64,000 nt of DNA from Campylobacter concisus (lineage in GTDB: Bacteria > Campylobacterota > Campylobacteria > Campylobacterales > Campylobacteraceae). The stretch lies in assembly GCF_002913045.1 (NCBI RefSeq), contig NZ_PPAF01000004.1, positions 171,465 through 235,464 on the forward strand, written 5' to 3'. The notes beneath the pieces are model-generated. The model worked only from the letters and a program-made list of their open reading frames with translations, was not told the DNA's origin and did no database searches. Made by a program: the position numbers and the translations under genes. Below, one piece after another: positions 1 to 64,000 of this stretch (the stretch's first letter is position 1; each line of letters begins with the position of its first letter).

Positions 1-423
1 TTAGTTTTAAATAATGGCAAATCAGAGCCGATCGAGCAACTTACGCCAAATAAATTTATATGTTATGAGAGTAGGACGCTTATCGCTGATAACAACGATA
101 CAGCCCAGGCAATCATGCCAAACGGCGACATCTACTTTTTTAACGACATCACAAATTCTTTCATCTGGTATATGGCGCAAAAGAGCAAAGATAAGATCAA
201 GCTATATGTCTATTCAAGAGATACGAATCGCTACATCCTAGCGCAAAATGCGTGGTATTCAAGGGTTGATATCACGCCTATGGGATATGGCATAGGGGCG
301 TACGAGTTTCACACGTATGGCATAAACGACAACTACTTTAAAGAGGTCTTGCTATACGCAGCACGCGGTGAAACGTTGCTAAATCCATACATAAACATCC
401 TACTTTCAGAAAATAAGATATAA
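1..423 (+). CDS. Hypothetical protein, 5' end outside the window
   Basis: The reading frame is open from base 1 with no stop until the TAA at 421-423, so the first 140 codons visible are the C-terminal part of a gene that begins upstream. The only internal ATG is at 115, and codons before it read as normal protein, so that ATG is probably not the start. The protein is rich in Tyr, Asn and Ile and ends in an alternating hydrophobic/polar stretch. I do not recognise a family and see no membrane segment. It is followed by an AT-rich spacer and a convergent gene. Confidence 0.6.
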   Translation, partial: LVLNNGKSEPIEQLTPNKFICYESRTLIADNNDTAQAIMPNGDIYFFNDITNSFIWYMAQKSKDKIKLYVYSRDTNRYILAQNAWYSRVDITPMGYGIGAYEFHTYGINDNYFKEVLLYAARGETLLNPYINILLSENKI

Positions 424-516
424 ATTTGTAAAGATATTTTTTAGTCTTATTGCCTTAAATAATATTTTTATATAAACATATTATTTGTTAATTTGATATC
501 AATTTTTATACTTTGT

Positions 517-1152
517 CTAGTTTTTTTTATCTTTTAATTGCTGAATTTGCTTTTCTAAACTTGCTATCTTTTTTTCTTTTGGTGTTAAAACATCCATTGC
601 TAAAGCAATGGATAAAATTATAATAAATAGAACACCCAATAATGATATCATAAAAGTTAATTCATAGTATTTATCAAAAAACTTTTGTTTTTTCTGAGCC
701 AATGAACTATCTGATGATATATATAAATCATTTTGTGAATATAAGATATCTGTGTCTATACAAGAAAGACCTGTAAATTTTATTTGAATTTTAGCTTTTT
801 CTTTTTGTCTAAGTTCTGGAATTTGGATAAAGTTTGCTTTTGTTTTATTAAACTCAATATTTTTAATATCGCTATTTATTTCAATATTATTGAATGGGGT
901 TTCATAGATATTTGGGATTTTAACTTGAATATTTTTTTCATTAAAATTTGAATTATTTTCTATGCTTAAATTAATTAGGGTTATACATTGCTTGTATTCA
1001 TAGCTATTATGTTTTTCAATTGATTGATAATTGGCGGACTTTACTTGATATTCTAAGTTGCCCGCGCTATATTTAGAAATAGCTATCTGTGCAAGAAAAG
1101 TTGAAATAATAGTAGCTACAATGGTTACCGCAGTATTTAAAATATTTTTCAA
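517..1152 (-). CDS. Hypothetical membrane protein with two TM segments and a C-terminal coiled coil
   Basis: This 211-residue protein starts with TTG, preceded by AAGGAT at good spacing. It has a hydrophobic N-terminal helix (about residues 5-27), a polar domain of about 130 residues, a second strong TM segment (about 168-188), and a short cytoplasmic Lys/Glu heptad tail (about 193-211). The topology suggests a periplasmic domain held by two helices. Base composition is clearly more AT-rich than the neighbouring rluB. Its only upstream neighbour is rluB, 9 bases away on the same strand, so it may ride on that transcript. I do not recognise the family. Confidence 0.6.
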   Translation of the reverse strand: MKNILNTAVTIVATIISTFLAQIAISKYSAGNLEYQVKSANYQSIEKHNSYEYKQCITLINLSIENNSNFNEKNIQVKIPNIYETPFNNIEINSDIKNIEFNKTKANFIQIPELRQKEKAKIQIKFTGLSCIDTDILYSQNDLYISSDSSLAQKKQKFFDKYYELTFMISLLGVLFIIILSIALAMDVLTPKEKKIASLEKQIQQLKDKKN

Positions 1153-1161
1153 ATTTTATCC

Positions 1162-1935
1162 TTAGTATCTAACGTTATTAACCTTTAAAAAGTCTCTTAG
1201 GTCTTCGTATTCGCTATTTTCGAAGTAGCGCCATTTGCCAGGCTTTAGCATATCAAGGCTAACACGACCAAAGCTAACCCTTTTTAGATCCATTACTTCA
1301 AGGTCAAAGTAGCCAAAGAAACGGCGAAGCTCTCTGTTTTGACCTTCATTAATGATGACTTTTAGTTTTGTGTAACCGCCGCTTGAGCCAAAGACTTTAT
1401 AGGCTAGAAATGGCTTAAATTCCATTGATTTTATAGTGGTTTTTGCGTGCGCGCCTTTGGTAGCGTCCTTGGCAAAAAAGCCATTTGTCATGGCCTCTAT
1501 CACCTCTTTCGTTACTTCGCCTTTTACCTTTAGATAGTATTCTCTCTCTATGTCGCTATTCATTAGCGCTGTGGCGATAGCTGGGGCGTCAGTTAGTAAA
1601 AGTAGCCCTTCGCTTGCATAGTCTAGGCGCCCTACGCTAACAAATTTGGCAAATTTCTTGTCTAACGTGTCATAGATCGTTTTTCGTCCGCGATCATCTT
1701 TCTTACTAACTAGCTCGCCCTTTTGTTTGTGATAAACGATAACGGTAAATTCTTTTTTTAGCTTTATCAAACGGCCATTTATACGCACTTTATCATCTTC
1801 ATCCACGCTTGTCGCAAGATCGCTAACCACGCGCCCTGCTATGCTAACCTTGCCAGCTTTTATCAGCTCATCTGCCTCACGGCGTGAGTAGTTTGTGTTG
1901 TGTGAGATAAATTTATTAAGTCTTGTTTTTTCCAT
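1162..1935 (-). CDS. rluB: 23S/16S rRNA pseudouridine synthase, RsuA/RluB family
   Basis: This enzyme converts a specific rRNA uridine to pseudouridine. An N-terminal S4 RNA-binding domain (about 1-60, beginning MEKTRLNKFISH) is followed by the catalytic domain, where GRLDYASEGLLLLT carries the catalytic aspartate. Length (257 residues) is normal for the RsuA/RluB/RluE/RluF family. Which rRNA position is modified cannot be read from sequence. The gene starts 1 base downstream of the kdsD stop, in a run of same-strand genes (ksgA, rnj, kdsD, rluB), a grouping I recall in part from C. jejuni. Confidence 0.85.
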   Translation of the reverse strand: MEKTRLNKFISHNTNYSRREADELIKAGKVSIAGRVVSDLATSVDEDDKVRINGRLIKLKKEFTVIVYHKQKGELVSKKDDRGRKTIYDTLDKKFAKFVSVGRLDYASEGLLLLTDAPAIATALMNSDIEREYYLKVKGEVTKEVIEAMTNGFFAKDATKGAHAKTTIKSMEFKPFLAYKVFGSSGGYTKLKVIINEGQNRELRRFFGYFDLEVMDLKRVSFGRVSLDMLKPGKWRYFENSEYEDLRDFLKVNNVRY

Positions 1936-1936
1936 T

Positions 1937-2890
1937 TTATAGTCCTAAATTTGCAAGGTCGTGGATATGTAAAACACCCACAGGTACGCCATTTTCTACG
2001 ACGGCTAGAAGTTGAATTTTATACTTTTCTATCAAAGCTAACGCATCTACAGCTAACATCTCTTTGTTATCTATCTCTTTTGGTTTTAGGGTTGCAAATT
2101 TCATCGCTGGCTCGTCTAAGTCAAAGTCTTCTCGCATAAGTGCACGTCTAAGATCGCCGTCGCTTAAAATAGCATCTAACACACCATCTTTATCGACGAT
2201 TAGGACCGTGCCAAGTTTACCGTGTGTCATAGTATCGATTGCTTTTTTTAGGCTCGCATTCCAGCGAACTATCGGTAAATTTTCGCTTCTCATCACATCT
2301 TTGACCTTTAAAAATAGCCTCTTGCCAAGGCTGCCACCTGGATGAAAATTTGCAAAGTCCTCTTTTTTAAAACCTCGCCTTTGCATCAAACAAACAGCCA
2401 ATGCATCGCCAAGAGCTAACGTTAGTGTAGTTGATGCTGTTGGAGCGGCATTTAGTGGGCACGCCTCTTTTTCTACATCTATGCTAATAAATGCATCGCT
2501 AAATTTACCAAGCGAGCTTATTTTGCTCCTTGCCATTGCGACGATCTTTACACCAAAGCGCTTTACGTGAGGTAAAATTTTGATAAGCTCATCGCTTTCG
2601 CCACTAAAGCTAATGGCTAACAAAACATCATCTTTTTCTATCATGCCAAGGTCGCCATGCATAGCCTCTGTTGGGTGTAAGAAAAAGCTTGGCGTGCCGG
2701 TGCTCGCAAGCGTGGCAGCAATCTTTGCACCTACATGACCGCTCTTGCCTACGCCTGTTACTATGACCTTGCCTTTTGTATTAAATATCAAATTTACAGC
2801 ATCTTCTATCTCTAAGTTTTTAGCATGTCTTAAAAGCTCGTTTGCTTCTATCTTTAAAACTTCGGCTGCGATTTGGTTGATTGCTTGCAT
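1937..2890 (-). CDS. kdsD: Arabinose-5-phosphate isomerase, KpsF/GutQ family
   Basis: It interconverts ribulose-5-phosphate and arabinose-5-phosphate, the first step to Kdo for lipooligosaccharide. The SIS sugar-isomerase domain occupies about residues 25-170, with the signature GVGKSGHVGAKIAATLASTG and then HPTEAMHGDLGM. Two CBS repeats fill about 195-317. The 317-residue length is typical. It lies between rnj (9 bases upstream) and rluB (1 base downstream), so the three genes are probably co-transcribed. KdsD versus capsule-specific KpsF cannot be separated by sequence alone; no capsule genes are nearby, which favours the housekeeping role. Confidence 0.88.
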   Translation of the reverse strand: MQAINQIAAEVLKIEANELLRHAKNLEIEDAVNLIFNTKGKVIVTGVGKSGHVGAKIAATLASTGTPSFFLHPTEAMHGDLGMIEKDDVLLAISFSGESDELIKILPHVKRFGVKIVAMARSKISSLGKFSDAFISIDVEKEACPLNAAPTASTTLTLALGDALAVCLMQRRGFKKEDFANFHPGGSLGKRLFLKVKDVMRSENLPIVRWNASLKKAIDTMTHGKLGTVLIVDKDGVLDAILSDGDLRRALMREDFDLDEPAMKFATLKPKEIDNKEMLAVDALALIEKYKIQLLAVVENGVPVGVLHIHDLANLGL

Positions 2891-2899
2891 AAATTTCCC

Positions 2900-5029
2900 T
2901 TACATTAGATAGATAATTGGCACGATAGTTGGGTACTTTTTGACCTTTCTAAAGATATGCTTTCTAATCACTTGACGCACTTGTGACTCGAGCAGTCTGC
3001 CATCTTTTAAAAGCTCTTCTTTGACATTGCTTAAAAACTGCGTCAAAATTTCTTGCATCTCTTTGCTAAACTCCGCATCTTGTTTATTACCCACAAGGCC
3101 GTAGCTAATGACACGAGGCTTGTTTATAAGTTTTGCACCATGACGTGAAATTTGAGCGATTATCATGACGACACCTGCTTCGGCAAGATTTTGTCTGTCG
3201 ATGACGACATCATCTGAAATTTGTTTATTTATTTGATTGTCAATAAATACCTTGCCTGTTTTTACTGTTTTTACACGCTTTAGGTACTTTTGACAGATCT
3301 CCATTTGATCGCCATCGCTCATTAGATAGATGTTTCTCTCGTCTACGCCGCAGCTTATAGCTGTCTCTTTATGCTTTGCGATGTGATTGTATTCGCCGTG
3401 CACCGGCAGGAAGTATTTTGGTTTTATAAGACGAAGCATCAGCTTTTGCTCCTCTTGTGCTGCGTGGCCGCTCACGTGTATCTCGCTAAAGTCCTGGTAC
3501 GCGACGCTTGCACCTGATTTTATTAGGAAATTTAATACAGTTGAGATACTGCTTTCATTGCCAGGGATCGCCTTTGAGCTGATTATTATCTGATCGGTCG
3601 GTTTTATTTTGATGTATTTGTGTTCGTCGGTAGCCATTCGGTACAGCGCGCTCATAGTCTCACCCTGAGAGCCTGTGGTGACGATCAGAACCTCGTTATC
3701 TTTAAATTTGCCAACCTCGTTTGCATCGATAAAAATTTTCTTATCAAGCTTGATGTAGCCAAGCTCCATTGCAGTATATAAATTTCTCTCCATTGATCTA
3801 CCGATGACGCAGACTTTGCGGTTGTATTTTAGCCCCCACTCTATCGCTTGATAAACGCGGTGGATGTTTGAGCTAAACGTACTCATAATGACGCGACCTT
3901 TGGCCTTTGAAAATATCGCGTCAAAGGTCTTGCCCACGCTACTTTCGCTTTTAGTAAATCCTTCTCGGTAGCTATTCGTGCTATCGCTCATTAGGCACAA
4001 TACACCTCTTTCGCCGTAGTATGCAAGTCTGCCAAGGTCAGTTGGATAGCCGTCGATCGGCGTATGGTCGATCTTAAAGTCACCCGTATGGATGATGGTG
4101 CCCGCCTTTGTCGTGATGGCTAGCGCGCTAGCATCGATGATAGAGTGTGTGATGTGTATCCATTCAACCTCAAAGTCGCCTATTAGATATGGCTTTCTTT
4201 TTTCGACAGAGCGGAAAAGCGAGCGCTCTTGCTTTAAGCCGTGCTCTTCAAATTTATTATTTATCATACCAAGTGGTAGTGGCGTGGCGTAAATCGGAAA
4301 TTTAAACTCTTTGTAAAAATATGGCACTGCGCCGATGTGATCCTCGTGCGCGTGAGTGATGATGACGCCTTTTATCTTGTCTTTTATTTTTCTAACATAG
4401 TCAAAGTCTGGGATGAGGATATCCACGCCGTGCATACTCTCGCTCGGAAAACTCATGCCAATATCCACGATGATTGCGCTCGTGTCGGTTTCAAAGATAG
4501 TCATGTTTCCGCCGATCTCGCCAAGACCACCAAGTGGAGTTATGCGAATTTTATGTTCACTTGAGTTTAGATATTTCATCGGCTCCAGACGTAGCTCGTG
4601 AACGGCCTTGTTTGCCACCATTGCACTTGCGATATCTTGCTGCCATTGTTCATTGCCGTTTAGCTTAGCTGGTAAATTTTTCTTTGGCTTTTTAGCCTTT
4701 TTTGGCTTTTCTTTTTGTTCTTGTGTTTTGGTTTTTGTTTCTTGCGATTCTTGTTTTTGCTCTTTTGGCTTATTGTTTTCGCCATTTTTATTTTGATTTT
4801 TGTTATTTCTTGGCTTTTTTGGGCGAGAATTTTGGCTCTTTAGCTCGGCGTTCGTTTCAGTTTCAGCTTGCTCTGCTGCAAAGAAATTATCTATTACGCT
4901 TTTGCTTGCTAGTGAGGTTTGCTCGGTAGTTTCGCCCTCTTGTTTTGGCTTATTTTTTGGTCTAAATCTTCGTCTTTTGTTGTTTTTACTTTGGTTAGTT
5001 ACAACTTTCTCTTCGTTTTTGTCGTTCAT
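2900..5029 (-). CDS. rnj: Ribonuclease J with long basic N-terminal extension
   Basis: RNase J is the main 5'-3' exo/endoribonuclease for mRNA decay and rRNA maturation in Campylobacterota. The metallo-beta-lactamase/beta-CASP core begins near residue 155; the zinc motif HAHEDH is at residues 226-231, and a GSQGE motif marks the beta-CASP region. The first ~135 residues are a low-complexity Lys/Asn/Gln/Glu extension. A comparable extension in H. pylori RNase J binds the helicase RhpA, so a degradosome role is plausible here. The start overlaps the end of ksgA by 35 bases, suggesting translational coupling. Confidence 0.92.
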   Translation of the reverse strand: MNDKNEEKVVTNQSKNNKRRRFRPKNKPKQEGETTEQTSLASKSVIDNFFAAEQAETETNAELKSQNSRPKKPRNNKNQNKNGENNKPKEQKQESQETKTKTQEQKEKPKKAKKPKKNLPAKLNGNEQWQQDIASAMVANKAVHELRLEPMKYLNSSEHKIRITPLGGLGEIGGNMTIFETDTSAIIVDIGMSFPSESMHGVDILIPDFDYVRKIKDKIKGVIITHAHEDHIGAVPYFYKEFKFPIYATPLPLGMINNKFEEHGLKQERSLFRSVEKRKPYLIGDFEVEWIHITHSIIDASALAITTKAGTIIHTGDFKIDHTPIDGYPTDLGRLAYYGERGVLCLMSDSTNSYREGFTKSESSVGKTFDAIFSKAKGRVIMSTFSSNIHRVYQAIEWGLKYNRKVCVIGRSMERNLYTAMELGYIKLDKKIFIDANEVGKFKDNEVLIVTTGSQGETMSALYRMATDEHKYIKIKPTDQIIISSKAIPGNESSISTVLNFLIKSGASVAYQDFSEIHVSGHAAQEEQKLMLRLIKPKYFLPVHGEYNHIAKHKETAISCGVDERNIYLMSDGDQMEICQKYLKRVKTVKTGKVFIDNQINKQISDDVVIDRQNLAEAGVVMIIAQISRHGAKLINKPRVISYGLVGNKQDAEFSKEMQEILTQFLSNVKEELLKDGRLLESQVRQVIRKHIFRKVKKYPTIVPIIYLM

Positions 5030-5837
5030 TATCTTCCTTTAATCTTTCAAATACTTTTAGATAAAAATCGACATCTAGCTCGTGTGGACGTAAATTTTGA
5101 GCTAAGCCTAGGCTTTCAAAAATTTCTTCTAACGCATTTTTGTCAAAATTTGTGGATAAATTTTTCAAAAGCGTCTTTCTTGGCGAAGCAAACGCAGCTC
5201 TTAAAAATACTTTAAAAGCCTCGTATTGTTTTGCATCTTTGAAAATCCCGTCTTTGCCAAAAATCTTTTTTGTTTTTTGTAGTTTGATGACTGAGGATGT
5301 GACCTTTGGGGGTGGATTAAAAAGCCTTGCATCCACATCAAACAAAAGCTCGCACCTGCCTTGGAGTGAGGCAAGGATCGATAAAGCGCTAAATTCTTTA
5401 TCCTTACTCTTTGCACTAAATTTAAGAGCAACCTCTTTTTGTATCATCACGATAAGCCCAAGGCATTTTTCGTCATCTATCGCATTTAGTATCATCTTCG
5501 TAGCAACGTAATAAGGCAAATTTGCGACCAAAAAGTAGTTCTCGCTACTTAGTCCGCCCTCTTGCTGCCACTGCTCTAATGCATCTTTACAAAAAAGTTT
5601 TAATCGTCCATTTTGGATCTCATTTGCAAATTTGGCCTTTAAAATTTGAAATAGCTCACAATCTATCTCAAAACAGGTCGTCTTGTAAATTTGCAAAAGT
5701 CTAAATGTCAAATCACCTAAGCCAGGCCCAATCTCAACGACGTTTGCTACGTCATTGGGTATCGCTTGGATGATCTTATCTAGTGTCGCTTTGTCCTGTA
5801 AAAAATTCTGTCCAAAGTGCTTTTTTGCCTTTATCAT
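4995..5837 (-). CDS. rsmA (ksgA): 16S rRNA (adenine1518-N6/adenine1519-N6)-dimethyltransferase
   Basis: It dimethylates two adjacent adenines in the 3' hairpin of 16S rRNA during 30S maturation. The opening MIKAKKHFGQNFL is the usual family N-terminus, so I place the start at the ATG at 5837 rather than the in-frame TTG 18 bases upstream; neither has a strong ribosome-binding site. The SAM motif VEIGPGLGDLT lies near residue 36, and the adenine-binding NLPYYVATKM motif follows. Its 3' end overlaps rnj. The divergent helicase gene shares the 5' spacer. Confidence 0.9.
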   Translation of the reverse strand: MIKAKKHFGQNFLQDKATLDKIIQAIPNDVANVVEIGPGLGDLTFRLLQIYKTTCFEIDCELFQILKAKFANEIQNGRLKLFCKDALEQWQQEGGLSSENYFLVANLPYYVATKMILNAIDDEKCLGLIVMIQKEVALKFSAKSKDKEFSALSILASLQGRCELLFDVDARLFNPPPKVTSSVIKLQKTKKIFGKDGIFKDAKQYEAFKVFLRAAFASPRKTLLKNLSTNFDKNALEEIFESLGLAQNLRPHELDVDFYLKVFERLKEDNERQKRRESCN

Positions 5838-5907
5838 AGCCGCGATATTAGCCAAAAATTACTTATACAATGATTACAAGTTTAGTTTAATCATATATAA
5901 AATGGAT

Positions 5908-5913
5908 TATAAT
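5908..5913 (+). promoter_or_regulatory. Putative -10 box of the SF1 helicase gene
   Basis: TATAAT within GGATTATAATC lies 30 bases before the TTG start, in the divergent spacer. Campylobacter sigma-70 promoters typically have a good -10 and no clear -35, as here. Confidence 0.5.
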
Positions 5914-5943
5914 CACTAAATAATAACGAAATAGGGCATAAAT

Positions 5944-8900
5944 TTGAGCAAAGCAAATACCTTAAAATATTTTTTATTATCACAATATTTAGAGCCAAAA
6001 ACCTTAGATGAGCCAAAAAAGACAAATACGAAATTTAAAAAATCAATAGACCTTGACATCGCAAATTTCGATGAGAAGTTTATGCAAATTTTAAGAGCAT
6101 TTGATAGCTCACTTTTAAAAAATGGTATAGAAATTTCAATTTATGGCAGCATTTTTGAGACTGACTTGCTTGCCATTTATATCTCAAAGCTTGCAAATTC
6201 AAAATTTGAAAAAGAGCAAATTTTAGATGAGCTGCGATCTGAGCAAACAAGCTTTGATAAGGCGTTTTGCTATAAATTTAAGCTTACTGGTGATTTAGCA
6301 TTTTGTAAAGATGATCAAAATTTTGCTTTAAAAGATGTAAATTTAGATGATGATTTAACTCCATTTTTTACACCAAACTCATCTGATGATCTTTTTATCT
6401 CAACAGCTCCTTGGGCAATGGCTCGTCTAAATCATCTAAAGGAGATAAGCCAAAGTGATTTTAGCAAAGAGTGTGAGCGCATAAAAGACAAGCTATCTAT
6501 TTATAAAGAAAAAATGGAACTTGGTAAATATATAAAGCTTATAAACGATGAGCTAAAAAGTGCACTTAAAACACCATTTTGTAATGATTTCTTAAGGCTT
6601 GAAGTAAAGATCATAAATCCAAATTTTAAAGAAAATGATAGCCTTTTAAATAGCTTTTTTATAGATGATATAAATTTGCTTATAAAATTTTACGAGTCAG
6701 GTAGGACGCACGAGCTAACGGATCAGTTTTTGGACGAGGGCAGTGAGAATAAATTTGAAAGACTTGATGTAAGAGATGAGCAAAATAAAAGGCTTGTTAG
6801 AGATTTTTTTAAAGCAGAAGAGTATCCAAGATCGGCCTTTGCTAGTGACTTCGCTCTAAATTTCTCGCAGCAAATTGCCGTTAATAACATCATTAAAAAA
6901 TTTAAAGAAAAAAGTGGTGGAATTTATAGCGTAAATGGTGCTCCAGGCACTGGTAAAACAACGCTTTTAAAAGATGTAATGGCTGAAATTGTTACGCTTA
7001 GAGCGATGAAGCTCGCACAAATGAGTAGACATGATATCTTTGTTCCAGTTCGAGATAGTAGCGATAAGGTGCTTTATTTCACTCTAAATAAAGAACTTCA
7101 GGGCTATGAGATGGTTGTTAGCTCTTGTAATAACGGTGCGGTTGAAATTTTAAGTAAAGAGCTTAGTCAGCTAAAAAGTATCGGTAGTTACGCAGGCGAG
7201 ATTGATTATTTTAAATTTATAGCTACAAGGCTTCTCTCGGCCGATGAAAAGACAAATTTTGGAGAAAAATCTTTTGTCTCAAAACTTGCATGGGGACTTT
7301 TTTGCATACCTCTTGGCTCAAAGCAAAATAAGTCAAATTTTGTTTTTAACGCAATTAATGGCGTAAAGATCGAAAAAACGCATAGTCAGTTTGAAGACAT
7401 TTCAAAAGAATTTAAAGAATTTATAGAACAAGATGGCTTTTTGATGGGGCTTGGCAAGTATTTGGCTACTGGAGAAGGAGTTGATGATTACGACGAGGCA
7501 AAGGAGAAATTTAATCAAGCCCTACACGAAGTAAATCTACTTTTTAGTGAGATCAGGATCAAAGAAGAGGAGCTAAAAAGTATAAATAGTGAGCTTATAA
7601 ATATCGATAAAAGACTTGATAACTATAATTCAGCAAGGCAAATAGACGAGCTTTTAAGGCCACTAATAGATGAGCTAGATTTGAGTAAAAATGAGCTAGA
7701 GCAAAAGGTGGCTGAAGCCAACGAGCTAGCAAAGCTTATTGGCCAAAATGAAATTTTGCAAGAGTATCTAAGTACGCCTATAAAGCCATCATTTTTTATT
7801 TTCCAGCAAATTTTAAGGACGCAAGCTTTTGAAAAATATAACAATGAAGCACGAAAAGTTAGTGAGATAAATCGCCAAATAGCTGAGCAAAATTTGAAAG
7901 CAAGCAAACAAAATAGTGAAAACAAAGAGAAGAATGAAGCAAAATTAAACGAACTAAAAGCTCAAATAACTCAGCTTGAAGAGAAAATTTTAGAACTTAA
8001 CACCAAGATAGACCATCTCAACAAGCTTAATGATGACTTTGTTAGACGTCAAAAATTAATTGGCAGAAGCGAAGAGCTTGATAGCTTTTTAAATGGTAGT
8101 TTTAATCAGAGTAATGAAGAAATACAAAAGAGCATGCCATTTATGATGGAGCTTGGCCTTGATGAGAAATTTCATAAGACAAAGCTTTTTAACGCAAGAA
8201 TCAAGCTTTTTAAAGAAGCACTTAATCTGCATAAAGCCACTATCTTTGCTTGCAAAGAAGCTGTTAGAACAAATTTACGAGCTCTTAGTGTTATATTTAA
8301 TGATGAAAAAATGGCTGAGAAAAACGGGCTTGAGGCTAAAGATAGACGTGAAATAATAAAAGGATTATTTTTACTAACGCCAGTTGTTAGTTCTACTTTT
8401 GCATCTTTTAATAATAGCTTTAAAGAGCTACTAAATGGCGATATAGGCTTGCTCTTAATAGATGAGGCAGGGCAGGCAAATTTAACTAACGCATTAGGTG
8501 CACTGCTTCGTTCAAACATGGCTGTTGTAGTTGGCGATCCGCTTCAACTTGAGCCTGTTGTAACATTGCCACCGGCTTTAAATAATGCTATTTTACGCTA
8601 CTGTGATGCAAAGGATGAGTTTAATCTACTAAAATCATCAGTTCAACTTCGAGCCGATAAAGTACAAAATATTGGTACATATATAAAAGGAGAGGGTAAG
8701 TCCATTTGGGTTGGTTCGCCACTTATCGTTCATAGAAGGTGTGCCAATCCTATGTTTAAAATTTCAAATGAAACAACATATGATGATATGATGATACTTG
8801 GCAGAAACAGTGAAAGTAAACTTAGTGATCCTAATATCAAAACAGAATGGATTGATGTTAGTAGTGATGAATGGATAGGTAATTATAATAAAGCTGAAGG

Positions 8901-9228
8901 CATGATCGTTAAAGAGCTTTTAGATGGTAAGCTAGCCAAGCTAAAAGACAGTGTTAAAATAATAACACCTTTTAAAGATGTTTGTAAAAATTTAAAAGGG
9001 GCTGGTACCATTCACACCATGCAAGGCAAAGAAGCTGATGTTATTATCTTTGTCCTTGGCGGTGCTACAAAAGGTGCTAGAGCATGGGCTGCTAGTACGC
9101 CAAATTTACTAAATGTAGCACTAACAAGAGCAAAAGAGGTTGTTTATATAGTTGGCAACCGAGAAAATTGGTCTAATTTGCCATATTTTGAGGTAGCAGC
9201 TAGAAAAATAGATAAAGGACAGATTTGA
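5944..9228 (+). CDS. Large SF1 (UPF1-like) helicase/ATPase with coiled-coil insertion
   Basis: A 1094-residue protein with complete superfamily 1 helicase motifs: Walker [10 protein letters not shown] at 332-340, DEAGQA (motif II) at 840-845, GDPLQ (motif III) at 864-868, [10 protein letters not shown] (motif V-like) near 1024, and NVALTRAKE (motif VI) near 1057. Motifs I and II are about 500 residues apart; the gap includes a long Glu/Lys/Leu/Asn region (about 525-710) that reads as coiled coil. The N-terminal ~320 residues match nothing I recognise. The start is TTG and its end overlaps hisF by 4 bases. Function is open: RNA/DNA remodelling or a defence ATPase. Confidence 0.75.
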
Positions 9229-9980
9229 ATCATTTTGCAAAACGTATAATCCCATGCCTTGATGTAAAAGATGGTAGAGTTGTAAAAGGCGTAAATTTCG
9301 TAGGACTTGTCGATGCTGGAGATCCTGTCGAAATAGCTAAAAGATACAATGACGAGGGCGCTGATGAGCTTTGCTTTTTAGATATCACTGCCTCTCATCT
9401 TGGGCGTGATACGATAGTTGATGTCGTAAAAAAGGTCGCAAGTAAACTTTTTATCCCACTAACAGTTGGCGGAGGTATACGCACGATCGATGATATCTCA
9501 CGTCTTTTAAATGCTGGCTGCGATAAAGTAAGCTTAAATTCATCAGCCATACAAGATCCAAATTTGATTGATGAGGCAGCTAAGAAATTTGGCTCGCAAT
9601 GTATCGTAATTGCGATCGATGCCAAGAAGATCGAAAATGGTTATAGTGTTTTTATAAATGGTGGCAGGATCGATACCAAAAAAGATGCCTTTTCTTGGGC
9701 GAAAGAGGTCGAGTCGCGTGGAGCAGGGGAGATATTGCTAACGTCTATGGACAATGACGGCGTCAAACAGGGCTTTAATCTTGAGCTAACAAAGGTATTT
9801 AGCACGCTTTCCATACCAACTATCGCAAGTGGCGGCGCTGGTAAGATGGAGCACTTTAAAGAGGCTTTTGAAGCCGGGGCTGATGCGTGTTTAGCTGCTT
9901 CGATATTTCACTTTGGCGAGATCGAGATAAAAAAACTAAAAGAGTATCTCAAGACAAATGGTATTGAGGTTAGGCTCTGA
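9225..9980 (+). CDS. hisF: Imidazole glycerol phosphate synthase, cyclase subunit
   Basis: HisF joins the HisH-derived ammonia to PRFAR, giving IGP and AICAR in histidine synthesis. It is a complete (beta/alpha)8 barrel of 251 residues. Catalytic aspartates are visible in [12 protein letters not shown] near the N-terminus and AIDAKK mid-protein; phosphate-binding GGGIRT and SGGAG loops are present. The TTG start overlaps the helicase stop (TTGA), and the stop overlaps the next ATG by 1 base. No other his gene is in the window, so hisF is separated from its pathway partners. Confidence 0.93.
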
Positions 9981-10660
9981 TGTTAGTTATCTCTGCTGGA
10001 AAAAATGAAATTTTTGACTTTGCTTTGCCAATGGGTGTGGGGCTAGTTGATATGGCGATAAATTTGACAAAATTTTTGCAGAAACGAGCATGTATTGGAG
10101 CGGATGAAAAGGGTATAAATTTAAAAAATATCGATCCGCACTATCTTGCAAAGATTGAAGCTAAATTTGCAAACTCATCAAATCCAGAGCTACAAAATCT
10201 AATCCAAAATTTGTCAAAAAATCCTGAACGAAATTTGTATCAGATGCCAGAAAAAATAGTTTTCGTTGGCTCGGCAGGTCTTTATAAAGACGGTGAAATT
10301 TTACAAATTTATGAAAGTTCGGTTGGGGCAAATATAGAAATTTCTAGCGTAGAAAATAGATCTTATTCACCGATTGAGTGTGAAATTTCTTCTATAGTTT
10401 CACGTGGAACTATCAAAGCAAATTCGTCAAATTTTATAACGACTGATAAAAATTTGGCTCATAAGATATTTGAAAAAGGCTATTTTTTAGAAAATATGGA
10501 GTTTTTTTCTGTTCTAAAAGTAGCTCAAATTTTTAAAATTCCAGCTTATGGAATTTTTGTAGCGACAAATTTTTGTGATAAAAATGCACATGCTGATTTT
10601 ATAAAAAATCACGCAGAGGCCAAGAAAATTCTAACAAAATATATAAAGGAAAATATGTGA
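9980..10660 (+). CDS. Nucleoside phosphorylase/nucleosidase-like protein
   Basis: A 226-residue soluble protein. [14 protein letters not shown] resembles the base-binding glycine loop of PNP/MTA-nucleosidase folds, and [13 protein letters not shown] resembles their ribose-binding M-E motif, followed by [14 protein letters not shown] where these enzymes have a conserved Ser/Asp-containing strand. The N-terminal third is poorly conserved. The substrate cannot be assigned. It is coupled to hisF (1-base overlap) and rlmN (GTGA overlap), giving one unit helicase-hisF-this gene-rlmN. The fold call is from motif likeness only. Confidence 0.5.
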
Positions 10661-11793
10661 TAAATTTGCTTGATCTTAGTATTGATGAGCTAAAAGAGTT
10701 AGTTTCTCCACCATTTAGAGCAACACAAATCTACGAGTGGATATATAAAAAAAATGCAACCGAATTTAGCCAAATGCTAAATTTACCTAAAGATATGCGT
10801 CAAGATCTGGCTGAAAAATTTTATATCGATCCTTTAAAATGTGTAAAATTTGAGCAAAGTAGTGATGGTTCGATCAAGTATCTTTTTGAGCTAAAAGATG
10901 GGCTAAAGATAGAGAGTGTTTTGCTGCCGATGAAAGAGGAGATAAGTGATGAGAATGGAAAGATCAGTCGCCATGCTCGTTATACAGTTTGTGTTAGTTC
11001 ACAGGTTGGCTGTAAAATGGGATGTGCTTTTTGTCTAACAGCAAAGGGTGGGCTTGTTAGAAATTTGACTGCAGGCGAGATTGTGGGGCAAATTTTATGG
11101 ATAAAAAGAGAAAATAAAATACCTTATGAAAGACGTATAAATGTCGTTTATATGGGTATGGGTGAGCCACTCGATAATCTTACTAACGTTAGTAAAGCGA
11201 TCAAAATTTTAGCTCTTAACGAGGGTCTAGCCATATCGCCACGTCGTCAAACCGTTTCAACTAGTGGCCTTGGCAGCCAGATAAAAAAGCTTGGTGAGAT
11301 GGATCTTGGTGTGTTATTGGCCATATCGCTTCATGCTGTTACTAATGAGCTTAGAAGCCGTCTAATGCCGATAAATAAGGCGTATAATATCGAAGCTGTT
11401 ATGGATGCTGTTAGGGGATTTCCTATCGATATGCGCAAACGCGTGATGTTTGAATACCTTGTTATCAAGGACCTAAATGACAGCGTTAGTGATGCAAAAA
11501 AGCTGGTAAAACTGCTGCATGGTATCAAGGCAAAGGTAAATTTGATCTATTTTAACCCGCATGAAGGTAGTGAATTTGGACGACCTGAGCTTACCAGCAT
11601 GCTAAAATTTCAAGAATATCTAAGAGATCACGGTGTTACTTGCACGATCAGACAGAGCAAAGGACTTGATATAAGTGCAGCTTGCGGGCAATTAAAACAA
11701 CGCAATGAAAATGCAAAATTTAAAGCTATTTCCAGCGATAAAAATTTAAAAACACATTCACTTGAAGATAATAGTAAAGCCAGTGTGAGTTAG
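10657..11793 (+). CDS. rlmN: 23S rRNA (adenine2503-C2)/tRNA methyltransferase RlmN
   Basis: A radical-SAM methyltransferase that methylates C2 of A2503 in 23S rRNA and A37 of some tRNAs. The 4Fe-4S motif CX3CX2C appears as CKMGCAFC near residue 120. The second catalytic cysteine is in SAACGQL near the C-terminus, which distinguishes RlmN/Cfr chemistry. The start is GTG in a GTGA overlap with the preceding gene. The 378-residue length includes a short non-conserved polar tail after the AACGQL region. The small membrane peptide gene follows after 1 base. Confidence 0.92.
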
Positions 11794-11794
11794 A

Positions 11795-11905
11795 ATGAGT
11801 GCACTTGATATAGCCGAAATAGTCTTTGTTGCTGTTGTGGTTTTACTTGGATTAGGGCTTATTTTAAAAGTTTTAAAAGATGAAAACGATAGGCATAAAT
11901 TCTAA
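11795..11905 (+). CDS. 36-residue single-TM small protein
   Basis: The ATG is 1 base after the rlmN stop, and the frame ends at TAA 11903-11905. The peptide begins MSALDIAEIVFVA, has one continuous hydrophobic helix (about residues 8-27), and ends with a charged tail (KDENDRHKF). This is the pattern of a real small membrane protein. A very small gene (Cj1714) follows rlmN in C. jejuni as I recall, which would support it. The ribosome-binding site would lie inside the rlmN end, implying translational coupling. Function unknown. Confidence 0.6.
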   Translation: MSALDIAEIVFVAVVVLLGLGLILKVLKDENDRHKF

Positions 11906-12064
11906 GCCTTAACATCAAGATAAAATCTAACCCTCATAAAGAAATAAAATGGAGTATTAATTGCATAAACTATAAAATTGTCATTGTGGTATTTAAAAGC
12001 GATAAACTTTGGCAAAATGTAGGTAAAGGTTTATGAGAAATAGAAATTTATTAAAAAATTTAGA

Positions 12065-12979
12065 CTAAAGTAAGCTCTCTTTTGCAAATCTGTAAAACTC
12101 GTTTTCAGCGTCAAATTTGCTTTTTATGTTATAAAAAATTTCATCAAATTTAAAAGAAATTTCATCTGAGTGGAGCAAGAGTCTTTTTGCTCCAGTTAAA
12201 TTTATCCGTTCACGCTCGCTCATCTCTTTATCTAAAATTTTCTCGATCTGCGGACGTGACAAACCATAAAGTGGTTCGCCAAGTATCTTGTGTTTCACAT
12301 GAAACAAATGTAAGCGAATTTGATGCTGTCTACCAGTGAGTGGGATAGCCCGAAGTAAAGTCGTATCAATATCATCAAAATATCTGATCGGCAAAATTTT
12401 AGTCACAGCACTCTTACCGTTCTCACAAATTTGCATTCGCATTTTCACATCGTCGTAGTTGTTTGCTAGATCCATCTTGGTATCGATAGTAAATTCTCGC
12501 TCTATCTTACCTTGCACCATCGCGACGTAGCTTTTAGAAACCTCTCTGTTTTCAAAAATTTTCTTTAATTTAATAGTAGAATTTCTATCTTTTCCAACGA
12601 CTATCACGCCACTCGTCTCAAAGTCCAGCCTATGTGCCACGCTCGCTTCTCGCCCAAAAAGCGTATAAATTTCATCATTTAGCGAGTATTCGCAGTGTCT
12701 GCCGTTTGGATGACTCAGCACGCCACTTGGCTTGTCAAAAACTGCAAAATTCTCGCATTCAAAGATCGGCTTAAGCCCCTTTGGCTCTGCCTCATAGTCG
12801 ATCAAAAAGACGTCGCCACATAAAATAGCATTTTTTTCGCTCACGACATTGCCGCCACATATCAGCCTGCCCTTGTCAATGAGGCGCTGAGTTTGACTCA
12901 TAGTAAAGCCATTTTGCAGTAAAATTTCATAGGATTTTTGCTGATTTGCTGTGGCAATAAATTTATTTACATATGGCAA
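12065..12979 (-). CDS. RluA/RluD-family RNA pseudouridine synthase
   Basis: A 304-residue pseudouridine synthase with an S4-like N-terminal segment (about 15-65) and the RluA-family catalytic signature HRLDFETSGVIVV, containing the catalytic Asp, followed by LTGRQHQIRLHL near residue 217. The TTG start has AAAGGAT 7 bases upstream. It is divergent from purB, the same arrangement I recall for Cj0022c/purB/nrdA in C. jejuni. The RNA target (23S or tRNA) cannot be assigned. Confidence 0.85.
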   Translation of the reverse strand: MPYVNKFIATANQQKSYEILLQNGFTMSQTQRLIDKGRLICGGNVVSEKNAILCGDVFLIDYEAEPKGLKPIFECENFAVFDKPSGVLSHPNGRHCEYSLNDEIYTLFGREASVAHRLDFETSGVIVVGKDRNSTIKLKKIFENREVSKSYVAMVQGKIEREFTIDTKMDLANNYDDVKMRMQICENGKSAVTKILPIRYFDDIDTTLLRAIPLTGRQHQIRLHLFHVKHKILGEPLYGLSRPQIEKILDKEMSERERINLTGAKRLLLHSDEISFKFDEIFYNIKSKFDAENEFYRFAKESLL

Positions 12980-13058
12980 AAATAATCCTTTTGAAAAAAA
13001 TGAGCTTTATTAAGCACAAATTTATAAGTATATAACCGACATTTCAGCCCGGATTTTA

Positions 13059-13064
13059 TATAAT
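13059..13064 (+). promoter_or_regulatory. Putative -10 box of purB
   Basis: TATAAT in TTTTATATAATC about 100 bases before the purB ATG; a long leader of roughly 95 bases would result. Confidence 0.4.
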
Positions 13065-13164
13065 CAAAACTTAAATTTAGAGAAATTGCACGACGTGATT
13101 TCTGGCTTAAAAAGCCAAATTTATACTTTTAGGACAAAAGCAAACTAATACAAAAGGTTCAACA

Positions 13165-14496
13165 ATGGTCGAAAGATACTCGCGTAAAGAGATGGCTGAT
13201 AAGTGGAGCATGCAAGCAAAGTATGATGCTTGGCTCAAGGTAGAAAAAGCTGCTGTTAAAGCTTGGAATAAGCTTGGCTTCATAAGCGACAGCGACTGTG
13301 AGAAAATTTGCAAAAACGCTAAATTTGAAGTGGCTCGTATCGATGAGATAGAAAAGACAACAAAGCACGACGTCATCGCGTTTTTAACAAGCGTAAGCGA
13401 GAGCCTTGGCGAGGAGAGTAGGTTCGTGCACTACGGCATGACCTCAAGCGACTGCATCGACACAGCCGTCGCACTTCAGATGAAAGAGAGCCTAGAGCTC
13501 ATTATTAGCGACGTTGAGGAGTTCATGAAGGCGGTCAAAAACAGGGCAAACGAGCACAAGCACACGCTCATGGTCGGCAGAAGTCACGGCATCCACGGCG
13601 AGCCGATAACTTTTGGCCTTGTGCTTGCCATCTGGTACGACGAGATTGCAAGGGCGCTAAAGCTCATCAAAGATGCAAAAGATACGATCAGTTACGGCAA
13701 GCTCTCAGGTGCTATGGGAAATTTAGCCCACGCTCCGATGGAATTTGAAGAGCTAACATGCGAGGAGCTAGGTCTTAAAGCTGCCCCAGCGTCAAATCAA
13801 GTGATCCAGCGCGACCGCTATGCCCATGTGGTAAGCGCCATCGCAGTTCTAGCCTCTACTTGTGAGAAGATCGCAGTTGCCATTAGGCACTACCAAAGGA
13901 CCGAGGTTTATGAGGCAGAGGAGTATTTTAGCCCAGGACAAAAGGGCTCAAGCGCTATGCCACACAAGCGCAATCCAGTCCTTAGCGAAAACATCACCGG
14001 CCTTTGCAGGGTGCTACGCTCATACGTTACGCCTGCACTTGAAAACGTCGCCCTTTGGCACGAGCGCGATATCAGCCACAGCTCGGTTGAGAGATTTATC
14101 CTGCCAGATATGTTTATCACGGCTGATTTTATGCTGGTTCGCATCAAAAATTTGATAGCAAATTTAGTCGTATATCCAGAAAATATGATGAAAAATTTAA
14201 ATTTAACAGGTGGACTAGTCTTTTCACAGCGCGTACTTTTACAACTGCCGCAGCGCGGAATTTCTAGAGAGGACGCCTATAAGATCGTTCAGCGTAACGC
14301 AATGAAGGTCTGGGCGGACTTGCAAGAGGGCAAAAAAGCGATCGATGAGCAAGGTCACAGCCTATTTTTGCAAAATTTGCTAAACGACGAGGACCTAATT
14401 AAGAGCCTTAGTAAAGATGAGATCAAAGAGTGCTTTGACTACAACTACTACACCAAAAATGTAGATAGAATTTTTGCCAGAGTCTTTGGCAAGTAA
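13165..14496 (+). CDS. purB: Adenylosuccinate lyase
   Basis: PurB removes fumarate from SAICAR and from adenylosuccinate in purine synthesis. The fumarase/aspartase-superfamily signature GSSAMPHKRNP lies at about residues 261-271, with the flexible catalytic serine loop. Further conserved blocks are TSSDCIDTA near 93 and GRSHGIHGEP near 137. Length is 443 residues, normal for the short bacterial type. A strong hairpin terminator follows, so it is probably transcribed separately from nrdA. Confidence 0.94.
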   Translation: MVERYSRKEMADKWSMQAKYDAWLKVEKAAVKAWNKLGFISDSDCEKICKNAKFEVARIDEIEKTTKHDVIAFLTSVSESLGEESRFVHYGMTSSDCIDTAVALQMKESLELIISDVEEFMKAVKNRANEHKHTLMVGRSHGIHGEPITFGLVLAIWYDEIARALKLIKDAKDTISYGKLSGAMGNLAHAPMEFEELTCEELGLKAAPASNQVIQRDRYAHVVSAIAVLASTCEKIAVAIRHYQRTEVYEAEEYFSPGQKGSSAMPHKRNPVLSENITGLCRVLRSYVTPALENVALWHERDISHSSVERFILPDMFITADFMLVRIKNLIANLVVYPENMMKNLNLTGGLVFSQRVLLQLPQRGISREDAYKIVQRNAMKVWADLQEGKKAIDEQGHSLFLQNLLNDEDLIKSLSKDEIKECFDYNYYTKNVDRIFARVFGK

Positions 14497-14504
14497 ATTT
14501 AAAT

Positions 14505-14534
14505 GCAAGAAGCAAATTTATGCTTCTTGCTTTA
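14505..14534 (+). terminator. Rho-independent terminator after purB
   Basis: A 10-bp perfect stem (GCAAGAAGCA / TGCTTCTTGC) with a 6-base AT loop, followed by TTT, 9 bases after the purB stop. Confidence 0.7.
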
Positions 14535-14716
14535 AGACATCACTTCAAAAATTTTTATAATCATTTTAAAATAAGATCAAAATTTTTTAATTTTTTAAAA
14601 ATAAAATATTATTTTTTGAGTCAAATTTTATATTTAAAAGCACTTTTTTAACAAAGAGAGTTTTTATCTCCTTTTGGATAAAATCCCAAATTAAAATTTA
14701 GCATGGAGAGATATTT

Positions 14717-17092
14717 TTGAAAGTTATAAAACGTAATGGCAGAACCGAAGAGCTTGATATAAGTAAGATCAAAAAATACACAAACGAAGCAGTCCTTGGA
14801 CTAAGCAATGTAAGTCTTAGCGAGCTTGAAGTGGACGCAAAAATCCAGTTTAGAGATATGATAACGACTGAGGAAATTCAGCAAACTCTTATAAAAACAG
14901 CAGTTGATAAGATAGACATCGACCGCCCAAACTGGACATTTGTCGCTGCGAGACTATTTTTGTTCGACCTTTATCACAAAGTATCTGGCTTTAACGGCTA
15001 CAATCACCTAAAAGACTACCTAGTAAAAGGTGAAAAAGTAGGCCGTATCATCCCTGGACTAAAAGAGAAGTACGATCTTGAGGATCTAAACGCTTACATC
15101 AAGCCTGAGCGTGACCTTCAGTTTGCATACCTTGGTATCAAGACGCTTTATGATCGCTACCTCATCAAAGATAAGAGCGGCATGCCGATCGAACTGCCAC
15201 AGCACATGTTTATGGCGATCGCGATGTTTCTAGCGCAAAACGAGCTAGATAGTCAAGGTTGGGCTAAGAAATTTTACGACCTCATCTCTAAATTTGAAGT
15301 GATGTTAGCCACGCCAACGCTCTCAAACGCAAGGACTACACGTCACCAGCTAAGTAGCTGTTACGTAGGCAGTACGCCTGATAATATTGAGGGCATTTTT
15401 GATAGCTACAAAGAGATGGCGCTACTTTCAAAATTTGGTGGCGGTATCGGCTGGGACTGGAGCAAGGTGCGTGCGATGGGTGGCAGTATCGACGGACACA
15501 AAAACGCAGCTGGCGGTATCATACCATTTTTAAAAGTGACAAACGACATCGCAGTAGCGGTCGATCAGCTAGGCACTAGAAAGGGTGCGATCGCTGTTTA
15601 TATCGAGCCTTGGCATATGGACGTGAGCGATTTTCTCGATCTTCGTAAAAACTCAGGCGAGGAGAGACGCCGTGCACACGAGCTTTTTCCTGCACTTTGG
15701 ATAAACGACCTATTTATGAAGCGTGTCAAAGAAAATGGCCGCTGGAGCCTCTTTGATCCAGCTCAAGTAAGCGACCTTTGCGACCTTTATGGTGAGGAGT
15801 TTGAGAAGAGATATTTAGAGTATGAAAATGACGAAAATATCCAGAAAAACACCATCCTAGCAAAAGAGCTTTGGAAGAAAATTTTAACTAGCTATTTTGA
15901 AACGGGCATGCCATTTTTATGCTTTAAAGATAACGCCAACAAAACAAATCCAAATAACCACGAGGGTATCATCAGAAGCTCAAATTTATGCACCGAAATT
16001 TTCCAAAACACAGCGCCAAACTACTATAAGATCAAGATCACTTATGAAGACGGTGGCGAGGAGCTATTTGACGAAGAAGAAGACGTCACGGTCGATAGTG
16101 GCATAACTAAAAAAGCCAAAAAGCTTAGCGCGCTTGATAGCCTAAAAGGCAAGCAAATTTTCATCGTAGAAAAAGAGAGTATCGAAGGCAAAACGGCAGT
16201 TTGCAACCTTGCAAGTATAAATTTAAGCAAGATAAACAGCAAAGAGGACATCGAGCGTGTCGTGCCGATAGCTATTAGAATGCTTGATAACGTTATAGAT
16301 CTAAATTTCTACCCGCACAAAAAGGTAAAACACACAAACCTAGCTTCTCGCTCGATCGGCCTTGGCGTCATGGGTGAGGCGCAAATGCTAGCTGAGAAAA
16401 ACGTAAAATGGGGCAGCTATGAGCACTTGGCGCTCATTGACAGCATAATGGAAAACATAAGCTACAACGCCATCTACGCTAGCTCAAATTTAGCCGTAGA
16501 AAAGGGTATATATCCAAAATTTGAAGGCTCAAAATGGAGCAAAGGTATCATGCCGATAGACACTGCAAATGAGAATGCAAAGGCACTTTTAAACGACAAA
16601 GGCGGGCTATTTGACGAAAATGTCTGCGACTGGGACAAGCTAAGAGAGAAGGTCAAGCGTGACGGCATGAGAAACGGCTACCTAATGGCGATCGCTCCAA
16701 CTAGCTCGATCTCGATCCTTGTTGGCACCACTCAGACCATCGAGCCAGTCTATAAACGCAAGTGGTTTGAGCACAACCTAAGCGGCATGATCCCAAATGT
16801 CGTGCCAAATTTAAGCCCTGATACTTGGCAGTTTTACACGCCAGCTTATGAGCTTGATCAGAGAATTTTAATAAAAGCAGGTGCGATCCGCCAAAAATGG
16901 ATCGACCAAGGTCAAAGCTTAAATATCTTTATGAGCTTAGACAAAGCAAGCGGCGGATATCTAAGTGAAATTTACACGCTTGCATGGGAGCTCGGACTAA
17001 AATCAACCTACTATCTACGCTCTGAGTCACCAGATAGCGAAAAGCTAAACGACGTGGCTGACCGCTCGATCGAATGCGAAGGATGTCAGTAA
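14717..17092 (+). CDS. nrdA: Ribonucleoside-diphosphate reductase alpha subunit (class I)
   Basis: The large catalytic subunit of aerobic ribonucleotide reductase; it reduces NDPs using a radical delivered by NrdB. The N-terminal ATP-cone (about 1-90) carries the allosteric site. The active-site region includes SSCYVGSTPDNIEG (near 212) and NLCTEI, and the C-terminal redox pair is CEGC at the extreme end. Length 791 residues. The start is TTG with GGAGAG upstream. Its partner nrdB lies about 31 kb away on the opposite strand, so the two are not an operon here. Confidence 0.93.
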   Translation: MKVIKRNGRTEELDISKIKKYTNEAVLGLSNVSLSELEVDAKIQFRDMITTEEIQQTLIKTAVDKIDIDRPNWTFVAARLFLFDLYHKVSGFNGYNHLKDYLVKGEKVGRIIPGLKEKYDLEDLNAYIKPERDLQFAYLGIKTLYDRYLIKDKSGMPIELPQHMFMAIAMFLAQNELDSQGWAKKFYDLISKFEVMLATPTLSNARTTRHQLSSCYVGSTPDNIEGIFDSYKEMALLSKFGGGIGWDWSKVRAMGGSIDGHKNAAGGIIPFLKVTNDIAVAVDQLGTRKGAIAVYIEPWHMDVSDFLDLRKNSGEERRRAHELFPALWINDLFMKRVKENGRWSLFDPAQVSDLCDLYGEEFEKRYLEYENDENIQKNTILAKELWKKILTSYFETGMPFLCFKDNANKTNPNNHEGIIRSSNLCTEIFQNTAPNYYKIKITYEDGGEELFDEEEDVTVDSGITKKAKKLSALDSLKGKQIFIVEKESIEGKTAVCNLASINLSKINSKEDIERVVPIAIRMLDNVIDLNFYPHKKVKHTNLASRSIGLGVMGEAQMLAEKNVKWGSYEHLALIDSIMENISYNAIYASSNLAVEKGIYPKFEGSKWSKGIMPIDTANENAKALLNDKGGLFDENVCDWDKLREKVKRDGMRNGYLMAIAPTSSISILVGTTQTIEPVYKRKWFEHNLSGMIPNVVPNLSPDTWQFYTPAYELDQRILIKAGAIRQKWIDQGQSLNIFMSLDKASGGYLSEIYTLAWELGLKSTYYLRSESPDSEKLNDVADRSIECEGCQ

Positions 17093-17146
17093 AGAACTTT
17101 TCACAAAGATGTTTGATTTGTTTTCTTATTTTGGAGTAATAAAGCT

Positions 17147-18261
17147 ATGAAAGTATGGTTGTTGTATTTTATAAAATACGTTTATAGAATTTTAAAAAAT
17201 AAAGATACTTATTCTATTCTTGGCAATATTGCAACTATTATTGTTGCAATAACTGCCATATACGGATATATTTATACAATCAAACCAACATTCGAAATTA
17301 AAATGCTAGAAAAACAAGTAGCTATATTAAACGAAAAAGAACAAAATATTACCATCGAAAATCAAAAAATTAGCAAAGAATTATTAAAGAAATCAAATGA
17401 ACTTAATGTGACCAATATTAGAATAGCCGAACTTAACAAGAAAGAAAACGAGCTTAAAAACACCAATAACGACTTAATTCAACAAATGGAAGTGTATGAA
17501 AAAATATAAAAGATCTAAAAAATAAAGAGTTGGTTGCTAAACAAAATTTAATAGATATAAAAAATTTATATACAAATACAACAATTAAATATATTTCTCA
17601 TAAAAGTATGTTGTCTGACTTATTGCTCGATAAAAATATCTCTAATATTTTTAAAATAAAAAATATTAATAATATTGAACAAAATTTAAAAAAAACTCTG
17701 ATCTTGCCAATTGATAAAATAGGACAAGAACTTAATGCATTATACAAGTATTTAGATAATGCTAAAAGTATTTCAGAAAGAGATAATTATCAAAATATAA
17801 TAAAAATATATTCATCTAACATGAAAAAATATCAAGAAATTTTGCATATTCAAGAACCTGATTATAAATTATGGAAAGATAGTTTTTTAAAAGCAGTAGA
17901 AGCAAAGCAAAGATTTGTCGATATATGTAAAAAAGTTTACGAAAAAGAGTTTATAGAAATGAATATAAAAGATAATAATTGGAGTGATAGCACCATAAAA
18001 TATATGCAGGATAGTGGCGAAATAGCAAAAGCAGTAGAAGAATATAGTAATTGTGAAGAGAATATTAGTTCACATATAGAATATCTCTTTTTTGCAAAAT
18101 GGTTAGATAATAAATTTATTATTTTAGAAATGGAATTTGATATGTTGGATCTTATATATGGAAAAATAGATATAAAACAATTAAAAACTCAAAAATTATT
18201 ATCTCCGCCAAGCGAAGCAGATATAGAAAAATATATTCTGGATATCTATAAAATTAAATAG
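17147..18261 (+). pseudogene. AT-rich TM/coiled-coil protein split by a homopolymer frameshift
   Basis: Two reading frames abut. The first (17147-17509, 120 residues) has a TM segment at about 22-42 and then a Lys/Glu/Asn/Leu coiled coil. The second frame, open from 17500, continues the same heptad pattern (IKDLKNKELVAK) into a helical C-terminal domain ending at 18261. The break is at a run of six A (17499-17504); one more A joins the frames as EKNIKDLKN, giving about 371 residues. The gene is markedly AT-rich and sits between nrdA and nrdD. I do not recognise the family. Sequencing error, true decay or slippage-based switching remain possible. Confidence 0.65.
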
Positions 18262-18513
18262 CCATAATGCTATATAGTCTAATTAATATACTATTTTTAA
18301 AAAATAAAATTAAAATAATTATTTAAGTAAAAATAATCAAATTTTAGTTTAATATACTTAAAACACGTAAAAATATACTTAAGAAAACTCTCTAAAATTT
18401 TATATTTTTTGATAAATATTATTAAACAAAATAAAATAGTTATCTATTGTTTAAGCTTTCTTGTCCTATACTTTTAAACTTTATATTGAAAAATTTAGAA
18501 GAAAGAGCGAATA

Positions 18514-20616
18514 ATGCGTGAGATTTTGAAGAGAGATGGCACAAGACAAGAATTTGTAGCATATAAGATAGTAGATGCGATAAAAAAAGCATTTGCTAGC
18601 GAAAATCTAGCTTATGATGAGAAAGTTTTTACAAATGTTGTCCAAGATATCTTTCAAAAATCAAGCGCGATAACAGTCGAAGACATCCAAGATGCGATCG
18701 AAAAAGAGCTATTTAATAGCGGATATTTCGACGTTTTAAAGAGCTTTATGCTCTACCGTCATACCCACAAGCTTCAACGTGAGCAAATTTTAGGCCTAAA
18801 TGACGATACGACTTACATAAATTCAACTCAAACGATAAATGAGTATATAAATGGCACCGACTGGAGAATTTCTGCAAACTCAAACACAAGCTACTCAAAT
18901 GCAGGACTTATCAACAATACTGCTGGCAAAGTCATCGCAAACTACTGGCTAGACGCTGTTTATAGCAAAGAAGAAGGTCTTGCTCATAGAAATGGCGACT
19001 ACCACATCCATGACCTTGACTGCCTTACAGGGTACTGCGCTGGCTGGAGTTTGCGAGCCTTGCTAAATGAGGGCTTTAACGGCGTTCGTGGTAGAGTTGA
19101 GAGTAAAGCACCAAAACACTTTAGAGAAGCACTTTATCAAATGGCAAATTTCTTAGGAATTTTACAAAGTGAATGGGCTGGTGCTCAGGCGTTTTCTAGC
19201 TTTGATACCTACCTTGCGCCTTATGTTTTTAAAGATGATCTAAGTGACGCTGAGATCAAAAAGGCGATAACTAGCTTTATTTTCAACCTAAATGTGCCTG
19301 CACGCTGGGGACAAAGTCCATTTACAAACGTAACCATAGACATCACTTGCCCAAGCGACCTAAGAGATCAGATCCCAACGAGCGATGATATACACCTCTT
19401 TACAAACGTAAAAGATGAAAAAATTTTGAAAAAAGCAAACGAGCGTGGCAGAAAAAATTTGATCGATATGACCTACAAGGACTTCGAGCCTGAAATGGCA
19501 CGCATAGATAAGGCATTTTACGAGGTTTTAACAGCTGGCGATAAGTGCTCGCAGCCTTTCACATTTCCTATACCAACGGTAAATATCACAGAGGATTTTG
19601 ACTGGGATAGTGAAGTAGCGGATGTACTCTTTGAAAATACTGCCAAAATGGGCTCAAGCTACTTTCAAAATTTTATCGGCTCACAATACACTTATGACGA
19701 AAATGGCAATAAGATAGAAAACGAAAAAGCCTACAAACCAGGACATGTTCGCTCTATGTGCTGCCGTTTGCAACTTGATCTAAGAGAGCTTTTAAAACGA
19801 GGTGGTGGTCTTTTTGGTAGTGCTGAGATGACAGGCTCAATCGGCGTCGTCACTATAAATTTAGCTCGCCTAGGATACAACTTCAAAGGCGATAAAGTCG
19901 CACTTTATAACAGGCTAAGTTATCTTTTGGAGCTTGCTAAATCGACACTTGAAAAAAAGCGCAAATTTATACAAGAGATGTATGACAGAGGGCTTTATCC
20001 TTATACGGCTAGATATCTAAAGCACTTTAATAACCACTTTAGCACGATTGGCATAAATGGCATGAACGAGCTTCTTAGAAATTTCACAAATGATAAAGAG
20101 AATATCTCAACAAAATTTGGACGAGATTTTGCTATTGAGATGGTTGAGTTTTTGCGCGATAAGATAAGGACATTTCAAGAAGAAACTGGAAATTTATATA
20201 ACCTTGAGGCGACTCCAGCTGAGGGCACAACATACCGCTTTGCCAAAGAGGATAAAAAGCGCTATCCAGACATCATCCAAGCAGGTGGCGGGGAGAATAT
20301 TTACTACACAAACTCAACTCAGCTTCCAGCAAATTTTACAGATGATGCTTACGAGGCGCTTGATTTACAAGATGATCTTCAGACTTCATACACTGGTGGC
20401 ACAGTATTTCACCTTTATATGAAAGAAAGGATCAGCTCACCTAAAGCTTGCAAGGAGCTTGTAAAGAGCATAATCTCAAATTATAAGCTTCCATATATCA
20501 CGATAACGCCTGTGTTTAGCGTTTGTTCAAAGCATGGATACATTGCTGGAGAGCATGAATTTTGTCCGCTTTGTGATGCAGAATTAATAGAAAAAGAGAA
20601 AAACAATTCCAAATAA
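18514..20616 (+). CDS. nrdD: Anaerobic ribonucleoside-triphosphate reductase, main chain lacking the glycyl-radical segment
   Basis: The catalytic chain of class III ribonucleotide reductase, 700 residues. An ATP-cone occupies about 1-90 (REILKRDGTRQEF). The ten-stranded barrel carries family blocks such as GDYHIHDLDC and FTNVTIDITCP. The C-terminus has the zinc-site segment CSKHGYIAGEHEFCPLC and then stops at TAA 20614-20616 before the expected R-V-x-G-Y glycyl-radical motif. That motif is in the next ORF, in the same frame, after one stop codon and a new SD/ATG. The enzyme therefore appears to need the small protein in trans. Confidence 0.9.
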   Translation: MREILKRDGTRQEFVAYKIVDAIKKAFASENLAYDEKVFTNVVQDIFQKSSAITVEDIQDAIEKELFNSGYFDVLKSFMLYRHTHKLQREQILGLNDDTTYINSTQTINEYINGTDWRISANSNTSYSNAGLINNTAGKVIANYWLDAVYSKEEGLAHRNGDYHIHDLDCLTGYCAGWSLRALLNEGFNGVRGRVESKAPKHFREALYQMANFLGILQSEWAGAQAFSSFDTYLAPYVFKDDLSDAEIKKAITSFIFNLNVPARWGQSPFTNVTIDITCPSDLRDQIPTSDDIHLFTNVKDEKILKKANERGRKNLIDMTYKDFEPEMARIDKAFYEVLTAGDKCSQPFTFPIPTVNITEDFDWDSEVADVLFENTAKMGSSYFQNFIGSQYTYDENGNKIENEKAYKPGHVRSMCCRLQLDLRELLKRGGGLFGSAEMTGSIGVVTINLARLGYNFKGDKVALYNRLSYLLELAKSTLEKKRKFIQEMYDRGLYPYTARYLKHFNNHFSTIGINGMNELLRNFTNDKENISTKFGRDFAIEMVEFLRDKIRTFQEETGNLYNLEATPAEGTTYRFAKEDKKRYPDIIQAGGGENIYYTNSTQLPANFTDDAYEALDLQDDLQTSYTGGTVFHLYMKERISSPKACKELVKSIISNYKLPYITITPVFSVCSKHGYIAGEHEFCPLCDAELIEKEKNNSK

Positions 20617-20625
20617 GGAGAGGAA

Positions 20626-20796
20626 ATGACAGAAAAAGAAATTTTGGAAAAAGTACAAGACAAACGCACAAAATGCGTAGTCTATACTCGTGTTATGGGT
20701 TATCATCGCCCAGTTGAGAGCTTTAACCTTGGTAAAAAAGGTGAGCATAAAGAGCGTATTAAATTTGACGAATACGCGAGTTGCTGCAAAAGATAA
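20626..20796 (+). CDS. Stand-alone glycyl-radical segment of class III ribonucleotide reductase
   Basis: A 56-residue ORF, in frame with nrdD and 9 bases beyond its stop, with its own strong ribosome-binding site (AAGGAG at 20615-20620, overlapping the nrdD stop, 5 bases before ATG). The segment KCVVYTRVMGYHRPVESFN matches the glycyl-radical C-terminus of NrdD proteins; the radical glycine should be Gly25. Cys17 precedes it and a Cys-Cys pair lies near the end. In usual NrdD this follows the zinc CxxC domain in one chain. Because start and SD are well formed, it looks like a functional split rather than a fresh nonsense mutation. Confidence 0.8.
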   Translation: MTEKEILEKVQDKRTKCVVYTRVMGYHRPVESFNLGKKGEHKERIKFDEYASCCKR

Positions 20797-20832
20797 TCAC
20801 CGCAGCTAATAAAAACATAAAAACTCAAATAA

Positions 20833-20858
20833 AAAAGGCACAATCTTCTGTGCCTTTT
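20833..20858 (+). terminator. Rho-independent terminator after nrdD
   Basis: Stem AAAAGGCACA / TGTGCCTTTT with a 6-base loop, 36 bases after the small nrdD ORF. It would also separate nrdD from nrdG unless read-through occurs. Confidence 0.75.
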
Positions 20859-20880
20859 AAATCTCAAAAGGTCCATAAAT

Positions 20881-21555
20881 TTGCATAAAGTCTTTAGTAT
20901 AACGCCATTTACTACGCTTGATTATCCAGACAAAGTGGCTGCGGTAGTTTGGTTTGCAGGCTGTAATATGCGATGCGTGTATTGCTACAATATAGAAGTT
21001 GTAAATTCAAATGGCAATATAGAAATGGATGAGGTTTGTAACTTTTTAGACCGCCGTATAGGTAAGCTAAATGGCATCGTCTTTAGCGGTGGCGAATGCA
21101 CGGCAAATCCTTTATTTTTAAAACTTGCAAGAGAGGTTAAGTCAAGAAATTTTTGCCTAAAGGTCGATACAAATGGCTCTCATATTGAGATTTTAAAAGA
21201 GGCGATAGGCGAGGGACTGATTGATTATATCGCACTTGATTTTAAAGCGCCAAAAGAGAAATTTACGGGCATAACTGGCTCAAATTTATATGAAAAATTT
21301 ATTAGCACACTAAAATATCTGCTTGAGATAAATTTTGATTTTGAAGTAAGAACAACCGTGCATGCAGATTTTTTAGATGAAACAGATATTTCTTTGATGT
21401 CTGAAATTCTTTATGACCTTGGATATAGAGGCAATTATTATTTGCAAAAATTCCTTAGCACAGGTGAAAATTTTGGAAATTTAGTTGATGCTAAAAGTAG
21501 CTTTGATCCGAAAAAAATCATCTCAAAACTTCCTATTAAACTAAGAAATTTTTAA
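20881..21555 (+). CDS. nrdG: Anaerobic ribonucleotide reductase activase (radical SAM)
   Basis: NrdG uses SAM and a 4Fe-4S cluster to generate the glycyl radical on NrdD. The cluster motif CX3CX2C is visible as GCNMRCVYC at about residues 26-34, followed by a GIVFSGGECT motif typical of activases. Length is 224 residues. The start is TTG (20881), overlapping the tail of the terminator region; the preceding GGTCCATAAAT offers only a weak ribosome-binding site. Its presumed substrate here is the separate 56-residue glycyl-radical protein. Confidence 0.88.
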   Translation: MHKVFSITPFTTLDYPDKVAAVVWFAGCNMRCVYCYNIEVVNSNGNIEMDEVCNFLDRRIGKLNGIVFSGGECTANPLFLKLAREVKSRNFCLKVDTNGSHIEILKEAIGEGLIDYIALDFKAPKEKFTGITGSNLYEKFISTLKYLLEINFDFEVRTTVHADFLDETDISLMSEILYDLGYRGNYYLQKFLSTGENFGNLVDAKSSFDPKKIISKLPIKLRNF

Positions 21556-21599
21556 ATTTCTACTCATTATTTTTAACAAAAATTTTTGCTTTGCAAAAC

Positions 21600-21605
21600 T
21601 ATAAT
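21600..21605 (+). promoter_or_regulatory. Putative -10 box of the dehydrogenase/esterase cluster
   Basis: TATAAT (ACTATAATC) 25 bases before the AAGGAG-preceded ATG at 21630. Confidence 0.5.
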
Positions 21606-21629
21606 CATTAAAACTAATAAGGAGAAAAT

Positions 21630-22775
21630 ATGCAAAATTTTAGCTTTTTAAATCCTACAAAAATAGAATTTGGCAAAGATAAAGAGCAAAATATCGGCAA
21701 ATACATGAAAGAATTTGGTGTTAAAAAGACGCTTATCATCTATGGCAGCGATAGGATCAAACAAAATGGTCTTTTTGATGTGGCAGCAAAGAGCCTAAGT
21801 GCAAATGGTATCGAGTTTTGCAAGATAGGCGGTGTGAAGTCAAACCCAGTGCTAAGCAAGGTAAATGAGGCTATAAATTTAGCTAAAAAGCAAGGTGTCG
21901 ATAGTGTGCTAGCCATAGGCGGTGGCTCAGTGCTTGACACGGCAAAGGCTGTGGCTGCAGGTGTGAAGTATAACGGCGACGTTTGGGACTTTTTTACTGG
22001 TAAAAGTCCAAAAGAGGCACTTATGATCTTTGACATCATAACTCTAGCTGCAACTGGTTCAGAGATGAACGGCGGCTCGGTCGTCACAAATGAAGCCACG
22101 AAACAGAAATTTGCTATGCACGGAGCATGTCTTTACCCAAAAGTCTCAGTGATAAATCCACTTCTTCAAGCAAGCGTGAGCAAAGAGTATTTGGTCTATT
22201 CAGCCTCAGACATCATTGCTCACAGCATCGAGGGATACTTTACAGCGAGCATTCAGCCTGAGATCATAAATTTATACATCGAAGCAAATATAAAAACCGT
22301 TATAAAAACGACAGAAATTTTACTAAAAGAGCCAGAAAACTATGATGCTAGAGGCGAGTTTGCCTGGGCTGCTACGATGGCGCTAAATGGCTTAACTTAC
22401 GTTGGCACAGCTGGCTACTCATATCCAAATCACATGATCGAGCACGCCATAGGTGCGGTGGTTGATTGTGCGCATGGAGCTGGGCTAAGTGTCGTGATGC
22501 CAGCTTGGATGAAGTGGTATAAGAGTAGAAATTTAGAGGCATTTAAGCGCTTTGGCAAAGAAATTTTTGGCGTAGATGACGCAGACGCAGGCATAGAGAA
22601 ATTAAAAGAGTGGTTTAGTAAGGTTGGCACGCCAACAAGTCTTATTGAAATCGGAGTTGATGATACAAATTTAGATGAGATCATGGCTCTAGTTTATGAT
22701 TATGCCAAGGGCAGGGGCTTGGAGCAAATTTATACAAAAGAGGCAATAAGTGAAATTTTTGCCTTATCGAGATAG
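21630..22775 (+). CDS. Iron-containing alcohol dehydrogenase (butanol dehydrogenase-like)
   Basis: A 381-residue group III Fe-ADH that would interconvert aldehydes and alcohols with NAD(P)H. The nucleotide loop is GGGSVLDTAKAVAAG (about residue 94 on). Metal ligands are expected in DIIAHSIEGY and in NHMIEHAIGAVVDCAHGAG, where the conserved His residues are present. AAGGAG stands 7 bases before the ATG. It is the first gene of a same-strand run to 28807. The physiological substrate is unknown. Confidence 0.88.
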   Translation: MQNFSFLNPTKIEFGKDKEQNIGKYMKEFGVKKTLIIYGSDRIKQNGLFDVAAKSLSANGIEFCKIGGVKSNPVLSKVNEAINLAKKQGVDSVLAIGGGSVLDTAKAVAAGVKYNGDVWDFFTGKSPKEALMIFDIITLAATGSEMNGGSVVTNEATKQKFAMHGACLYPKVSVINPLLQASVSKEYLVYSASDIIAHSIEGYFTASIQPEIINLYIEANIKTVIKTTEILLKEPENYDARGEFAWAATMALNGLTYVGTAGYSYPNHMIEHAIGAVVDCAHGAGLSVVMPAWMKWYKSRNLEAFKRFGKEIFGVDDADAGIEKLKEWFSKVGTPTSLIEIGVDDTNLDEIMALVYDYAKGRGLEQIYTKEAISEIFALSR

Positions 22776-22804
22776 AATTTATCTAAATTTTACAAAGGAA
22801 AGAT

Positions 22805-23446
22805 ATGAAAAAGATCGCCCTTATAGCTGGAGCTAGCGGTGCTGTGGGAAGTGAGATTTTAAAAAATTTATGTGCGAGCGAGCATTACAACAAGGTTATC
22901 GCCCTTGCTAGGCATGAGCTAGAATTTACTCACGAAAAGCTTGAAGTAAAAGTAATAAATTTTGACGAGCTAAAAGATGAGGTGCCATTTATCGCTGATG
23001 ATGTCTTTTGCGCGCTTGGCACGACGATGAAGGTGGCAAAGCACAAAGAGCAGTTTTACAAAGTCGATGTGACCTATCCACTAAATTTTGCAAAATTTGG
23101 CTTGGAGTGCGGCGCAAAACGCTTTGTTTTACTCTCGGCCGCAGGTGCTAGCAGAAAGTCAGGCTCGTTTTACCTAAAGGCAAAAGGTCAAGCAGAAGCA
23201 AAGATAAAAGAGCTTGGATATAGCTCATTTCACATCGTTAGGCTGCCGCTTATTGAGGCTGAGAGAAAGGACTTTAGGCTTGGCGAGTATCTGGCGATAA
23301 AGGCGTTTAAATTTATCCCAAAAGGCTTTTTTGACGAGTATCGTCCGATGAGGGCAGCTGATATCGCTAAAGTGATCGTGCAAGTAGCGCAAGATGACCA
23401 CAGCGAGGGTGTCAAAATTTATAGTCCGATGGAGTATGTGAAGTGA
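22805..23446 (+). CDS. NAD(P)-binding atypical short-chain dehydrogenase
   Basis: A 213-residue Rossmann protein with the nucleotide loop AGASGAVGSEI near residue 8 (TGxxGxxG type) and a LLSAAGASRKSGSFYLKAKG segment in which YxxxK is the likely catalytic pair. It resembles the HTATIP2/YbjT-type atypical SDR group. It overlaps the next SDR by 4 bases (GTGA) and lies 29 bases after the Fe-ADH. The substrate cannot be inferred. Confidence 0.75.
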   Translation: MKKIALIAGASGAVGSEILKNLCASEHYNKVIALARHELEFTHEKLEVKVINFDELKDEVPFIADDVFCALGTTMKVAKHKEQFYKVDVTYPLNFAKFGLECGAKRFVLLSAAGASRKSGSFYLKAKGQAEAKIKELGYSSFHIVRLPLIEAERKDFRLGEYLAIKAFKFIPKGFFDEYRPMRAADIAKVIVQVAQDDHSEGVKIYSPMEYVK

Positions 23447-24213
23447 AAAGATATATCGCCATCACCGGAGCAAGCTCAGGCATAGGAGCTGCCGTGGCAA
23501 AGGCATTTGCAAAGCGTGGGGAGAATTTGATCCTTATTGCAAGGCGTGGCGAGCTTTTAGAGGAGCTAAAAAGCGAGATAGCTAAATTTTCGGGTGTTGA
23601 TGTTGTCATAGAGATTTGTGATCTCTCAAAGCAAGAAAATGCCATATCTCTTTGGCGTAATTTAGAAAAATATGAGCTAAAAGCACTTATAAATAACGCT
23701 GGCTTTGGCGACTACAACAAGGTCGGCGAGCAAAATTTAGAAAAAATCACGCAGATGATAAATTTAAACATCATCTCACTTGTGACGCTCTCAACGCTCT
23801 TTACGAAAAAATATAAAGACAAAGATACGCAGCTCATCAACATCTCTTCGATAGGCGGCTACAAGATCGTGCCAAACGCGGTCACATACTGCGCTAGCAA
23901 ATTTTTCGTAAGTGCCTTTAGCGAGGGGCTTTACCACGAGCTAGCACAGGACAAGCAGGCAAAAATGCAGGCAAAAGTGCTAGCTCCAGCTGCCACAAAA
24001 ACAGAATTTGGCATGGTGGCAACTAGCAAAGAGAGCTACGACTACGACAAAGCGTTTAAAAAGTATCACACGAGCGAGCAGATGGCGGAGTTTTTGCTTC
24101 GACTTTATGATAGCCATTACTGCGTTGGCTCGGTGGATAGAGATAGCTTTGAGTTTAGTTTAAGCAAGCCAAAATTTGACTACGCTATCAAATACGAGCC
24201 AAAAGATAACTAG
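23443..24213 (+). CDS. Classical short-chain dehydrogenase/reductase
   Basis: 256 residues with the classical SDR motifs: TGASSGIGAAVAKAF at the N-terminus, NNAGFGD at about 83, the catalytic Ser in ISSIGGYK and the YCASK Tyr/Lys pair near 149. The GTG start overlaps the previous stop. The C-terminal region is of the DltE/YdfG-like type. Its position next to another dehydrogenase suggests a shared oxidoreductive pathway. Confidence 0.85.
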   Translation: MKRYIAITGASSGIGAAVAKAFAKRGENLILIARRGELLEELKSEIAKFSGVDVVIEICDLSKQENAISLWRNLEKYELKALINNAGFGDYNKVGEQNLEKITQMINLNIISLVTLSTLFTKKYKDKDTQLINISSIGGYKIVPNAVTYCASKFFVSAFSEGLYHELAQDKQAKMQAKVLAPAATKTEFGMVATSKESYDYDKAFKKYHTSEQMAEFLLRLYDSHYCVGSVDRDSFEFSLSKPKFDYAIKYEPKDN

Positions 24214-24282
24214 GCGCTAAAGCCCTGGTAGCCTACGCCAAGGCTAGTAAAGCAAAAAAGTAGGACAAAAAAAAGGCAGATC

Positions 24283-25719
24283 ATGAAAGGCGTTAGAGTT
24301 GCTATTTTAGGGGTTTGTTTAGTAGGTGCTTGCTTTGGAAATGAACTTAAATTTGACGAGAGCAAGTTTGAGCTAAAAAGCGTGCAAGTTGGCGATAGGA
24401 TACTTAAATTTAGAGCTTATGAGGGCATAGTCTATGTGGCAAAGCCAGTTAGTGACTATCAGGTGCTAAATTTTTATGTGCCAGAGGATAAATTTAGCGA
24501 CCAAAAGACGGCCATTTTTATGCCAAATGCTATTGGCGGCTATATGAGCGCAATGCCACCAAAACCAGAAATCCAGAACGAAAAGCCAAATGCCACTCTT
24601 GAAGCGCTTCTTAGAGGCTACGTCGTGGCAAGCGTTGGCGCTAGGGGTAGGACGCTAAAAGATGGCGAGAAATTTATCGGCAAAGCGCCAGCCATGATAG
24701 TCGATCTAAAAGCGGCCGTTAGATATCTTAAATTTAACGACAAATTTATGCCAGGCGACGCAAATAAGATCATCTCAAACGGTACGAGCGCAGGCGGCGC
24801 GATGTCAGCACTTCTTGGCACAAGCTCCAGCGCAAAAGAGTACGAGCCATATCTTAAAGGGCTAGGCGCTGCAAAGGCGGACGATCAAATTTACGCCGCT
24901 TCAGCCTACTGTCCTGTTACAAATTTAGAGCATGAAGATGAGGCGTATGAGTGGATGTTTGGGGATTTGGATAAATTTGAAAGTATTGATTTTTCAAGCT
25001 TTGATGCGGCCAGCTTTAACGACAGGAGCAAAAAGCCAAAGACTATCACAGGCGAGCTAAACGCCACGCAAAAAGAGCTCTCGCGCGAGCTAAAGAGCAA
25101 ATTTCCAGCCTATCTAAACTCGCTAAATTTAAAAGACGCCAAAGGCCACGTGCTAAGCCTTGACGAAAACGGCGAGGGTAGCTTCAAAGAGTATATAAAC
25201 GCTCTCATCTCAAAGGCATTTACCGCTACAAAAAGTAGCGACAAAAACACGTTCATGCCTAAATTTATAACTCTTGATACGCAGGGCTGCTCGCTTGGAT
25301 ATACATTTAAGCTTGAAGACTTCATCGCTTCGCTAAAACGCGCTAAAGAGGTGGTTGCCTTTGACGGATTTGGGCTAGAAAACCCTGAAAACGATCTCTT
25401 TGGTGACAGCAAAACGCCTGCAAAGCACTTTACTAAATTTGCAAAAGAGCGAAGTGGCGGCGAGATGGCGGATGCTGGCGTTATAAAGATGATGAATGCT
25501 ATGAACTACGCTAAAAATAAAGAGGCGGCAAAATTTTACCGAATAAGGCAGGGCACAAACGACACCGACCTAGCCCTTGCCGTGCCTGCTATGCTCGCTC
25601 TCTCGCTTAAAAATGCTGGCAAAGAGGTTGATTTCGAAGCGGTCTGGGGACAAGGACACGGCGGTGACTACGACTTAGACGAGCTTTTTGCTTGGATGAA
25701 AAGAGTGGTTGAGAAATAA
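24283..25719 (+). CDS. Secreted alpha/beta hydrolase, subtype-B tannase-like esterase
   Basis: 478 residues with a Sec signal peptide (MKGVRVAILGVCLVGACFG) and an esterase core. The nucleophile elbow is GTSAGG, with Ser169 predicted catalytic; GQGHGGDYDLDELF near the C-terminus offers the catalytic His. The family hydrolyses aromatic (gallate or ferulate-type) or other carboxylic esters; the actual substrate is unknown. It is probably periplasmic. The gene is GC-richer than the window average. Confidence 0.72.
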   Translation: MKGVRVAILGVCLVGACFGNELKFDESKFELKSVQVGDRILKFRAYEGIVYVAKPVSDYQVLNFYVPEDKFSDQKTAIFMPNAIGGYMSAMPPKPEIQNEKPNATLEALLRGYVVASVGARGRTLKDGEKFIGKAPAMIVDLKAAVRYLKFNDKFMPGDANKIISNGTSAGGAMSALLGTSSSAKEYEPYLKGLGAAKADDQIYAASAYCPVTNLEHEDEAYEWMFGDLDKFESIDFSSFDAASFNDRSKKPKTITGELNATQKELSRELKSKFPAYLNSLNLKDAKGHVLSLDENGEGSFKEYINALISKAFTATKSSDKNTFMPKFITLDTQGCSLGYTFKLEDFIASLKRAKEVVAFDGFGLENPENDLFGDSKTPAKHFTKFAKERSGGEMADAGVIKMMNAMNYAKNKEAAKFYRIRQGTNDTDLALAVPAMLALSLKNAGKEVDFEAVWGQGHGGDYDLDELFAWMKRVVEK

Positions 25720-25734
25720 ATTTAAGGAAATTTG

Positions 25735-26415
25735 ATGATAAAAAAGCTATTTTTACTAGCGGTTTTGGCGGCTTTTGTCTTTGGGGCGGAAGCGAAAGTG
25801 AGCTTATATGAGCTGCTTTCAACGCCAAATAACAATAGCTTGCTAAAGCAGCTTGGCAGGGAAAAAATACTAAGCTCAAAGAGTGAGCCAGGCACGCAGG
25901 CGATCTTTTTTATGAGCGCAAAGAGTAAGCCGGAGTTGTTTTATGTGCTTGAGTTTTACGAGGATGAGGCGGCTTATAAAAAGCATATAAGCTCGGCGCA
26001 TTTTAAGAAATTTGTAGGTGCAAGCGCTGAAATTTTAGCTAGTAAAAAGGCTATAAACGTGAAAAAACGGGCTGTGATTTCAAAAAATTTAACGCCAGAG
26101 CGTCTAAAAGATGCCTACTTTCACATTACAAATTTAAGCCTTAAGGCAAAAAGCGATGCGAAATTTGAAAAGATCATCAAAAAATATATGCAAAAAAGTG
26201 TAGATGAGGGCGCTTACGCGCAGTTTGCCTTTAGTCAAAAAGAGGCACCTAGCAAATGGGTGCTGGTTGAAATTTACAAAGACGAGGCTAGCTTTGAGAG
26301 CTACCGCCACAGCGAAAACTACAAAGCTTATGCCAAAGAGCGAGCTGGGCTAATAGATGAATTTGACGGCTTTGGTCTTAAGAACGAGACCTCATTTAGC
26401 AAGATAAAATTTTAG
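25735..26415 (+). CDS. Secreted protein with two ABM-like (antibiotic biosynthesis monooxygenase) repeats
   Basis: The ATG at 25735 (TAAGGAAATTTG upstream) gives a clean signal peptide, MIKKLFLLAVLAAFVFGAEA; an in-frame TTG 3 bases earlier is also possible. About 226 residues. Two dimeric alpha/beta-barrel-like repeats are visible: a first with YVLEFYEDEAAYKKHISSAH and a second with VLVEIYKDEASFESYRHSENY, the pattern of ABM quinol-oxygenase-type proteins. Its place between two secreted esterases suggests action on their products, but that is inference. Confidence 0.7.
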   Translation: MIKKLFLLAVLAAFVFGAEAKVSLYELLSTPNNNSLLKQLGREKILSSKSEPGTQAIFFMSAKSKPELFYVLEFYEDEAAYKKHISSAHFKKFVGASAEILASKKAINVKKRAVISKNLTPERLKDAYFHITNLSLKAKSDAKFEKIIKKYMQKSVDEGAYAQFAFSQKEAPSKWVLVEIYKDEASFESYRHSENYKAYAKERAGLIDEFDGFGLKNETSFSKIKF

Positions 26416-26423
26416 GAGATGTT

Positions 26424-27996
26424 ATGAAGAAAATTTCACTTTTTTTGCGCACTAGCGCTTGTTAGTAGCACGGCTTTTGCCCTTGATAGGGCTGGATGTG
26501 AGAGTTTAAAAGATGTGAAAATTTTAAACAACGAGATGATAGACGCGGTGTGGAATGAGAGCGGCGAAGTATCAGCCGATAAGATGTCTGCGCTAACTGG
26601 TGGTAGTAAAAACACTATCAAAGCAAAGCCTCACTGCGTGGTGCATGGCAAACTCTATAAGCGCACCGGCAGTGATGGCAAAGAGTATGCGATTGATTAC
26701 GAGCTAAGGCTGCCAGAGCAGTGGAATGAGAAGTTTTTGTTTCAAGGTGGGGGCGGTATGGACGGCTTTGTAGCGCCTGCTCTTGGCGCGGTGCCGATAC
26801 GCACAAGCACAGCCACGCCAGCGCTTCTTAGAGATTACGCGGTAGTTACTACAAACTCAGGTCACCCAAAGCCAACGGCTGAGTTTGGACTAGATCAGCA
26901 AGCAAGGCTAGACTACGCCTATCAGGCGATCGGCAAGGTCACAGATGCATCTAAGCAAATTTTAGCTGCCGCATACGCCAAAAAGCCAAAACATAGCTAC
27001 TTCATGGGCTGCTCAAATGGCGGCAGGGCGGCACTCATAGCGGCCCAGCGCTATCCACTAGAATTTGACGGCGTCATCGCTGCAAACCCTGGCTTTAGGC
27101 TATCTCGCGCGGCGATCGCTCAGCAGTGGGACAACCAAGCCCTTATGAAGATAGCTCCGAAAAATGAAAAAGGCGAGAAAATTTTCGCAAATACCCTAAC
27201 TAAGGATGACCTTGAGAAGCTAAGCCACGCCGTACTAGAAAAATGTGACGCCTTAGACGGACTAAAAGATGGGATCATAAATGCGTGGGAAGCATGCAAA
27301 TTTGATCCAAAAGGTCTAAATTTAGCGAAGCAAAAGATAGAGGCGATAGAGAAAATCTTTAACGGAGCCAAAAACAGCAAGGGCGAGCAAATTTATAGCG
27401 GCTGGTTTTATGACTCAGGCGTGAGCGCTGAGGGCTGGAGGCAGTGGAAGCTAGGCGACTCACAAAGTGCTAAGCCAAACGCTAGAAACATCACGCTTTC
27501 AAGCGGCTCGGTGAACTACTACTTTTTAACGCCAGCGCAGCCAAATTTTGACACGATAAATTTTGACTTTGACAAAGACACGCCAAAGACTTTCGAGACT
27601 GCGGCGATAAATGACGCCATCTCAACAAACCTTAGCACATTTAGCGCAAATGGCGGCAAGCTCATAATAGTAACTGGCGTTTCAGACCCAGTCTTCTCAG
27701 CAAAAGATCAAAGGGATTGGTTTAAAAAGCTAGAGGCTGATAATAAAAATAGCCAAAATTTCGCGGCATTTTTTGCGCTACCTGGGATGAACCACTGCGG
27801 TGGCGGTAACGGCATAGATGACGTGGATCCGCTTAGTGCGCTTGAAGCGTGGCACGAAAAGGGTGAAGCGCCAAAGAGTATGCTAGCAAAAAGCAAGAGC
27901 TACGCTGACAAGGAATTTCTAGTGTGTGCCTATCCAAAGGTGGCTACATACGTGGGTGGCGACACGAGCAAAGCTAGTAGCTTTGTTTGCAAGTAA
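26424..27996 (+). pseudogene. Tannase/feruloyl esterase family protein with frameshift in the signal peptide
   Basis: The ATG at 26424 has GGAG just upstream and begins MKKISLF, but the frame stops at TAG 26463-26465. The +1 frame continues as ALALVSSTAFALDRAGCES and on through the full esterase to 27996. The shift falls at a run of seven T (26440-26446); six T would restore a standard signal peptide. The mature part is complete: GCSNGGR nucleophile elbow (Ser at codon 27013), TGVSDPVF for the Asp, and MNHCGGG for the His. Only an internal GTG at 26515 could start the intact frame, giving a protein with no export signal. Confidence 0.78.
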
Positions 27997-28025
27997 ATTT
28001 AAGAAAGTAAATTTAAGGGGTAAAA

Positions 28026-28586
28026 ATGAGTGAAATTTTAGTCGTATCAGGTCACACCGACCTTGAAAATTCCTTTGCAAATAAGATCATTTTAGGCGAG
28101 CTAAAAAAGCACCTGCCAGAGGCTAAATTTGACATACTAAGCGAGCTTTATAAAAACTACGCTATCGATGTAAAAGCTGAGCAAGAAAAGCTAGTAAAGG
28201 CTGATGTGATCGTACTTGTTTATCCATTTTTCTGGTACGGTGTGCCATCGCTTTTACAAAAGTGGTTTGAGGACGTGCTAGTTCATGGCTTCTCTCATGG
28301 CAGCAAGGGAGATAAGCTACGTGGCAAAAAGCTGGTGCTTTCATTTACTTCTGGCGCGCCTGAAGAGCTTTATAAAAAAGAAGCGCTTCAGCGATACGAG
28401 ATAGAGGAGTTTCTGCCGCCACTTAGGGCTCTAGCAAATATGTGCGGCATGGAGTTTGCAGGCTATGTTTATAGCGGAGGGCTATCATATCAGAGCAGGC
28501 ACGATGAGGCAAAGCTTACTTTGATGAGGCAAAAGGCGCTCGATCATGCAAAGAGGCTAGGCGAGCTGATAGGTAAAATTTCATGA
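28026..28586 (+). CDS. Flavodoxin-fold NAD(P)H oxidoreductase (KefF/MdaB-like)
   Basis: 186 residues with the flavodoxin-like quinone reductase pattern: N-terminal ILVVSGHTDLENS, then VLVYPFFWYGVPSLLQKWFEDV and GFSHG, which line the FMN site in this family. It probably reduces quinones or aromatic electrophiles. AAGGGG precedes the ATG. It ends the oxidoreductase/esterase run and overlaps the DUF2798 gene by 4 bases (ATGA). Confidence 0.82.
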   Translation: MSEILVVSGHTDLENSFANKIILGELKKHLPEAKFDILSELYKNYAIDVKAEQEKLVKADVIVLVYPFFWYGVPSLLQKWFEDVLVHGFSHGSKGDKLRGKKLVLSFTSGAPEELYKKEALQRYEIEEFLPPLRALANMCGMEFAGYVYSGGLSYQSRHDEAKLTLMRQKALDHAKRLGELIGKIS

Positions 28587-28807
28587 TACCAGCAAAATTT
28601 TATAAATATGTTTTTGCGTTTATAATGTCAGCATTTATGGCGTTTTTTATGTCATTTGTGCTGACATATCTAAACCTTGGTTTTATTGATGGCTTTGTTA
28701 AAATTTGGCTAACTGCTTACATTAAAGCCTTTGCGGTAGCGTATCCAGTGCTTTTGCTAGTCTCTCCATTTGTAACAAAACTCACACAAATTTTATGTAA
28801 AAAATAA
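28583..28807 (+). CDS. DUF2798-type small membrane protein
   Basis: 74 residues with two TM helices (about 8-29 and 43-64). The spacing and the MSAFMAFFMSFVLTY start match DUF2798 proteins. It starts inside the stop of the preceding reductase gene, so the two are translationally coupled. Function unknown. Confidence 0.7.
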   Translation: MIPAKFYKYVFAFIMSAFMAFFMSFVLTYLNLGFIDGFVKIWLTAYIKAFAVAYPVLLLVSPFVTKLTQILCKK

Positions 28808-28863
28808 AATAATAATATACGTTATCAATAAAAATTATTATTTACTTATTTTAATTATTTGGT

Positions 28864-28869
28864 TATAAT
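28864..28869 (+). promoter_or_regulatory. Putative -10 box of the desulforubrerythrin gene
   Basis: TATAAT in GGTTATAATCC, 31 bases before the ATG; AGGAG at 28891-28895. The upstream 40 bases are almost pure A/T and could hold a PerR-type site, which I cannot define. Confidence 0.55.
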
Positions 28870-28900
28870 CCAATCAAAATTTATCAAAATAGGAGTCAAA

Positions 28901-29545
28901 ATGAGACAGTACGAAACATACAAATGCGAAAAATGCGGCAACGAGATCGAGGTACAAAAAGTTGGCGGCGGTACACTAACCTGTTGCGGCGAAGAGATGA
29001 AGTGCGTGACTGAAAATTTAACAGCGGTAAATTTGATGAAGGCATTTGCTGGCGAGTCGCAAGCTAGAAACAAGTACGAGCTTTACGGCGACCTAGCCAA
29101 AGAAGCAGGCTATCATGCTATTGCTAGACACTTTTACGAAGCAGCTGAAAATGAAAAATGGCACGCAAGAGCGGAGTTTAAAAAATATCACGAGCTAATG
29201 AACGATCCGATCGATAAGATGGATAAAAATTTACTTGATGCGGCAGCTGGCGAAAACTACGAGCATACGACGATGTATCCAGACTTTGCAAAGATCGCAA
29301 AAGAAGAAGAGTTAAGAGATGTTGAAAGGCTATTTAACGCGATCGGCAAGGTCGAGGTTGAGCATGAAAGAGAATATCTAGAGCTTAAAAAGATGCTTGA
29401 TGAAGAGGGCTTTTTTGAGAGCGACGAGGAAGATATCTGGGTTTGTGAGGTGTGCGGACACGTTCACAGAGGCAAAAAAGCTCCAGGTGCTTGCCCACTT
29501 TGCAAAGCTCCAAAAGAGTATTTTAAACGCGAATTTCTAGGCTAA
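28901..29545 (+). CDS. rrc: Desulforubrerythrin (non-heme iron peroxide-detoxifying protein)
   Basis: 214 residues in three parts: an N-terminal desulforedoxin-like iron site (CEKCG ... CCGEEM), a four-helix diiron bundle with AFAGESQARNKYE and the HFYEAAENEKWHA and GKVEVEHEREY glutamate motifs, and a C-terminal rubredoxin (CEVCG ... CPLCK). This is the architecture of Campylobacter Rrc, which removes hydrogen peroxide. The start chosen has AGGAG 5 bases upstream; an in-frame start 42 bases earlier would precede the promoter. A terminator follows. Confidence 0.92.
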   Translation: MRQYETYKCEKCGNEIEVQKVGGGTLTCCGEEMKCVTENLTAVNLMKAFAGESQARNKYELYGDLAKEAGYHAIARHFYEAAENEKWHARAEFKKYHELMNDPIDKMDKNLLDAAAGENYEHTTMYPDFAKIAKEEELRDVERLFNAIGKVEVEHEREYLELKKMLDEEGFFESDEEDIWVCEVCGHVHRGKKAPGACPLCKAPKEYFKREFLG

Positions 29546-29554
29546 AAAGCCAAA

Positions 29555-29582
29555 AATAGCCAAGACACTTGTCTTGGCTATT
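29555..29582 (+). terminator. Rho-independent terminator after rrc
   Basis: A 13-base perfect inverted repeat (AATAGCCAAGACA / TGTCTTGGCTATT) with almost no spacer, 9 bases after the stop. Confidence 0.8.
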
Positions 29583-29612
29583 AATTTAAGTCATAAAATA
29601 TTATAAAAATGA

Positions 29613-29618
29613 TACAAT
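29613..29618 (+). promoter_or_regulatory. Putative -10 box of the small secreted protein gene
   Basis: TACAAT in ATGATACAATCC, 29 bases before the ATG at 29647. Confidence 0.4.
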
Positions 29619-29646
29619 CCTTTCAAATTTTCACAAGGAGAAAGAG

Positions 29647-29937
29647 ATGAAAAAATCACTTTTAGTTTTAGCTACTCTTGGCTTTGCACTAAGCCTAAAC
29701 GCTGCAGATCTTACAGATACTTGCAAATCATACTTCTCAGACATCGACAAAATGGTCGAAGCTTACAAACAAGCTGGACAAGAGCAACAAGTAAAAATTT
29801 ATGAAGATCAAAAGAAACAATCAATGGATCAACTTGCTGCACTTCCAAAAGAGCAACAAGACGCTACTTGCAAACAAGCTAAAGAGATGTTTGCTCAAGT
29901 AATGGAACAAATGAAAAAACAAGGTCTTTTAAAATAA
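29647..29937 (+). CDS. Small secreted, Gln/Lys-rich protein (DUF5339-like)
   Basis: 96 residues with a signal peptide (MKKSLLVLATLGFALSLNAA) and a mature helical part of about 76 residues. Two cysteines (in DTCKSYF and ATCKQAK) bracket an EQQ/DQL-rich helix and could form a disulfide in the periplasm. It has an AAGGAG ribosome-binding site, its own promoter and flanking hairpins, so it is a single-gene unit. It resembles DUF5339 from memory; function unknown. Confidence 0.65.
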   Translation: MKKSLLVLATLGFALSLNAADLTDTCKSYFSDIDKMVEAYKQAGQEQQVKIYEDQKKQSMDQLAALPKEQQDATCKQAKEMFAQVMEQMKKQGLLK

Positions 29938-29944
29938 ATTTTTT

Positions 29945-29965
29945 ATGGCTAGTTTTTCTAGCCAT
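29945..29965. terminator. Hairpin between convergent genes
   Basis: ATGGCTAG / CTAGCCAT with a T5 loop, between the small secreted protein gene and the end of rmuC. It lacks a clear downstream T-run on either strand, so activity is uncertain. Confidence 0.4.
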
Positions 29966-29968
29966 ATC

Positions 29969-31537
29969 CTAATTCTCTTTTTCTAATTCGTTATTTACAC
30001 CGATCTCTTTTACTTCTATATCTTTTTGCTCATCTGGAGACAAGCGTTTAAAATTTTCAAGTCTACTAACAAGACCATCTCTACCACTAAAACTTGATGC
30101 AAGGGCGTTAAAATGTTTATTTGCAGTATTTAGTGTATTGCTAAGTCTATTCATATGCTCGGCCACATTGCGGACTTTATCATAAATTTTAATCGCACTC
30201 TTTACGATATTTTTGGCCTCTTCATTGCCACGCTCTATGCGCCATAAATTTGCCACTGTGCGAAGAATAGGCATAAGCGTAGTGTGAGATACTAGTATTA
30301 CGCGCTTTTGAAATGCGTAGTCAAAAAGGGAACTATCAAATTTCATAGCCTCGATATATGCTGGCTCAATTGGTATAAACATCAATACAAAATCAGGGCT
30401 ATCAGGTACGATCTCGCCGTAATTTTTACTATTTAAACTATCTATGTGATTTTTCATAGAAGCAATATGCTCTTTCAATGCTAAATTTAGCTCCTCCTCA
30501 TTGCTGGCTGTGATAGCCTTTTCGTAAGCTATAAGTGAGACTTTAGAATCAACTATTAGGTGTTTACCATCTGGTATCTTTACTATAAAATCAGGAATAA
30601 GACGTTTGCCTTCTTCGTTCTTGAAATTTTGTTGTGTCAAGTAATGCTCATCTTTTACAAGTCCAGAAGCCTCAAATGTGCGTTCAAGCTGTATTTCACC
30701 CCAGTTTCCAAGTGTTTTATTGCTACCTTTTAGTGCAGTGGCTAGTGAATTTGCCTCTTTTGACATTGAGATACCAATTTCACTTATGTGCTTAATCTGC
30801 GTTCCTAACGCGCTCATGCCTTTAACTGATTCGTCGTGGACTGCATTTACGCGCTCTTGAAAGGTTGAAATTTGCTCCTTTAGCGGCTTTAGTAAAAGAT
30901 CTAAAGAATTTTGGCTATTTTGTGTGAAATTTGCACTTTTTTCTTCAAATATTTTATTTGCAAGATTAGAAAATTCCAAATTTAACTCATTTTTTACTTT
31001 TAATAAATTTGCCTCTTGCTCTTTTAGGCTATTTTCTTTTGCTTCTATTTCATTTCTAAGCACAGCCATATCACGTTTTAATCTATTTTCTCTCTCATTT
31101 GCTTCAGCTAAAGCATTTTTATTTTGATTTAGTTCGGCTAGTGCCGCATTAAAATTTGCTTCATTGTTTTTAGCTCGTTCATTTGCTGTACCGATACTCT
31201 CTTTAAGCTCATTTATCACGCGCTCCATCGCATCTTCGGCTTCGTCTTTTTGTACCATTTTGGTTTTTATCGCATCGATCTCACTGATGAGCTCGTCTAT
31301 TCGCTCGTGATTTGACATAAGCCTTGCTTTTTGCTCGCTGATTAGTTGCAGATTTTCACTATTTTTAGATACTAAATTTGTTAGATTTGATGAAATTTCA
31401 AAATTTTCTTGCTCTTTTTGCGCTAAATTTCTCTTTAACTCGAGTTTGTCTCTATTAAATGAATAGATGACAAATATCGCAATCAAAAATAGTACTCCTA
31501 AAAATATGGCAGCATAAAAATAGAAATCTTGTTGCAT
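29969..31537 (-). CDS. rmuC: RmuC family DNA recombination protein
   Basis: 522 residues: an N-terminal TM anchor (about 8-26), a long coiled coil (about 30-205) and the C-terminal RmuC nuclease-fold domain with LGNWGEIQLERTFEASGL and PDFIVKIPDGKHLIVDSKVSL. RmuC restrains inversions and other rearrangements at short repeats in E. coli. AAGGAT lies before the ATG. It faces the upstream small gene convergently and is followed at its 5' side by the ilvD terminator. Confidence 0.88.
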   Translation of the reverse strand: MQQDFYFYAAIFLGVLFLIAIFVIYSFNRDKLELKRNLAQKEQENFEISSNLTNLVSKNSENLQLISEQKARLMSNHERIDELISEIDAIKTKMVQKDEAEDAMERVINELKESIGTANERAKNNEANFNAALAELNQNKNALAEANERENRLKRDMAVLRNEIEAKENSLKEQEANLLKVKNELNLEFSNLANKIFEEKSANFTQNSQNSLDLLLKPLKEQISTFQERVNAVHDESVKGMSALGTQIKHISEIGISMSKEANSLATALKGSNKTLGNWGEIQLERTFEASGLVKDEHYLTQQNFKNEEGKRLIPDFIVKIPDGKHLIVDSKVSLIAYEKAITASNEEELNLALKEHIASMKNHIDSLNSKNYGEIVPDSPDFVLMFIPIEPAYIEAMKFDSSLFDYAFQKRVILVSHTTLMPILRTVANLWRIERGNEEAKNIVKSAIKIYDKVRNVAEHMNRLSNTLNTANKHFNALASSFSGRDGLVSRLENFKRLSPDEQKDIEVKEIGVNNELEKEN

Positions 31538-31574
31538 TTAGTATCCTTAAAAAAATGAAGAAATTTTTATATTT

Positions 31575-31610
31575 TTACAAAAGCAAATAGACTACTCCTT
31601 GCTTTTGTAA
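31575..31610 (-). terminator. Hairpin downstream of ilvD
   Basis: Inverted repeat TTACAAAAGCAA / TTGCTTTTGTAA (12 bp, 12-base loop) just beyond the ilvD stop, in the direction of ilvD transcription. Confidence 0.55.
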
Positions 31611-31617
31611 TAAATTT

Positions 31618-33291
31618 TTATGCTTCTAGCACTGCTCCGTTGCTTGCGTTTGTAACTAGTTTGCGGTATTGCCTTAACCAGCGAGAGGTTAGCGCTTTAT
31701 CAACTGGCTTAAATTCTGCTCTTCTCTTTGCGATCTCAGCCTTGCTTAGGCGAACATTGATCTCGTATTTATCGACGTCTATATCGATGATGTCGCCATC
31801 TTGTAGCAAGCCTATCATGCCGCCCTCAGCTGCTTCTGGGCTTACGTGACCAATACTTAGACCCCTTGTCGCCCCGCTAAAGCGACCATCTGTGATGAGC
31901 GCTACGTCTGCACCAAGGCCTCGTCCCATGATGAGTGAAGTAGGGCTTAGCATCTCTTGCATGCCAGGGCCTCCGCGTGGGCCTTCGTAGCGGATGACGA
32001 CGACATCGCCTTTATCTACTTTACCACTTGAAATGCCAGCTATTGCTTCATCTTGTGAGTTAAAGCAGACTGCTTTGCCGCTAAATTTACGCTCGCCAAC
32101 GATGCCAGCTGTCTTGATGACACAGCCTTGCTCGGCTAAATTTCCAAATAAAATGGCAAGTCCACCAACTTGCGAATAGGCGTTTTCTACTTTATGAATG
32201 ATGCTTTCATCTTTGATGTCACTTACCTTTACACGCTCTCCCAGAGTTTCGCCACTAACTGTGAGATTATCTAGATTTAGCATGCCATTATCTCTGCGTG
32301 AAATTTCTTTTATCACTGCATTCATGCCACCAGCTCTGCCGATATCCTCCATATGCACATTTGGCAAGCTTGGGCTGATCTTAGCGATGTGAGCGATGTT
32401 TTGGCTGATTTTATTTAGCTCTTTGATGTCTAAATTTACGCCAGCCTCTCTTGAGATGGCTAGCATGTGAAGGACGGTGTTACTGCTACCACCCATTGCC
32501 ATATCAACGACAAGCGCGTTGCGGATCGCTTTTTCATTTAGTATGTTTCTGATTTTAAATTTCTCATCAAGTGCGATCTCACAGATCCTACGAGCAGCCT
32601 GCCTGATGAGCTCCTCACGCTCCGGAGTTAGTGCTAGGATAGTGCCGTTGCCAGGGAGTGCTATGCCCATCGCTTCACAAAGCGTGTTCATAGAATTTGC
32701 CGTAAACATACCGCTACAGCTGCCACCGCTTGGACACGCGTTGCACTCGATATCTCTTAGCTCGGCCTCATCTATCTCTTTGGTCTCAAATTTACCAACC
32801 GCCTCAAATGCAGTCGCAAGGTCAATCGGCTTGCCATCTTTTGTGTAGCCCTTTTTCATTGGGCCGCCGCTTACAAACACGGTCGGTACATTTACTCTTA
32901 AAGCGCCCATAACCATACCAGGGACGATCTTATCGCAGTTTGGCATACAAACAAGTGCGTCAAGTGCATGAGCGTTCATCACAGTTTCTATCGAGTTTGC
33001 GATGATCTCGCGGCTAGGCAAGCTATATAGCATGCCTCCATGCCCCATCGCGATGCCGTCATCCACGCCGATGCAGTTAAACTCAAATGGAATACAGCCA
33101 TTTTTGCGAATTTCATCTTTTAAAATTTGCGCATATTTATTTAAGAAAAAGTGCCCAGGAATGATCTCTATAAAGCTGTTTGCAACGCCGATAAAGGGTT
33201 TAGCAAAGTCATCGTCTTTTAGCCCAGTCGCACGCAAAAGTGAGCGGTGTGGGGCTCTTGTGTAGCCTTTTTTGATTATATCGCTTCTCAA
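31618..33291 (-). CDS. ilvD: Dihydroxy-acid dehydratase
   Basis: IlvD dehydrates dihydroxy acids to 2-keto acids in isoleucine and valine synthesis. Its 557 residues carry the Fe-S cysteines in [10 protein letters not shown] and [19 protein letters not shown], and the C-terminal swivel domain with [12 protein letters not shown] and [11 protein letters not shown]. The TTG start has AAAGGAT upstream. A neighbourhood with rrc is as I recall in C. jejuni (Cj0012c/Cj0013c), here separated by two genes. Confidence 0.94.
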
Positions 33292-33516
33292 ATTTGATCC
33301 TTTTTTAAAATTTGAGAGGATTTTATCACATATAAAGTATCAAAGATTTTAAAAAATTTTTGCGAATTTAAAAATTTTTTTATTACATAAATAACACATT
33401 AAATTTTTAAAATTTAGCCAAAAAGGATGAGCTAAATAGCTACGAAATTTCGGTAATTTTAATCAAAGCAGTATGCAAAATAATAACGTAAAAATATTAT
33501 CAATGTGTTATAAATA

Positions 33517-33738
33517 TTGATTTATAGGGCTTTATTGTACCCTGGTACAATTTACAAGACCTATGAAAATTTATACAATGCGATAAAATTTTTTAACAAG
33601 GATGAGAAAATGATCGCAAAAATAGAGGGCATAAAAGTGATGCCAATGCAAACTAAAATTTTAAATTCTGGCGCAAACTTTTATGAAAATAACTTCACAA
33701 ATACAACTTTAATTTTTCCTTTTTACGCGAAGAAGTAA
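33517..33738 (+). CDS. Doubtful short ORF
   Basis: A 73-codon frame that begins at a TTG without any ribosome-binding site. An internal ATG at 33610 has an AAGGATGAG upstream and would give 42 residues (MIAKIEGIKVMPMQTK...). There is no hydrophobic segment and no recognisable motif. A perfect palindrome lies inside its 5' part. It may be a gene remnant or a short peptide. The surrounding bases 33292-33516 and 33739-33812 are AT-rich and hold no other gene that I can see. Confidence 0.25.
   Translation: MIYRALLYPGTIYKTYENLYNAIKFFNKDEKMIAKIEGIKVMPMQTKILNSGANFYENNFTNTTLIFPFYAKK
33534..33551. repeat. 18-bp palindrome
   Basis: ATTGTACC-CT-GGTACAAT: 8-base perfect arms around 2 bases. It is too short-looped for a terminator and lacks a T-run; a dimeric repressor site is possible. 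Confidence 0.4.
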
Positions 33739-33812
33739 AACAACTTCTAATCTCCAAAACAAGAGCGATTAGCTTTTATTTTAAATTTAATTTATAGTTA
33801 AGAGAGTTTTAT

Positions 33813-34163
33813 ATGCAAAGTGAAAAAATAGAAATTTTACTTGATGAAGTGAATGAAACAATAGATTCGATATTTAGAACCTGTAATAAAAATGGTGGAA
33901 CAAAGAAAGCTTTGGAAAATAGAAAGCTAAATAAAGAAATTTTAAAAGATAAATTTGTATCGATCTTTTTAAAATTTGACCAGATAGACAATGATAATTT
34001 TAAAAGCACAGTTCTTGCAAGTGATGAGACAAAAGAGCTAAGCGATATGGTAAAAGCATTCGAAGCGGATAAAGATATAGACTTGCCAGAACTAGAGCGA
34101 GCGATAAATTTTAACCTTACTAGAATCAAAGAAGCAATCTATAAATTTCAAAACAACAACTAA
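33813..34163 (+). CDS. Hypothetical small helical protein
   Basis: 116 residues, soluble, highly charged (rich in Lys, Glu, Asp, Asn), with alternating helices and no signal or membrane segment. An AGAGAG-like ribosome-binding site precedes the ATG. One cysteine lies in RTCNKNGG. I do not recognise the family. It stands alone, convergent to assT, with a shared hairpin at the 3' end. The clean start and length make it more likely real than the ORF before it. Confidence 0.55.
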   Translation: MQSEKIEILLDEVNETIDSIFRTCNKNGGTKKALENRKLNKEILKDKFVSIFLKFDQIDNDNFKSTVLASDETKELSDMVKAFEADKDIDLPELERAINFNLTRIKEAIYKFQNNN

Positions 34164-34166
34164 AAG

Positions 34167-34192
34167 CTGGTGCGAGAAAAATCTCACACCAG
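34167..34192. terminator. Terminator between convergent genes
   Basis: CTGGTG-C-GAGA / TCTC-A-CACCAG with an A4 loop and one C/A mismatch, sitting between the 116-residue gene and the assT stop. Confidence 0.6.
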
Positions 34193-34198
34193 ATACTG

Positions 34199-35968
34199 CT
34201 AATAACTAAATACCTCCGGATCAATAACCATCGCCCTATAAGCGACATCATCTCTTGAAGCAGAGTCCACATCCATCTCAAATTTGATCTCATTTGTCTT
34301 TGGATCGATCTCAACTAAGACCATTTTGATAGTCTTGTCAGGACGGAGTAAATTTACATTTGAGCTTGAGATGAAATAGGTATTTTTATCATTTTGCCAC
34401 TCGACGTTACTAGTAACTGCGCTATAAAAGTCAAAGCCACGCTCCTTACCAAACTGCCAAGTTTGCTCTACCGTACCCTTTTTCTCATCTATCTTATACT
34501 CAACCGCACGAGAGTATTTATCCTCTTTAAAGGCTGGCTGCTCCATGCCCCTTGCATCGCCATTGTCAAAGACACTTAGGTGTTTTACACTGCCTTTGTT
34601 GTCGTATCTTGGCGTTAGCCATGCAGTGTGCTGAGTCCATGACCAGTCAAATTCGTCCTCGCATTTTGAGTTTTCGCATTTTATCTTATTGCCTTTGCTA
34701 TCGACTGGAGTTAGCACTTTGGCTTTAAATTCTTCACTCCAGCCCTCAGGCGAAGCTAGTATCCATTTTACTTTTTTATCTCGGCCGATTTTAACGATAC
34801 CTTGGTGGCGAAGTGAGAGGATAATGCTATCGTCGCTCTCATCGTATGAGATAGAATTTACGTGAGCCCAGTTTCTACCTGTGCCAGTAGAGGTGATGTC
34901 GCCAAATGGCTGATCGTTGCTTATCTTTATCTCTTTTGTGTCCATGTCGATATTTAGGCAAACGGCTCTTGCATCAAGCGCTTTTATGAGGTTGCTGCGG
35001 TAGACGTTGTTTCCAAAAATTTCATTTAGATCCCACTCTTCGACCACTTTGCCGGTGTTATCGACCTCGATGATGTGATCTCTTATAGTGTGAGAAATTT
35101 TGCCATCTTTGTGGTGGTAGTTGTATTTGCCAACTCTAAGAAGTACGTGATCGTCCTTTAATGGCATAACTTCATGGCTTAGATCGATGTAGCCTCTTGG
35201 AAGCGGGCGATTATAAATTTCTTTTCCCATAAGGTCATATCTTAGATATCTTTGAGCCATACCAAAGCTGATATCGCCATTTTTTAGCTGATGAAAGCCC
35301 ATCATCATGCCTCCATCCATCACTCTTCTCTCGCTACGATCGTAAAATTTCTGATAGTCAAGATACCATCTAACCTCGCCTTTAGTATCTACGATGTAGT
35401 TTTCGGTAAAGTCATTCCAGCTAGCAGCGCCGCCATTTTTCCAATCAAGCGGTTTATAGACGCTTGTGATCGTGTTATTTATGAGATAGAGCCTGTTTTT
35501 AAAGGCAGGATCGACCTTTTTGACGCGAGTCTTTTGCATGTGAGAAAATCTAAAATCACGGCTATATGTGACGATAGGCTGGGCGTAAATTTTATATGTT
35601 TCTACCTTTTTAGCTCCGTTAAATGTGTAGCTTACGACTACTTCATTTAGATAGTCAGGATAAAGTCCCCAAATAGGCACACCATCATGCGTAAGCAAAG
35701 CATGCTCTGAGACGTTGTAGTCGATGTCGATGCCGCCATCTGGCTTGCCTTTTACTTTGACATGGATATCTTTGATGTCTTTGCCAGCTCTATCGATGAT
35801 AGCAGTTAGCGGTGATACGTCGTAAGGATTTATAAAGACTGATCCAAGCTCGCCTTGAACCTTTACGTGATGAGCCAGGACTCCAGCCTCTAGTGGCGTG
35901 ATGCCTATACTAAGACCACTAACCAAAACAGCCGCAAGGGCAACAGAACCTAAGAAATTCTTGCTCAT
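34199..35968 (-). CDS. assT: Periplasmic arylsulfate sulfotransferase
   Basis: AssT moves sulfate between phenolic compounds in the periplasm without PAPS. The start at 35968 has AAAGGAG upstream and yields a signal peptide (MSKNFLGSVALAAVLVSGLS); an upstream in-frame start would add 14 residues and lacks an SD. Family residues are visible: His in RNWAHVNSI, Arg/His in LSLRHQGIVKI, and the sulfate-accepting His in WTQHTAWL. A cysteine pair in CENSKCED matches the disulfide of the E. coli enzyme. No dsbL/dsbI is adjacent. Length 589 residues. Confidence 0.88.
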   Translation of the reverse strand: MSKNFLGSVALAAVLVSGLSIGITPLEAGVLAHHVKVQGELGSVFINPYDVSPLTAIIDRAGKDIKDIHVKVKGKPDGGIDIDYNVSEHALLTHDGVPIWGLYPDYLNEVVVSYTFNGAKKVETYKIYAQPIVTYSRDFRFSHMQKTRVKKVDPAFKNRLYLINNTITSVYKPLDWKNGGAASWNDFTENYIVDTKGEVRWYLDYQKFYDRSERRVMDGGMMMGFHQLKNGDISFGMAQRYLRYDLMGKEIYNRPLPRGYIDLSHEVMPLKDDHVLLRVGKYNYHHKDGKISHTIRDHIIEVDNTGKVVEEWDLNEIFGNNVYRSNLIKALDARAVCLNIDMDTKEIKISNDQPFGDITSTGTGRNWAHVNSISYDESDDSIILSLRHQGIVKIGRDKKVKWILASPEGWSEEFKAKVLTPVDSKGNKIKCENSKCEDEFDWSWTQHTAWLTPRYDNKGSVKHLSVFDNGDARGMEQPAFKEDKYSRAVEYKIDEKKGTVEQTWQFGKERGFDFYSAVTSNVEWQNDKNTYFISSSNVNLLRPDKTIKMVLVEIDPKTNEIKFEMDVDSASRDDVAYRAMVIDPEVFSY

Positions 35969-36122
35969 TTTTGCTCCTTTAATAAAATTTAATGATATCT
36001 TACTACCCAAATTTCACACAGAACTAACGCTTATATGAAAAGTGGCTTAAATAAATTTATAAAGAAGTCGTTTTAAAGAGTAAAAATAAAAAGAAGAATT
36101 TAGGAGCAAAAGCCCCTAAATT

Positions 36123-36224
36123 TTAGTTATTTGCCTCAAATTTCTTAAGAGAAAAGAGAACAAATTTATAGCTAGCAAATAGCGTCACTGGCCAAAGTAT
36201 CAAAAAAATTCCTGCTTCTAGCAT
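36123..36224 (-). CDS. CydX-like 33-residue small subunit candidate
   Basis: Immediately after cydB on the same strand. AAGGA overlaps the cydB stop, and the ATG follows 9 bases later. The peptide begins MLEAGIFLILWPVTLFASY, has one TM helix (about 4-25), and ends in a basic/polar tail (LKKFEANN). Size, single helix and position match the small subunits (CydX/CioZ/CydS class) found with bd-type oxidases, though the sequence itself is not recognisably CydX. It is too short for standard ORF calling. Confidence 0.65.
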   Translation of the reverse strand: MLEAGIFLILWPVTLFASYKFVLFSLKKFEANN

Positions 36225-36233
36225 CTTTTATCC

Positions 36234-37358
36234 TTAGTATGCGTGATGATCATTTTTGATCTCATCTTGTGTGATCTTCTTGCTATCTATCGCTCGCCAA
36301 ACAACGATGATATAGGCAAGCACTACTGGCACTAGCAAGCTAACATATGCCATAACGCCAAGTGTGTAGTGGCTTGAGCTTGCATTTTTGATAGTTAGCG
36401 AGCTAGCAAGGTCGCTAAATGACGGATAAAATGCTGTGCCATTTAGTCCTGTTATCAAAAATAGCGCAGTCACAGCTAGTGTTACGCCAACGCCGTAAGC
36501 AAAAATTCCACGGATGCTTTTTGTAAATGCCCCTTGGAAAATTCCAACAAGTACCAAAACAACGCCAACAAGAAGCAATATACCAACGATAGGCATCTCG
36601 ATCAAATTTATAGCGTATTTGTAAGGCATAAGGCTAATTACGCCATTTGTGTCGTATGCAAAGCCATCTTTTGTAAGCACCCAAGCAAGAAATCCTAGGA
36701 AAAATGGCAAGAATAGCACGGTATTGACAAGTAGCTGTTTTCTAGCGTTTTGTATAAATTCGCCATCAGCAATGTTGTTTATAAGATATAAGCATCCGCC
36801 TATGCGAGATAGGAAAAACATCGCTATGCCAAGTAAATACAAGTAAGGATTTGCCAAAGCTTCAAGACCGCGAAATGGAGTCTTCCACTCGACAAAGTTG
36901 TGCTCATTTAGCACAAAGTCGCTTCCGCTAAAGAATGTACTAACCGCCATGCCAATAAGGATAACGCCAAGTGAGCCATTTATGAAAAGGAAAATTTCAT
37001 AAGTTCTAGCACCTAAGAAGTTATCAGGCTTTTTGCGGTACTCGTAGCTTACGGCTTGGATGATAAAGCAAAATAAAATAGCCAGCCAAACCCAGTAGGC
37101 ACCACCAAAGCTAGTAGCGTAAAATAGCGGGAACGCCGCAAAGCACGCGCCTCCAAACATAACAAGCGTTGTAAATGTAAGCTCCCATTTTCTACCGATA
37201 GAATTTATGAGCATATCTTTTTTAAGCTCGTCCTTGCCAAGGCTAAAGATGAGCGACTGGCCACCTTGAACAAACATCATAAATACCAAAAGTCCGCCAA
37301 GAAGGCTAACTATAAACCACCAATAAATTTGTAAATTTTCTAAGCTTAAACTATGCAT
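36234..37358 (-). CDS. cydB: Cytochrome bd-type quinol oxidase subunit II
   Basis: 374 residues with eight to nine TM segments; it supports subunit I in the quinol:O2 oxidoreductase. The start overlaps the cydA end by 8 bases. C. jejuni names the pair CioAB, a cyanide-insensitive oxidase; that label fits here but cannot be proven by sequence. A CydX-like ORF follows. The complex acts in the inner membrane at low oxygen. Confidence 0.9.
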   Translation of the reverse strand: MHSLSLENLQIYWWFIVSLLGGLLVFMMFVQGGQSLIFSLGKDELKKDMLINSIGRKWELTFTTLVMFGGACFAAFPLFYATSFGGAYWVWLAILFCFIIQAVSYEYRKKPDNFLGARTYEIFLFINGSLGVILIGMAVSTFFSGSDFVLNEHNFVEWKTPFRGLEALANPYLYLLGIAMFFLSRIGGCLYLINNIADGEFIQNARKQLLVNTVLFLPFFLGFLAWVLTKDGFAYDTNGVISLMPYKYAINLIEMPIVGILLLVGVVLVLVGIFQGAFTKSIRGIFAYGVGVTLAVTALFLITGLNGTAFYPSFSDLASSLTIKNASSSHYTLGVMAYVSLLVPVVLAYIIVVWRAIDSKKITQDEIKNDHHAY

Positions 37359-38886
37359 GGTCGTTAAATCCTATCTTTATTTGCTTAAGCATGATTTTGA
37401 TCTCAGCAATTAGCAAGACCGTAAATAAAACAGCAAATAATATAAATGAAATTTTGATATTTGAGTCTGCTAAATTCGTAGCTCCGACGCCAACGGTCAT
37501 GAGATCTTGTATCACCCATGGCTGACGGCCGACCTCTGCTACTATCCAGCCAGCTTCAGCTGCTATATAGCCAAGCGGTATGGTAAAGAGGCAGATCCAC
37601 AAAAATGCTCTTATGTTTTCAAATTTATACTTTCTTGAGAGATTTAGATAAAGAGTGATAGCAAAAAGAGCTATGAAGTAAGTGCCAAGAGCGACCATGA
37701 TGTGAAAGCTATAAAATGTAAGTGCAACTGGCGGCACAGCGTCTTTTGCGTCCTTAAGATAGCCATATCCTAAGAAATTTAGGTTACTTTCTAAATTTGA
37801 AAGAGAAGTTTTCATTAGGCTCTCATCATTTGCTTTTTTAGCCTCTTTGTAGTTTTTAAGAGCTTCGATAGCTACTTTGCCCTTTGCCATCTTCTCTTCT
37901 ACGCTTATTAGATTGTGCTCGCTATTACCATAAAGTAGGTCATTTATACCTGGCGTAAATGAGTCAAGCTCTCTGTTTGCCATGATGCCAAGTGCATAAG
38001 GCACCTTTATCTCAAGCAAAAATGGCTCGCTCTCGTCGCCAAGCTTTTTAGCTAGGTTTAAAATACCAGCAGCAACTAGACCAGCGTTTTTCTCGCCCTT
38101 GTAAAGTCCCTCCATGGCTGCTAGCTTCATAGGCTGCTTTTGAGCTACAAAATATGCGCTTTCATCGCCACTAAGTAACAAAAATGCCGATGTGATAAGG
38201 CCAAATGCGCTAGCAACGACGATACTTTTTTTAGCTAGCAAGATGTGGCGTTTTTTGATTAAAAACCAAGCAGAAATTCCTATCACAAAAAGAGCCGAGA
38301 TAGTGTAGCCGCTAGTTACTGTGTGCAAAAATTTGCTAATGCCAAGAGGATTTAGCGCGACTTCAAAGAAATTTTCCATCTCCATTCTTGCAGTATCTGG
38401 ATTAAATTTCATGCCTATTGGGTATTGCATCCAGCCATTTGCGATTAAGATCCAAAGCGCGCTTAAATTTGAACCAATCGCGACAAGCCAAGTTGAAAGC
38501 AGGTGAAATTTCTTGCTAACCTTTTCCCAGCCAAAAAACATAATGGCAAAAAATGTACTCTCCATGAAAAATGCGAGCAAACCTTCTATCGCAAGAGGAG
38601 CGCCGAAGATATCGCCGACAAACCAGCTGTAATTGGCCCAGTTTGTACCAAACTCAAACTCCATGATGATGCCAGTAGCTACACCGATAGCGAAATTTAT
38701 ACCAAAGAGCTTTAGCCAAAATTTCGTTATCTCAAGCCAGACTTTATCGCCAGTTTTGACATATATCGTCTCCATAATGGCAATGATAAAACTTAGCCCC
38801 AAGGTAAGTGGGACAAACAAAAAGTGGTAAATGGCAGTCAGCGCAAACTGAGCCCTAGACCAATCAACAAAATCCATCTCAGACAT
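37351..38886 (-). CDS. cydA: Cytochrome bd-type quinol oxidase subunit I
   Basis: 511 residues, about nine TM helices. The heme-ligand His is in FALTAIYHFLFVPLTLG near the N-terminus, and the GRQPW motif (VGRQPWVIQDLMT) is near 420. It oxidises quinol and reduces oxygen to water without pumping protons. An AAAGGAA lies before the ATG, inside the end of the DUF4492 gene. The operon order is DUF4492-cydA-cydB-small peptide. The quinol loop looks short, as in CIO-type enzymes. Confidence 0.92.
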   Translation of the reverse strand: MSEMDFVDWSRAQFALTAIYHFLFVPLTLGLSFIIAIMETIYVKTGDKVWLEITKFWLKLFGINFAIGVATGIIMEFEFGTNWANYSWFVGDIFGAPLAIEGLLAFFMESTFFAIMFFGWEKVSKKFHLLSTWLVAIGSNLSALWILIANGWMQYPIGMKFNPDTARMEMENFFEVALNPLGISKFLHTVTSGYTISALFVIGISAWFLIKKRHILLAKKSIVVASAFGLITSAFLLLSGDESAYFVAQKQPMKLAAMEGLYKGEKNAGLVAAGILNLAKKLGDESEPFLLEIKVPYALGIMANRELDSFTPGINDLLYGNSEHNLISVEEKMAKGKVAIEALKNYKEAKKANDESLMKTSLSNLESNLNFLGYGYLKDAKDAVPPVALTFYSFHIMVALGTYFIALFAITLYLNLSRKYKFENIRAFLWICLFTIPLGYIAAEAGWIVAEVGRQPWVIQDLMTVGVGATNLADSNIKISFILFAVLFTVLLIAEIKIMLKQIKIGFNDHA

Positions 38887-38887
38887 T

Positions 38888-39103
38888 TTATTCCTTTATT
38901 AAATTACGAATTACAAATTCGCTTTTTTCTTCGTCGGTTTGAAATTTGGTATTTAGAGTCTCGTTAAAGATGAAGGCTTTTAAAATTCCAAACATGATGA
39001 TAAGCTTTATTATTATGAGAAGCCATAATTTTTTGCCTATTTTCATGTTTTTAAAGCCCTCTATATATAAAGAGGCAATGATGTTTAGGTAGTTTTTTAT
39101 CAT
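38888..39103 (-). CDS. DUF4492 small membrane protein, first gene of the oxidase operon
   Basis: 71 residues with an N-terminal amphipathic stretch, one strong TM helix (about 25-46) and a polar C-terminus. It matches the DUF4492 proteins that, from memory, stand before cydA in Campylobacterota and Bacteroidetes. Its stop is 1 base before cydA. The role is unknown; assembly or accessory subunit is the obvious guess. Confidence 0.75.
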   Translation of the reverse strand: MIKNYLNIIASLYIEGFKNMKIGKKLWLLIIIKLIIMFGILKAFIFNETLNTKFQTDEEKSEFVIRNLIKE

Positions 39104-39186
39104 AGTTTTTGAAGTCTATAACAAAAAGACTTAAAGAATAATTTTTAAAATTTATACGATTAATGCCTTACTAAATATTTAAGGGG

Positions 39187-39192
39187 TATAAT
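39187..39192 (+). promoter_or_regulatory. Putative -10 box of pyrG
   Basis: TATAAT in GGGGTATAATCC, 37 bases before the ATG. Confidence 0.55.
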
Positions 39193-39219
39193 CCGCAATT
39201 AAAAAATAAATAAATTTAA

Positions 39220-40863
<1,644 letters not shown>

Positions 40864-40864
40864 A

Positions 40865-40890
40865 TTTAGAGCCATCTGGCTCTAAAAATT
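40865..40890 (+). terminator. Rho-independent terminator after pyrG
   Basis: TTTAGAGCCA / TGGCTCTAAA with a 2-base centre, 2 bases after the pyrG stop. Confidence 0.75.
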
Positions 40891-40970
40891 CTTTTAAAAA
40901 TTTTGCTGTTTTTATTAAATTATTTATCAAATAAATCCCACTTCTTTCTATAAATTTTTTAAGGAGAAAA

Positions 40971-41522
40971 ATGAAAACTTTAATCATCTTAGCACACCCT
41001 AACATCCAAAACTCGGTCATAAACAAACGCCTGCTACAAGAGGCTCTCAAAGAGCCGCAGCGCTTTAGTGTTCATGATTTGACGCAGGTTTATGGGGGTG
41101 GCAACATCGACGCTGCACGCGAGCAAGAGCTCATCAGAGCCCACGACGCCCTCGTTTTGCAGTTTCCGCTTCACAACTTCTCCTGCCCTCCGATTTTAAA
41201 ATCGTGGATCGACGCGGTGATGACGCATGGCTTTGCCTACGGACGCGGTTCAGACGGCATAGCGGGGCGCAAGGTAGCGCTAGCCGTGACCGCAGGCATC
41301 AAAAAGAGCGACTACTGCCCGCAAGGACGCTATCATTTTAGCTTGCGTGAGGTTCTTACGCCCTTTGAGCTTGCGTTTAAATACTATTTTCACGCCGATT
41401 ACCGCGACTTTTTCGCATTTTACGGCGCCGAGGAGACTCCGGGTGTGGATTACGTATCAAGCCAGGATGATTTAGAGCGCGGTGCCAGAGAATACGCGGA
41501 GTTTTTGAGAAATTTGGAATAA
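40971..41522 (+). CDS. NAD(P)H oxidoreductase, flavodoxin-fold, GC-rich
   Basis: 183 residues of the KefF/MdaB-type quinone reductase family: LIILAHPNIQNSV at the start, then LQFPLHNFSCPPILKSWIDAV and HGFAYG. It is related in fold to the 28026 gene but divergent. Codon use (CGC, GCG, CTC, GCC) is clearly GC-richer than pyrG and recJ on either side, which suggests recent transfer. AAGGAG precedes the ATG, and it has its own hairpin downstream. Confidence 0.82.
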   Translation: MKTLIILAHPNIQNSVINKRLLQEALKEPQRFSVHDLTQVYGGGNIDAAREQELIRAHDALVLQFPLHNFSCPPILKSWIDAVMTHGFAYGRGSDGIAGRKVALAVTAGIKKSDYCPQGRYHFSLREVLTPFELAFKYYFHADYRDFFAFYGAEETPGVDYVSSQDDLERGAREYAEFLRNLE

Positions 41523-41532
41523 ATTTTATAAA

Positions 41533-41564
41533 AATGGTTTAAGCTTTATGGCATAAACCATTTA
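41533..41564 (+). terminator. Hairpin after the GC-rich reductase
   Basis: AAATGGTTTA / TAAACCATTT with a 12-base loop, about 10 bases after the stop, then an AT-rich run. Confidence 0.5.
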
Positions 41565-41722
41565 AAATTTATAAATTTAATTGTATAAATTTTTGCTAAT
41601 ACTTACTATTTTTAGCGGGTTAAATTTGTAAAGACTATCAATTTAACAAAGCTTTTAAGCTTGCTATGAGCCCTAAAATCTTACTTTCATTTAAAATTAT
41701 AAGAAATTAAATTTCAAAAAGA

Positions 41723-41728
41723 TATAAT
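41723..41728 (+). promoter_or_regulatory. Putative -10 box of recJ
   Basis: TATAAT in AAGATATAATCC, upstream of the small ORF and recJ. Confidence 0.5.
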
Positions 41729-41760
41729 CCAAGCATTCAAAATAAAGACGAAAGATTGCG

Positions 41761-41883
41761 ATGAAAAAGAAGTATTTTTATAGCCAAATTTTTGGCAATA
41801 TGGGTGTAAATTCAAGTGAACAAGTGGCATTAAATAAAGTTGGCAAGTTATTCAAAAATTCTTGCCAAAACCATGCTAAATAA
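41761..41883 (+). CDS. Possible 40-residue leader ORF overlapping the recJ start
   Basis: The ATG lies about 33 bases after the -10 box, and the frame ends inside the start region of recJ, in another frame. The peptide is basic (begins MKKKYFYSQIFGN) with no TM helix. There is no clear SD. Overlap with recJ could couple translation, or this may be chance. No family recognised. Confidence 0.25.
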   Translation: MKKKYFYSQIFGNMGVNSSEQVALNKVGKLFKNSCQNHAK

Positions 41884-43447
41884 AGAGGACATAAGGAATT
41901 TACTAGCGCATAGATTTTGTAACGACATACATAAAAAAATTAGTGAAATTCCGACACCAAGTGCCTTAAAAGATATCTACAAAGGTGCTAACCGCATAAA
42001 AGAAGCGATCGAGAAAAACGAGCGCATAGCCATTGTGGGCGATTATGATGTTGATGGTGTTGTTTCGAGCGTAATTTTGGCCGAGTTTTTTGATGATCTT
42101 GGTGTGAAAGACTACCTAGTAAAAATTCCAAATAGATTTAAAGATGGATATGGGCTAAATCCTGAGATAATAGACGAACTCTCAGCTGATGTAAGCTTGA
42201 TTATCACCGTTGATAACGGTATCTCTGCAAACGATGCAGCCATTATCTGTAAAGAAAAAGGCATCGATCTTATTATCACTGATCATCACATGCCTCCAGC
42301 TGTTCTCCCAGAAGCTTATGCGATCATCAATCCAAAACAAGAAGACTGCAACTTCCCAAATATCGAAATTTGTGGTGCTGAGGTTGCTTGGTATTTGGTT
42401 GGAGCGTTAAAGGATGTTTTTGGGCTAAATTACGATATGAGCAAATTTCTAGAGCTTTTAGCTATCGCGATAATCGCTGATATGATGGAGCTAAGAGATA
42501 TGAATAGAATGCTTGTTCGTCTTGGCATTTGTAAGTTAAATGCGTCTAAGCGTTCTGCATTTCACGCTATAAAAGAGTTTTATGGTAAGGAAAAATTTGA
42601 GTGTGATGATATTAGCTTTCTTATAGCTCCACTTATAAATTCAGCCGGACGCATGGACGATGCGATGAATTCATTTGACTTTTTACGTGCTAAAAGTATC
42701 GAGGAAGCTTACAACTACCTTGATACGATCATTGAATTTAACAACTCCAGAAAAGAGGAAGAGCGCCAACTCTTTGAGTGCTCGCTAAAGGACGTAAAAG
42801 AAGATGATGAAGTCATTATCACTTGGGGAGAGCAGTGGCATGAGGGTGTGATAGGTATCGTAGCAAGCCGCCTTGCAAAGCACTTTGCAAAGCCAGCTAT
42901 CGTCTTTAGTATCGATAAAGGTCGTGCAAAAGGTAGTGCTAGAAGCATTGGCAAGCTTGATATCTTATCTCTCATAGCAAGCCACGAAAATTTACTAACA
43001 AGCTACGGCGGTCACAAAGGAGCGGCTGGACTTACGCTTGCGCCTGAAAATTTGGTGAAATTTAAAGAAGCAATAAATAAAAGTTGCTCATGCCTAAATA
43101 TGCAAGAGTGCAAAAGCTCGGACGAGCTACTTGGCGATATAATGCCAAGCGAGATAGACTTTGAGCTGCTTGAAATTTTAGAATTTTATGAGCCATACGG
43201 GCAGAAAAACCCTCGCCCAGTCTTTAAGATAAAAAATGCTCTTGTTAAAAATGAAAGACTTATAGGAAGAGATCAAAATCACTTAAAGCTCATCTTGCAA
43301 AAGGATAATAAAACACTTGAGGCTCTATTTTTTAACTTTACAAAACATGCTAGAGTTGGCGAGATGATAGATATTATCTTTTGTATATCAAAAAATTCAT
43401 TCCGCGGACTTGTTACTCCACAGCTACTCATAAAAGAGATTTTATAA
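41873..43447 (+). CDS. recJ: Single-stranded-DNA-specific exonuclease RecJ
   Basis: A 5'-3' ssDNA exonuclease of recombination and mismatch repair. DHH-family motifs are present: VGDYDVDGVVS, DNG, TDHHMPP, and the DHHA1 GGHKGAAG further on; the OB-like C-terminal domain follows. I place the start at ATG 41873 (524 residues), close to the C. jejuni length as I recall; an in-frame TTG at 41840 would add 11 residues. Neither has a strong SD. Confidence 0.9.
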   Translation: MLNKEDIRNLLAHRFCNDIHKKISEIPTPSALKDIYKGANRIKEAIEKNERIAIVGDYDVDGVVSSVILAEFFDDLGVKDYLVKIPNRFKDGYGLNPEIIDELSADVSLIITVDNGISANDAAIICKEKGIDLIITDHHMPPAVLPEAYAIINPKQEDCNFPNIEICGAEVAWYLVGALKDVFGLNYDMSKFLELLAIAIIADMMELRDMNRMLVRLGICKLNASKRSAFHAIKEFYGKEKFECDDISFLIAPLINSAGRMDDAMNSFDFLRAKSIEEAYNYLDTIIEFNNSRKEEERQLFECSLKDVKEDDEVIITWGEQWHEGVIGIVASRLAKHFAKPAIVFSIDKGRAKGSARSIGKLDILSLIASHENLLTSYGGHKGAAGLTLAPENLVKFKEAINKSCSCLNMQECKSSDELLGDIMPSEIDFELLEILEFYEPYGQKNPRPVFKIKNALVKNERLIGRDQNHLKLILQKDNKTLEALFFNFTKHARVGEMIDIIFCISKNSFRGLVTPQLLIKEIL

Positions 43448-43452
43448 ATTTT

Positions 43453-43500
43453 ATCTCGGTTTTATAATGCTAAAATTTTAATAAAACCGAGATTTCTTCG
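43453..43500 (+). terminator. Rho-independent terminator after recJ
   Basis: A perfect 13-bp inverted repeat (ATCTCGGTTTTAT / ATAAAACCGAGAT) with a 15-base loop, 5 bases after the stop, then TTCTTCGGTTTT. Confidence 0.75.
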
Positions 43501-43673
43501 GTTTTAATTCACCAAAATCGTTTCTTTATATATTTAATGCAGTCCAACTAAAATAATACTATTTGAGTCAAATTTCTGTATTGTAAAATTAATGTTATAT
43601 AAATATTTATACTTTATTTAAGTTCATTTTTGCTTTAATTTTAATTTTAAATATTAATTTCATAGGACTAAAC

Positions 43674-45671
43674 ATGAAAATTTCTTACGTTTTAGCATTT
43701 GCTTTAGTATCAAATTTAATGCTTGGTGCTGAAGAAACGATAGACTTGGCTCCGGTTACCGTTTCTGCAAAGATACAAAAGTCCGTTCTTGACGAACCGA
43801 CAAAGGCTCAAATAGTAGGCAAAGGCGCGATACTAGAAAACGGCGACATCGCTAAATCGCTTTTAAATTTGAGCGGCTTTACGATGGAGCGCAAGGGTGG
43901 AGGCGGCAGCGAGGTTTATTATCGTTCGCAGACGGCGGCTAGACTGCCGGTGCTAATCGACGGTAGCACGCTAAACGGCGGTTGCGGTATGCGCATGGAT
44001 ACGCCCATCACCTACATCTCGGCGCAAAACTACAGCTCGGTTCGTATCGTAAAAGGCCCGCAAGACGTCAGATACGGCGCGCTCATTAGCGGCGGCATAT
44101 TTTTCGATAGAGAGATAGCAAGGCTGTCAAAACCGAGCTTCGGAGGAAACGTAAGCGTGCTGGGCGGCAGTTTTAAGCGGTTTGAAACTACCGCGGACGT
44201 AGTGGCGGGCAACGAGCTGGGCAGCATAGAGGTTTCCGGCGGACACTACGAGAGCGGCGATTATAAAAGCGGCGGCGGGCAGAAAATGCATACGCACTAT
44301 AAACGCAACAGCGTCTCTCTCGTGGGTACGCTAACGCCTACGGAAACTACCGCATTGTAGTTAAGTGCGGATCTGGGGGAGGGCGAAGCGGCGTATGCCG
44401 ATAGGATGAGGGACGGCATACAGTTTGACCGTAAGTCTTTCGGACTCAAATTTGAACAAGACGTCGGCGAGCACAAGATTAGGCTAAGCTCATACTATCA
44501 TCAAATCGATCACATAATGGACAACTTCACCATGCGTCCGGTGGTGCCGGGCACGGGGCGCGGCAAGGGATACAGCATCAGTCACCCGATACGCGATATG
44601 TACGGCTTTAAGCTAGAAGGCGAGTTAAATTTCGATAATCTAACCAGCTTCATCGGCGCCGGTTATTCGCAAGACTCCTTTAAATGGCGAGGCGCCGGAA
44701 CGGGCAGAGCCGGCGTGTCTAAAGCCGAAATGGATGCCGCCGTATCAAAGCCGCACGTAAAAGAGCGCAAGGTAACGTATAAAACGATATACACTCAAAA
44801 CGAATACGTCCTTGAAAACGACTACGGGCTTTTTGGCGGACTTAGGCTGGACGCGGGCGAGAGAAAACTGCTAAAAACGCATAAGAGCAGGAAAGAAAAT
44901 TTATTCTCAGGGTTTTTTAGATACGAGAAATATCTACAAAATTTAACGCTCTACGCAGGACTAGGTCACGCGCAAAGGTTACCGGATCACTGGGAAACGA
45001 ATAAAGACCCAGATCTTAAGCTAAATAAAGAAAGAAACACTCAACTAGACTTTGGCACCGTGCTAAAAGACAAAAACTACGAGCTAAACGCGAATTTCTT
45101 TGTCTCGAAGATGGATGATTACATAATGATAAAGTATAACCCTATGGGTATGTCATCAAACGTATTTAATACCGATGCCTTACTATACGGCGGTGAGATC
45201 GAGGGCGATACGCTACTAGCCGATATATTTAGGCTAGGGGCGGGTGTATCCTACGTCTACGGCAAGGTGACTAAAAACGCGGGCGGCTTAAAAGACGGCG
45301 ATGCACTGCCTAAGGTTTCTCCTCTAACGTTTAAACTAAGCGCCGGCCTAGAAAAGCCAGACTGGTTCGTCAAAGCCGACTTCTACGCTAACGCATCGCA
45401 AAACCGCGCGCAAAAAGGCTACGGCGACGTGGGCGGTATGGACCTGGGCAAGAGCGATAGCTTCTGGACGCTAGGACTAAGCGCGGGCTATAAATATAAA
45501 AATTATCAATTTTTGCTAGCGGCGGAAAATCTAAACGACGCCAAATACGCCTATCATAACTCAAAAGGCGGCTACGGCGGCGGTATCGCAGGCTACGAGA
45601 CTATCCCGAACGGCACGAGGCTTTATGAGCCAGGTAGAAGCTTTTGGGCGAAATTTAAGGTACATTTTTAG
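43674..45671 (+). pseudogene. TonB-dependent (copper-type) outer-membrane receptor interrupted by an amber codon
   Basis: One frame from ATG 43674 (AGGA upstream) to TAG 45669-45671 holds a whole receptor of 666 codons, except for a TAG at 44358-44360 that divides it into 228 and 437 codons. Both halves read smoothly across the stop (TTAL-stop-LSADLGEGE). A signal peptide (ending MLGAEE) leads to the plug domain with GGCGMRMDTPITYISAQ and VKGPQDVRYG, which resembles OprC/NosA copper receptors. The barrel ends in Phe (FKVHF). The gene is notably GC-rich. Single-base reversion would restore it. Confidence 0.85.
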
Positions 45672-45932
45672 GGCGTAACTTAATAAATTTGCATGGCTAT
45701 GGGCTTAGGATTTGCCCTAGAGCTGTGCCAAATTTAAGTATTTTTACTCTTATCTTCTTAATAATACTCACGCTTGCTATATTTACTATTAGTAATAAAT
45801 TGGCACTTGGTATAAAATTTCTTATTAAATTTTAAAGCCAAAGGATGATTAAAATAGGGCTTTATTAAATTTAAATTTTATATAGATTAAAAGCTTAGAT
45901 GTAAAATCTCAGAAATTTTTTAAAGGAGAGGT

Positions 45933-46517
45933 ATGAAAAATTTACTTGTAAAATCAAGCTTGATTCTAGCTTTGGTAAGCTCAGCAGCACTAGCTCAAGG
46001 TGCATTTGTCGGCGGCGAAGGTGATTATTCGTTTAACTCAAAAATCAAAACAAAAAACATAGCAAGTAGTGAGAAAAATAACTTCAAAAAAGGTCATTAT
46101 GGTCTTGGCTTTTATGGCGGTTATGATTTTGACAGCTATAGAGCTTATGGCGGTTATTATTATGACTTTAAAGCTAGGAAAAATGCTGGTGAATCAGATG
46201 CAAAATGGAGTAAGCATAAATTTTTAGGCGGCGTTGATTATACGCCAAGCATCACTGAAAATTTTAAAGCCGTTCTTGGCGGATACACAGGCCTTGGCTA
46301 CTTGAGCGTTAGAGAGAGATTTAATAACGAAACAAGTAAGAAAAATTTCAAAGGCTTACTAGTTGGCGCAAAAGCGGGCGGCATCTACTCATTTGACGAA
46401 CATAACGCGATCGAGTTTGGCTTAAAAGCTGATAAGACTTTTTATAAGAAAAATAGCGGAGCTCAGCTAAGAGATACGACTATAGGAATTTATACAGGCT
46501 ATACTTATAGATTCTAA
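45933..46517 (+). CDS. Outer-membrane beta-barrel protein (opacity-like)
   Basis: 194 residues with a Sec signal peptide (MKNLLVKSSLILALVSSAALA) and alternating aromatic/Gly strands such as GLGFYGGYDFDSYRAYGGYYYD, ending YTGYTYRF with the C-terminal Phe typical of outer-membrane proteins. About eight strands can be counted, so it is a small barrel rather than a general porin. AAGGAGAGG precedes the ATG. It is flanked by a terminator. Function unknown. Confidence 0.78.
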   Translation: MKNLLVKSSLILALVSSAALAQGAFVGGEGDYSFNSKIKTKNIASSEKNNFKKGHYGLGFYGGYDFDSYRAYGGYYYDFKARKNAGESDAKWSKHKFLGGVDYTPSITENFKAVLGGYTGLGYLSVRERFNNETSKKNFKGLLVGAKAGGIYSFDEHNAIEFGLKADKTFYKKNSGAQLRDTTIGIYTGYTYRF

Positions 46518-46522
46518 CATTT

Positions 46523-46548
46523 AGGCAAGGCTAGGCTTTGCCTTATTT
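46523..46548. terminator. Terminator between the barrel protein and pcm
   Basis: AGGCAAGGC-TAG-GCTTTGCCT (9-bp stem with one G/U pair) followed by TATTTT on the plus strand; convergent genes on both sides. Confidence 0.6.
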
Positions 46549-46552
46549 TGGG

Positions 46553-47185
46553 CTACTCTCTACCTTCAAGAAGTGGCACAAAAAGGCACTCATCTAAGTA
46601 CTCTTTTTCTAAATTTCCATCTTTATCTTTTTTAAATTTAGCGATAAATTGCTTGCCATCTTTTTTCATTGGAGCTACTAAAATTCCACCATTTTTAAGC
46701 TGCTTAAATAAATTTGGCGAGATCTCATCAGCAGCTGCCGAGAGCAGGATACGATCAAATGGTGCGTAGCTTCGCCAGCCATTGTTGCCGTCATCATATC
46801 TTACATGCACGTTTTTTATTTTTAGTGCCTCGAAGCGTTTTTTCGCCTCCATGGCTAGTTTCTCTATTCGCTCGACGCTAAAAATTCTATGTGCAAGTTT
46901 GCTTAAAATCGCTGCTTGATAGCCACTACCGCAGCCTATTTCTAGGATGTTATCCATATTCTCGCACTCTAGCGCCATTGTCATCTTTGCCACAGTTAGC
47001 GGTGAGCTGATCCACTGATTGCCCAGTATCGGCTGAGCATCGAGCTTATAAGCATGCGCAGTGATTGGTACAAAAATTTCACGCTCAGTGGTAGCTATCG
47101 CATCGAACAAAAGTGGGCTTAACGTGATCTCATCGGCTATATCGCTAGCCAAATTTTGGCATTTTATCGCTTCTAGTTGAGTCAA
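46553..47185 (-). CDS. pcm: Protein-L-isoaspartate O-methyltransferase
   Basis: Pcm repairs isoaspartyl damage in aged proteins using SAM. 210 residues with the SAM motif LEIGCGSGYQAAILSKL near 79 and the upstream PISSPLTVAKM-type substrate loop (here GNQWISSPLTVAKM). The start is TTG. It is the last gene of the minus-strand run that begins with nrdB. Confidence 0.9.
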   Translation of the reverse strand: MTQLEAIKCQNLASDIADEITLSPLLFDAIATTEREIFVPITAHAYKLDAQPILGNQWISSPLTVAKMTMALECENMDNILEIGCGSGYQAAILSKLAHRIFSVERIEKLAMEAKKRFEALKIKNVHVRYDDGNNGWRSYAPFDRILLSAAADEISPNLFKQLKNGGILVAPMKKDGKQFIAKFKKDKDGNLEKEYLDECLFVPLLEGRE

Positions 47186-47245
47186 AATTTATATCCTAAA
47201 TAAAAATTAAATCGTTATTATACGATTTAAAACTTATCTTAAAAT

Positions 47246-48013
47246 TTATAAAATCCCTAAATTTGTCTTGATCTCTTTTATTAAATTTGCATCAAAAATC
47301 ATCTCTTTAACAAGTGTGCCATTTGGTAAAAATACCCCAGCAACTTCTAATGCAAGAGAGCTTGAGATCATGACATAGCAGTTGTTTGCGATAGCTAGAG
47401 CCTTGCAAAGGCTAAGATAAGCATCCTCTCTAGCCTTGCCCCACATGGCTGGCACCATGATGATATCACATCCTTTTAGCTTTGCCCAAAGTGTGCTATC
47501 GCGTAGTTCAAAGCATATTAGCACGCCAAGCTTTAGCCCTCTAAAATCAAATGCATTTATATCGCTCACATCGCCAGCGGCAAAAATTTCATGCTCTAAA
47601 TTTGGCCTAAAAAGTTCGGCTTTAAATTGTGAATGAAAGACATTATTTGAGTTAAGAAGCAAAAATTCGTTATAAATTTTTGGCTGGTGTGGATTTAGAT
47701 TTGAAATTTTAGCGAGTCCTGCGCTTTTGTTTAGGCTGCTAAGGTGCGTAAAACCAAGAAATTTATCTGGGCTAAGCGCCTCTTGCAAGCGCTCAAGTAG
47801 CATCGCATCAAAGCTACCTATCATACCACCAAGCATCGCTTTGTTCGTCCCTGCAAAAAAACCGTCAAAGTCATAGCCGCTTATGCAAAGCTCGCTTGCA
47901 AGCAGGAGCGAATTTTCAGGCGCAGCTTCAACTAAATTTGCAAGCTCTTCTAGGCGATCGGTTGCATTTTTTGCCTTTAATGTTAGGCTTATTAGGTTTA
48001 AATTTTCGCTCAT
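47246..48013 (-). CDS. Carbon-nitrogen hydrolase (nitrilase superfamily)
   Basis: 255 residues with the Glu-Lys-Cys triad: Glu in LLLASELCISGYDF, Lys in SQFKAELFRP and Cys in GVLICFELRDS. The family cleaves amides or nitriles; the substrate cannot be assigned. It starts directly after the stop of the lipoprotein gene. Sequence between motifs is divergent from NadE- or omega-amidase-type members. Confidence 0.8.
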   Translation of the reverse strand: MSENLNLISLTLKAKNATDRLEELANLVEAAPENSLLLASELCISGYDFDGFFAGTNKAMLGGMIGSFDAMLLERLQEALSPDKFLGFTHLSSLNKSAGLAKISNLNPHQPKIYNEFLLLNSNNVFHSQFKAELFRPNLEHEIFAAGDVSDINAFDFRGLKLGVLICFELRDSTLWAKLKGCDIIMVPAMWGKAREDAYLSLCKALAIANNCYVMISSSLALEVAGVFLPNGTLVKEMIFDANLIKEIKTNLGIL

Positions 48014-48502
48014 TTATTTTCCAAATACAAATGTCATAGGTTTTTCGTCGTGGCAGTCTTTTGGAATTTTGCAGTTTATATCCGTACCACCGATGTTTGG
48101 TGTGGCTTTTAAAATAACGCTTATAGCTGTGATTTTATCATCTCTCTGGGAGAGTGGGTCATTAAAAACCCAGATCTCGAAGGCAAGACCTCTAGCCTCA
48201 TCATGTGAAACCACTCTTACCTCTTTTAGGTCTTTTGCTTCAAAGCCACACTGTTTGTTTATGCCAAGCATCACGTCATTTCCTAGCACAGATCCTAGCG
48301 GTGCGAAACTTGGTGCAATTTCGCCGTTTGGCATCTCTTGATAGATTTCTGCTTGGCTTGTCTCTTTTACCTTGACAAGCTTGTAGGCGTAGAAATTTTC
48401 GAGATTATTTTTATTTGCTTGATCAATTATCCTTTGATTGCTGCTAGCACACCCCACAAAAAGCACGCAGACAAGGGCTAAAATTCCATTTTTAAAAGTC
48501 AT
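48014..48502 (-). CDS. Putative lipoprotein
   Basis: 162 residues with a type II signal peptide: hydrophobic core and lipobox LFVGC, Cys at about residue 18, then SSN, so probably exported to the outer membrane. Two further cysteines lie near the C-terminus (NCKIPKDC). The ATG at 48502 overlaps the nrdB end by 11 bases. In C. jejuni a gene of unknown function (Cj0232c) follows nrdB as I recall. Function unknown. Confidence 0.75.
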   Translation of the reverse strand: MTFKNGILALVCVLFVGCASSNQRIIDQANKNNLENFYAYKLVKVKETSQAEIYQEMPNGEIAPSFAPLGSVLGNDVMLGINKQCGFEAKDLKEVRVVSHDEARGLAFEIWVFNDPLSQRDDKITAISVILKATPNIGGTDINCKIPKDCHDEKPMTFVFGK

Positions 48503-49514
48503 CAAAGCTAATGCTTCCCTTGCTGTAGTTTGTCACCTTTGCTTCAAAGAAATTTGACTTTTGGTCGTTAAATTTCGCAAAGTCATCGACCCATTTGATC
48601 GGGTGAGTGACGTTGTATTTGCGTTTTAGACCGATCGCAACTAGACGTTGATCGATGAGGTAGTGGATATACTGCTCGATGATATCATCAGTAAAGCCCA
48701 TTATCTGGTTTTGGGTGATGTATTTGCCCCATTTTATCTCTAAATTTCCAGCTTTTTCAAACATATCATAAATTTTTGCCTCAGTTTCAGGCGTAAAGAG
48801 ATCGGGTCTTTCTTTGCGGACTGAATTTATCATGTTTTGAAATAGAAGCAGGTGCGTGATCTCGTCGCGTTGGATGAAGCGGATCATTTGAGCTGAGCCT
48901 AGCATCTTGCCAGCACGTGCTAGAGCGTAGATCGCTGTAAAGCCGCTGTAAAAGTAGATGCCCTCTAAAATTTGGTTTGCAACCATCGCAAGAAGTAGCT
49001 TCTCGTCAGTTACTTCACCTGCAAGCTCCTCGTATACGCTTGAGATGTAGTCATTTTTCTCACGCAAGACGTCGTCGTGCTTCTCCATCTCGTAGATGAG
49101 GTCGGTATTGTCACAGATCGCTTCGACCATGACGGCGTAGGACTTGGAGTGGTTTGCCTCTTCGTAGGCTTGGCGGCTTAGTACGGCGTTGATCTCTGGT
49201 GCGGTGATGTAAGGGTTGATGTTATCGGCTAGGTTGTTTGTCTGGAAGCTATCCATCGAGATGAGCTGGCTCCAAACTAGATCATACATGCGTTTTTCGG
49301 CCTCTGTGAGGTTGTAGGCGTAGTCTCGCACGTCGTCTGTGGTGTCGACCTCTTTTGGAAACCAGGTGTTTGCCTCCATGAGGTCCCAAAGCTTTAACGC
49401 CCACTCGTATTTTGCCTTGGTGAAATTTAAAATGCCGTGTGGGTTGCCGTTAAAGACTCTTCTGTCGGTCAAATTTTCATTTGAACTTGGGTTGTATATG
49501 CGTTTTCTGTTCAT
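48492..49514 (-). CDS. nrdB: Ribonucleoside-diphosphate reductase beta subunit
   Basis: The small radical subunit of class I reductase, 340 residues. Metal ligands are visible in QAYEEANHSKSYA (Glu, His) and in QRDEITHLLLF (Glu, His), with the radical Tyr expected in SKSYA by alignment to E. coli Tyr122. It delivers the radical to NrdA encoded at 14717-17092. The C-terminus (SKGSISFDDF) is the usual NrdA-binding tail. The lipoprotein gene starts inside its 3' end. Confidence 0.93.
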   Translation of the reverse strand: MNRKRIYNPSSNENLTDRRVFNGNPHGILNFTKAKYEWALKLWDLMEANTWFPKEVDTTDDVRDYAYNLTEAEKRMYDLVWSQLISMDSFQTNNLADNINPYITAPEINAVLSRQAYEEANHSKSYAVMVEAICDNTDLIYEMEKHDDVLREKNDYISSVYEELAGEVTDEKLLLAMVANQILEGIYFYSGFTAIYALARAGKMLGSAQMIRFIQRDEITHLLLFQNMINSVRKERPDLFTPETEAKIYDMFEKAGNLEIKWGKYITQNQIMGFTDDIIEQYIHYLIDQRLVAIGLKRKYNVTHPIKWVDDFAKFNDQKSNFFEAKVTNYSKGSISFDDF

Positions 49515-49585
49515 AAATTTCTCTCTTGTTTGTGGTAAAAATTTCTTAAAATATTACCCAAAGCAAGGTAAAAATTTACTTTTAT

Positions 49586-50710
49586 TTAGAGCGCCTTAGT
49601 CCTTTTTATGGTCATTAAAAAGCCAGTTATGATCAGCAAAACTGCGATAACGCATGATACTGCAAATACGACCTGACCGACCTCGCCAAACATCTCTCCA
49701 GTGTGCAAGCTAAGCACCTTTCGCCCAGCCTTTTTGGCCTCTGGGATACTATCACTCTTGCTAACAAGCTTATTTTCTTTTATCTTGCCAGCGCTAGTGT
49801 CAAGCTTTAGTTTGCCCACTTGGCTCTCGCTAGTTTCATAGTTTATAGTGTAGGTGCTTTGGTTATTTTCAGGAATGTTTATCGTGAGTGATTTTAGATC
49901 TAGTGTGACATTTTCTTTAAAAATTTGCTTCGCAGTCTCGATCTCTTTAAATTTCTCGTCGCTTATTGAGAGTAAATTTGATTGTGGTAGACTTTTTTTC
50001 ATTGGAGCTGTTTTTAGGTCAAAAAATATACTATTTACACCGCTTCTGACCCATCCATAAGACCAGTAAAGTCCAGTTAGTGACATCACCACAAGTAAGA
50101 TCGCCACGTAGGTGCCAAGGCTGGTGTGAAGGTTGTAGAAGCAGGCGTAGCCCTTTGCTTTTGGTTTAATTTTTAGTGAATTTAAGAAATTTCGCTTGAT
50201 CGCTGGTGCGTAGAGGATGAGGCCACTGATAGCAAGCAGAGCCATGATGATAGAGCTAATGGCAACTATTTGTTTGCCAATATTGGCTGGTATTTTGCTA
50301 TCAAGCAAGGCAAGACCTAAATTTCTATGAAGACTTAAGATAATGATACGAAATTTCTCACCCCAATCCTCGCTAATAACTTCGCCACTTCTTGGATCTA
50401 TGAAGAAATTTAATTGCTTTTTATCCTTTGTAATGCTTATACGATAAGCTTCATTTTCTCCACCTATTTGTAAGCTTTCAAGCGTATCAAATTGAATCTC
50501 ACTTTTTGCTTTAGCTAGGAGTTCATTTAAACTTAAATTTGTTTTTTCGCTAGGAACTAGGTTTATAAAATTTTTATTTATCGCACTTTTGATCTCTTCT
50601 CTATAAGACGCAAATGGTGCTGAAAGAGTCATGAATATTAGCGGAATAGCCGCAATTAGTCCAATTATTAGGTGGATGTTGAAGATGATTTTTCCTCGTT
50701 TTAAAAACAT
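49586..50710 (-). CDS. PepSY-associated TM protein
   Basis: 374 residues with four TM helices: one at the N-terminus (about 12-32), two in the middle (about 145-165 and 195-215) and one at the C-terminus (about 347-367). PepSY domains lie between them, for example FFIDPRSGEVISEDWGEKF with the HRNLGLAL block. Members often accompany iron/siderophore uptake and may act as ferric reductases. No siderophore system is adjacent; the nearest receptor is the broken TonB gene 4 kb away. Confidence 0.82.
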   Translation of the reverse strand: MFLKRGKIIFNIHLIIGLIAAIPLIFMTLSAPFASYREEIKSAINKNFINLVPSEKTNLSLNELLAKAKSEIQFDTLESLQIGGENEAYRISITKDKKQLNFFIDPRSGEVISEDWGEKFRIIILSLHRNLGLALLDSKIPANIGKQIVAISSIIMALLAISGLILYAPAIKRNFLNSLKIKPKAKGYACFYNLHTSLGTYVAILLVVMSLTGLYWSYGWVRSGVNSIFFDLKTAPMKKSLPQSNLLSISDEKFKEIETAKQIFKENVTLDLKSLTINIPENNQSTYTINYETSESQVGKLKLDTSAGKIKENKLVSKSDSIPEAKKAGRKVLSLHTGEMFGEVGQVVFAVSCVIAVLLIITGFLMTIKRTKAL

Positions 50711-50785
50711 TTTTTTCCTTTAAATTTTAATAGCGAATATTATTTTATTTTTTGTTAAGAGGAGATAAATTTGGTAAGAAATTTG

Positions 50786-51520
50786 CTATTTATTTTGAGC
50801 GATCGGTAAGAGATACTCAAAGGTTCTGATGACTGCGTTTAGATCCTTTTTATTTAGAGATTTAAATGGTTTTAGTAAGTGATAAAGTGGTTTAAATTTT
50901 ATAATTAGCTGTAGTGAGCGCGCGTAAATTTCACTCCCTCCGGTTGCCAAATATTCGCTAATGACTTCGCTTGCAAACTCGTCTGAAATTTTAAAACGAA
51001 ATAACTCATCTATAAAAACAAGCAGATCGCGACACTTTTGAAGCTCTAGGTCATGGCTAAAAAATTTTGACTCAAAGTCTAAAAATTTTATCTCGTCATT
51101 TTTTATGGCGATATCCCTAAGGGCTGGGCGTCCGTGTGCAAAATTTAGTGCATGAAGCCCAGCTAGTGCGCGGGCTGCTTTTAGTAGAATTTCATGTTTA
51201 AATCTTTCATTGTTGCTATACTTAAAAAGCTGAGAAATCGGTTCACCGACATCTTCTATCACGAAAAACTCATCGCTTTTTAGAATGAGTTTTGGGGCAG
51301 GAGCTTTGGCTTCGTTTAAAATTTCAAGTTTCTTTATTTCGTTGGCAAATGATTTATAAGGATTTGGCTTGAAAATTTTAGTTAAAAAGCCACCTTCAAT
51401 GTTTTTTTCAATACGTTTTAACCAAAATTTTTGTCCATCAAATTCAAAGCTAAAGATACGATCATTGCCGTCACTATGACTTTTTAAAATTTCATTGACA
51501 TATTGTTTTAAATTTTGCAT
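50786..51520 (-). CDS. Kinase-fold phosphotransferase (LPS-kinase-like)
   Basis: 244 residues of the Kdo/WaaP-like small kinase type: FVIEDVGEPISQLF in the hinge region, the catalytic loop HGRPALRDIAIKNDE and the metal-binding FLDFE. Campylobacter homologues are often labelled toluene tolerance protein, which is not a real functional assignment. It may phosphorylate an LOS core sugar, but that is inference. It lies alone, next to the tRNA cluster. Confidence 0.7.
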   Translation of the reverse strand: MQNLKQYVNEILKSHSDGNDRIFSFEFDGQKFWLKRIEKNIEGGFLTKIFKPNPYKSFANEIKKLEILNEAKAPAPKLILKSDEFFVIEDVGEPISQLFKYSNNERFKHEILLKAARALAGLHALNFAHGRPALRDIAIKNDEIKFLDFESKFFSHDLELQKCRDLLVFIDELFRFKISDEFASEVISEYLATGGSEIYARSLQLIIKFKPLYHLLKPFKSLNKKDLNAVIRTFEYLLPIAQNK

Positions 51521-51622
51521 ATTTGTAATTTAGCGAAAGAAATCTGAATTTTTACATATATGTGGCGTAAATTTTAGTAAAAAGTAGTGAAAATATATTA
51601 AGCAAAAGAGATAGTAAAGCAC

Positions 51623-51698
<76 letters not shown>

Positions 51699-51803
51699 AA
51701 ATAGATTTTGGCATTTTATCTTTTTATGGCTTACAATATTTTGAAATTTGTTTTAGCAAAATAAAATTTTAAGCAATTTTTGGATAATATTGCAAACTTT
51801 AAC

Positions 51804-51878
51804 GCGGGAATAGCTCAGGGGTAGAGCACAACCTTGCCAAGGTTGGGGTCGCGAGTTCGAATCTCGTTTCCCGCTCCA
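51804..51878 (+). tRNA. tRNA-Gly (GCC)
   Basis: 75 nt including CCA. Acceptor GCGGGAA / TTCCCGC, loop CTTGCCAAG with anticodon GCC. First of three closely spaced tRNAs (Gly-Leu-Cys); a GATAATAT -10-like element lies upstream at about 51783-51790. Confidence 0.93.
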
Positions 51879-51886
51879 TTAACTTA

Positions 51887-51973
51887 GCCCGAGTGGCGGA
51901 ATGGTAGACGCAAGGGACTTAAAATCCCTCGGTAGTTTTTACCGTACCGGTTCAAGTCCGGTCTCGGGCACCA
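51887..51973 (+). tRNA. tRNA-Leu (TAA)
   Basis: 87 nt class II tRNA with encoded CCA, a long variable arm and anticodon TAA in GACTTAAAATC. 8 bases after tRNA-Gly. Confidence 0.93.
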
Positions 51974-51979
51974 CGATAT

Positions 51980-52053
51980 GGCGACATGGCCAAGTGGTAA
52001 GGCATGAGCCTGCAAAGCTTTGATCCCCGGTTCGAATCCGGGTGTCGCCTCCA
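51980..52053 (+). tRNA. tRNA-Cys (GCA)
   Basis: 74 nt with encoded CCA. Acceptor GGCGACA / TGTCGCC, anticodon GCA in CCTGCAAAG. 6 bases after tRNA-Leu. Confidence 0.93.
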
Positions 52054-52085
52054 AACTTCAAAAATAACTACTCAAAGGAATAATA

Positions 52086-52241
52086 GTGAGAAATTTATTT
52101 TTAGCAGCTTGTATAGCATTTTTTGTAGCTGGTTGTTCAAATACTTGGCATGGCGTAAAAGAAGATACTCATAATGCCAAAGAATGGACTAAAGAAAAGA
52201 TAAATGATGGAGCTACATATATTAAAGAAAAAACAGAGTAA
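52086..52241 (+). CDS. Entericidin-like small lipoprotein
   Basis: 51 residues from GTG 52086 (AAAGGA 6 bases upstream). The signal peptide has lipobox VAGC with Cys17 the lipidated residue. The mature sequence (SNTWHGVKEDTHNAKEW...) is amphipathic and helical, resembling EcnA/EcnB entericidins. It lies between tRNA genes and may share their transcript. Too short for standard ORF calling. Function by family: cell-envelope lipoprotein, toxin or antidote, unproven here. Confidence 0.7.
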   Translation: MRNLFLAACIAFFVAGCSNTWHGVKEDTHNAKEWTKEKINDGATYIKEKTE

Positions 52242-52278
52242 ATTTTAGAGATTATAGTAAATTTTAAGCAAAGTTGGT

Positions 52279-52284
52279 TATAAT
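52279..52284 (+). promoter_or_regulatory. Putative -10 box of tRNA-Ser
   Basis: TATAAT in GGTTATAATCAC, 16 bases before the tRNA. Confidence 0.5.
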
Positions 52285-52299
52285 CACAAATCTTTAATT

Positions 52300-52389
52300 C
52301 GGGAGATGGCTGAGCGGTCGAAAGCGGCGGTCTTGAAAACCGTTGAGGTGTGAAAGCCTCCTGGGGTTCGAATCCCTATCTCCCGGCCA
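52300..52389 (+). tRNA. tRNA-Ser (TGA)
   Basis: 90 nt class II tRNA with encoded CCA. Acceptor CGGGAGA / TCTCCCG, anticodon TGA in GTCTTGAAAAC, long variable arm. Confidence 0.93.
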
Positions 52390-52913
52390 CCTATCTAATT
52401 CCTTGTTTATTTTATAAAGCATTACCTAGATTTATCGTTCATAATGGCTATAAAAAAATTTCTATAAATATTCAGTCCAAAATTTACTAAAACTAAAAAT
52501 AGTAGTAAATTTCTTATTCAAAGTAAGATATTGTAAGATAAGGAAAAGTTTAAGAGTTTTTATATTTTATTTTTGACTATCTTAAATTCTCAAAATAATA
52601 TTTGTAGTAGCACATCCAAAATACATAATAGGTAGTAATCCTGTGTATAAATATATGTAAAATTAATAATATTGAATAAAGAATTTAAGACGAATTCAAA
52701 ATAAGAATTTAAACTAAAGCAATCCATGAAAATAGTTTAAAGTTAAAGTGGCGGCTATGTTTTATGTAGTCTAGGTTCTATTTATATTTAATAGATAAAA
52801 GTACAACAGACAAAAAATAAACTACTTGCTAATAAATATTTTTTTGAAATATTATTTTGAGAGAATATCTAGCCACATAAAAGTAGCTAGATAAGGAAAA
52901 ATTTCTAAAAATT
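52390..52913. other. 524-base AT-rich stretch without a gene
   Basis: No ORF with a plausible start and ribosome-binding site is visible on either strand; stops are frequent in all frames. A weak hairpin (ATCTAGC / GCTAGAT, 52867-52892) near the frr 3' end may slow transcription. It could be a decayed gene, an untranslated RNA or plain spacer; nothing further can be supported. Confidence 0.5.
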
Positions 52914-53471
52914 TTAGATTTTTAAAAGCTCGGCTTCTTTTTCTTTTACAAGAGTATCGATTTTTGCAGTGTAGGTGTCAGTTATCTTTTGAACCTCATC
53001 TTGTCCCTTTTTGCTCTCGTCCTCAGTTATAGCTTTGTCTTTTTCAAGCTTTTTGACTTCATCATTTGCATCTTTTCTTACGTTTCTTATACTAACTTTG
53101 GCTTTTTCCCCCATTGATTTTGCATGTTTTGCATTTTCTTGGCGTTGCTCGACGGTCATAGGTGGGAAAAATAGCTTAACACTCTCACCATCACTATTTG
53201 GATTGACACCGATATTTGCTGCTTGGATAGCCGATGATATGGCTTTTATCATACTTTTTTCCCAAGGCGTGATAGCGATAGTTGAAGCGTCGCTTGTAAG
53301 CACAGTGGCTACTTGGTTAAGTGGAGTTGGCGAACCATAATAATCAACCATTACATGATCTACAATATTAATGTTTACCTTACCCGTTCTAAGCGTTGTA
53401 AAGTCACGTTTTAATGAAGCTATTGCTTTTTCGCAGCCTTCTTTTTGTGTTTCGTAAATTTTATTTAGCAT
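52914..53471 (-). CDS. frr: Ribosome recycling factor
   Basis: 185 residues, complete, with the family N-terminal block ([25 protein letters not shown]), NPNSDGE and the long helical C-terminus ([16 protein letters not shown]). Frr with EF-G dissects post-termination ribosomes. Its start overlaps the 3' end of the deacetylase gene by 11 bases. The nearby secG/BI-1/can/MscS genes are the C. jejuni set as I recall, but pyrE is missing and a deacetylase gene is inserted. Confidence 0.94.
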
Positions 53472-54420
53472 TGATGTCCTTTATTAGAAGTTTTGTACTT
53501 CGTTGATGATCTACTTTTAGTGATATTAAAACTTTGCGTTTATCGAGCGGTGGGTTAAATTTACACTCAAAAACACCATTTGTCATAGGTACCTTTTTAA
53601 AGCCATTAAAGCCAGTCATAAAAAAACTACCTTCGCTAGCATTTGTATCAGTTTTTATAATAAGTTTGTCTATTGCATTATTTTGTGGATAGCTATCTGG
53701 AAATATCCACTGGGCATTTAAAAATTTGCTATTAAACGTTAGTGCTATTTTGGTACCGTTCATTACGGGCGTTCTGTAAAGATCAAAAACATCGCTTTTA
53801 TCTGAAACTGCGCCTGAGTTTTGATTTAAAAGTGCTAAAAAGCCAAATTCCTTTGCAAGAGCAACCACTCTACTATCGATCTCGCCGTAAGGTACTGCGA
53901 AGTATTTTGGCTTATAGCCCATGTGTTTTTCAAAGGTTTCAACGCCCTTTTGAAAATCCTCTCTTAATGCCTCATCGCTAAGCTTCGTCATCCTTGGATG
54001 AGCGTACGAGTGGTACCCAATCTCGCCATAAGCCTCAAGTTCTTTAATCTGATCAAAATCCAAATAATCGCCATATTTATTTGCACTGGCTTCCACATAA
54101 AGCATTAGTGCAAATGGATAGTTATACTCTTTAAATACACTAAGGGCCTTGTCATAGAAACTTTTATAACCATCATCTACAGTGATGACGATCCAGTTAT
54201 CAGGTATTTTTTCGCCAGCATTTACAGCATCGACTAGCTTTGAGAGTTTAACGACTTCATAGCCATTATTTTTGAAATATTCAAACTGCTCTCTTAAATT
54301 TTTAATAGAAATATCAGTGCTTGTATGTCTTGGATCATCAAAGCGATGATAGACTAAAATATGAGCGTCTGCTAAAGCAAATGTTAGCGTCAAGAATGAC
54401 GCTAAAAGTGTTTTTATCAT
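53461..54420 (-). CDS. Secreted polysaccharide deacetylase family protein
   Basis: 319 residues with a signal peptide ([19 protein letters not shown]). NodB motifs are visible: [11 protein letters not shown] (motif 1, metal-binding Asp-Asp), GYHSYAHP (motif 2, the H-x3-H zinc pair) and YFAVPYGE (motif 3). A C-terminal beta-rich domain of about 90 residues follows. It probably de-N-acetylates a surface or cell-wall glycan in the periplasm. It lies between secG and frr with minimal gaps. Confidence 0.82.
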
Positions 54421-54422
54421 TG

Positions 54423-54752
54423 TTATTTTGCTGGAGTTTGTGGTGCACTAGGAGCTGATGGTACGTCGTTTGACTTTGGTATGACTAGAGATTTACTATC
54501 GACGCTATCAACGATAGAGCGTTTTAGATCTTTATTGTAGAAGTATCCAAGTGCAAGTGTATTTAAGATAAATAAAATACCTACGATAAAAGTAAATTTA
54601 GCTAAAAATCCAGCTGGTCCTTTTGCTCCAAAAAGACTCTCGTTACTTCCGCTATATGCCCCAAGTCCGATAGATGAGCTTTTTTGAAGTAAAACAGCGA
54701 TAGTTATGATGACAGCTAGAGCAAACTGTAAGATCAAAAATATTAAACTCAC
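54423..54752 (-). CDS. secG: Preprotein translocase subunit SecG
   Basis: 109 residues with two TM helices (about 3-21 and 51-72) linked by the family loop VLLQKSSSIGLGAYSGSN. The GTG start has AAAGGAAATTTC before it. The C-terminal tail is rich in Pro, Ala, Ser and Thr (SAPSAPQTPAK). SecG assists SecYE in Sec export. Confidence 0.92.
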   Translation of the reverse strand: MSLIFLILQFALAVIITIAVLLQKSSSIGLGAYSGSNESLFGAKGPAGFLAKFTFIVGILFILNTLALGYFYNKDLKRSIVDSVDSKSLVIPKSNDVPSAPSAPQTPAK

Positions 54753-54818
54753 GAAATTTCCTTTAAATTTTTAAAAATAATTGGTTGCGATTATACAAGA
54801 AAAGATTTAAATTTTTAG

Positions 54819-55202
54819 TTAAAGTTCTTTTTCAAGCTCATAAAGCTCGTATCTTATGCTTTTAAAAAGCTCGGCTCGCTCTAAATTTATAAGCTTAAAG
54901 CACTCTTCAAGCACGCGGGCGCTCTCCTGGGCACGCTTGAAATTTGCAGTGATTATCTCGTCTAAATTTTCTCTAGCTTGCTCGCTTTTTGTGCTAGTTT
55001 TTAAGACATCTTCTTGTGAATTTCTAAATTTTAAAAATTCTTTTTGTGGGATCTTTGCTTTATGGCGGAGGGATTTTATTTTGTAGGCGAGCTTAGCGTC
55101 ATCAAAGACATATCTTTTTATATCTTCAACAACGCGAAGCCCTTCTTTTAGCCTATTTAGATTCGCATCTATCACTCGGTAGATGCGCTCATCTTTAGTC
55201 AT
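54819..55202 (-). CDS. ThiD2-type thiamine-pathway domain protein
   Basis: 127 residues, all-helical, containing YRVIDANLNRLKEGLRVVED and EIITANFKRAQESARVLEE. These blocks match the ThiD2 domain that is fused to ThiE in other bacteria and is proposed to phosphorylate HMP-P. Here it stands alone. It overlaps the Bax-inhibitor gene by 8 bases. Annotation in related genomes as thiamine-phosphate pyrophosphorylase is inaccurate, since the ThiE barrel is absent. Confidence 0.7.
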   Translation of the reverse strand: MTKDERIYRVIDANLNRLKEGLRVVEDIKRYVFDDAKLAYKIKSLRHKAKIPQKEFLKFRNSQEDVLKTSTKSEQARENLDEIITANFKRAQESARVLEECFKLINLERAELFKSIRYELYELEKEL

Positions 55203-55893
55203 TTCTATTAAAAATTCCTAAAATTTGTAGCAATGATGTAAATAGATTTACAAAATCAAGATACAAAGCAACTGCACCTTCAACTGGTGTTTCATAGTTT
55301 CCACGGATAATATTTTGCGTATCAAAAAGTATATATGCACTAAACAAGATCGATGAGATACTTGCGATTACAAGTTGAAACATTGTACTTTTAACGAAAA
55401 TATTGATAATAGCTGCTGCAACAATAACAATTAAGGTTATGAACAACATTTTACCCATTGTTGTAAAGTCGCGCTTTGTATTCATTGCAAAGACACTTAA
55501 CGCACCAAAAGCAACTGTTGTTAGTCCAAATGCTTGAGCCACGATACCAGCACCACTTGGCATAGCAAGGATCGCTGAAAGTAGCGGAGTTAGCGTAAGG
55601 CCACTTATAAAAGTAAATGCAAATAGAAGTATTAAATTTAATCCCTCTTTGCGTTTAGCTGCCATTAAGCCAAAAAGTAGTGCAAACTCGACTATAACAA
55701 GTCCCCAAAACAAAAATCTATTTGCCGCAAAAACACCAGCAATGCTAATGCCTACATAGGCACCAGCTGTAGCTGAAAGTAGTGATGCTGCAAAAAGTTG
55801 ATAAGTTTGTTTTATAAAAGTGCTTAGCGAGCTTTGAGAGTACGCAAGTTCTTCTTGATTTTGTTTTGCGTAGTTCCTATCATATAGACTCAT
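55195..55893 (-). CDS. Bax inhibitor-1/YccA family membrane protein
   Basis: 232 residues, seven TM helices, with the family pattern ending in DTQNIIRGNYETPVEGAVALYLD. AAGGAG lies just before the ATG. Related proteins modulate FtsH or act as pH-gated calcium leaks. It begins a minus-strand run (BI-1, ThiD2) and is divergent from can. Confidence 0.88.
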   Translation of the reverse strand: MSLYDRNYAKQNQEELAYSQSSLSTFIKQTYQLFAASLLSATAGAYVGISIAGVFAANRFLFWGLVIVEFALLFGLMAAKRKEGLNLILLFAFTFISGLTLTPLLSAILAMPSGAGIVAQAFGLTTVAFGALSVFAMNTKRDFTTMGKMLFITLIVIVAAAIINIFVKSTMFQLVIASISSILFSAYILFDTQNIIRGNYETPVEGAVALYLDFVNLFTSLLQILGIFNRND

Positions 55894-56023
55894 TTTATCT
55901 CCTTATGAATTTTTGAATGAGTTTAGCCTAAAATAATTAAACAATGAATAAAAAGAATTTTAATAAATTATATTAGTTAAAAATTTATATATTAAAGTAT
56001 TTTTTAGATTAAATAAAAGTTGC

Positions 56024-56029
56024 TATAAT
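56024..56029 (+). promoter_or_regulatory. Putative -10 box of the carbonic anhydrase gene
   Basis: TATAAT in GCTATAATCGC, 35 bases before the ATG at 56064. Confidence 0.55.
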
Positions 56030-56063
56030 CGCGTAAAAATATAAAAAATGGAGATAAATTTCT

Positions 56064-56708
56064 ATGGATGACTCGCTACTTGAAGGTGCGGTAAAATTTA
56101 TGGAAGATGGCTTTTTAGAGCATGAAGAGCTCTTTAAAAGTCTACAAAATAGACAAGACCCACATACCCTTTTTATATCCTGTGTTGATTCAAGAGTAGT
56201 ACCGAATTTGATAACAAACTGCCTCCCAGGCGAGCTTTTTATGGTGCGAAATATCGCAAACATCGTGCCACCTTATAGAGTGAGCGAGGAATTTTTGGCA
56301 ACGACTTCTGCTATCGAATATGCATTAGAGCTTTTAAATATCAAAAATATTATTATTTGCGGGCACTCTGACTGTGGTGGATGTGCAGCGCTTTATATGG
56401 ATGAAAAAAAGCTCAAAACTACACCAAATGTTAGAAATTGGATAAAGCTAATAGAACCAATTAAGAGAGAAGTGCTTAAATTTACAAGCGACGATCCAGC
56501 AAAGATGGCGTGGCTAACTGAGAGATTAAATGTGATAAATTCGATCGAAAATATAATGACTTATCCAAATGTAAAAGAGGAGTATGAAAGAGGAAATCTT
56601 CAAATTTATGGCTGGCACTACATTATAGAAACCGGTGAAATTTTCAGCTACGATTTAAAAGAGGGCACATTCAAACTTTTAGCAGATAAAAGGGATGAAA
56701 ATGCGTAA
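56064..56708 (+). CDS. can: Beta-class carbonic anhydrase
   Basis: 214 residues with the zinc ligands and catalytic pair in ISCVDSRVVPNL (Cys, Asp, Arg) and the His/Cys pair in ICGHSDCGGCAAL. It hydrates CO2 to bicarbonate, needed by a capnophilic Campylobacter at low CO2. GGAG lies before the ATG. Its last codons overlap the start of the MscS-family gene. The same pair is present in C. jejuni (canB/Cj0238) as I recall. Confidence 0.92.
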   Translation: MDDSLLEGAVKFMEDGFLEHEELFKSLQNRQDPHTLFISCVDSRVVPNLITNCLPGELFMVRNIANIVPPYRVSEEFLATTSAIEYALELLNIKNIIICGHSDCGGCAALYMDEKKLKTTPNVRNWIKLIEPIKREVLKFTSDDPAKMAWLTERLNVINSIENIMTYPNVKEEYERGNLQIYGWHYIIETGEIFSYDLKEGTFKLLADKRDENA

Positions 56709-58545
56709 AATTTTAACCATCGTCTTGCTCTCATTTATAATGCTTTTTGGTGCTGAAAATAATAAAACTCAAGAAGAAAATATACTAAGCCTAACAAATC
56801 AAATTTTAACTTTAAATAATCAAATCCAAATCATAAAAGCACAGCAAAAAGATACAAACTCAACGAAAGCTGATAATTCAAATTTAGCTGGACTTCAAAA
56901 GAAAAAAAATGACCTTTTGGAAAAAATTCCACTATATGTTATGCAGATTGAAGTAACTCAAAACGATATTGATAAATTTATTTTGCAAAAAAATAATTTA
57001 GAAAAAAAAGTAGCTAGATTAGAGAAGCAATCAAACAAAGATGCTTACGTTCAAAGTGCTATTGAGCTTGAGAAAATGAAGATAGATTATGCTTATTTAT
57101 CGGCTTTAATTAATCTTGAAGAGATATTTAAAAAAGGTGCTAAAGCAAACTCTATAAAAGAGGTTATAGATAACGGACTTTTAAATTTACAAACAAATTC
57201 TTACGTCAGCATAAAAGAGCTAAAAGATTCGCTAAATGAGACTTCAAGCTCTTACGATAACGCATTTGCCGAGCTTGATCTAAAAAAAGAAACTGATGAG
57301 GAAATCTTAATCTATCTTAAAAACAATGCCGATCTTCTAAGCTCAAGCATGATCTTATCAGAGCTAAATTTAGTCGATACGGTCGAATATATAAATAAGC
57401 TAACTTCTATAAATTCGGCAAAATTTAACGTTGGCAAGATCGTAGTTATAATCGTAGTATTTTTATTTTTTGTCTCACTTACAAGAATTCTCGCCAAGCT
57501 TACATACTGGCTTATGTCACTCATTGCATCGGGCGAAGGTGTAAAGGAGGCAAAGGATCAGATAGTAGATATCGTTAAAAAGCCTATCTCTGCACTTCTT
57601 ATCATTTATGCACTAAATATTTGTATCGGTGTTGGCTTTTATCCAGTGCCAGTGCCACTAACTCTAGCAAATATTTTTTCGATCGTCTATATAGTCGCAT
57701 TTTCATGGCTTGTTTTAACTATCCTAAATGGCTATGGCATAGTAATAATCGATAAAATCGCACAAAAGAGTAGACGAAAAGAGGTCGTAAATTTAGTTTT
57801 AAAAGTAGTCTATGTAATTGTATTAATAATCGCACTTTTACTAATTCTTCAAAAGCTTGGCTTTGATATATCAGCACTCATAGCTTCACTTGGTATCGGC
57901 GGTCTTGCTGTTGCATTTGCGGCAAAAGACATCATCGCAAACTTCTTTGCTTCTGTTATGATGCTTTTTGATAATTCATTTTCGCAAGGTGACTGGATAG
58001 TTTGTGGTGATATAGAGGGTACTGTTGTTGAGGTTGGCTTTAGAAAGACGACTATCAGAAGTTTTGATAATGCTTTAATCTTTGTGCCAAACTCAAAGCT
58101 AGCAAGTGATCCTGTTAGAAACTGGAGTAGAAGAAAAGTTGGTAGACGTATCAGAATGCTAATAGGCATTGAGTATGGAGCGACAACTGATGAGATTAAA
58201 AAATGTGTAGATGATATAAAAACTATGTTGATAAATCATCCAGATATTGCTAAAAGTGAGGATATAACAGCAAAGAAAAAAGGGCTAAAATATAGACAAA
58301 GTATAGTTTCAGTTGATGATTATGCTGGATATAAATCAAATTTATTTGTCGTAGTTGATGATTTTGCAGATAGCTCGATAAATATCTTAGTTTATTGTTT
58401 TGCAAAGACTATCGTTTGGGGAGAATTTTTAGATGTCAAGCAAGATGTAATGCTAAAGATTATGGATATTTTAAAGCAAAATGGTCTAAATTTCGCATTC
58501 CCAAGCCAAAGCTTGTATATTGAAAGTGTCAAAGATAAAATTTAA
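56701..58545 (+). CDS. MscS-family mechanosensitive channel with periplasmic N-terminal domain
   Basis: I choose ATG 56701: AGGG lies 6 bases upstream and the sequence has a signal peptide (MRKILTIVLLSFIMLFGAEN); the in-frame ATG at 56695 sits on top of that SD. 614 residues: a coiled-coil periplasmic part (about 20-230), then TM helices from about 245, and the MscS pore block IASLGIGGLAVAFAAKDIIANFF near 395, followed by the beta domain. It is longer than E. coli MscS and is of the YbdG/MscK-like class. Confidence 0.88.
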   Translation: MRKILTIVLLSFIMLFGAENNKTQEENILSLTNQILTLNNQIQIIKAQQKDTNSTKADNSNLAGLQKKKNDLLEKIPLYVMQIEVTQNDIDKFILQKNNLEKKVARLEKQSNKDAYVQSAIELEKMKIDYAYLSALINLEEIFKKGAKANSIKEVIDNGLLNLQTNSYVSIKELKDSLNETSSSYDNAFAELDLKKETDEEILIYLKNNADLLSSSMILSELNLVDTVEYINKLTSINSAKFNVGKIVVIIVVFLFFVSLTRILAKLTYWLMSLIASGEGVKEAKDQIVDIVKKPISALLIIYALNICIGVGFYPVPVPLTLANIFSIVYIVAFSWLVLTILNGYGIVIIDKIAQKSRRKEVVNLVLKVVYVIVLIIALLLILQKLGFDISALIASLGIGGLAVAFAAKDIIANFFASVMMLFDNSFSQGDWIVCGDIEGTVVEVGFRKTTIRSFDNALIFVPNSKLASDPVRNWSRRKVGRRIRMLIGIEYGATTDEIKKCVDDIKTMLINHPDIAKSEDITAKKKGLKYRQSIVSVDDYAGYKSNLFVVVDDFADSSINILVYCFAKTIVWGEFLDVKQDVMLKIMDILKQNGLNFAFPSQSLYIESVKDKI

Positions 58546-58555
58546 GGAGAAAACA

Positions 58556-58714
58556 ATGAGTGATGATTTTGACTATGAAGAAGTAGAAGAAGACTACTCT
58601 GAATTTAATGACGATGAGGACGATAGTACCGGTAGTTATGACTATAATTACGATGAAAATGACTACAACTACGAAGATAGTGATGAGGACGAAGATAGTT
58701 ACGACTCTTATTAG
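58556..58714 (+). CDS. Highly acidic Asp/Glu/Tyr-rich 52-residue protein
   Basis: From ATG 58556 with AAGGAG 6 bases upstream, 10 bases after the channel gene stop. Of 52 residues, 16 are Asp, 10 Glu and 9 Tyr, with no Lys, Arg or His, so it is extremely acidic and probably disordered. Tyr-Asp/Glu pairs recur. An upstream in-frame start would run into the channel gene and lacks an SD. Function unknown; I recognise no family. Confidence 0.65.
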   Translation: MSDDFDYEEVEEDYSEFNDDEDDSTGSYDYNYDENDYNYEDSDEDEDSYDSY

Positions 58715-58760
58715 AAATACTTAATGAAATTTAATGGAATAAATTTACAGGGAGTTTTGT

Positions 58761-59840
58761 TTGACACACGATTTTGTAGATCAAAGTAGTTATAAAGCGA
58801 TCGATGATATCTATAAAACGATATTAGATGTTATGATTGTTGCAAATGCACTATCTTTATTGCTTTTTATGATCATAGCTACACCACTACTTTTTATGTG
58901 CTTATTTTTTATAGCAGCTGGAATATTGCTTAGAATAAAATTTGACATAAAATATAGAGTATTAATATCCCTTGCATTTCACCTAAATATCATATTGCTT
59001 GTTACTATTATTGTTACTACTATGGGTTGGAATACTGGAATTTGGATAATACTTGTTGGTGTAATTTTTATAAACTACTTCCTAGCGTTTGATTCAAAGA
59101 GTCTTACTTATATAATGGCATTTTTAGAATTAATCTTGCTTATACTTCTTTATTTTATTCACAAAGATGAGGCACCACTGATCCCATCGGCTATACGAGG
59201 GTCGATAGTTATATGCAGTATTGTTTTTGCTTTTTTTATTGTTTTAAGACTTTCAATGTTTGCAGATATCATCACTTCTAGTGGATATCAGCAAATAAGA
59301 AAAGAGACGGAAGAGCTTGAAAAAGACTCAAAGCATGATTTTTTAACGCAGCTTTTAAATAGAAGAACAATAGAAAAAACTTTAAGATTTGAACTAGTTG
59401 CTAATAAGGAAAGAAGTGGTAATACAAATTTAGTCATAATGCTAGGCGATATTGATAATTTTAAAAAAATAAACGATACATACGGGCATGACTGCGGTGA
59501 TGAGGTCTTAAAAGATGTAGCCAGTGCTTTAAAGAAATCATTTAGAGGTAAAGACTATGTTTGCCGCTGGGGTGGAGAAGAATTTTTGATAATCTTGCCC
59601 GATACAAAGATAGAATTTATCCACGAAGTGAGTAAAAGACTTAAAAAACAGATAAACAACGCAAAGCTTCCAGATAAAACTCCAGTTACTATGACCTTTG
59701 GCATGCTAATATGTGCAAATGGTGTTGAGGTGGATTTTGAGCAAGCCATAACTTTAGTAGACAAGCTGCTTTATGAAGGCAAGCTAAATGGCAAAGACCG
59801 TATCGAATTAGAAATTTTAAAAAAGGGCTTGGATGCGTAG
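58761..59840 (+). CDS. Membrane diguanylate cyclase (GGEEF)
   Basis: 359 residues with about six TM helices (20-180), a short linker and a GGDEF domain. The active-site variant GGEEF is at 271-275, and an I-site RxxD (RGKD) stands five residues before it, so product inhibition is expected. The start is TTG with AGGGAG 7 bases upstream. The N-terminal TM region looks like a MASE-type sensor, ligand unknown. It overlaps the next cyclase by 8 bases. Confidence 0.86.
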   Translation: MTHDFVDQSSYKAIDDIYKTILDVMIVANALSLLLFMIIATPLLFMCLFFIAAGILLRIKFDIKYRVLISLAFHLNIILLVTIIVTTMGWNTGIWIILVGVIFINYFLAFDSKSLTYIMAFLELILLILLYFIHKDEAPLIPSAIRGSIVICSIVFAFFIVLRLSMFADIITSSGYQQIRKETEELEKDSKHDFLTQLLNRRTIEKTLRFELVANKERSGNTNLVIMLGDIDNFKKINDTYGHDCGDEVLKDVASALKKSFRGKDYVCRWGGEEFLIILPDTKIEFIHEVSKRLKKQINNAKLPDKTPVTMTFGMLICANGVEVDFEQAITLVDKLLYEGKLNGKDRIELEILKKGLDA

Positions 59841-60885
59841 AATTTCACTCTATACGGCTCAAAAAATTATCATATTTTCAATATTATTAACTCACGTCTG
59901 TTATTTTTTTATTTTTTTATTTATGAAAGAAGAAATTCTAGCAGTTATGAATGTATTTTCAGTAGCAACCTATCTTTTTCTTTTAAGGCTTATTTACGAT
60001 AGCCCTGAAAATAACAAGATAACAATGGTAATAGTCCAGCTTGAAATTTTATTTCATGCATTAGTTTGTATGCTGACACTTGGATGGGGATATGGATTTG
60101 GGTTATTGTTTTTAGCGTCGTCGCTAATACTATTTTTTACTTCATTTACCTATAAATTTTTTAACTACATAATAGTTGCAGTGCAAATAATTTTATCCAT
60201 AGCCTGCTATGTATATTTAGATGGACAGCCTGTAAAAAATTTTGACGGCTTTAGAGATCTACTTTTTGTTTTTAACTTAAGTATGGTTTGTATATTTTCG
60301 GTTGTTGTTTCGTACCTTTTGGAAAGCTCAAATTTATTTATATTTTTAAGTATCTTAGAGGAAAAAGAGATGGCTGAAAATATCTTAAATCACGATCCAT
60401 TAACAGGGCTTTTAAATCGTACTTCGATGCAGAAAATTTTAAGCCAAAACGATCTATATAAAAATAGGGACTTTGCTATCGTTATGTGCGATATTGATAA
60501 CTTTAAAAAAATAAATGACACTTATGGACACGGCGCAGGAGATGCTGTTTTAAAAAGCTTATCAGGCATATTTAAAAACACATTTAGAGATAAAGATAGA
60601 GTAGCTAGATTTGGCGGAGAAGAATTTTTAGCAGTCGTCTTGGGCGTAAAAAAAGACGCAGCTGTAAGTATCGTAGAACGTGTTAGAGAGACTTTGAGTA
60701 AAAATATAGTTGAGTTTGAAAACATAAAGATCAACGCAACTATGACTTTTGGAGTAGTTGCTCATGATGGTACGGGAGAATTTAACTTAGAAAAGATGAT
60801 AAAACAAGCTGATAATCTACTTTATGTTGGTAAGCGAAGTGGTAAAAATATTGTTATGAGTGCAGATTACGACCCAAAAGTATAA
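59833..60885 (+). CDS. Second membrane diguanylate cyclase (GGEEF)
   Basis: 350 residues with about six TM helices (10-175), then GGDEF with GGEEF at 261-265 and an I-site RDKD five residues before. The C-terminal domains of the two proteins align well, whereas the N-terminal membrane regions are dissimilar, suggesting two sensory inputs and one output. Its ATG lies within the last codons of the first cyclase. A strong bidirectional terminator follows at once. Confidence 0.86.
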   Translation: MRRISLYTAQKIIIFSILLTHVCYFFIFLFMKEEILAVMNVFSVATYLFLLRLIYDSPENNKITMVIVQLEILFHALVCMLTLGWGYGFGLLFLASSLILFFTSFTYKFFNYIIVAVQIILSIACYVYLDGQPVKNFDGFRDLLFVFNLSMVCIFSVVVSYLLESSNLFIFLSILEEKEMAENILNHDPLTGLLNRTSMQKILSQNDLYKNRDFAIVMCDIDNFKKINDTYGHGAGDAVLKSLSGIFKNTFRDKDRVARFGGEEFLAVVLGVKKDAAVSIVERVRETLSKNIVEFENIKINATMTFGVVAHDGTGEFNLEKMIKQADNLLYVGKRSGKNIVMSADYDPKV

Positions 60886-60911
60886 ATTTAGAGGCAAGAG
60901 CCTCTAAATTT
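60884..60911. terminator. Bidirectional terminator between cyclase and dctM
   Basis: A perfect 12-bp stem (AAATTTAGAGGC / GCCTCTAAATTT) with an AAGA loop, overlapping both gene ends; A/T runs on each side serve either strand. Confidence 0.8.
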
Positions 60912-62194
60912 TAATGTCCATACATTATGTTTGGCAACCAAAGAGAAATTTGTGGTATATAAGTAACCAAGATAAGGCCAAAGAACAAAGTAAGTGTCCA
61001 AGGCAAGCATGCCATGATGACCTCTTTTAAGTTCATATTTGTAAGACCGCTTGCGACAAATAAATTTAGTCCAACAGGCGGAGTCACCATACCTATCTCC
61101 ATATTTACAACTAAGATAATGCCAAAATGTATCGGATCTATGCCAAGTTGCGTTGAAATCGGAAGCAATAGTGGCACCATGATCATGATAACGCTTGAAG
61201 GCTCCATAAATTGACCCATGATAAAGAGCAGGATATTTACAAATATCAAAAATCCTATCATACCAATATTTGCGTCAAGTATCATCGAAGCGATCGCTTG
61301 AGGGATCTGCTCGCTAGTTAGCAAATATGCAAAAACAACGGCGTTTGCGATAATGAAAAATATCATAGCTGTTGTAAGAGCCGAGTCTAGGCAGATGTCC
61401 CAAAGATCTTTTATCTTTATATCTCTATAGATAAAAAGTGAGATAAATAGCGCATAGACCGCACTTGCCGCAGCAGCTTCAGTAGGAGTGAATATGCCTC
61501 CATAAATTCCGCCAATGACTACGACGACGATTAGTAAAGCCCAAAATGCTTTTGCAAATTTTTGCACTCTTACTTTAAATGGCTCAGCCTTAGTAGCTTT
61601 AAAGCCAAGCTTTTTTGCGCCAACATAGGTTTGAACGAGCATAAAAGCTCCAAGCATAAGACCTGGCACAACACCCGCCATAAAGAGCTTACCAATACTT
61701 ACCTCAGCAGTTACGCCATAAACTATCATAACAACTGAAGGTGGGATCAAAATTCCAAGCGAGCCAGCCGTTGTTATGCCGCCCACTGCGTACTCTTTTG
61801 GATAGCCAGCCTCTTTTATCGCTGCAAACATAATTGAGCCAATAGCTACAACCGTCGCAGGCGAGCTTCCAGAGACCGCTGCAAAGATGATGCAGGCAAA
61901 TATCGCACTCATAGGCAAACCACCTGGCAAGTGTCCGACCATAGACTTTGCAAAGTCGATAATACGCCTTGCTGAGCCGCCTTTACTTAGTAAATTTCCA
62001 GCCAAGATAAACATCGGTATCGCCATTAGCGAAAATTTATTGATACCATCAAATATAAGCTGTGGGATCGTAGCGATGTCTATGTCTGTAAAAAATATCA
62101 TCGTTAAAACAGTGCTAGTTCCCAGTGAAACAGCCACTGGCACGCCTATTAGCATCAGTGCAAAAAGTAGGATAAATAAAAATGCTATTGTCAT
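60911..62194 (-). CDS. dctM: TRAP transporter large permease (DctM-type)
   Basis: 427 residues with about eleven TM helices; the ion-coupled channel subunit for C4-dicarboxylate-type TRAP transport. Family blocks include GGITTAGSLGILIPPSVVM and GVTAEVSIGKLFMAG. The substrate cannot be fixed from sequence. The stop lies in the shared terminator. It follows dctQ by 11 bases. Confidence 0.92.
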   Translation of the reverse strand: MTIAFLFILLFALMLIGVPVAVSLGTSTVLTMIFFTDIDIATIPQLIFDGINKFSLMAIPMFILAGNLLSKGGSARRIIDFAKSMVGHLPGGLPMSAIFACIIFAAVSGSSPATVVAIGSIMFAAIKEAGYPKEYAVGGITTAGSLGILIPPSVVMIVYGVTAEVSIGKLFMAGVVPGLMLGAFMLVQTYVGAKKLGFKATKAEPFKVRVQKFAKAFWALLIVVVVIGGIYGGIFTPTEAAAASAVYALFISLFIYRDIKIKDLWDICLDSALTTAMIFFIIANAVVFAYLLTSEQIPQAIASMILDANIGMIGFLIFVNILLFIMGQFMEPSSVIMIMVPLLLPISTQLGIDPIHFGIILVVNMEIGMVTPPVGLNLFVASGLTNMNLKEVIMACLPWTLTLFFGLILVTYIPQISLWLPNIMYGH

Positions 62195-62205
62195 CTTTTT
62201 TCTCC

Positions 62206-62748
62206 TTAGTCTTTGACTACGCTACCATGAGCTAGCTCATGTGCTTCGTTACTCACAACTTTTTCAGCAGGCGTTAGAGCTACTTTTATGGCTTTTTCAG
62301 TCGAGCGGTAGCTAGCTGTAACGAAGGCTATTGGAAGTACTACCATAGGTACCCATTGTGGTATGCCAAGATCTATTATCATCTGCTCGATCTCGTGAAG
62401 AATTTGTAGATAATCAATCGAATAAACAGCGATAAATAACAAAAACACAGTAGTTAGTACATGAGAGAAGATTAAACATGCTTTTGCAAGGGCTGGTGGA
62501 AATTTTTCCACCAAAATAGTTACACTGACGTGAATGCCCTTATTAAAGCCATATGCCGCGGCAAAAAACGCCGACCAGATAAAAAGATAGTTTGATAGCT
62601 CGCTCGCCCAAGACCAGCTTTTATCGAAAAAATATCTAGCCATAACATTTGCAAAGGCTAGCAATGTTCCACTTGCGAGCCCAACTACTGCGATAGTTTT
62701 ATTTAGTGAGGCTATCGCTATATCAAGGACATTAAAAAAGCTCTTCAT
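62206..62748 (-). CDS. dctQ: TRAP transporter small permease (DctQ-type)
   Basis: 180 residues with four TM helices; LFIWSAFFAAAYGFNKGIHVSV is the family block. It bridges DctP and DctM. The start overlaps the dctP stop by 1 base. Order dctP-dctQ-dctM is standard. Confidence 0.9.
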   Translation of the reverse strand: MKSFFNVLDIAIASLNKTIAVVGLASGTLLAFANVMARYFFDKSWSWASELSNYLFIWSAFFAAAYGFNKGIHVSVTILVEKFPPALAKACLIFSHVLTTVFLLFIAVYSIDYLQILHEIEQMIIDLGIPQWVPMVVLPIAFVTASYRSTEKAIKVALTPAEKVVSNEAHELAHGSVVKD

Positions 62749-63740
62749 TATTTTGTCCCAAGAGTCTTTTCTATAAGGTCTTTACCGATAACATCGTAAA
62801 ATTTAGGATAGATTGATTGCATAACCTTCTGCCACTCAGCCTTTTGTGTATCATCGATCTTATAAATTTCTAGTTTTTTACTAGCAGCGATGTATTTTTC
62901 AAGCTCAGCTATGACGTGAGCGTCCTCTTTTGCTGTCTCTTCTCTCTCAAAAGCTGTTGCTTCGCTTAGGGCTTGTTTTACATTTGCTTTTAGATCATCT
63001 GGTAGCTTGCTCCAAAATTTATCGCTCATAACGACTAAATAGCCCAAATATCCGTGGCTTGAAAGTGTAAGCGAGCTTTGAACTTCGTGAAATTTTGAGT
63101 TATAGAAATTTGAAAGTGGGTTTTCTGTCGCATCAACTACGCCTTGTTGAAGTGCAGAGTAAACCTCTGAAAATGGTAAAACTTGTGGGTTGCCACCAAC
63201 TACTTTAATTTGTTCTTCAAGTACCTTTGAGCTTTGGATTCTAAATTTTTGTCCTTTTGCATCTTCTGGCACAAGAACTGGCTTTTTGCTTGAGCTAAAA
63301 TGCTTAAATCCAGCATCCCAATAATCAAGCGCCACAAAGCCTTTTTTTGTAACAAGGGCTTTTAGCTCCTCGCCGACCTCGCCATCTTGGACCTTATGAA
63401 GGTGCTCTGCATCTTTAAAGATGAAAGGTAGGTCAAATAGCTGAAACTGCGGCACGATAGGCGTAAATTTTGAAAAACTTGGAGCTGCCATTTGAACATT
63501 GCCAAGCTTTAACGCGCCAAAAACTCTATCGTCGTCAAGTAGCTGAGCTGATGGAAAAACTTGAACTTTTAATTTACCGCCGCTTAGCTCCTCAGCACGT
63601 TTAGCAAAAAAGTCAGCTGCCTTGCCTTTTGGTGTAGAAGCTGCAACAACGTGAGCAAATTTGATCGTATAGACCTTGTCTGCACCAAATGCTAAGCCAC
63701 TGATGGCACAAGTAAAAAGTAAAGCTTGTAAGAATTTCAT
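62748..63740 (-). CDS. dctP: TRAP transporter periplasmic substrate-binding protein
   Basis: 330 residues with signal peptide (MKFLQALLFTCAISGLAFG) and the DctP fold; the substrate Arg is expected in KGQKFRIQSSKVL. AAGGAT precedes the ATG. Upstream and overlapping in another frame is a decayed porin leader. Probably binds a C4-dicarboxylate or related acid. Confidence 0.92.
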   Translation of the reverse strand: MKFLQALLFTCAISGLAFGADKVYTIKFAHVVAASTPKGKAADFFAKRAEELSGGKLKVQVFPSAQLLDDDRVFGALKLGNVQMAAPSFSKFTPIVPQFQLFDLPFIFKDAEHLHKVQDGEVGEELKALVTKKGFVALDYWDAGFKHFSSSKKPVLVPEDAKGQKFRIQSSKVLEEQIKVVGGNPQVLPFSEVYSALQQGVVDATENPLSNFYNSKFHEVQSSLTLSSHGYLGYLVVMSDKFWSKLPDDLKANVKQALSEATAFEREETAKEDAHVIAELEKYIAASKKLEIYKIDDTQKAEWQKVMQSIYPKFYDVIGKDLIEKTLGTK

Positions 63741-63834
63741 CTTTTATCCTTTGTAATGGTGGGGTAACACTTGCTTCACTTGAACTTGCATCTAACGCAA
63801 CCAAAGAGGCTAAACTAATTGCAGTTAGTTTCAT
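63741..63834 (-). pseudogene. Remnant of a porin (MOMP-type) 5' end
   Basis: An ATG at 63834 with AAGGAAAAAA before it opens MKLTAISLASLVALDASSSEASVTP, close to the signal peptide and first mature residues of Campylobacter major porins (MKLTKISL... then ATPLEEAIKD). Reading on, only PLQRIKDEI keeps any likeness and the frame then runs out of porin sequence across the dctP start. The porin body is absent. The leader's promoter remains and may now drive dctP. Confidence 0.6.
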
Positions 63835-63864
63835 TTTTTTTCCTTATACGATTTTGTTACCATG

Positions 63865-63870
63865 ATTATA
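63865..63870 (-). promoter_or_regulatory. Putative -10 box upstream of the porin remnant and dctP
   Basis: TATAAT on the minus strand (plus ATTATA, within GATTATAATC), about 31 bases before the remnant ATG and about 125 before the dctP ATG. The flanking AT tracts could also hold a plus-strand box. Confidence 0.5.
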
Positions 63871-63964
63871 ATCTATATATTTTAATTTAAAGCTTAACAA
63901 ATCATACACTTTTTAATTTTTGTTATCATCAGTTTACTGATTTTAACTAAAAAAGTATATTTTG

Positions 63965-64000
63965 ATGATTTGGCCCTTACAAAGTATCTTAAAAAGTGGA
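63965..64000 (+). CDS. Possible start of a divergent gene, cut by window end
   Basis: ATG at 63965 reads MIWPLQSILKSG to the window end with no stop. There is no ribosome-binding site, only an AT-rich leader. Twelve codons are too few to judge. Confidence 0.2.
   Translation, partial: MIWPLQSILKSG

What the first reader, a model, noticed from the sequence alone, without database searches (positions are those of the whole stretch)
18514..20796. Class III ribonucleotide reductase split so that the glycyl radical is on a separate 56-residue protein
The nrdD ORF ends right after the zinc motif CPLC. The R-V-M-G-Y glycyl-radical motif lies in the next ORF, in the same frame, after one TAA, with an AAGGAG and an ATG at normal spacing. 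Glycyl-radical enzymes normally carry the radical in the same chain; a mobile radical subunit recalls the spare-part protein GrcA of pyruvate formate-lyase. Because the SD and start are well formed, this looks like an evolved two-piece enzyme activated by NrdG. Possible benefits are replaceable radical subunits after oxygen cleavage.
Basis: partly seen in the sequence, partly recalled or inferred. Interest (0 to 1): 0.75.

Follow-up and report, generated by a model that had tools for sequence, protein, structure and literature searches.

The report
Anaerobic ribonucleotide reductase with detachable radical
In these bacteria the oxygen-free enzyme that makes DNA building blocks is encoded as two genes, a large one without the radical-bearing end and a tiny one with the glycine predicted to hold the radical; viral DNA often carries the tiny gene alone, likely as a spare part for the host's enzyme.

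Summary
nrdD (18514-20616, 700 aa) has ATP-cone, barrel and zinc motif but no glycyl-radical motif. That motif (RVMGY) is on a separate 56-aa ORF (20626-20796) with AAGGAG and ATG, followed by an NrdG2-type activase gene. The small ORF is present in 47 of 48 genus genomes (46 in short frames, 1 fused) and 198 of 398 genomes of the order. Its frame relative to nrdD varies even among close strains; in 9 of 145 tabulated genomes it is unlinked from nrdD; its alleles show pN/pS 0.047. The split also occurs in Pseudomonadota. Unexpectedly, orphan copies lie in prophages and viral contigs: 83 of 84 whole viral records searched, all possibly fragments, show no NrdD core, yet keep the glycine wherever it could be read. 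A folded read-through chain puts the glycine where T4 NrdD has it. Inferred, untested: the small protein is the radical subunit, charged by NrdG, exchangeable after oxygen damage, and supplied by phages to the host enzyme. Ten literature searches showed no description of this.

The parts
18514..20616 (+). nrdD catalytic subunit, 700 aa: ATP-cone (residues 4-86), NRDD barrel and zinc motif (122-689), no glycyl-radical motif
   Evidence: 86 to 100% identical in the 42 genus genomes with identity of 83% or more is not claimed, for each row
20614..20625 (+). TAA stop overlapping the Shine-Dalgarno AAGGAG (20615-20620), 5-nt spacer to the next ATG
   Evidence: sequence; ATG with Shine-Dalgarno of 4-7 nt in 44 of 45 loci, one not readable
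20626..20796 (+). stand-alone glycyl-radical subunit, 56 aa, RVMGY; motif glycine Gly25 = codon 20698-20700
   Evidence: (PF13597 positions 531-562)
20833..20858 (+). stem-loop between the small gene and nrdG, possible terminator or processing site
   Evidence: listed as terminator-like on the - strand only; fold z-score -3.2
20881..21555 (+). NrdG2-type radical-SAM activase, 224 aa, TTG start as listed
   Evidence: TIGR02495, 176 bits, cut-off 131

Best explanation
This is a class III ribonucleotide reductase encoded as two genes: a 700-residue barrel protein without a glycyl-radical domain, and a separate 56-residue protein with the radical-glycine motif, which likely docks in the barrel and is likely charged by the NrdG activase encoded next to it. 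Shown: the two genes, their conservation, the varying frame, unlinked copies, selection on the small ORF, and orphan copies in viral and prophage-like DNA. Inferred: the small protein is translated, the radical is installed on its Gly25, and it passes the radical to the barrel cysteine as the fused domain does in known NrdDs. Inferred with less certainty: because oxygen cleaves the chain at the radical glycine, a damaged enzyme could be restored by swapping in a fresh 56-residue subunit instead of a new 700-residue chain. Phages would then carry the small gene alone to keep the host's NrdD and NrdG supplying deoxynucleotides during infection.
Against: No proof that the 56-aa product is made or binds. 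The fold used an artificial linker and 23 fused relatives among 122 rows, so docking was favoured. Fused forms exist in the genus (G042) and in other subfamilies in the order (G059, G229, G424), so the split is not needed for function. G366 has the large gene and nrdG but no small gene was found in that draft genome. The viral records may be fragments, and 1 of 34 (G434) holds core, small gene and activase. Unlike GrcA, the partner lacks a radical domain of its own, so the small protein would be an obligate subunit, not only a spare.
Confidence: 0.82

Rival explanations
1. Stable two-chain enzyme without exchange: the radical domain was severed neutrally, the small chain binds once and is not swapped; viral copies only raise its dosage.
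For: In 136 of 145 tabulated genomes the genes lie within 5 kb on one strand, and overlaps of 4 nt in 9 loci suggest coupled translation. Loss of the split by refusion several times suggests little penalty for one chain.
Against: Unlinked genes in 9 of 145 genomes, extra copies in 11 genomes, and many orphan viral copies under selection are easier to explain if free subunits can enter the enzyme.
Confidence: 0.4
2. Stop-codon read-through or recoding makes one continuous NrdD; the small ORF start is not used.
For: In this strain the two ORFs share a frame with only 9 nt between stop and ATG; 24 of 27 close relatives do too.
Against: 3 of 27 close relatives and 16 of 41 loci in all are in another frame; ATG and Shine-Dalgarno in 44 of 45 loci; unlinked genes in 9 genomes.
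Confidence: 0.02
3. Recent nonsense mutation, pseudogene or sequencing error in this strain.
For: None found.
Against: Conserved in the genus and order and found in other phyla; purifying selection.
Confidence: 0.01
4. The viral copies are decoys or regulators: they occupy the host barrel or activase to block or retune host deoxynucleotide synthesis, not to sustain it.
For: Viral records give the domain without core, and nearly all without activase; some have N-terminal extensions.
Against: The radical glycine is kept in 108 of 108 anchored contigs, which a blocker would not need.
Confidence: 0.15

Closest known systems
Class III ribonucleotide reductase NrdD (phage T4, Thermotoga maritima, Prevotella copri)
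   Same: Barrel, ATP-cone, zinc motif, glycyl-radical motif and NrdG activase; fold matches T4, T. maritima and P. copri NrdD.
   Different: In those enzymes the radical domain is part of one chain (P. copri residues 676-739, passage of PMC11226230); here it is a separate gene.
GrcA/YfiD and phage T4 Y06I, spare-part proteins of pyruvate formate-lyase
   Same: Small free-standing glycyl-radical proteins, one of them encoded by a phage (passages of PMC8683613).
   Different: Those repair an enzyme that normally has its own radical domain and belong to the pyruvate formate-lyase type; this one matches only NRDD models, and its partner has no radical domain at all.
Split class II ribonucleotide reductase NrdJa/NrdJb
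   Same: A ribonucleotide reductase divided into two chains (passage of PMC9669993).
   Different: Class II; [quoted passage not shown]
Interrupted nrdD genes of phages
   Same: nrdD in pieces in phages; six cases in one survey (passages of PMC3653736).
   Different: Passages describe whole nrdD genes broken by inteins or endonuclege inserts or unexplained breaks; here viral records hold only the radical domain.
phrog_4132, unknown function
   Same: Six of six stand-alone domains tested, five of them viral, match it.
   Different: No function is given for this family; the matched part is positions ~110-157 of 179.

Membership tests
Class III RNR (NrdD) | NRDD catalytic domain | tested here: met
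   PF13597, E 2.2e-161 for the large ORF
Class III RNR (NrdD) | Glycyl-radical motif at the C-terminus of the same chain | tested here: not met
   the motif lies on a separate ORF; hence a split variant, not a standard NrdD
Class III RNR (NrdD) | Radical-SAM activase NrdG | tested here: met
   TIGR02495 above cut-off, gene 84 nt downstream of the small ORF
Class III RNR (NrdD) | Glycyl radical formed and NTP reduction | not testable with these tools
   needs EPR and activity assay
GrcA/YfiD spare-part family | Stand-alone glycyl-radical protein | tested here: met
GrcA/YfiD spare-part family | Homology to the pyruvate formate-lyase radical domain | tested here: not met
   only NRDD/NrdD models match at E up to 0.001; it may work like GrcA but is not a member
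GrcA/YfiD spare-part family | Restores an oxygen-cleaved enzyme | not testable with these tools
   bench experiment
Split class II RNR (NrdJa/NrdJb) | Class II (B12) barrel | tested here: not met
   the large ORF is NRDD, class III; class II models match only its ATP-cone region (residues 2-100)

The most novel reading that the evidence does not exclude
Class III ribonucleotide reductase has a widespread form whose radical sits on an exchangeable subunit of about 50-60 residues, replaced after oxygen damage, and phages of many hosts carry only this subunit (probably phrog_4132, 'unknown function') to take over and sustain the host's anaerobic DNA-precursor synthesis.
Probability: 0.45. Interest if true: 0.92.

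Novelty: new variant of a known kind. Interest (0 to 1): 0.82.

Why it matters
Class III ribonucleotide reductase is described with its radical glycine in the enzyme chain (passages), and spare-part proteins have been validated only for pyruvate formate-lyase; the authors of PMC8683613 say others may exist (passage). This gives a natural, conserved and directly testable case in an enzyme of DNA-precursor synthesis, suggests how bacteria that meet oxygen could live with an enzyme that oxygen cuts, and proposes a function for a viral gene family listed as unknown.

Tried and rejected
Nonsense mutation, pseudogene and read-through were tested and rejected as the conserved state. The 5045 short-protein hits were not used as a count, because pieces cut at contig ends are included. 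The best 80 of more than 580 genome contigs stretches are not a rate: they were ranked by likeness to a split form; one search is the fairer sample (13 of 299 Pseudomonadota genomes match: 10 in frames of 61-275 aa, 3 in frames of 613-735 aa). The 'fused' label of L196 (Massilia sp. H-1) was set aside: its large gene is in pieces in that assembly. L101/G434, the one viral record with core, small gene and activase, is a 6.8-kb contig and may be bacterial. My first count of the kept glycine (88 distinct cores) was circular, since its pattern asked for the glycine; one search repeats it without that: 108 of 111 contigs anchored, glycine in 108; L251, L271 and L272 were not anchored. One pattern of the scan and one of six also hold the glycine; of 81 places that fit the glycine-free pattern, 81 have it. 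L254, L255 and L289 missed the motif pattern and were read by hand. One search did not catch 4 viral loci and set 2 aside as too short. Three viral contigs were fetched twice (L110/L281, L119/L278, L122/L295): 114 viral loci are 111 contigs. 'Concisus-like' in my scripts is a guess; no call names the window's species. The window's small protein finds nothing among cultured phages; a viral copy finds two records, ANMV-1 virus (144-aa protein) and a phage with a fused NrdD. misread minus-strand loci and was redone. The phylum tree root is not fixed, so whether split or fused came first is open.

Full report
Observation. The window encodes a 700-residue NrdD (18514-20616) that stops 13 residues after CPLC, then a 56-residue ORF (20626-20796) with the glycyl-radical motif RVMGY, then an NrdG2-type activase (20881-21555). 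Pfam divides cleanly: the large ORF covers PF13597 positions 2-529 of 562 and an ATP-cone, the small ORF positions 531-562. The stop TAA overlaps the Shine-Dalgarno AAGGAG, and the ATG follows 5 nt after it.

Not a mutation of one strain. The small protein was found in 47 of 48 genomes of the genus; at the best match of each genome, 46 sit in frames of at most 84 aa and one (G042) in a frame of 648 aa; G044 has none. The large protein matches in 46 of 48 and 220 of 398 genomes; 15 of the 220 are weak (E above 1e-20), among them 11 of one sister genus. From the rows printed in these four genomes have both: 136 within 5 kb on one strand (the fused G042 included), 9 unlinked. In the three unlinked genomes whose loci I read (G041 and G039; G045) nrdG follows the small gene; in G041 nrdD lies 94 kb away.

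A gene of its own. In 44 of 45 loci (one not readable) the small ORF has an ATG with a Shine-Dalgarno of 4-7 nt. Relative to nrdD the frame is the same in 25 and other in 16 of 41 loci; among the window's 27 closest loci 24 share the frame and 3 do not; in 9 loci the genes overlap by 4 nt. Twenty-four distinct alleles from those 27 loci give pN/pS 0.047 (all). A radical-SAM motif follows the small gene in 45 of 45 order loci, 70 of 79 readable genome-contig loci and 1 of 108 readable viral loci.

Exceptions. G042 (its protein is 100% identical to one named Campylobacter sp. 19-13652) has a fused 628-residue NrdD without ATP-cone. G059, G229 and G424 carry fused NrdDs of other subfamilies. G366 has the large gene overlapping nrdG, and no small gene was found in this draft genome. 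G367, G417, G376 and G245 have the gene at a contig end; G404 has a partial match with a stop; G043 and G271, both incomplete, show only the small gene.

Other phyla. The 80 best of more than 580 genome contigs stretches, named mostly as Pseudomonadota with a few Elusimicrobia and Verrucomicrobia drafts, hold 75 split pairs, 4 small genes without a nearby large one and 1 unclear case. For three of those four the large gene lies elsewhere in the genome; for the fourth none was found. This set is biased to the split form. In an even sample of 299 Pseudomonadota genomes 13 match, 10 in frames of 61-275 aa and 3 in long ones. RefSeq annotates the pair as two CDS on Sulfuricurvum and Bradyrhizobium plasmids; Acidiphilium is fused; Cupriavidus metallidurans has two ORFs in different frames. 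The 120 listed relatives of the large protein (of 7998) are 694-709 aa long.

History. In a quick maximum-likelihood tree of 114 barrels (102 split, 12 fused; radical domain cut off) the label needs at least 5 changes, 4 of them forced by well-supported branches; three fused lineages (5 rows) lie inside the 37-row clade that holds the window. So the split is old and refusion probably happened; the root is not fixed.

Prophages and viruses. Extra copies occur in 11 genomes of the printed rows. Of those I read, two in G041, two in G039 and one each in G023, G024, G025 and G362 lie among phage-like genes, one (G196) is a second nrdD-small-nrdG locus, and one (G215) has no clear context; those of G022, G040 and G243 were not read. 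In G041 the prophage copies match the host copy at 94% of 35 core residues but only 83-88% of the DNA. Two scans of viral contigs found 34 and 197 relatives; the 34 and the best 80 were fetched, 111 contigs in all. In whole records searched with PF13597: of 34, 32 show the radical domain only, one (G440) has no family match although tblastn found the small gene, and one (G434) also has the core; of 50 more (of the 77 not yet searched) 50 show the radical domain only. No record is rated at least 90% complete, so absence of the core is not proof. The activase family matches 2 of 50 records: G434 above the cut-off and the 183-kb G443 below it. Of 20 neighbour proteins that I chose as representatives of recurring groups or single cases and scanned against PHROGs, 12 match a named phage function (holin, endolysin, terminase, portal, minor head, tail, integrase, primase and others), 1 'lipoprotein', 5 only unknown families and 2 none. 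All six stand-alone domains tested, five of them viral, match phrog_4132, 'unknown function'. Of the first 34 viral loci 24 have a Shine-Dalgarno of at least 4 nt before a start. The glycine is kept in 108 of 108 contigs anchored without using it, of 111, and 23 pairs of viral copies give pN/pS 0.13.

How it likely works. NrdG would take a hydrogen from Gly25 of the small protein, alone or on the barrel; the loop would sit in the barrel and pass the radical to the active-site cysteine, as in fused NrdD (established knowledge). In P. copri the radical domain is expected to move as a rigid body and is disordered with dATP (abstract and passages of PMC11226230), so a non-covalent version is plausible. 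Oxygen cleaves NrdD at the glycyl radical (passage of PMC12288474), and a loose subunit could be replaced cheaply. That benefit, and the benefit to phages, are inference.

Literature. In ten full-text searches no title, abstract start or passage that I saw describes a class III ribonucleotide reductase with its radical domain on a separate protein; 'split nrdD' is in 0 papers. Most subscription papers are not in the library and supplements were not searched. I saw passages only of PMC9669993, PMC9531940, PMC4390871, PMC8683613, PMC11226230, PMC3653736, PMC3322345, PMC12288474 and PMC11528403. One large RNR phylogeny removed sequences under 400 residues (passage of PMC9531940), which would hide the small subunit. 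PMC8683613 says only YfiD and Y06I are validated spare parts and that others may exist.

Noticed in passing
L125:5776-6138, L127:5809-6114, L128:5836-6120, L129:1540-2037: Some viral copies have a longer N-terminal part with a shared stretch (..SWGL..IVDCDPI..VTF.DG.VRQA..) before the radical motif; it could be a partner-capture or targeting domain.
   Followed up: no
L296:2180-2614 (KP703175.1, ANMV-1 virus): A 144-aa stand-alone protein annotated as anaerobic ribonucleoside triphosphate reductase, with CPKC and YSRIVGYLRP: a second kind of free radical domain, with zinc motif, in an archaeal virus record.
   Followed up: partly
L086:96-2683 and L249:2129-3280: Next to some viral-type copies lies an ORF that looks, by recall only, like a reverse transcriptase of diversity-generating retroelements (a group of 4 loci).
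   Followed up: no
window 20833-20858: Stem-loop between the small gene and nrdG (z-score -3.2); listed as terminator-like on the minus strand; it might set the ratio of radical subunit to activase.
   Followed up: partly
L301 (G366): Large gene overlaps nrdG and no small gene was found in the draft genome: a missing contig, or a genome that relies on another source of the radical subunit.
   Followed up: partly
L141, L142: Betaproteobacteria drafts with the small gene away from nrdD, near ORFs of 529 and 632 aa that share the end ..IDSSVFHL.L.
   Followed up: no
L082:4310-4792, L083:3423-3905, L085:3582-4085: In some members of the order a conserved ~160-aa ORF lies between nrdD and the small gene; by recall it resembles NifU/IscU-type scaffold proteins.
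   Followed up: no
window 14717-17092: A 791-aa ORF that by recall looks like a class I ribonucleotide reductase alpha subunit lies 1.4 kb upstream of nrdD, with ORFs of 120 and 243 aa in between.
   Followed up: no
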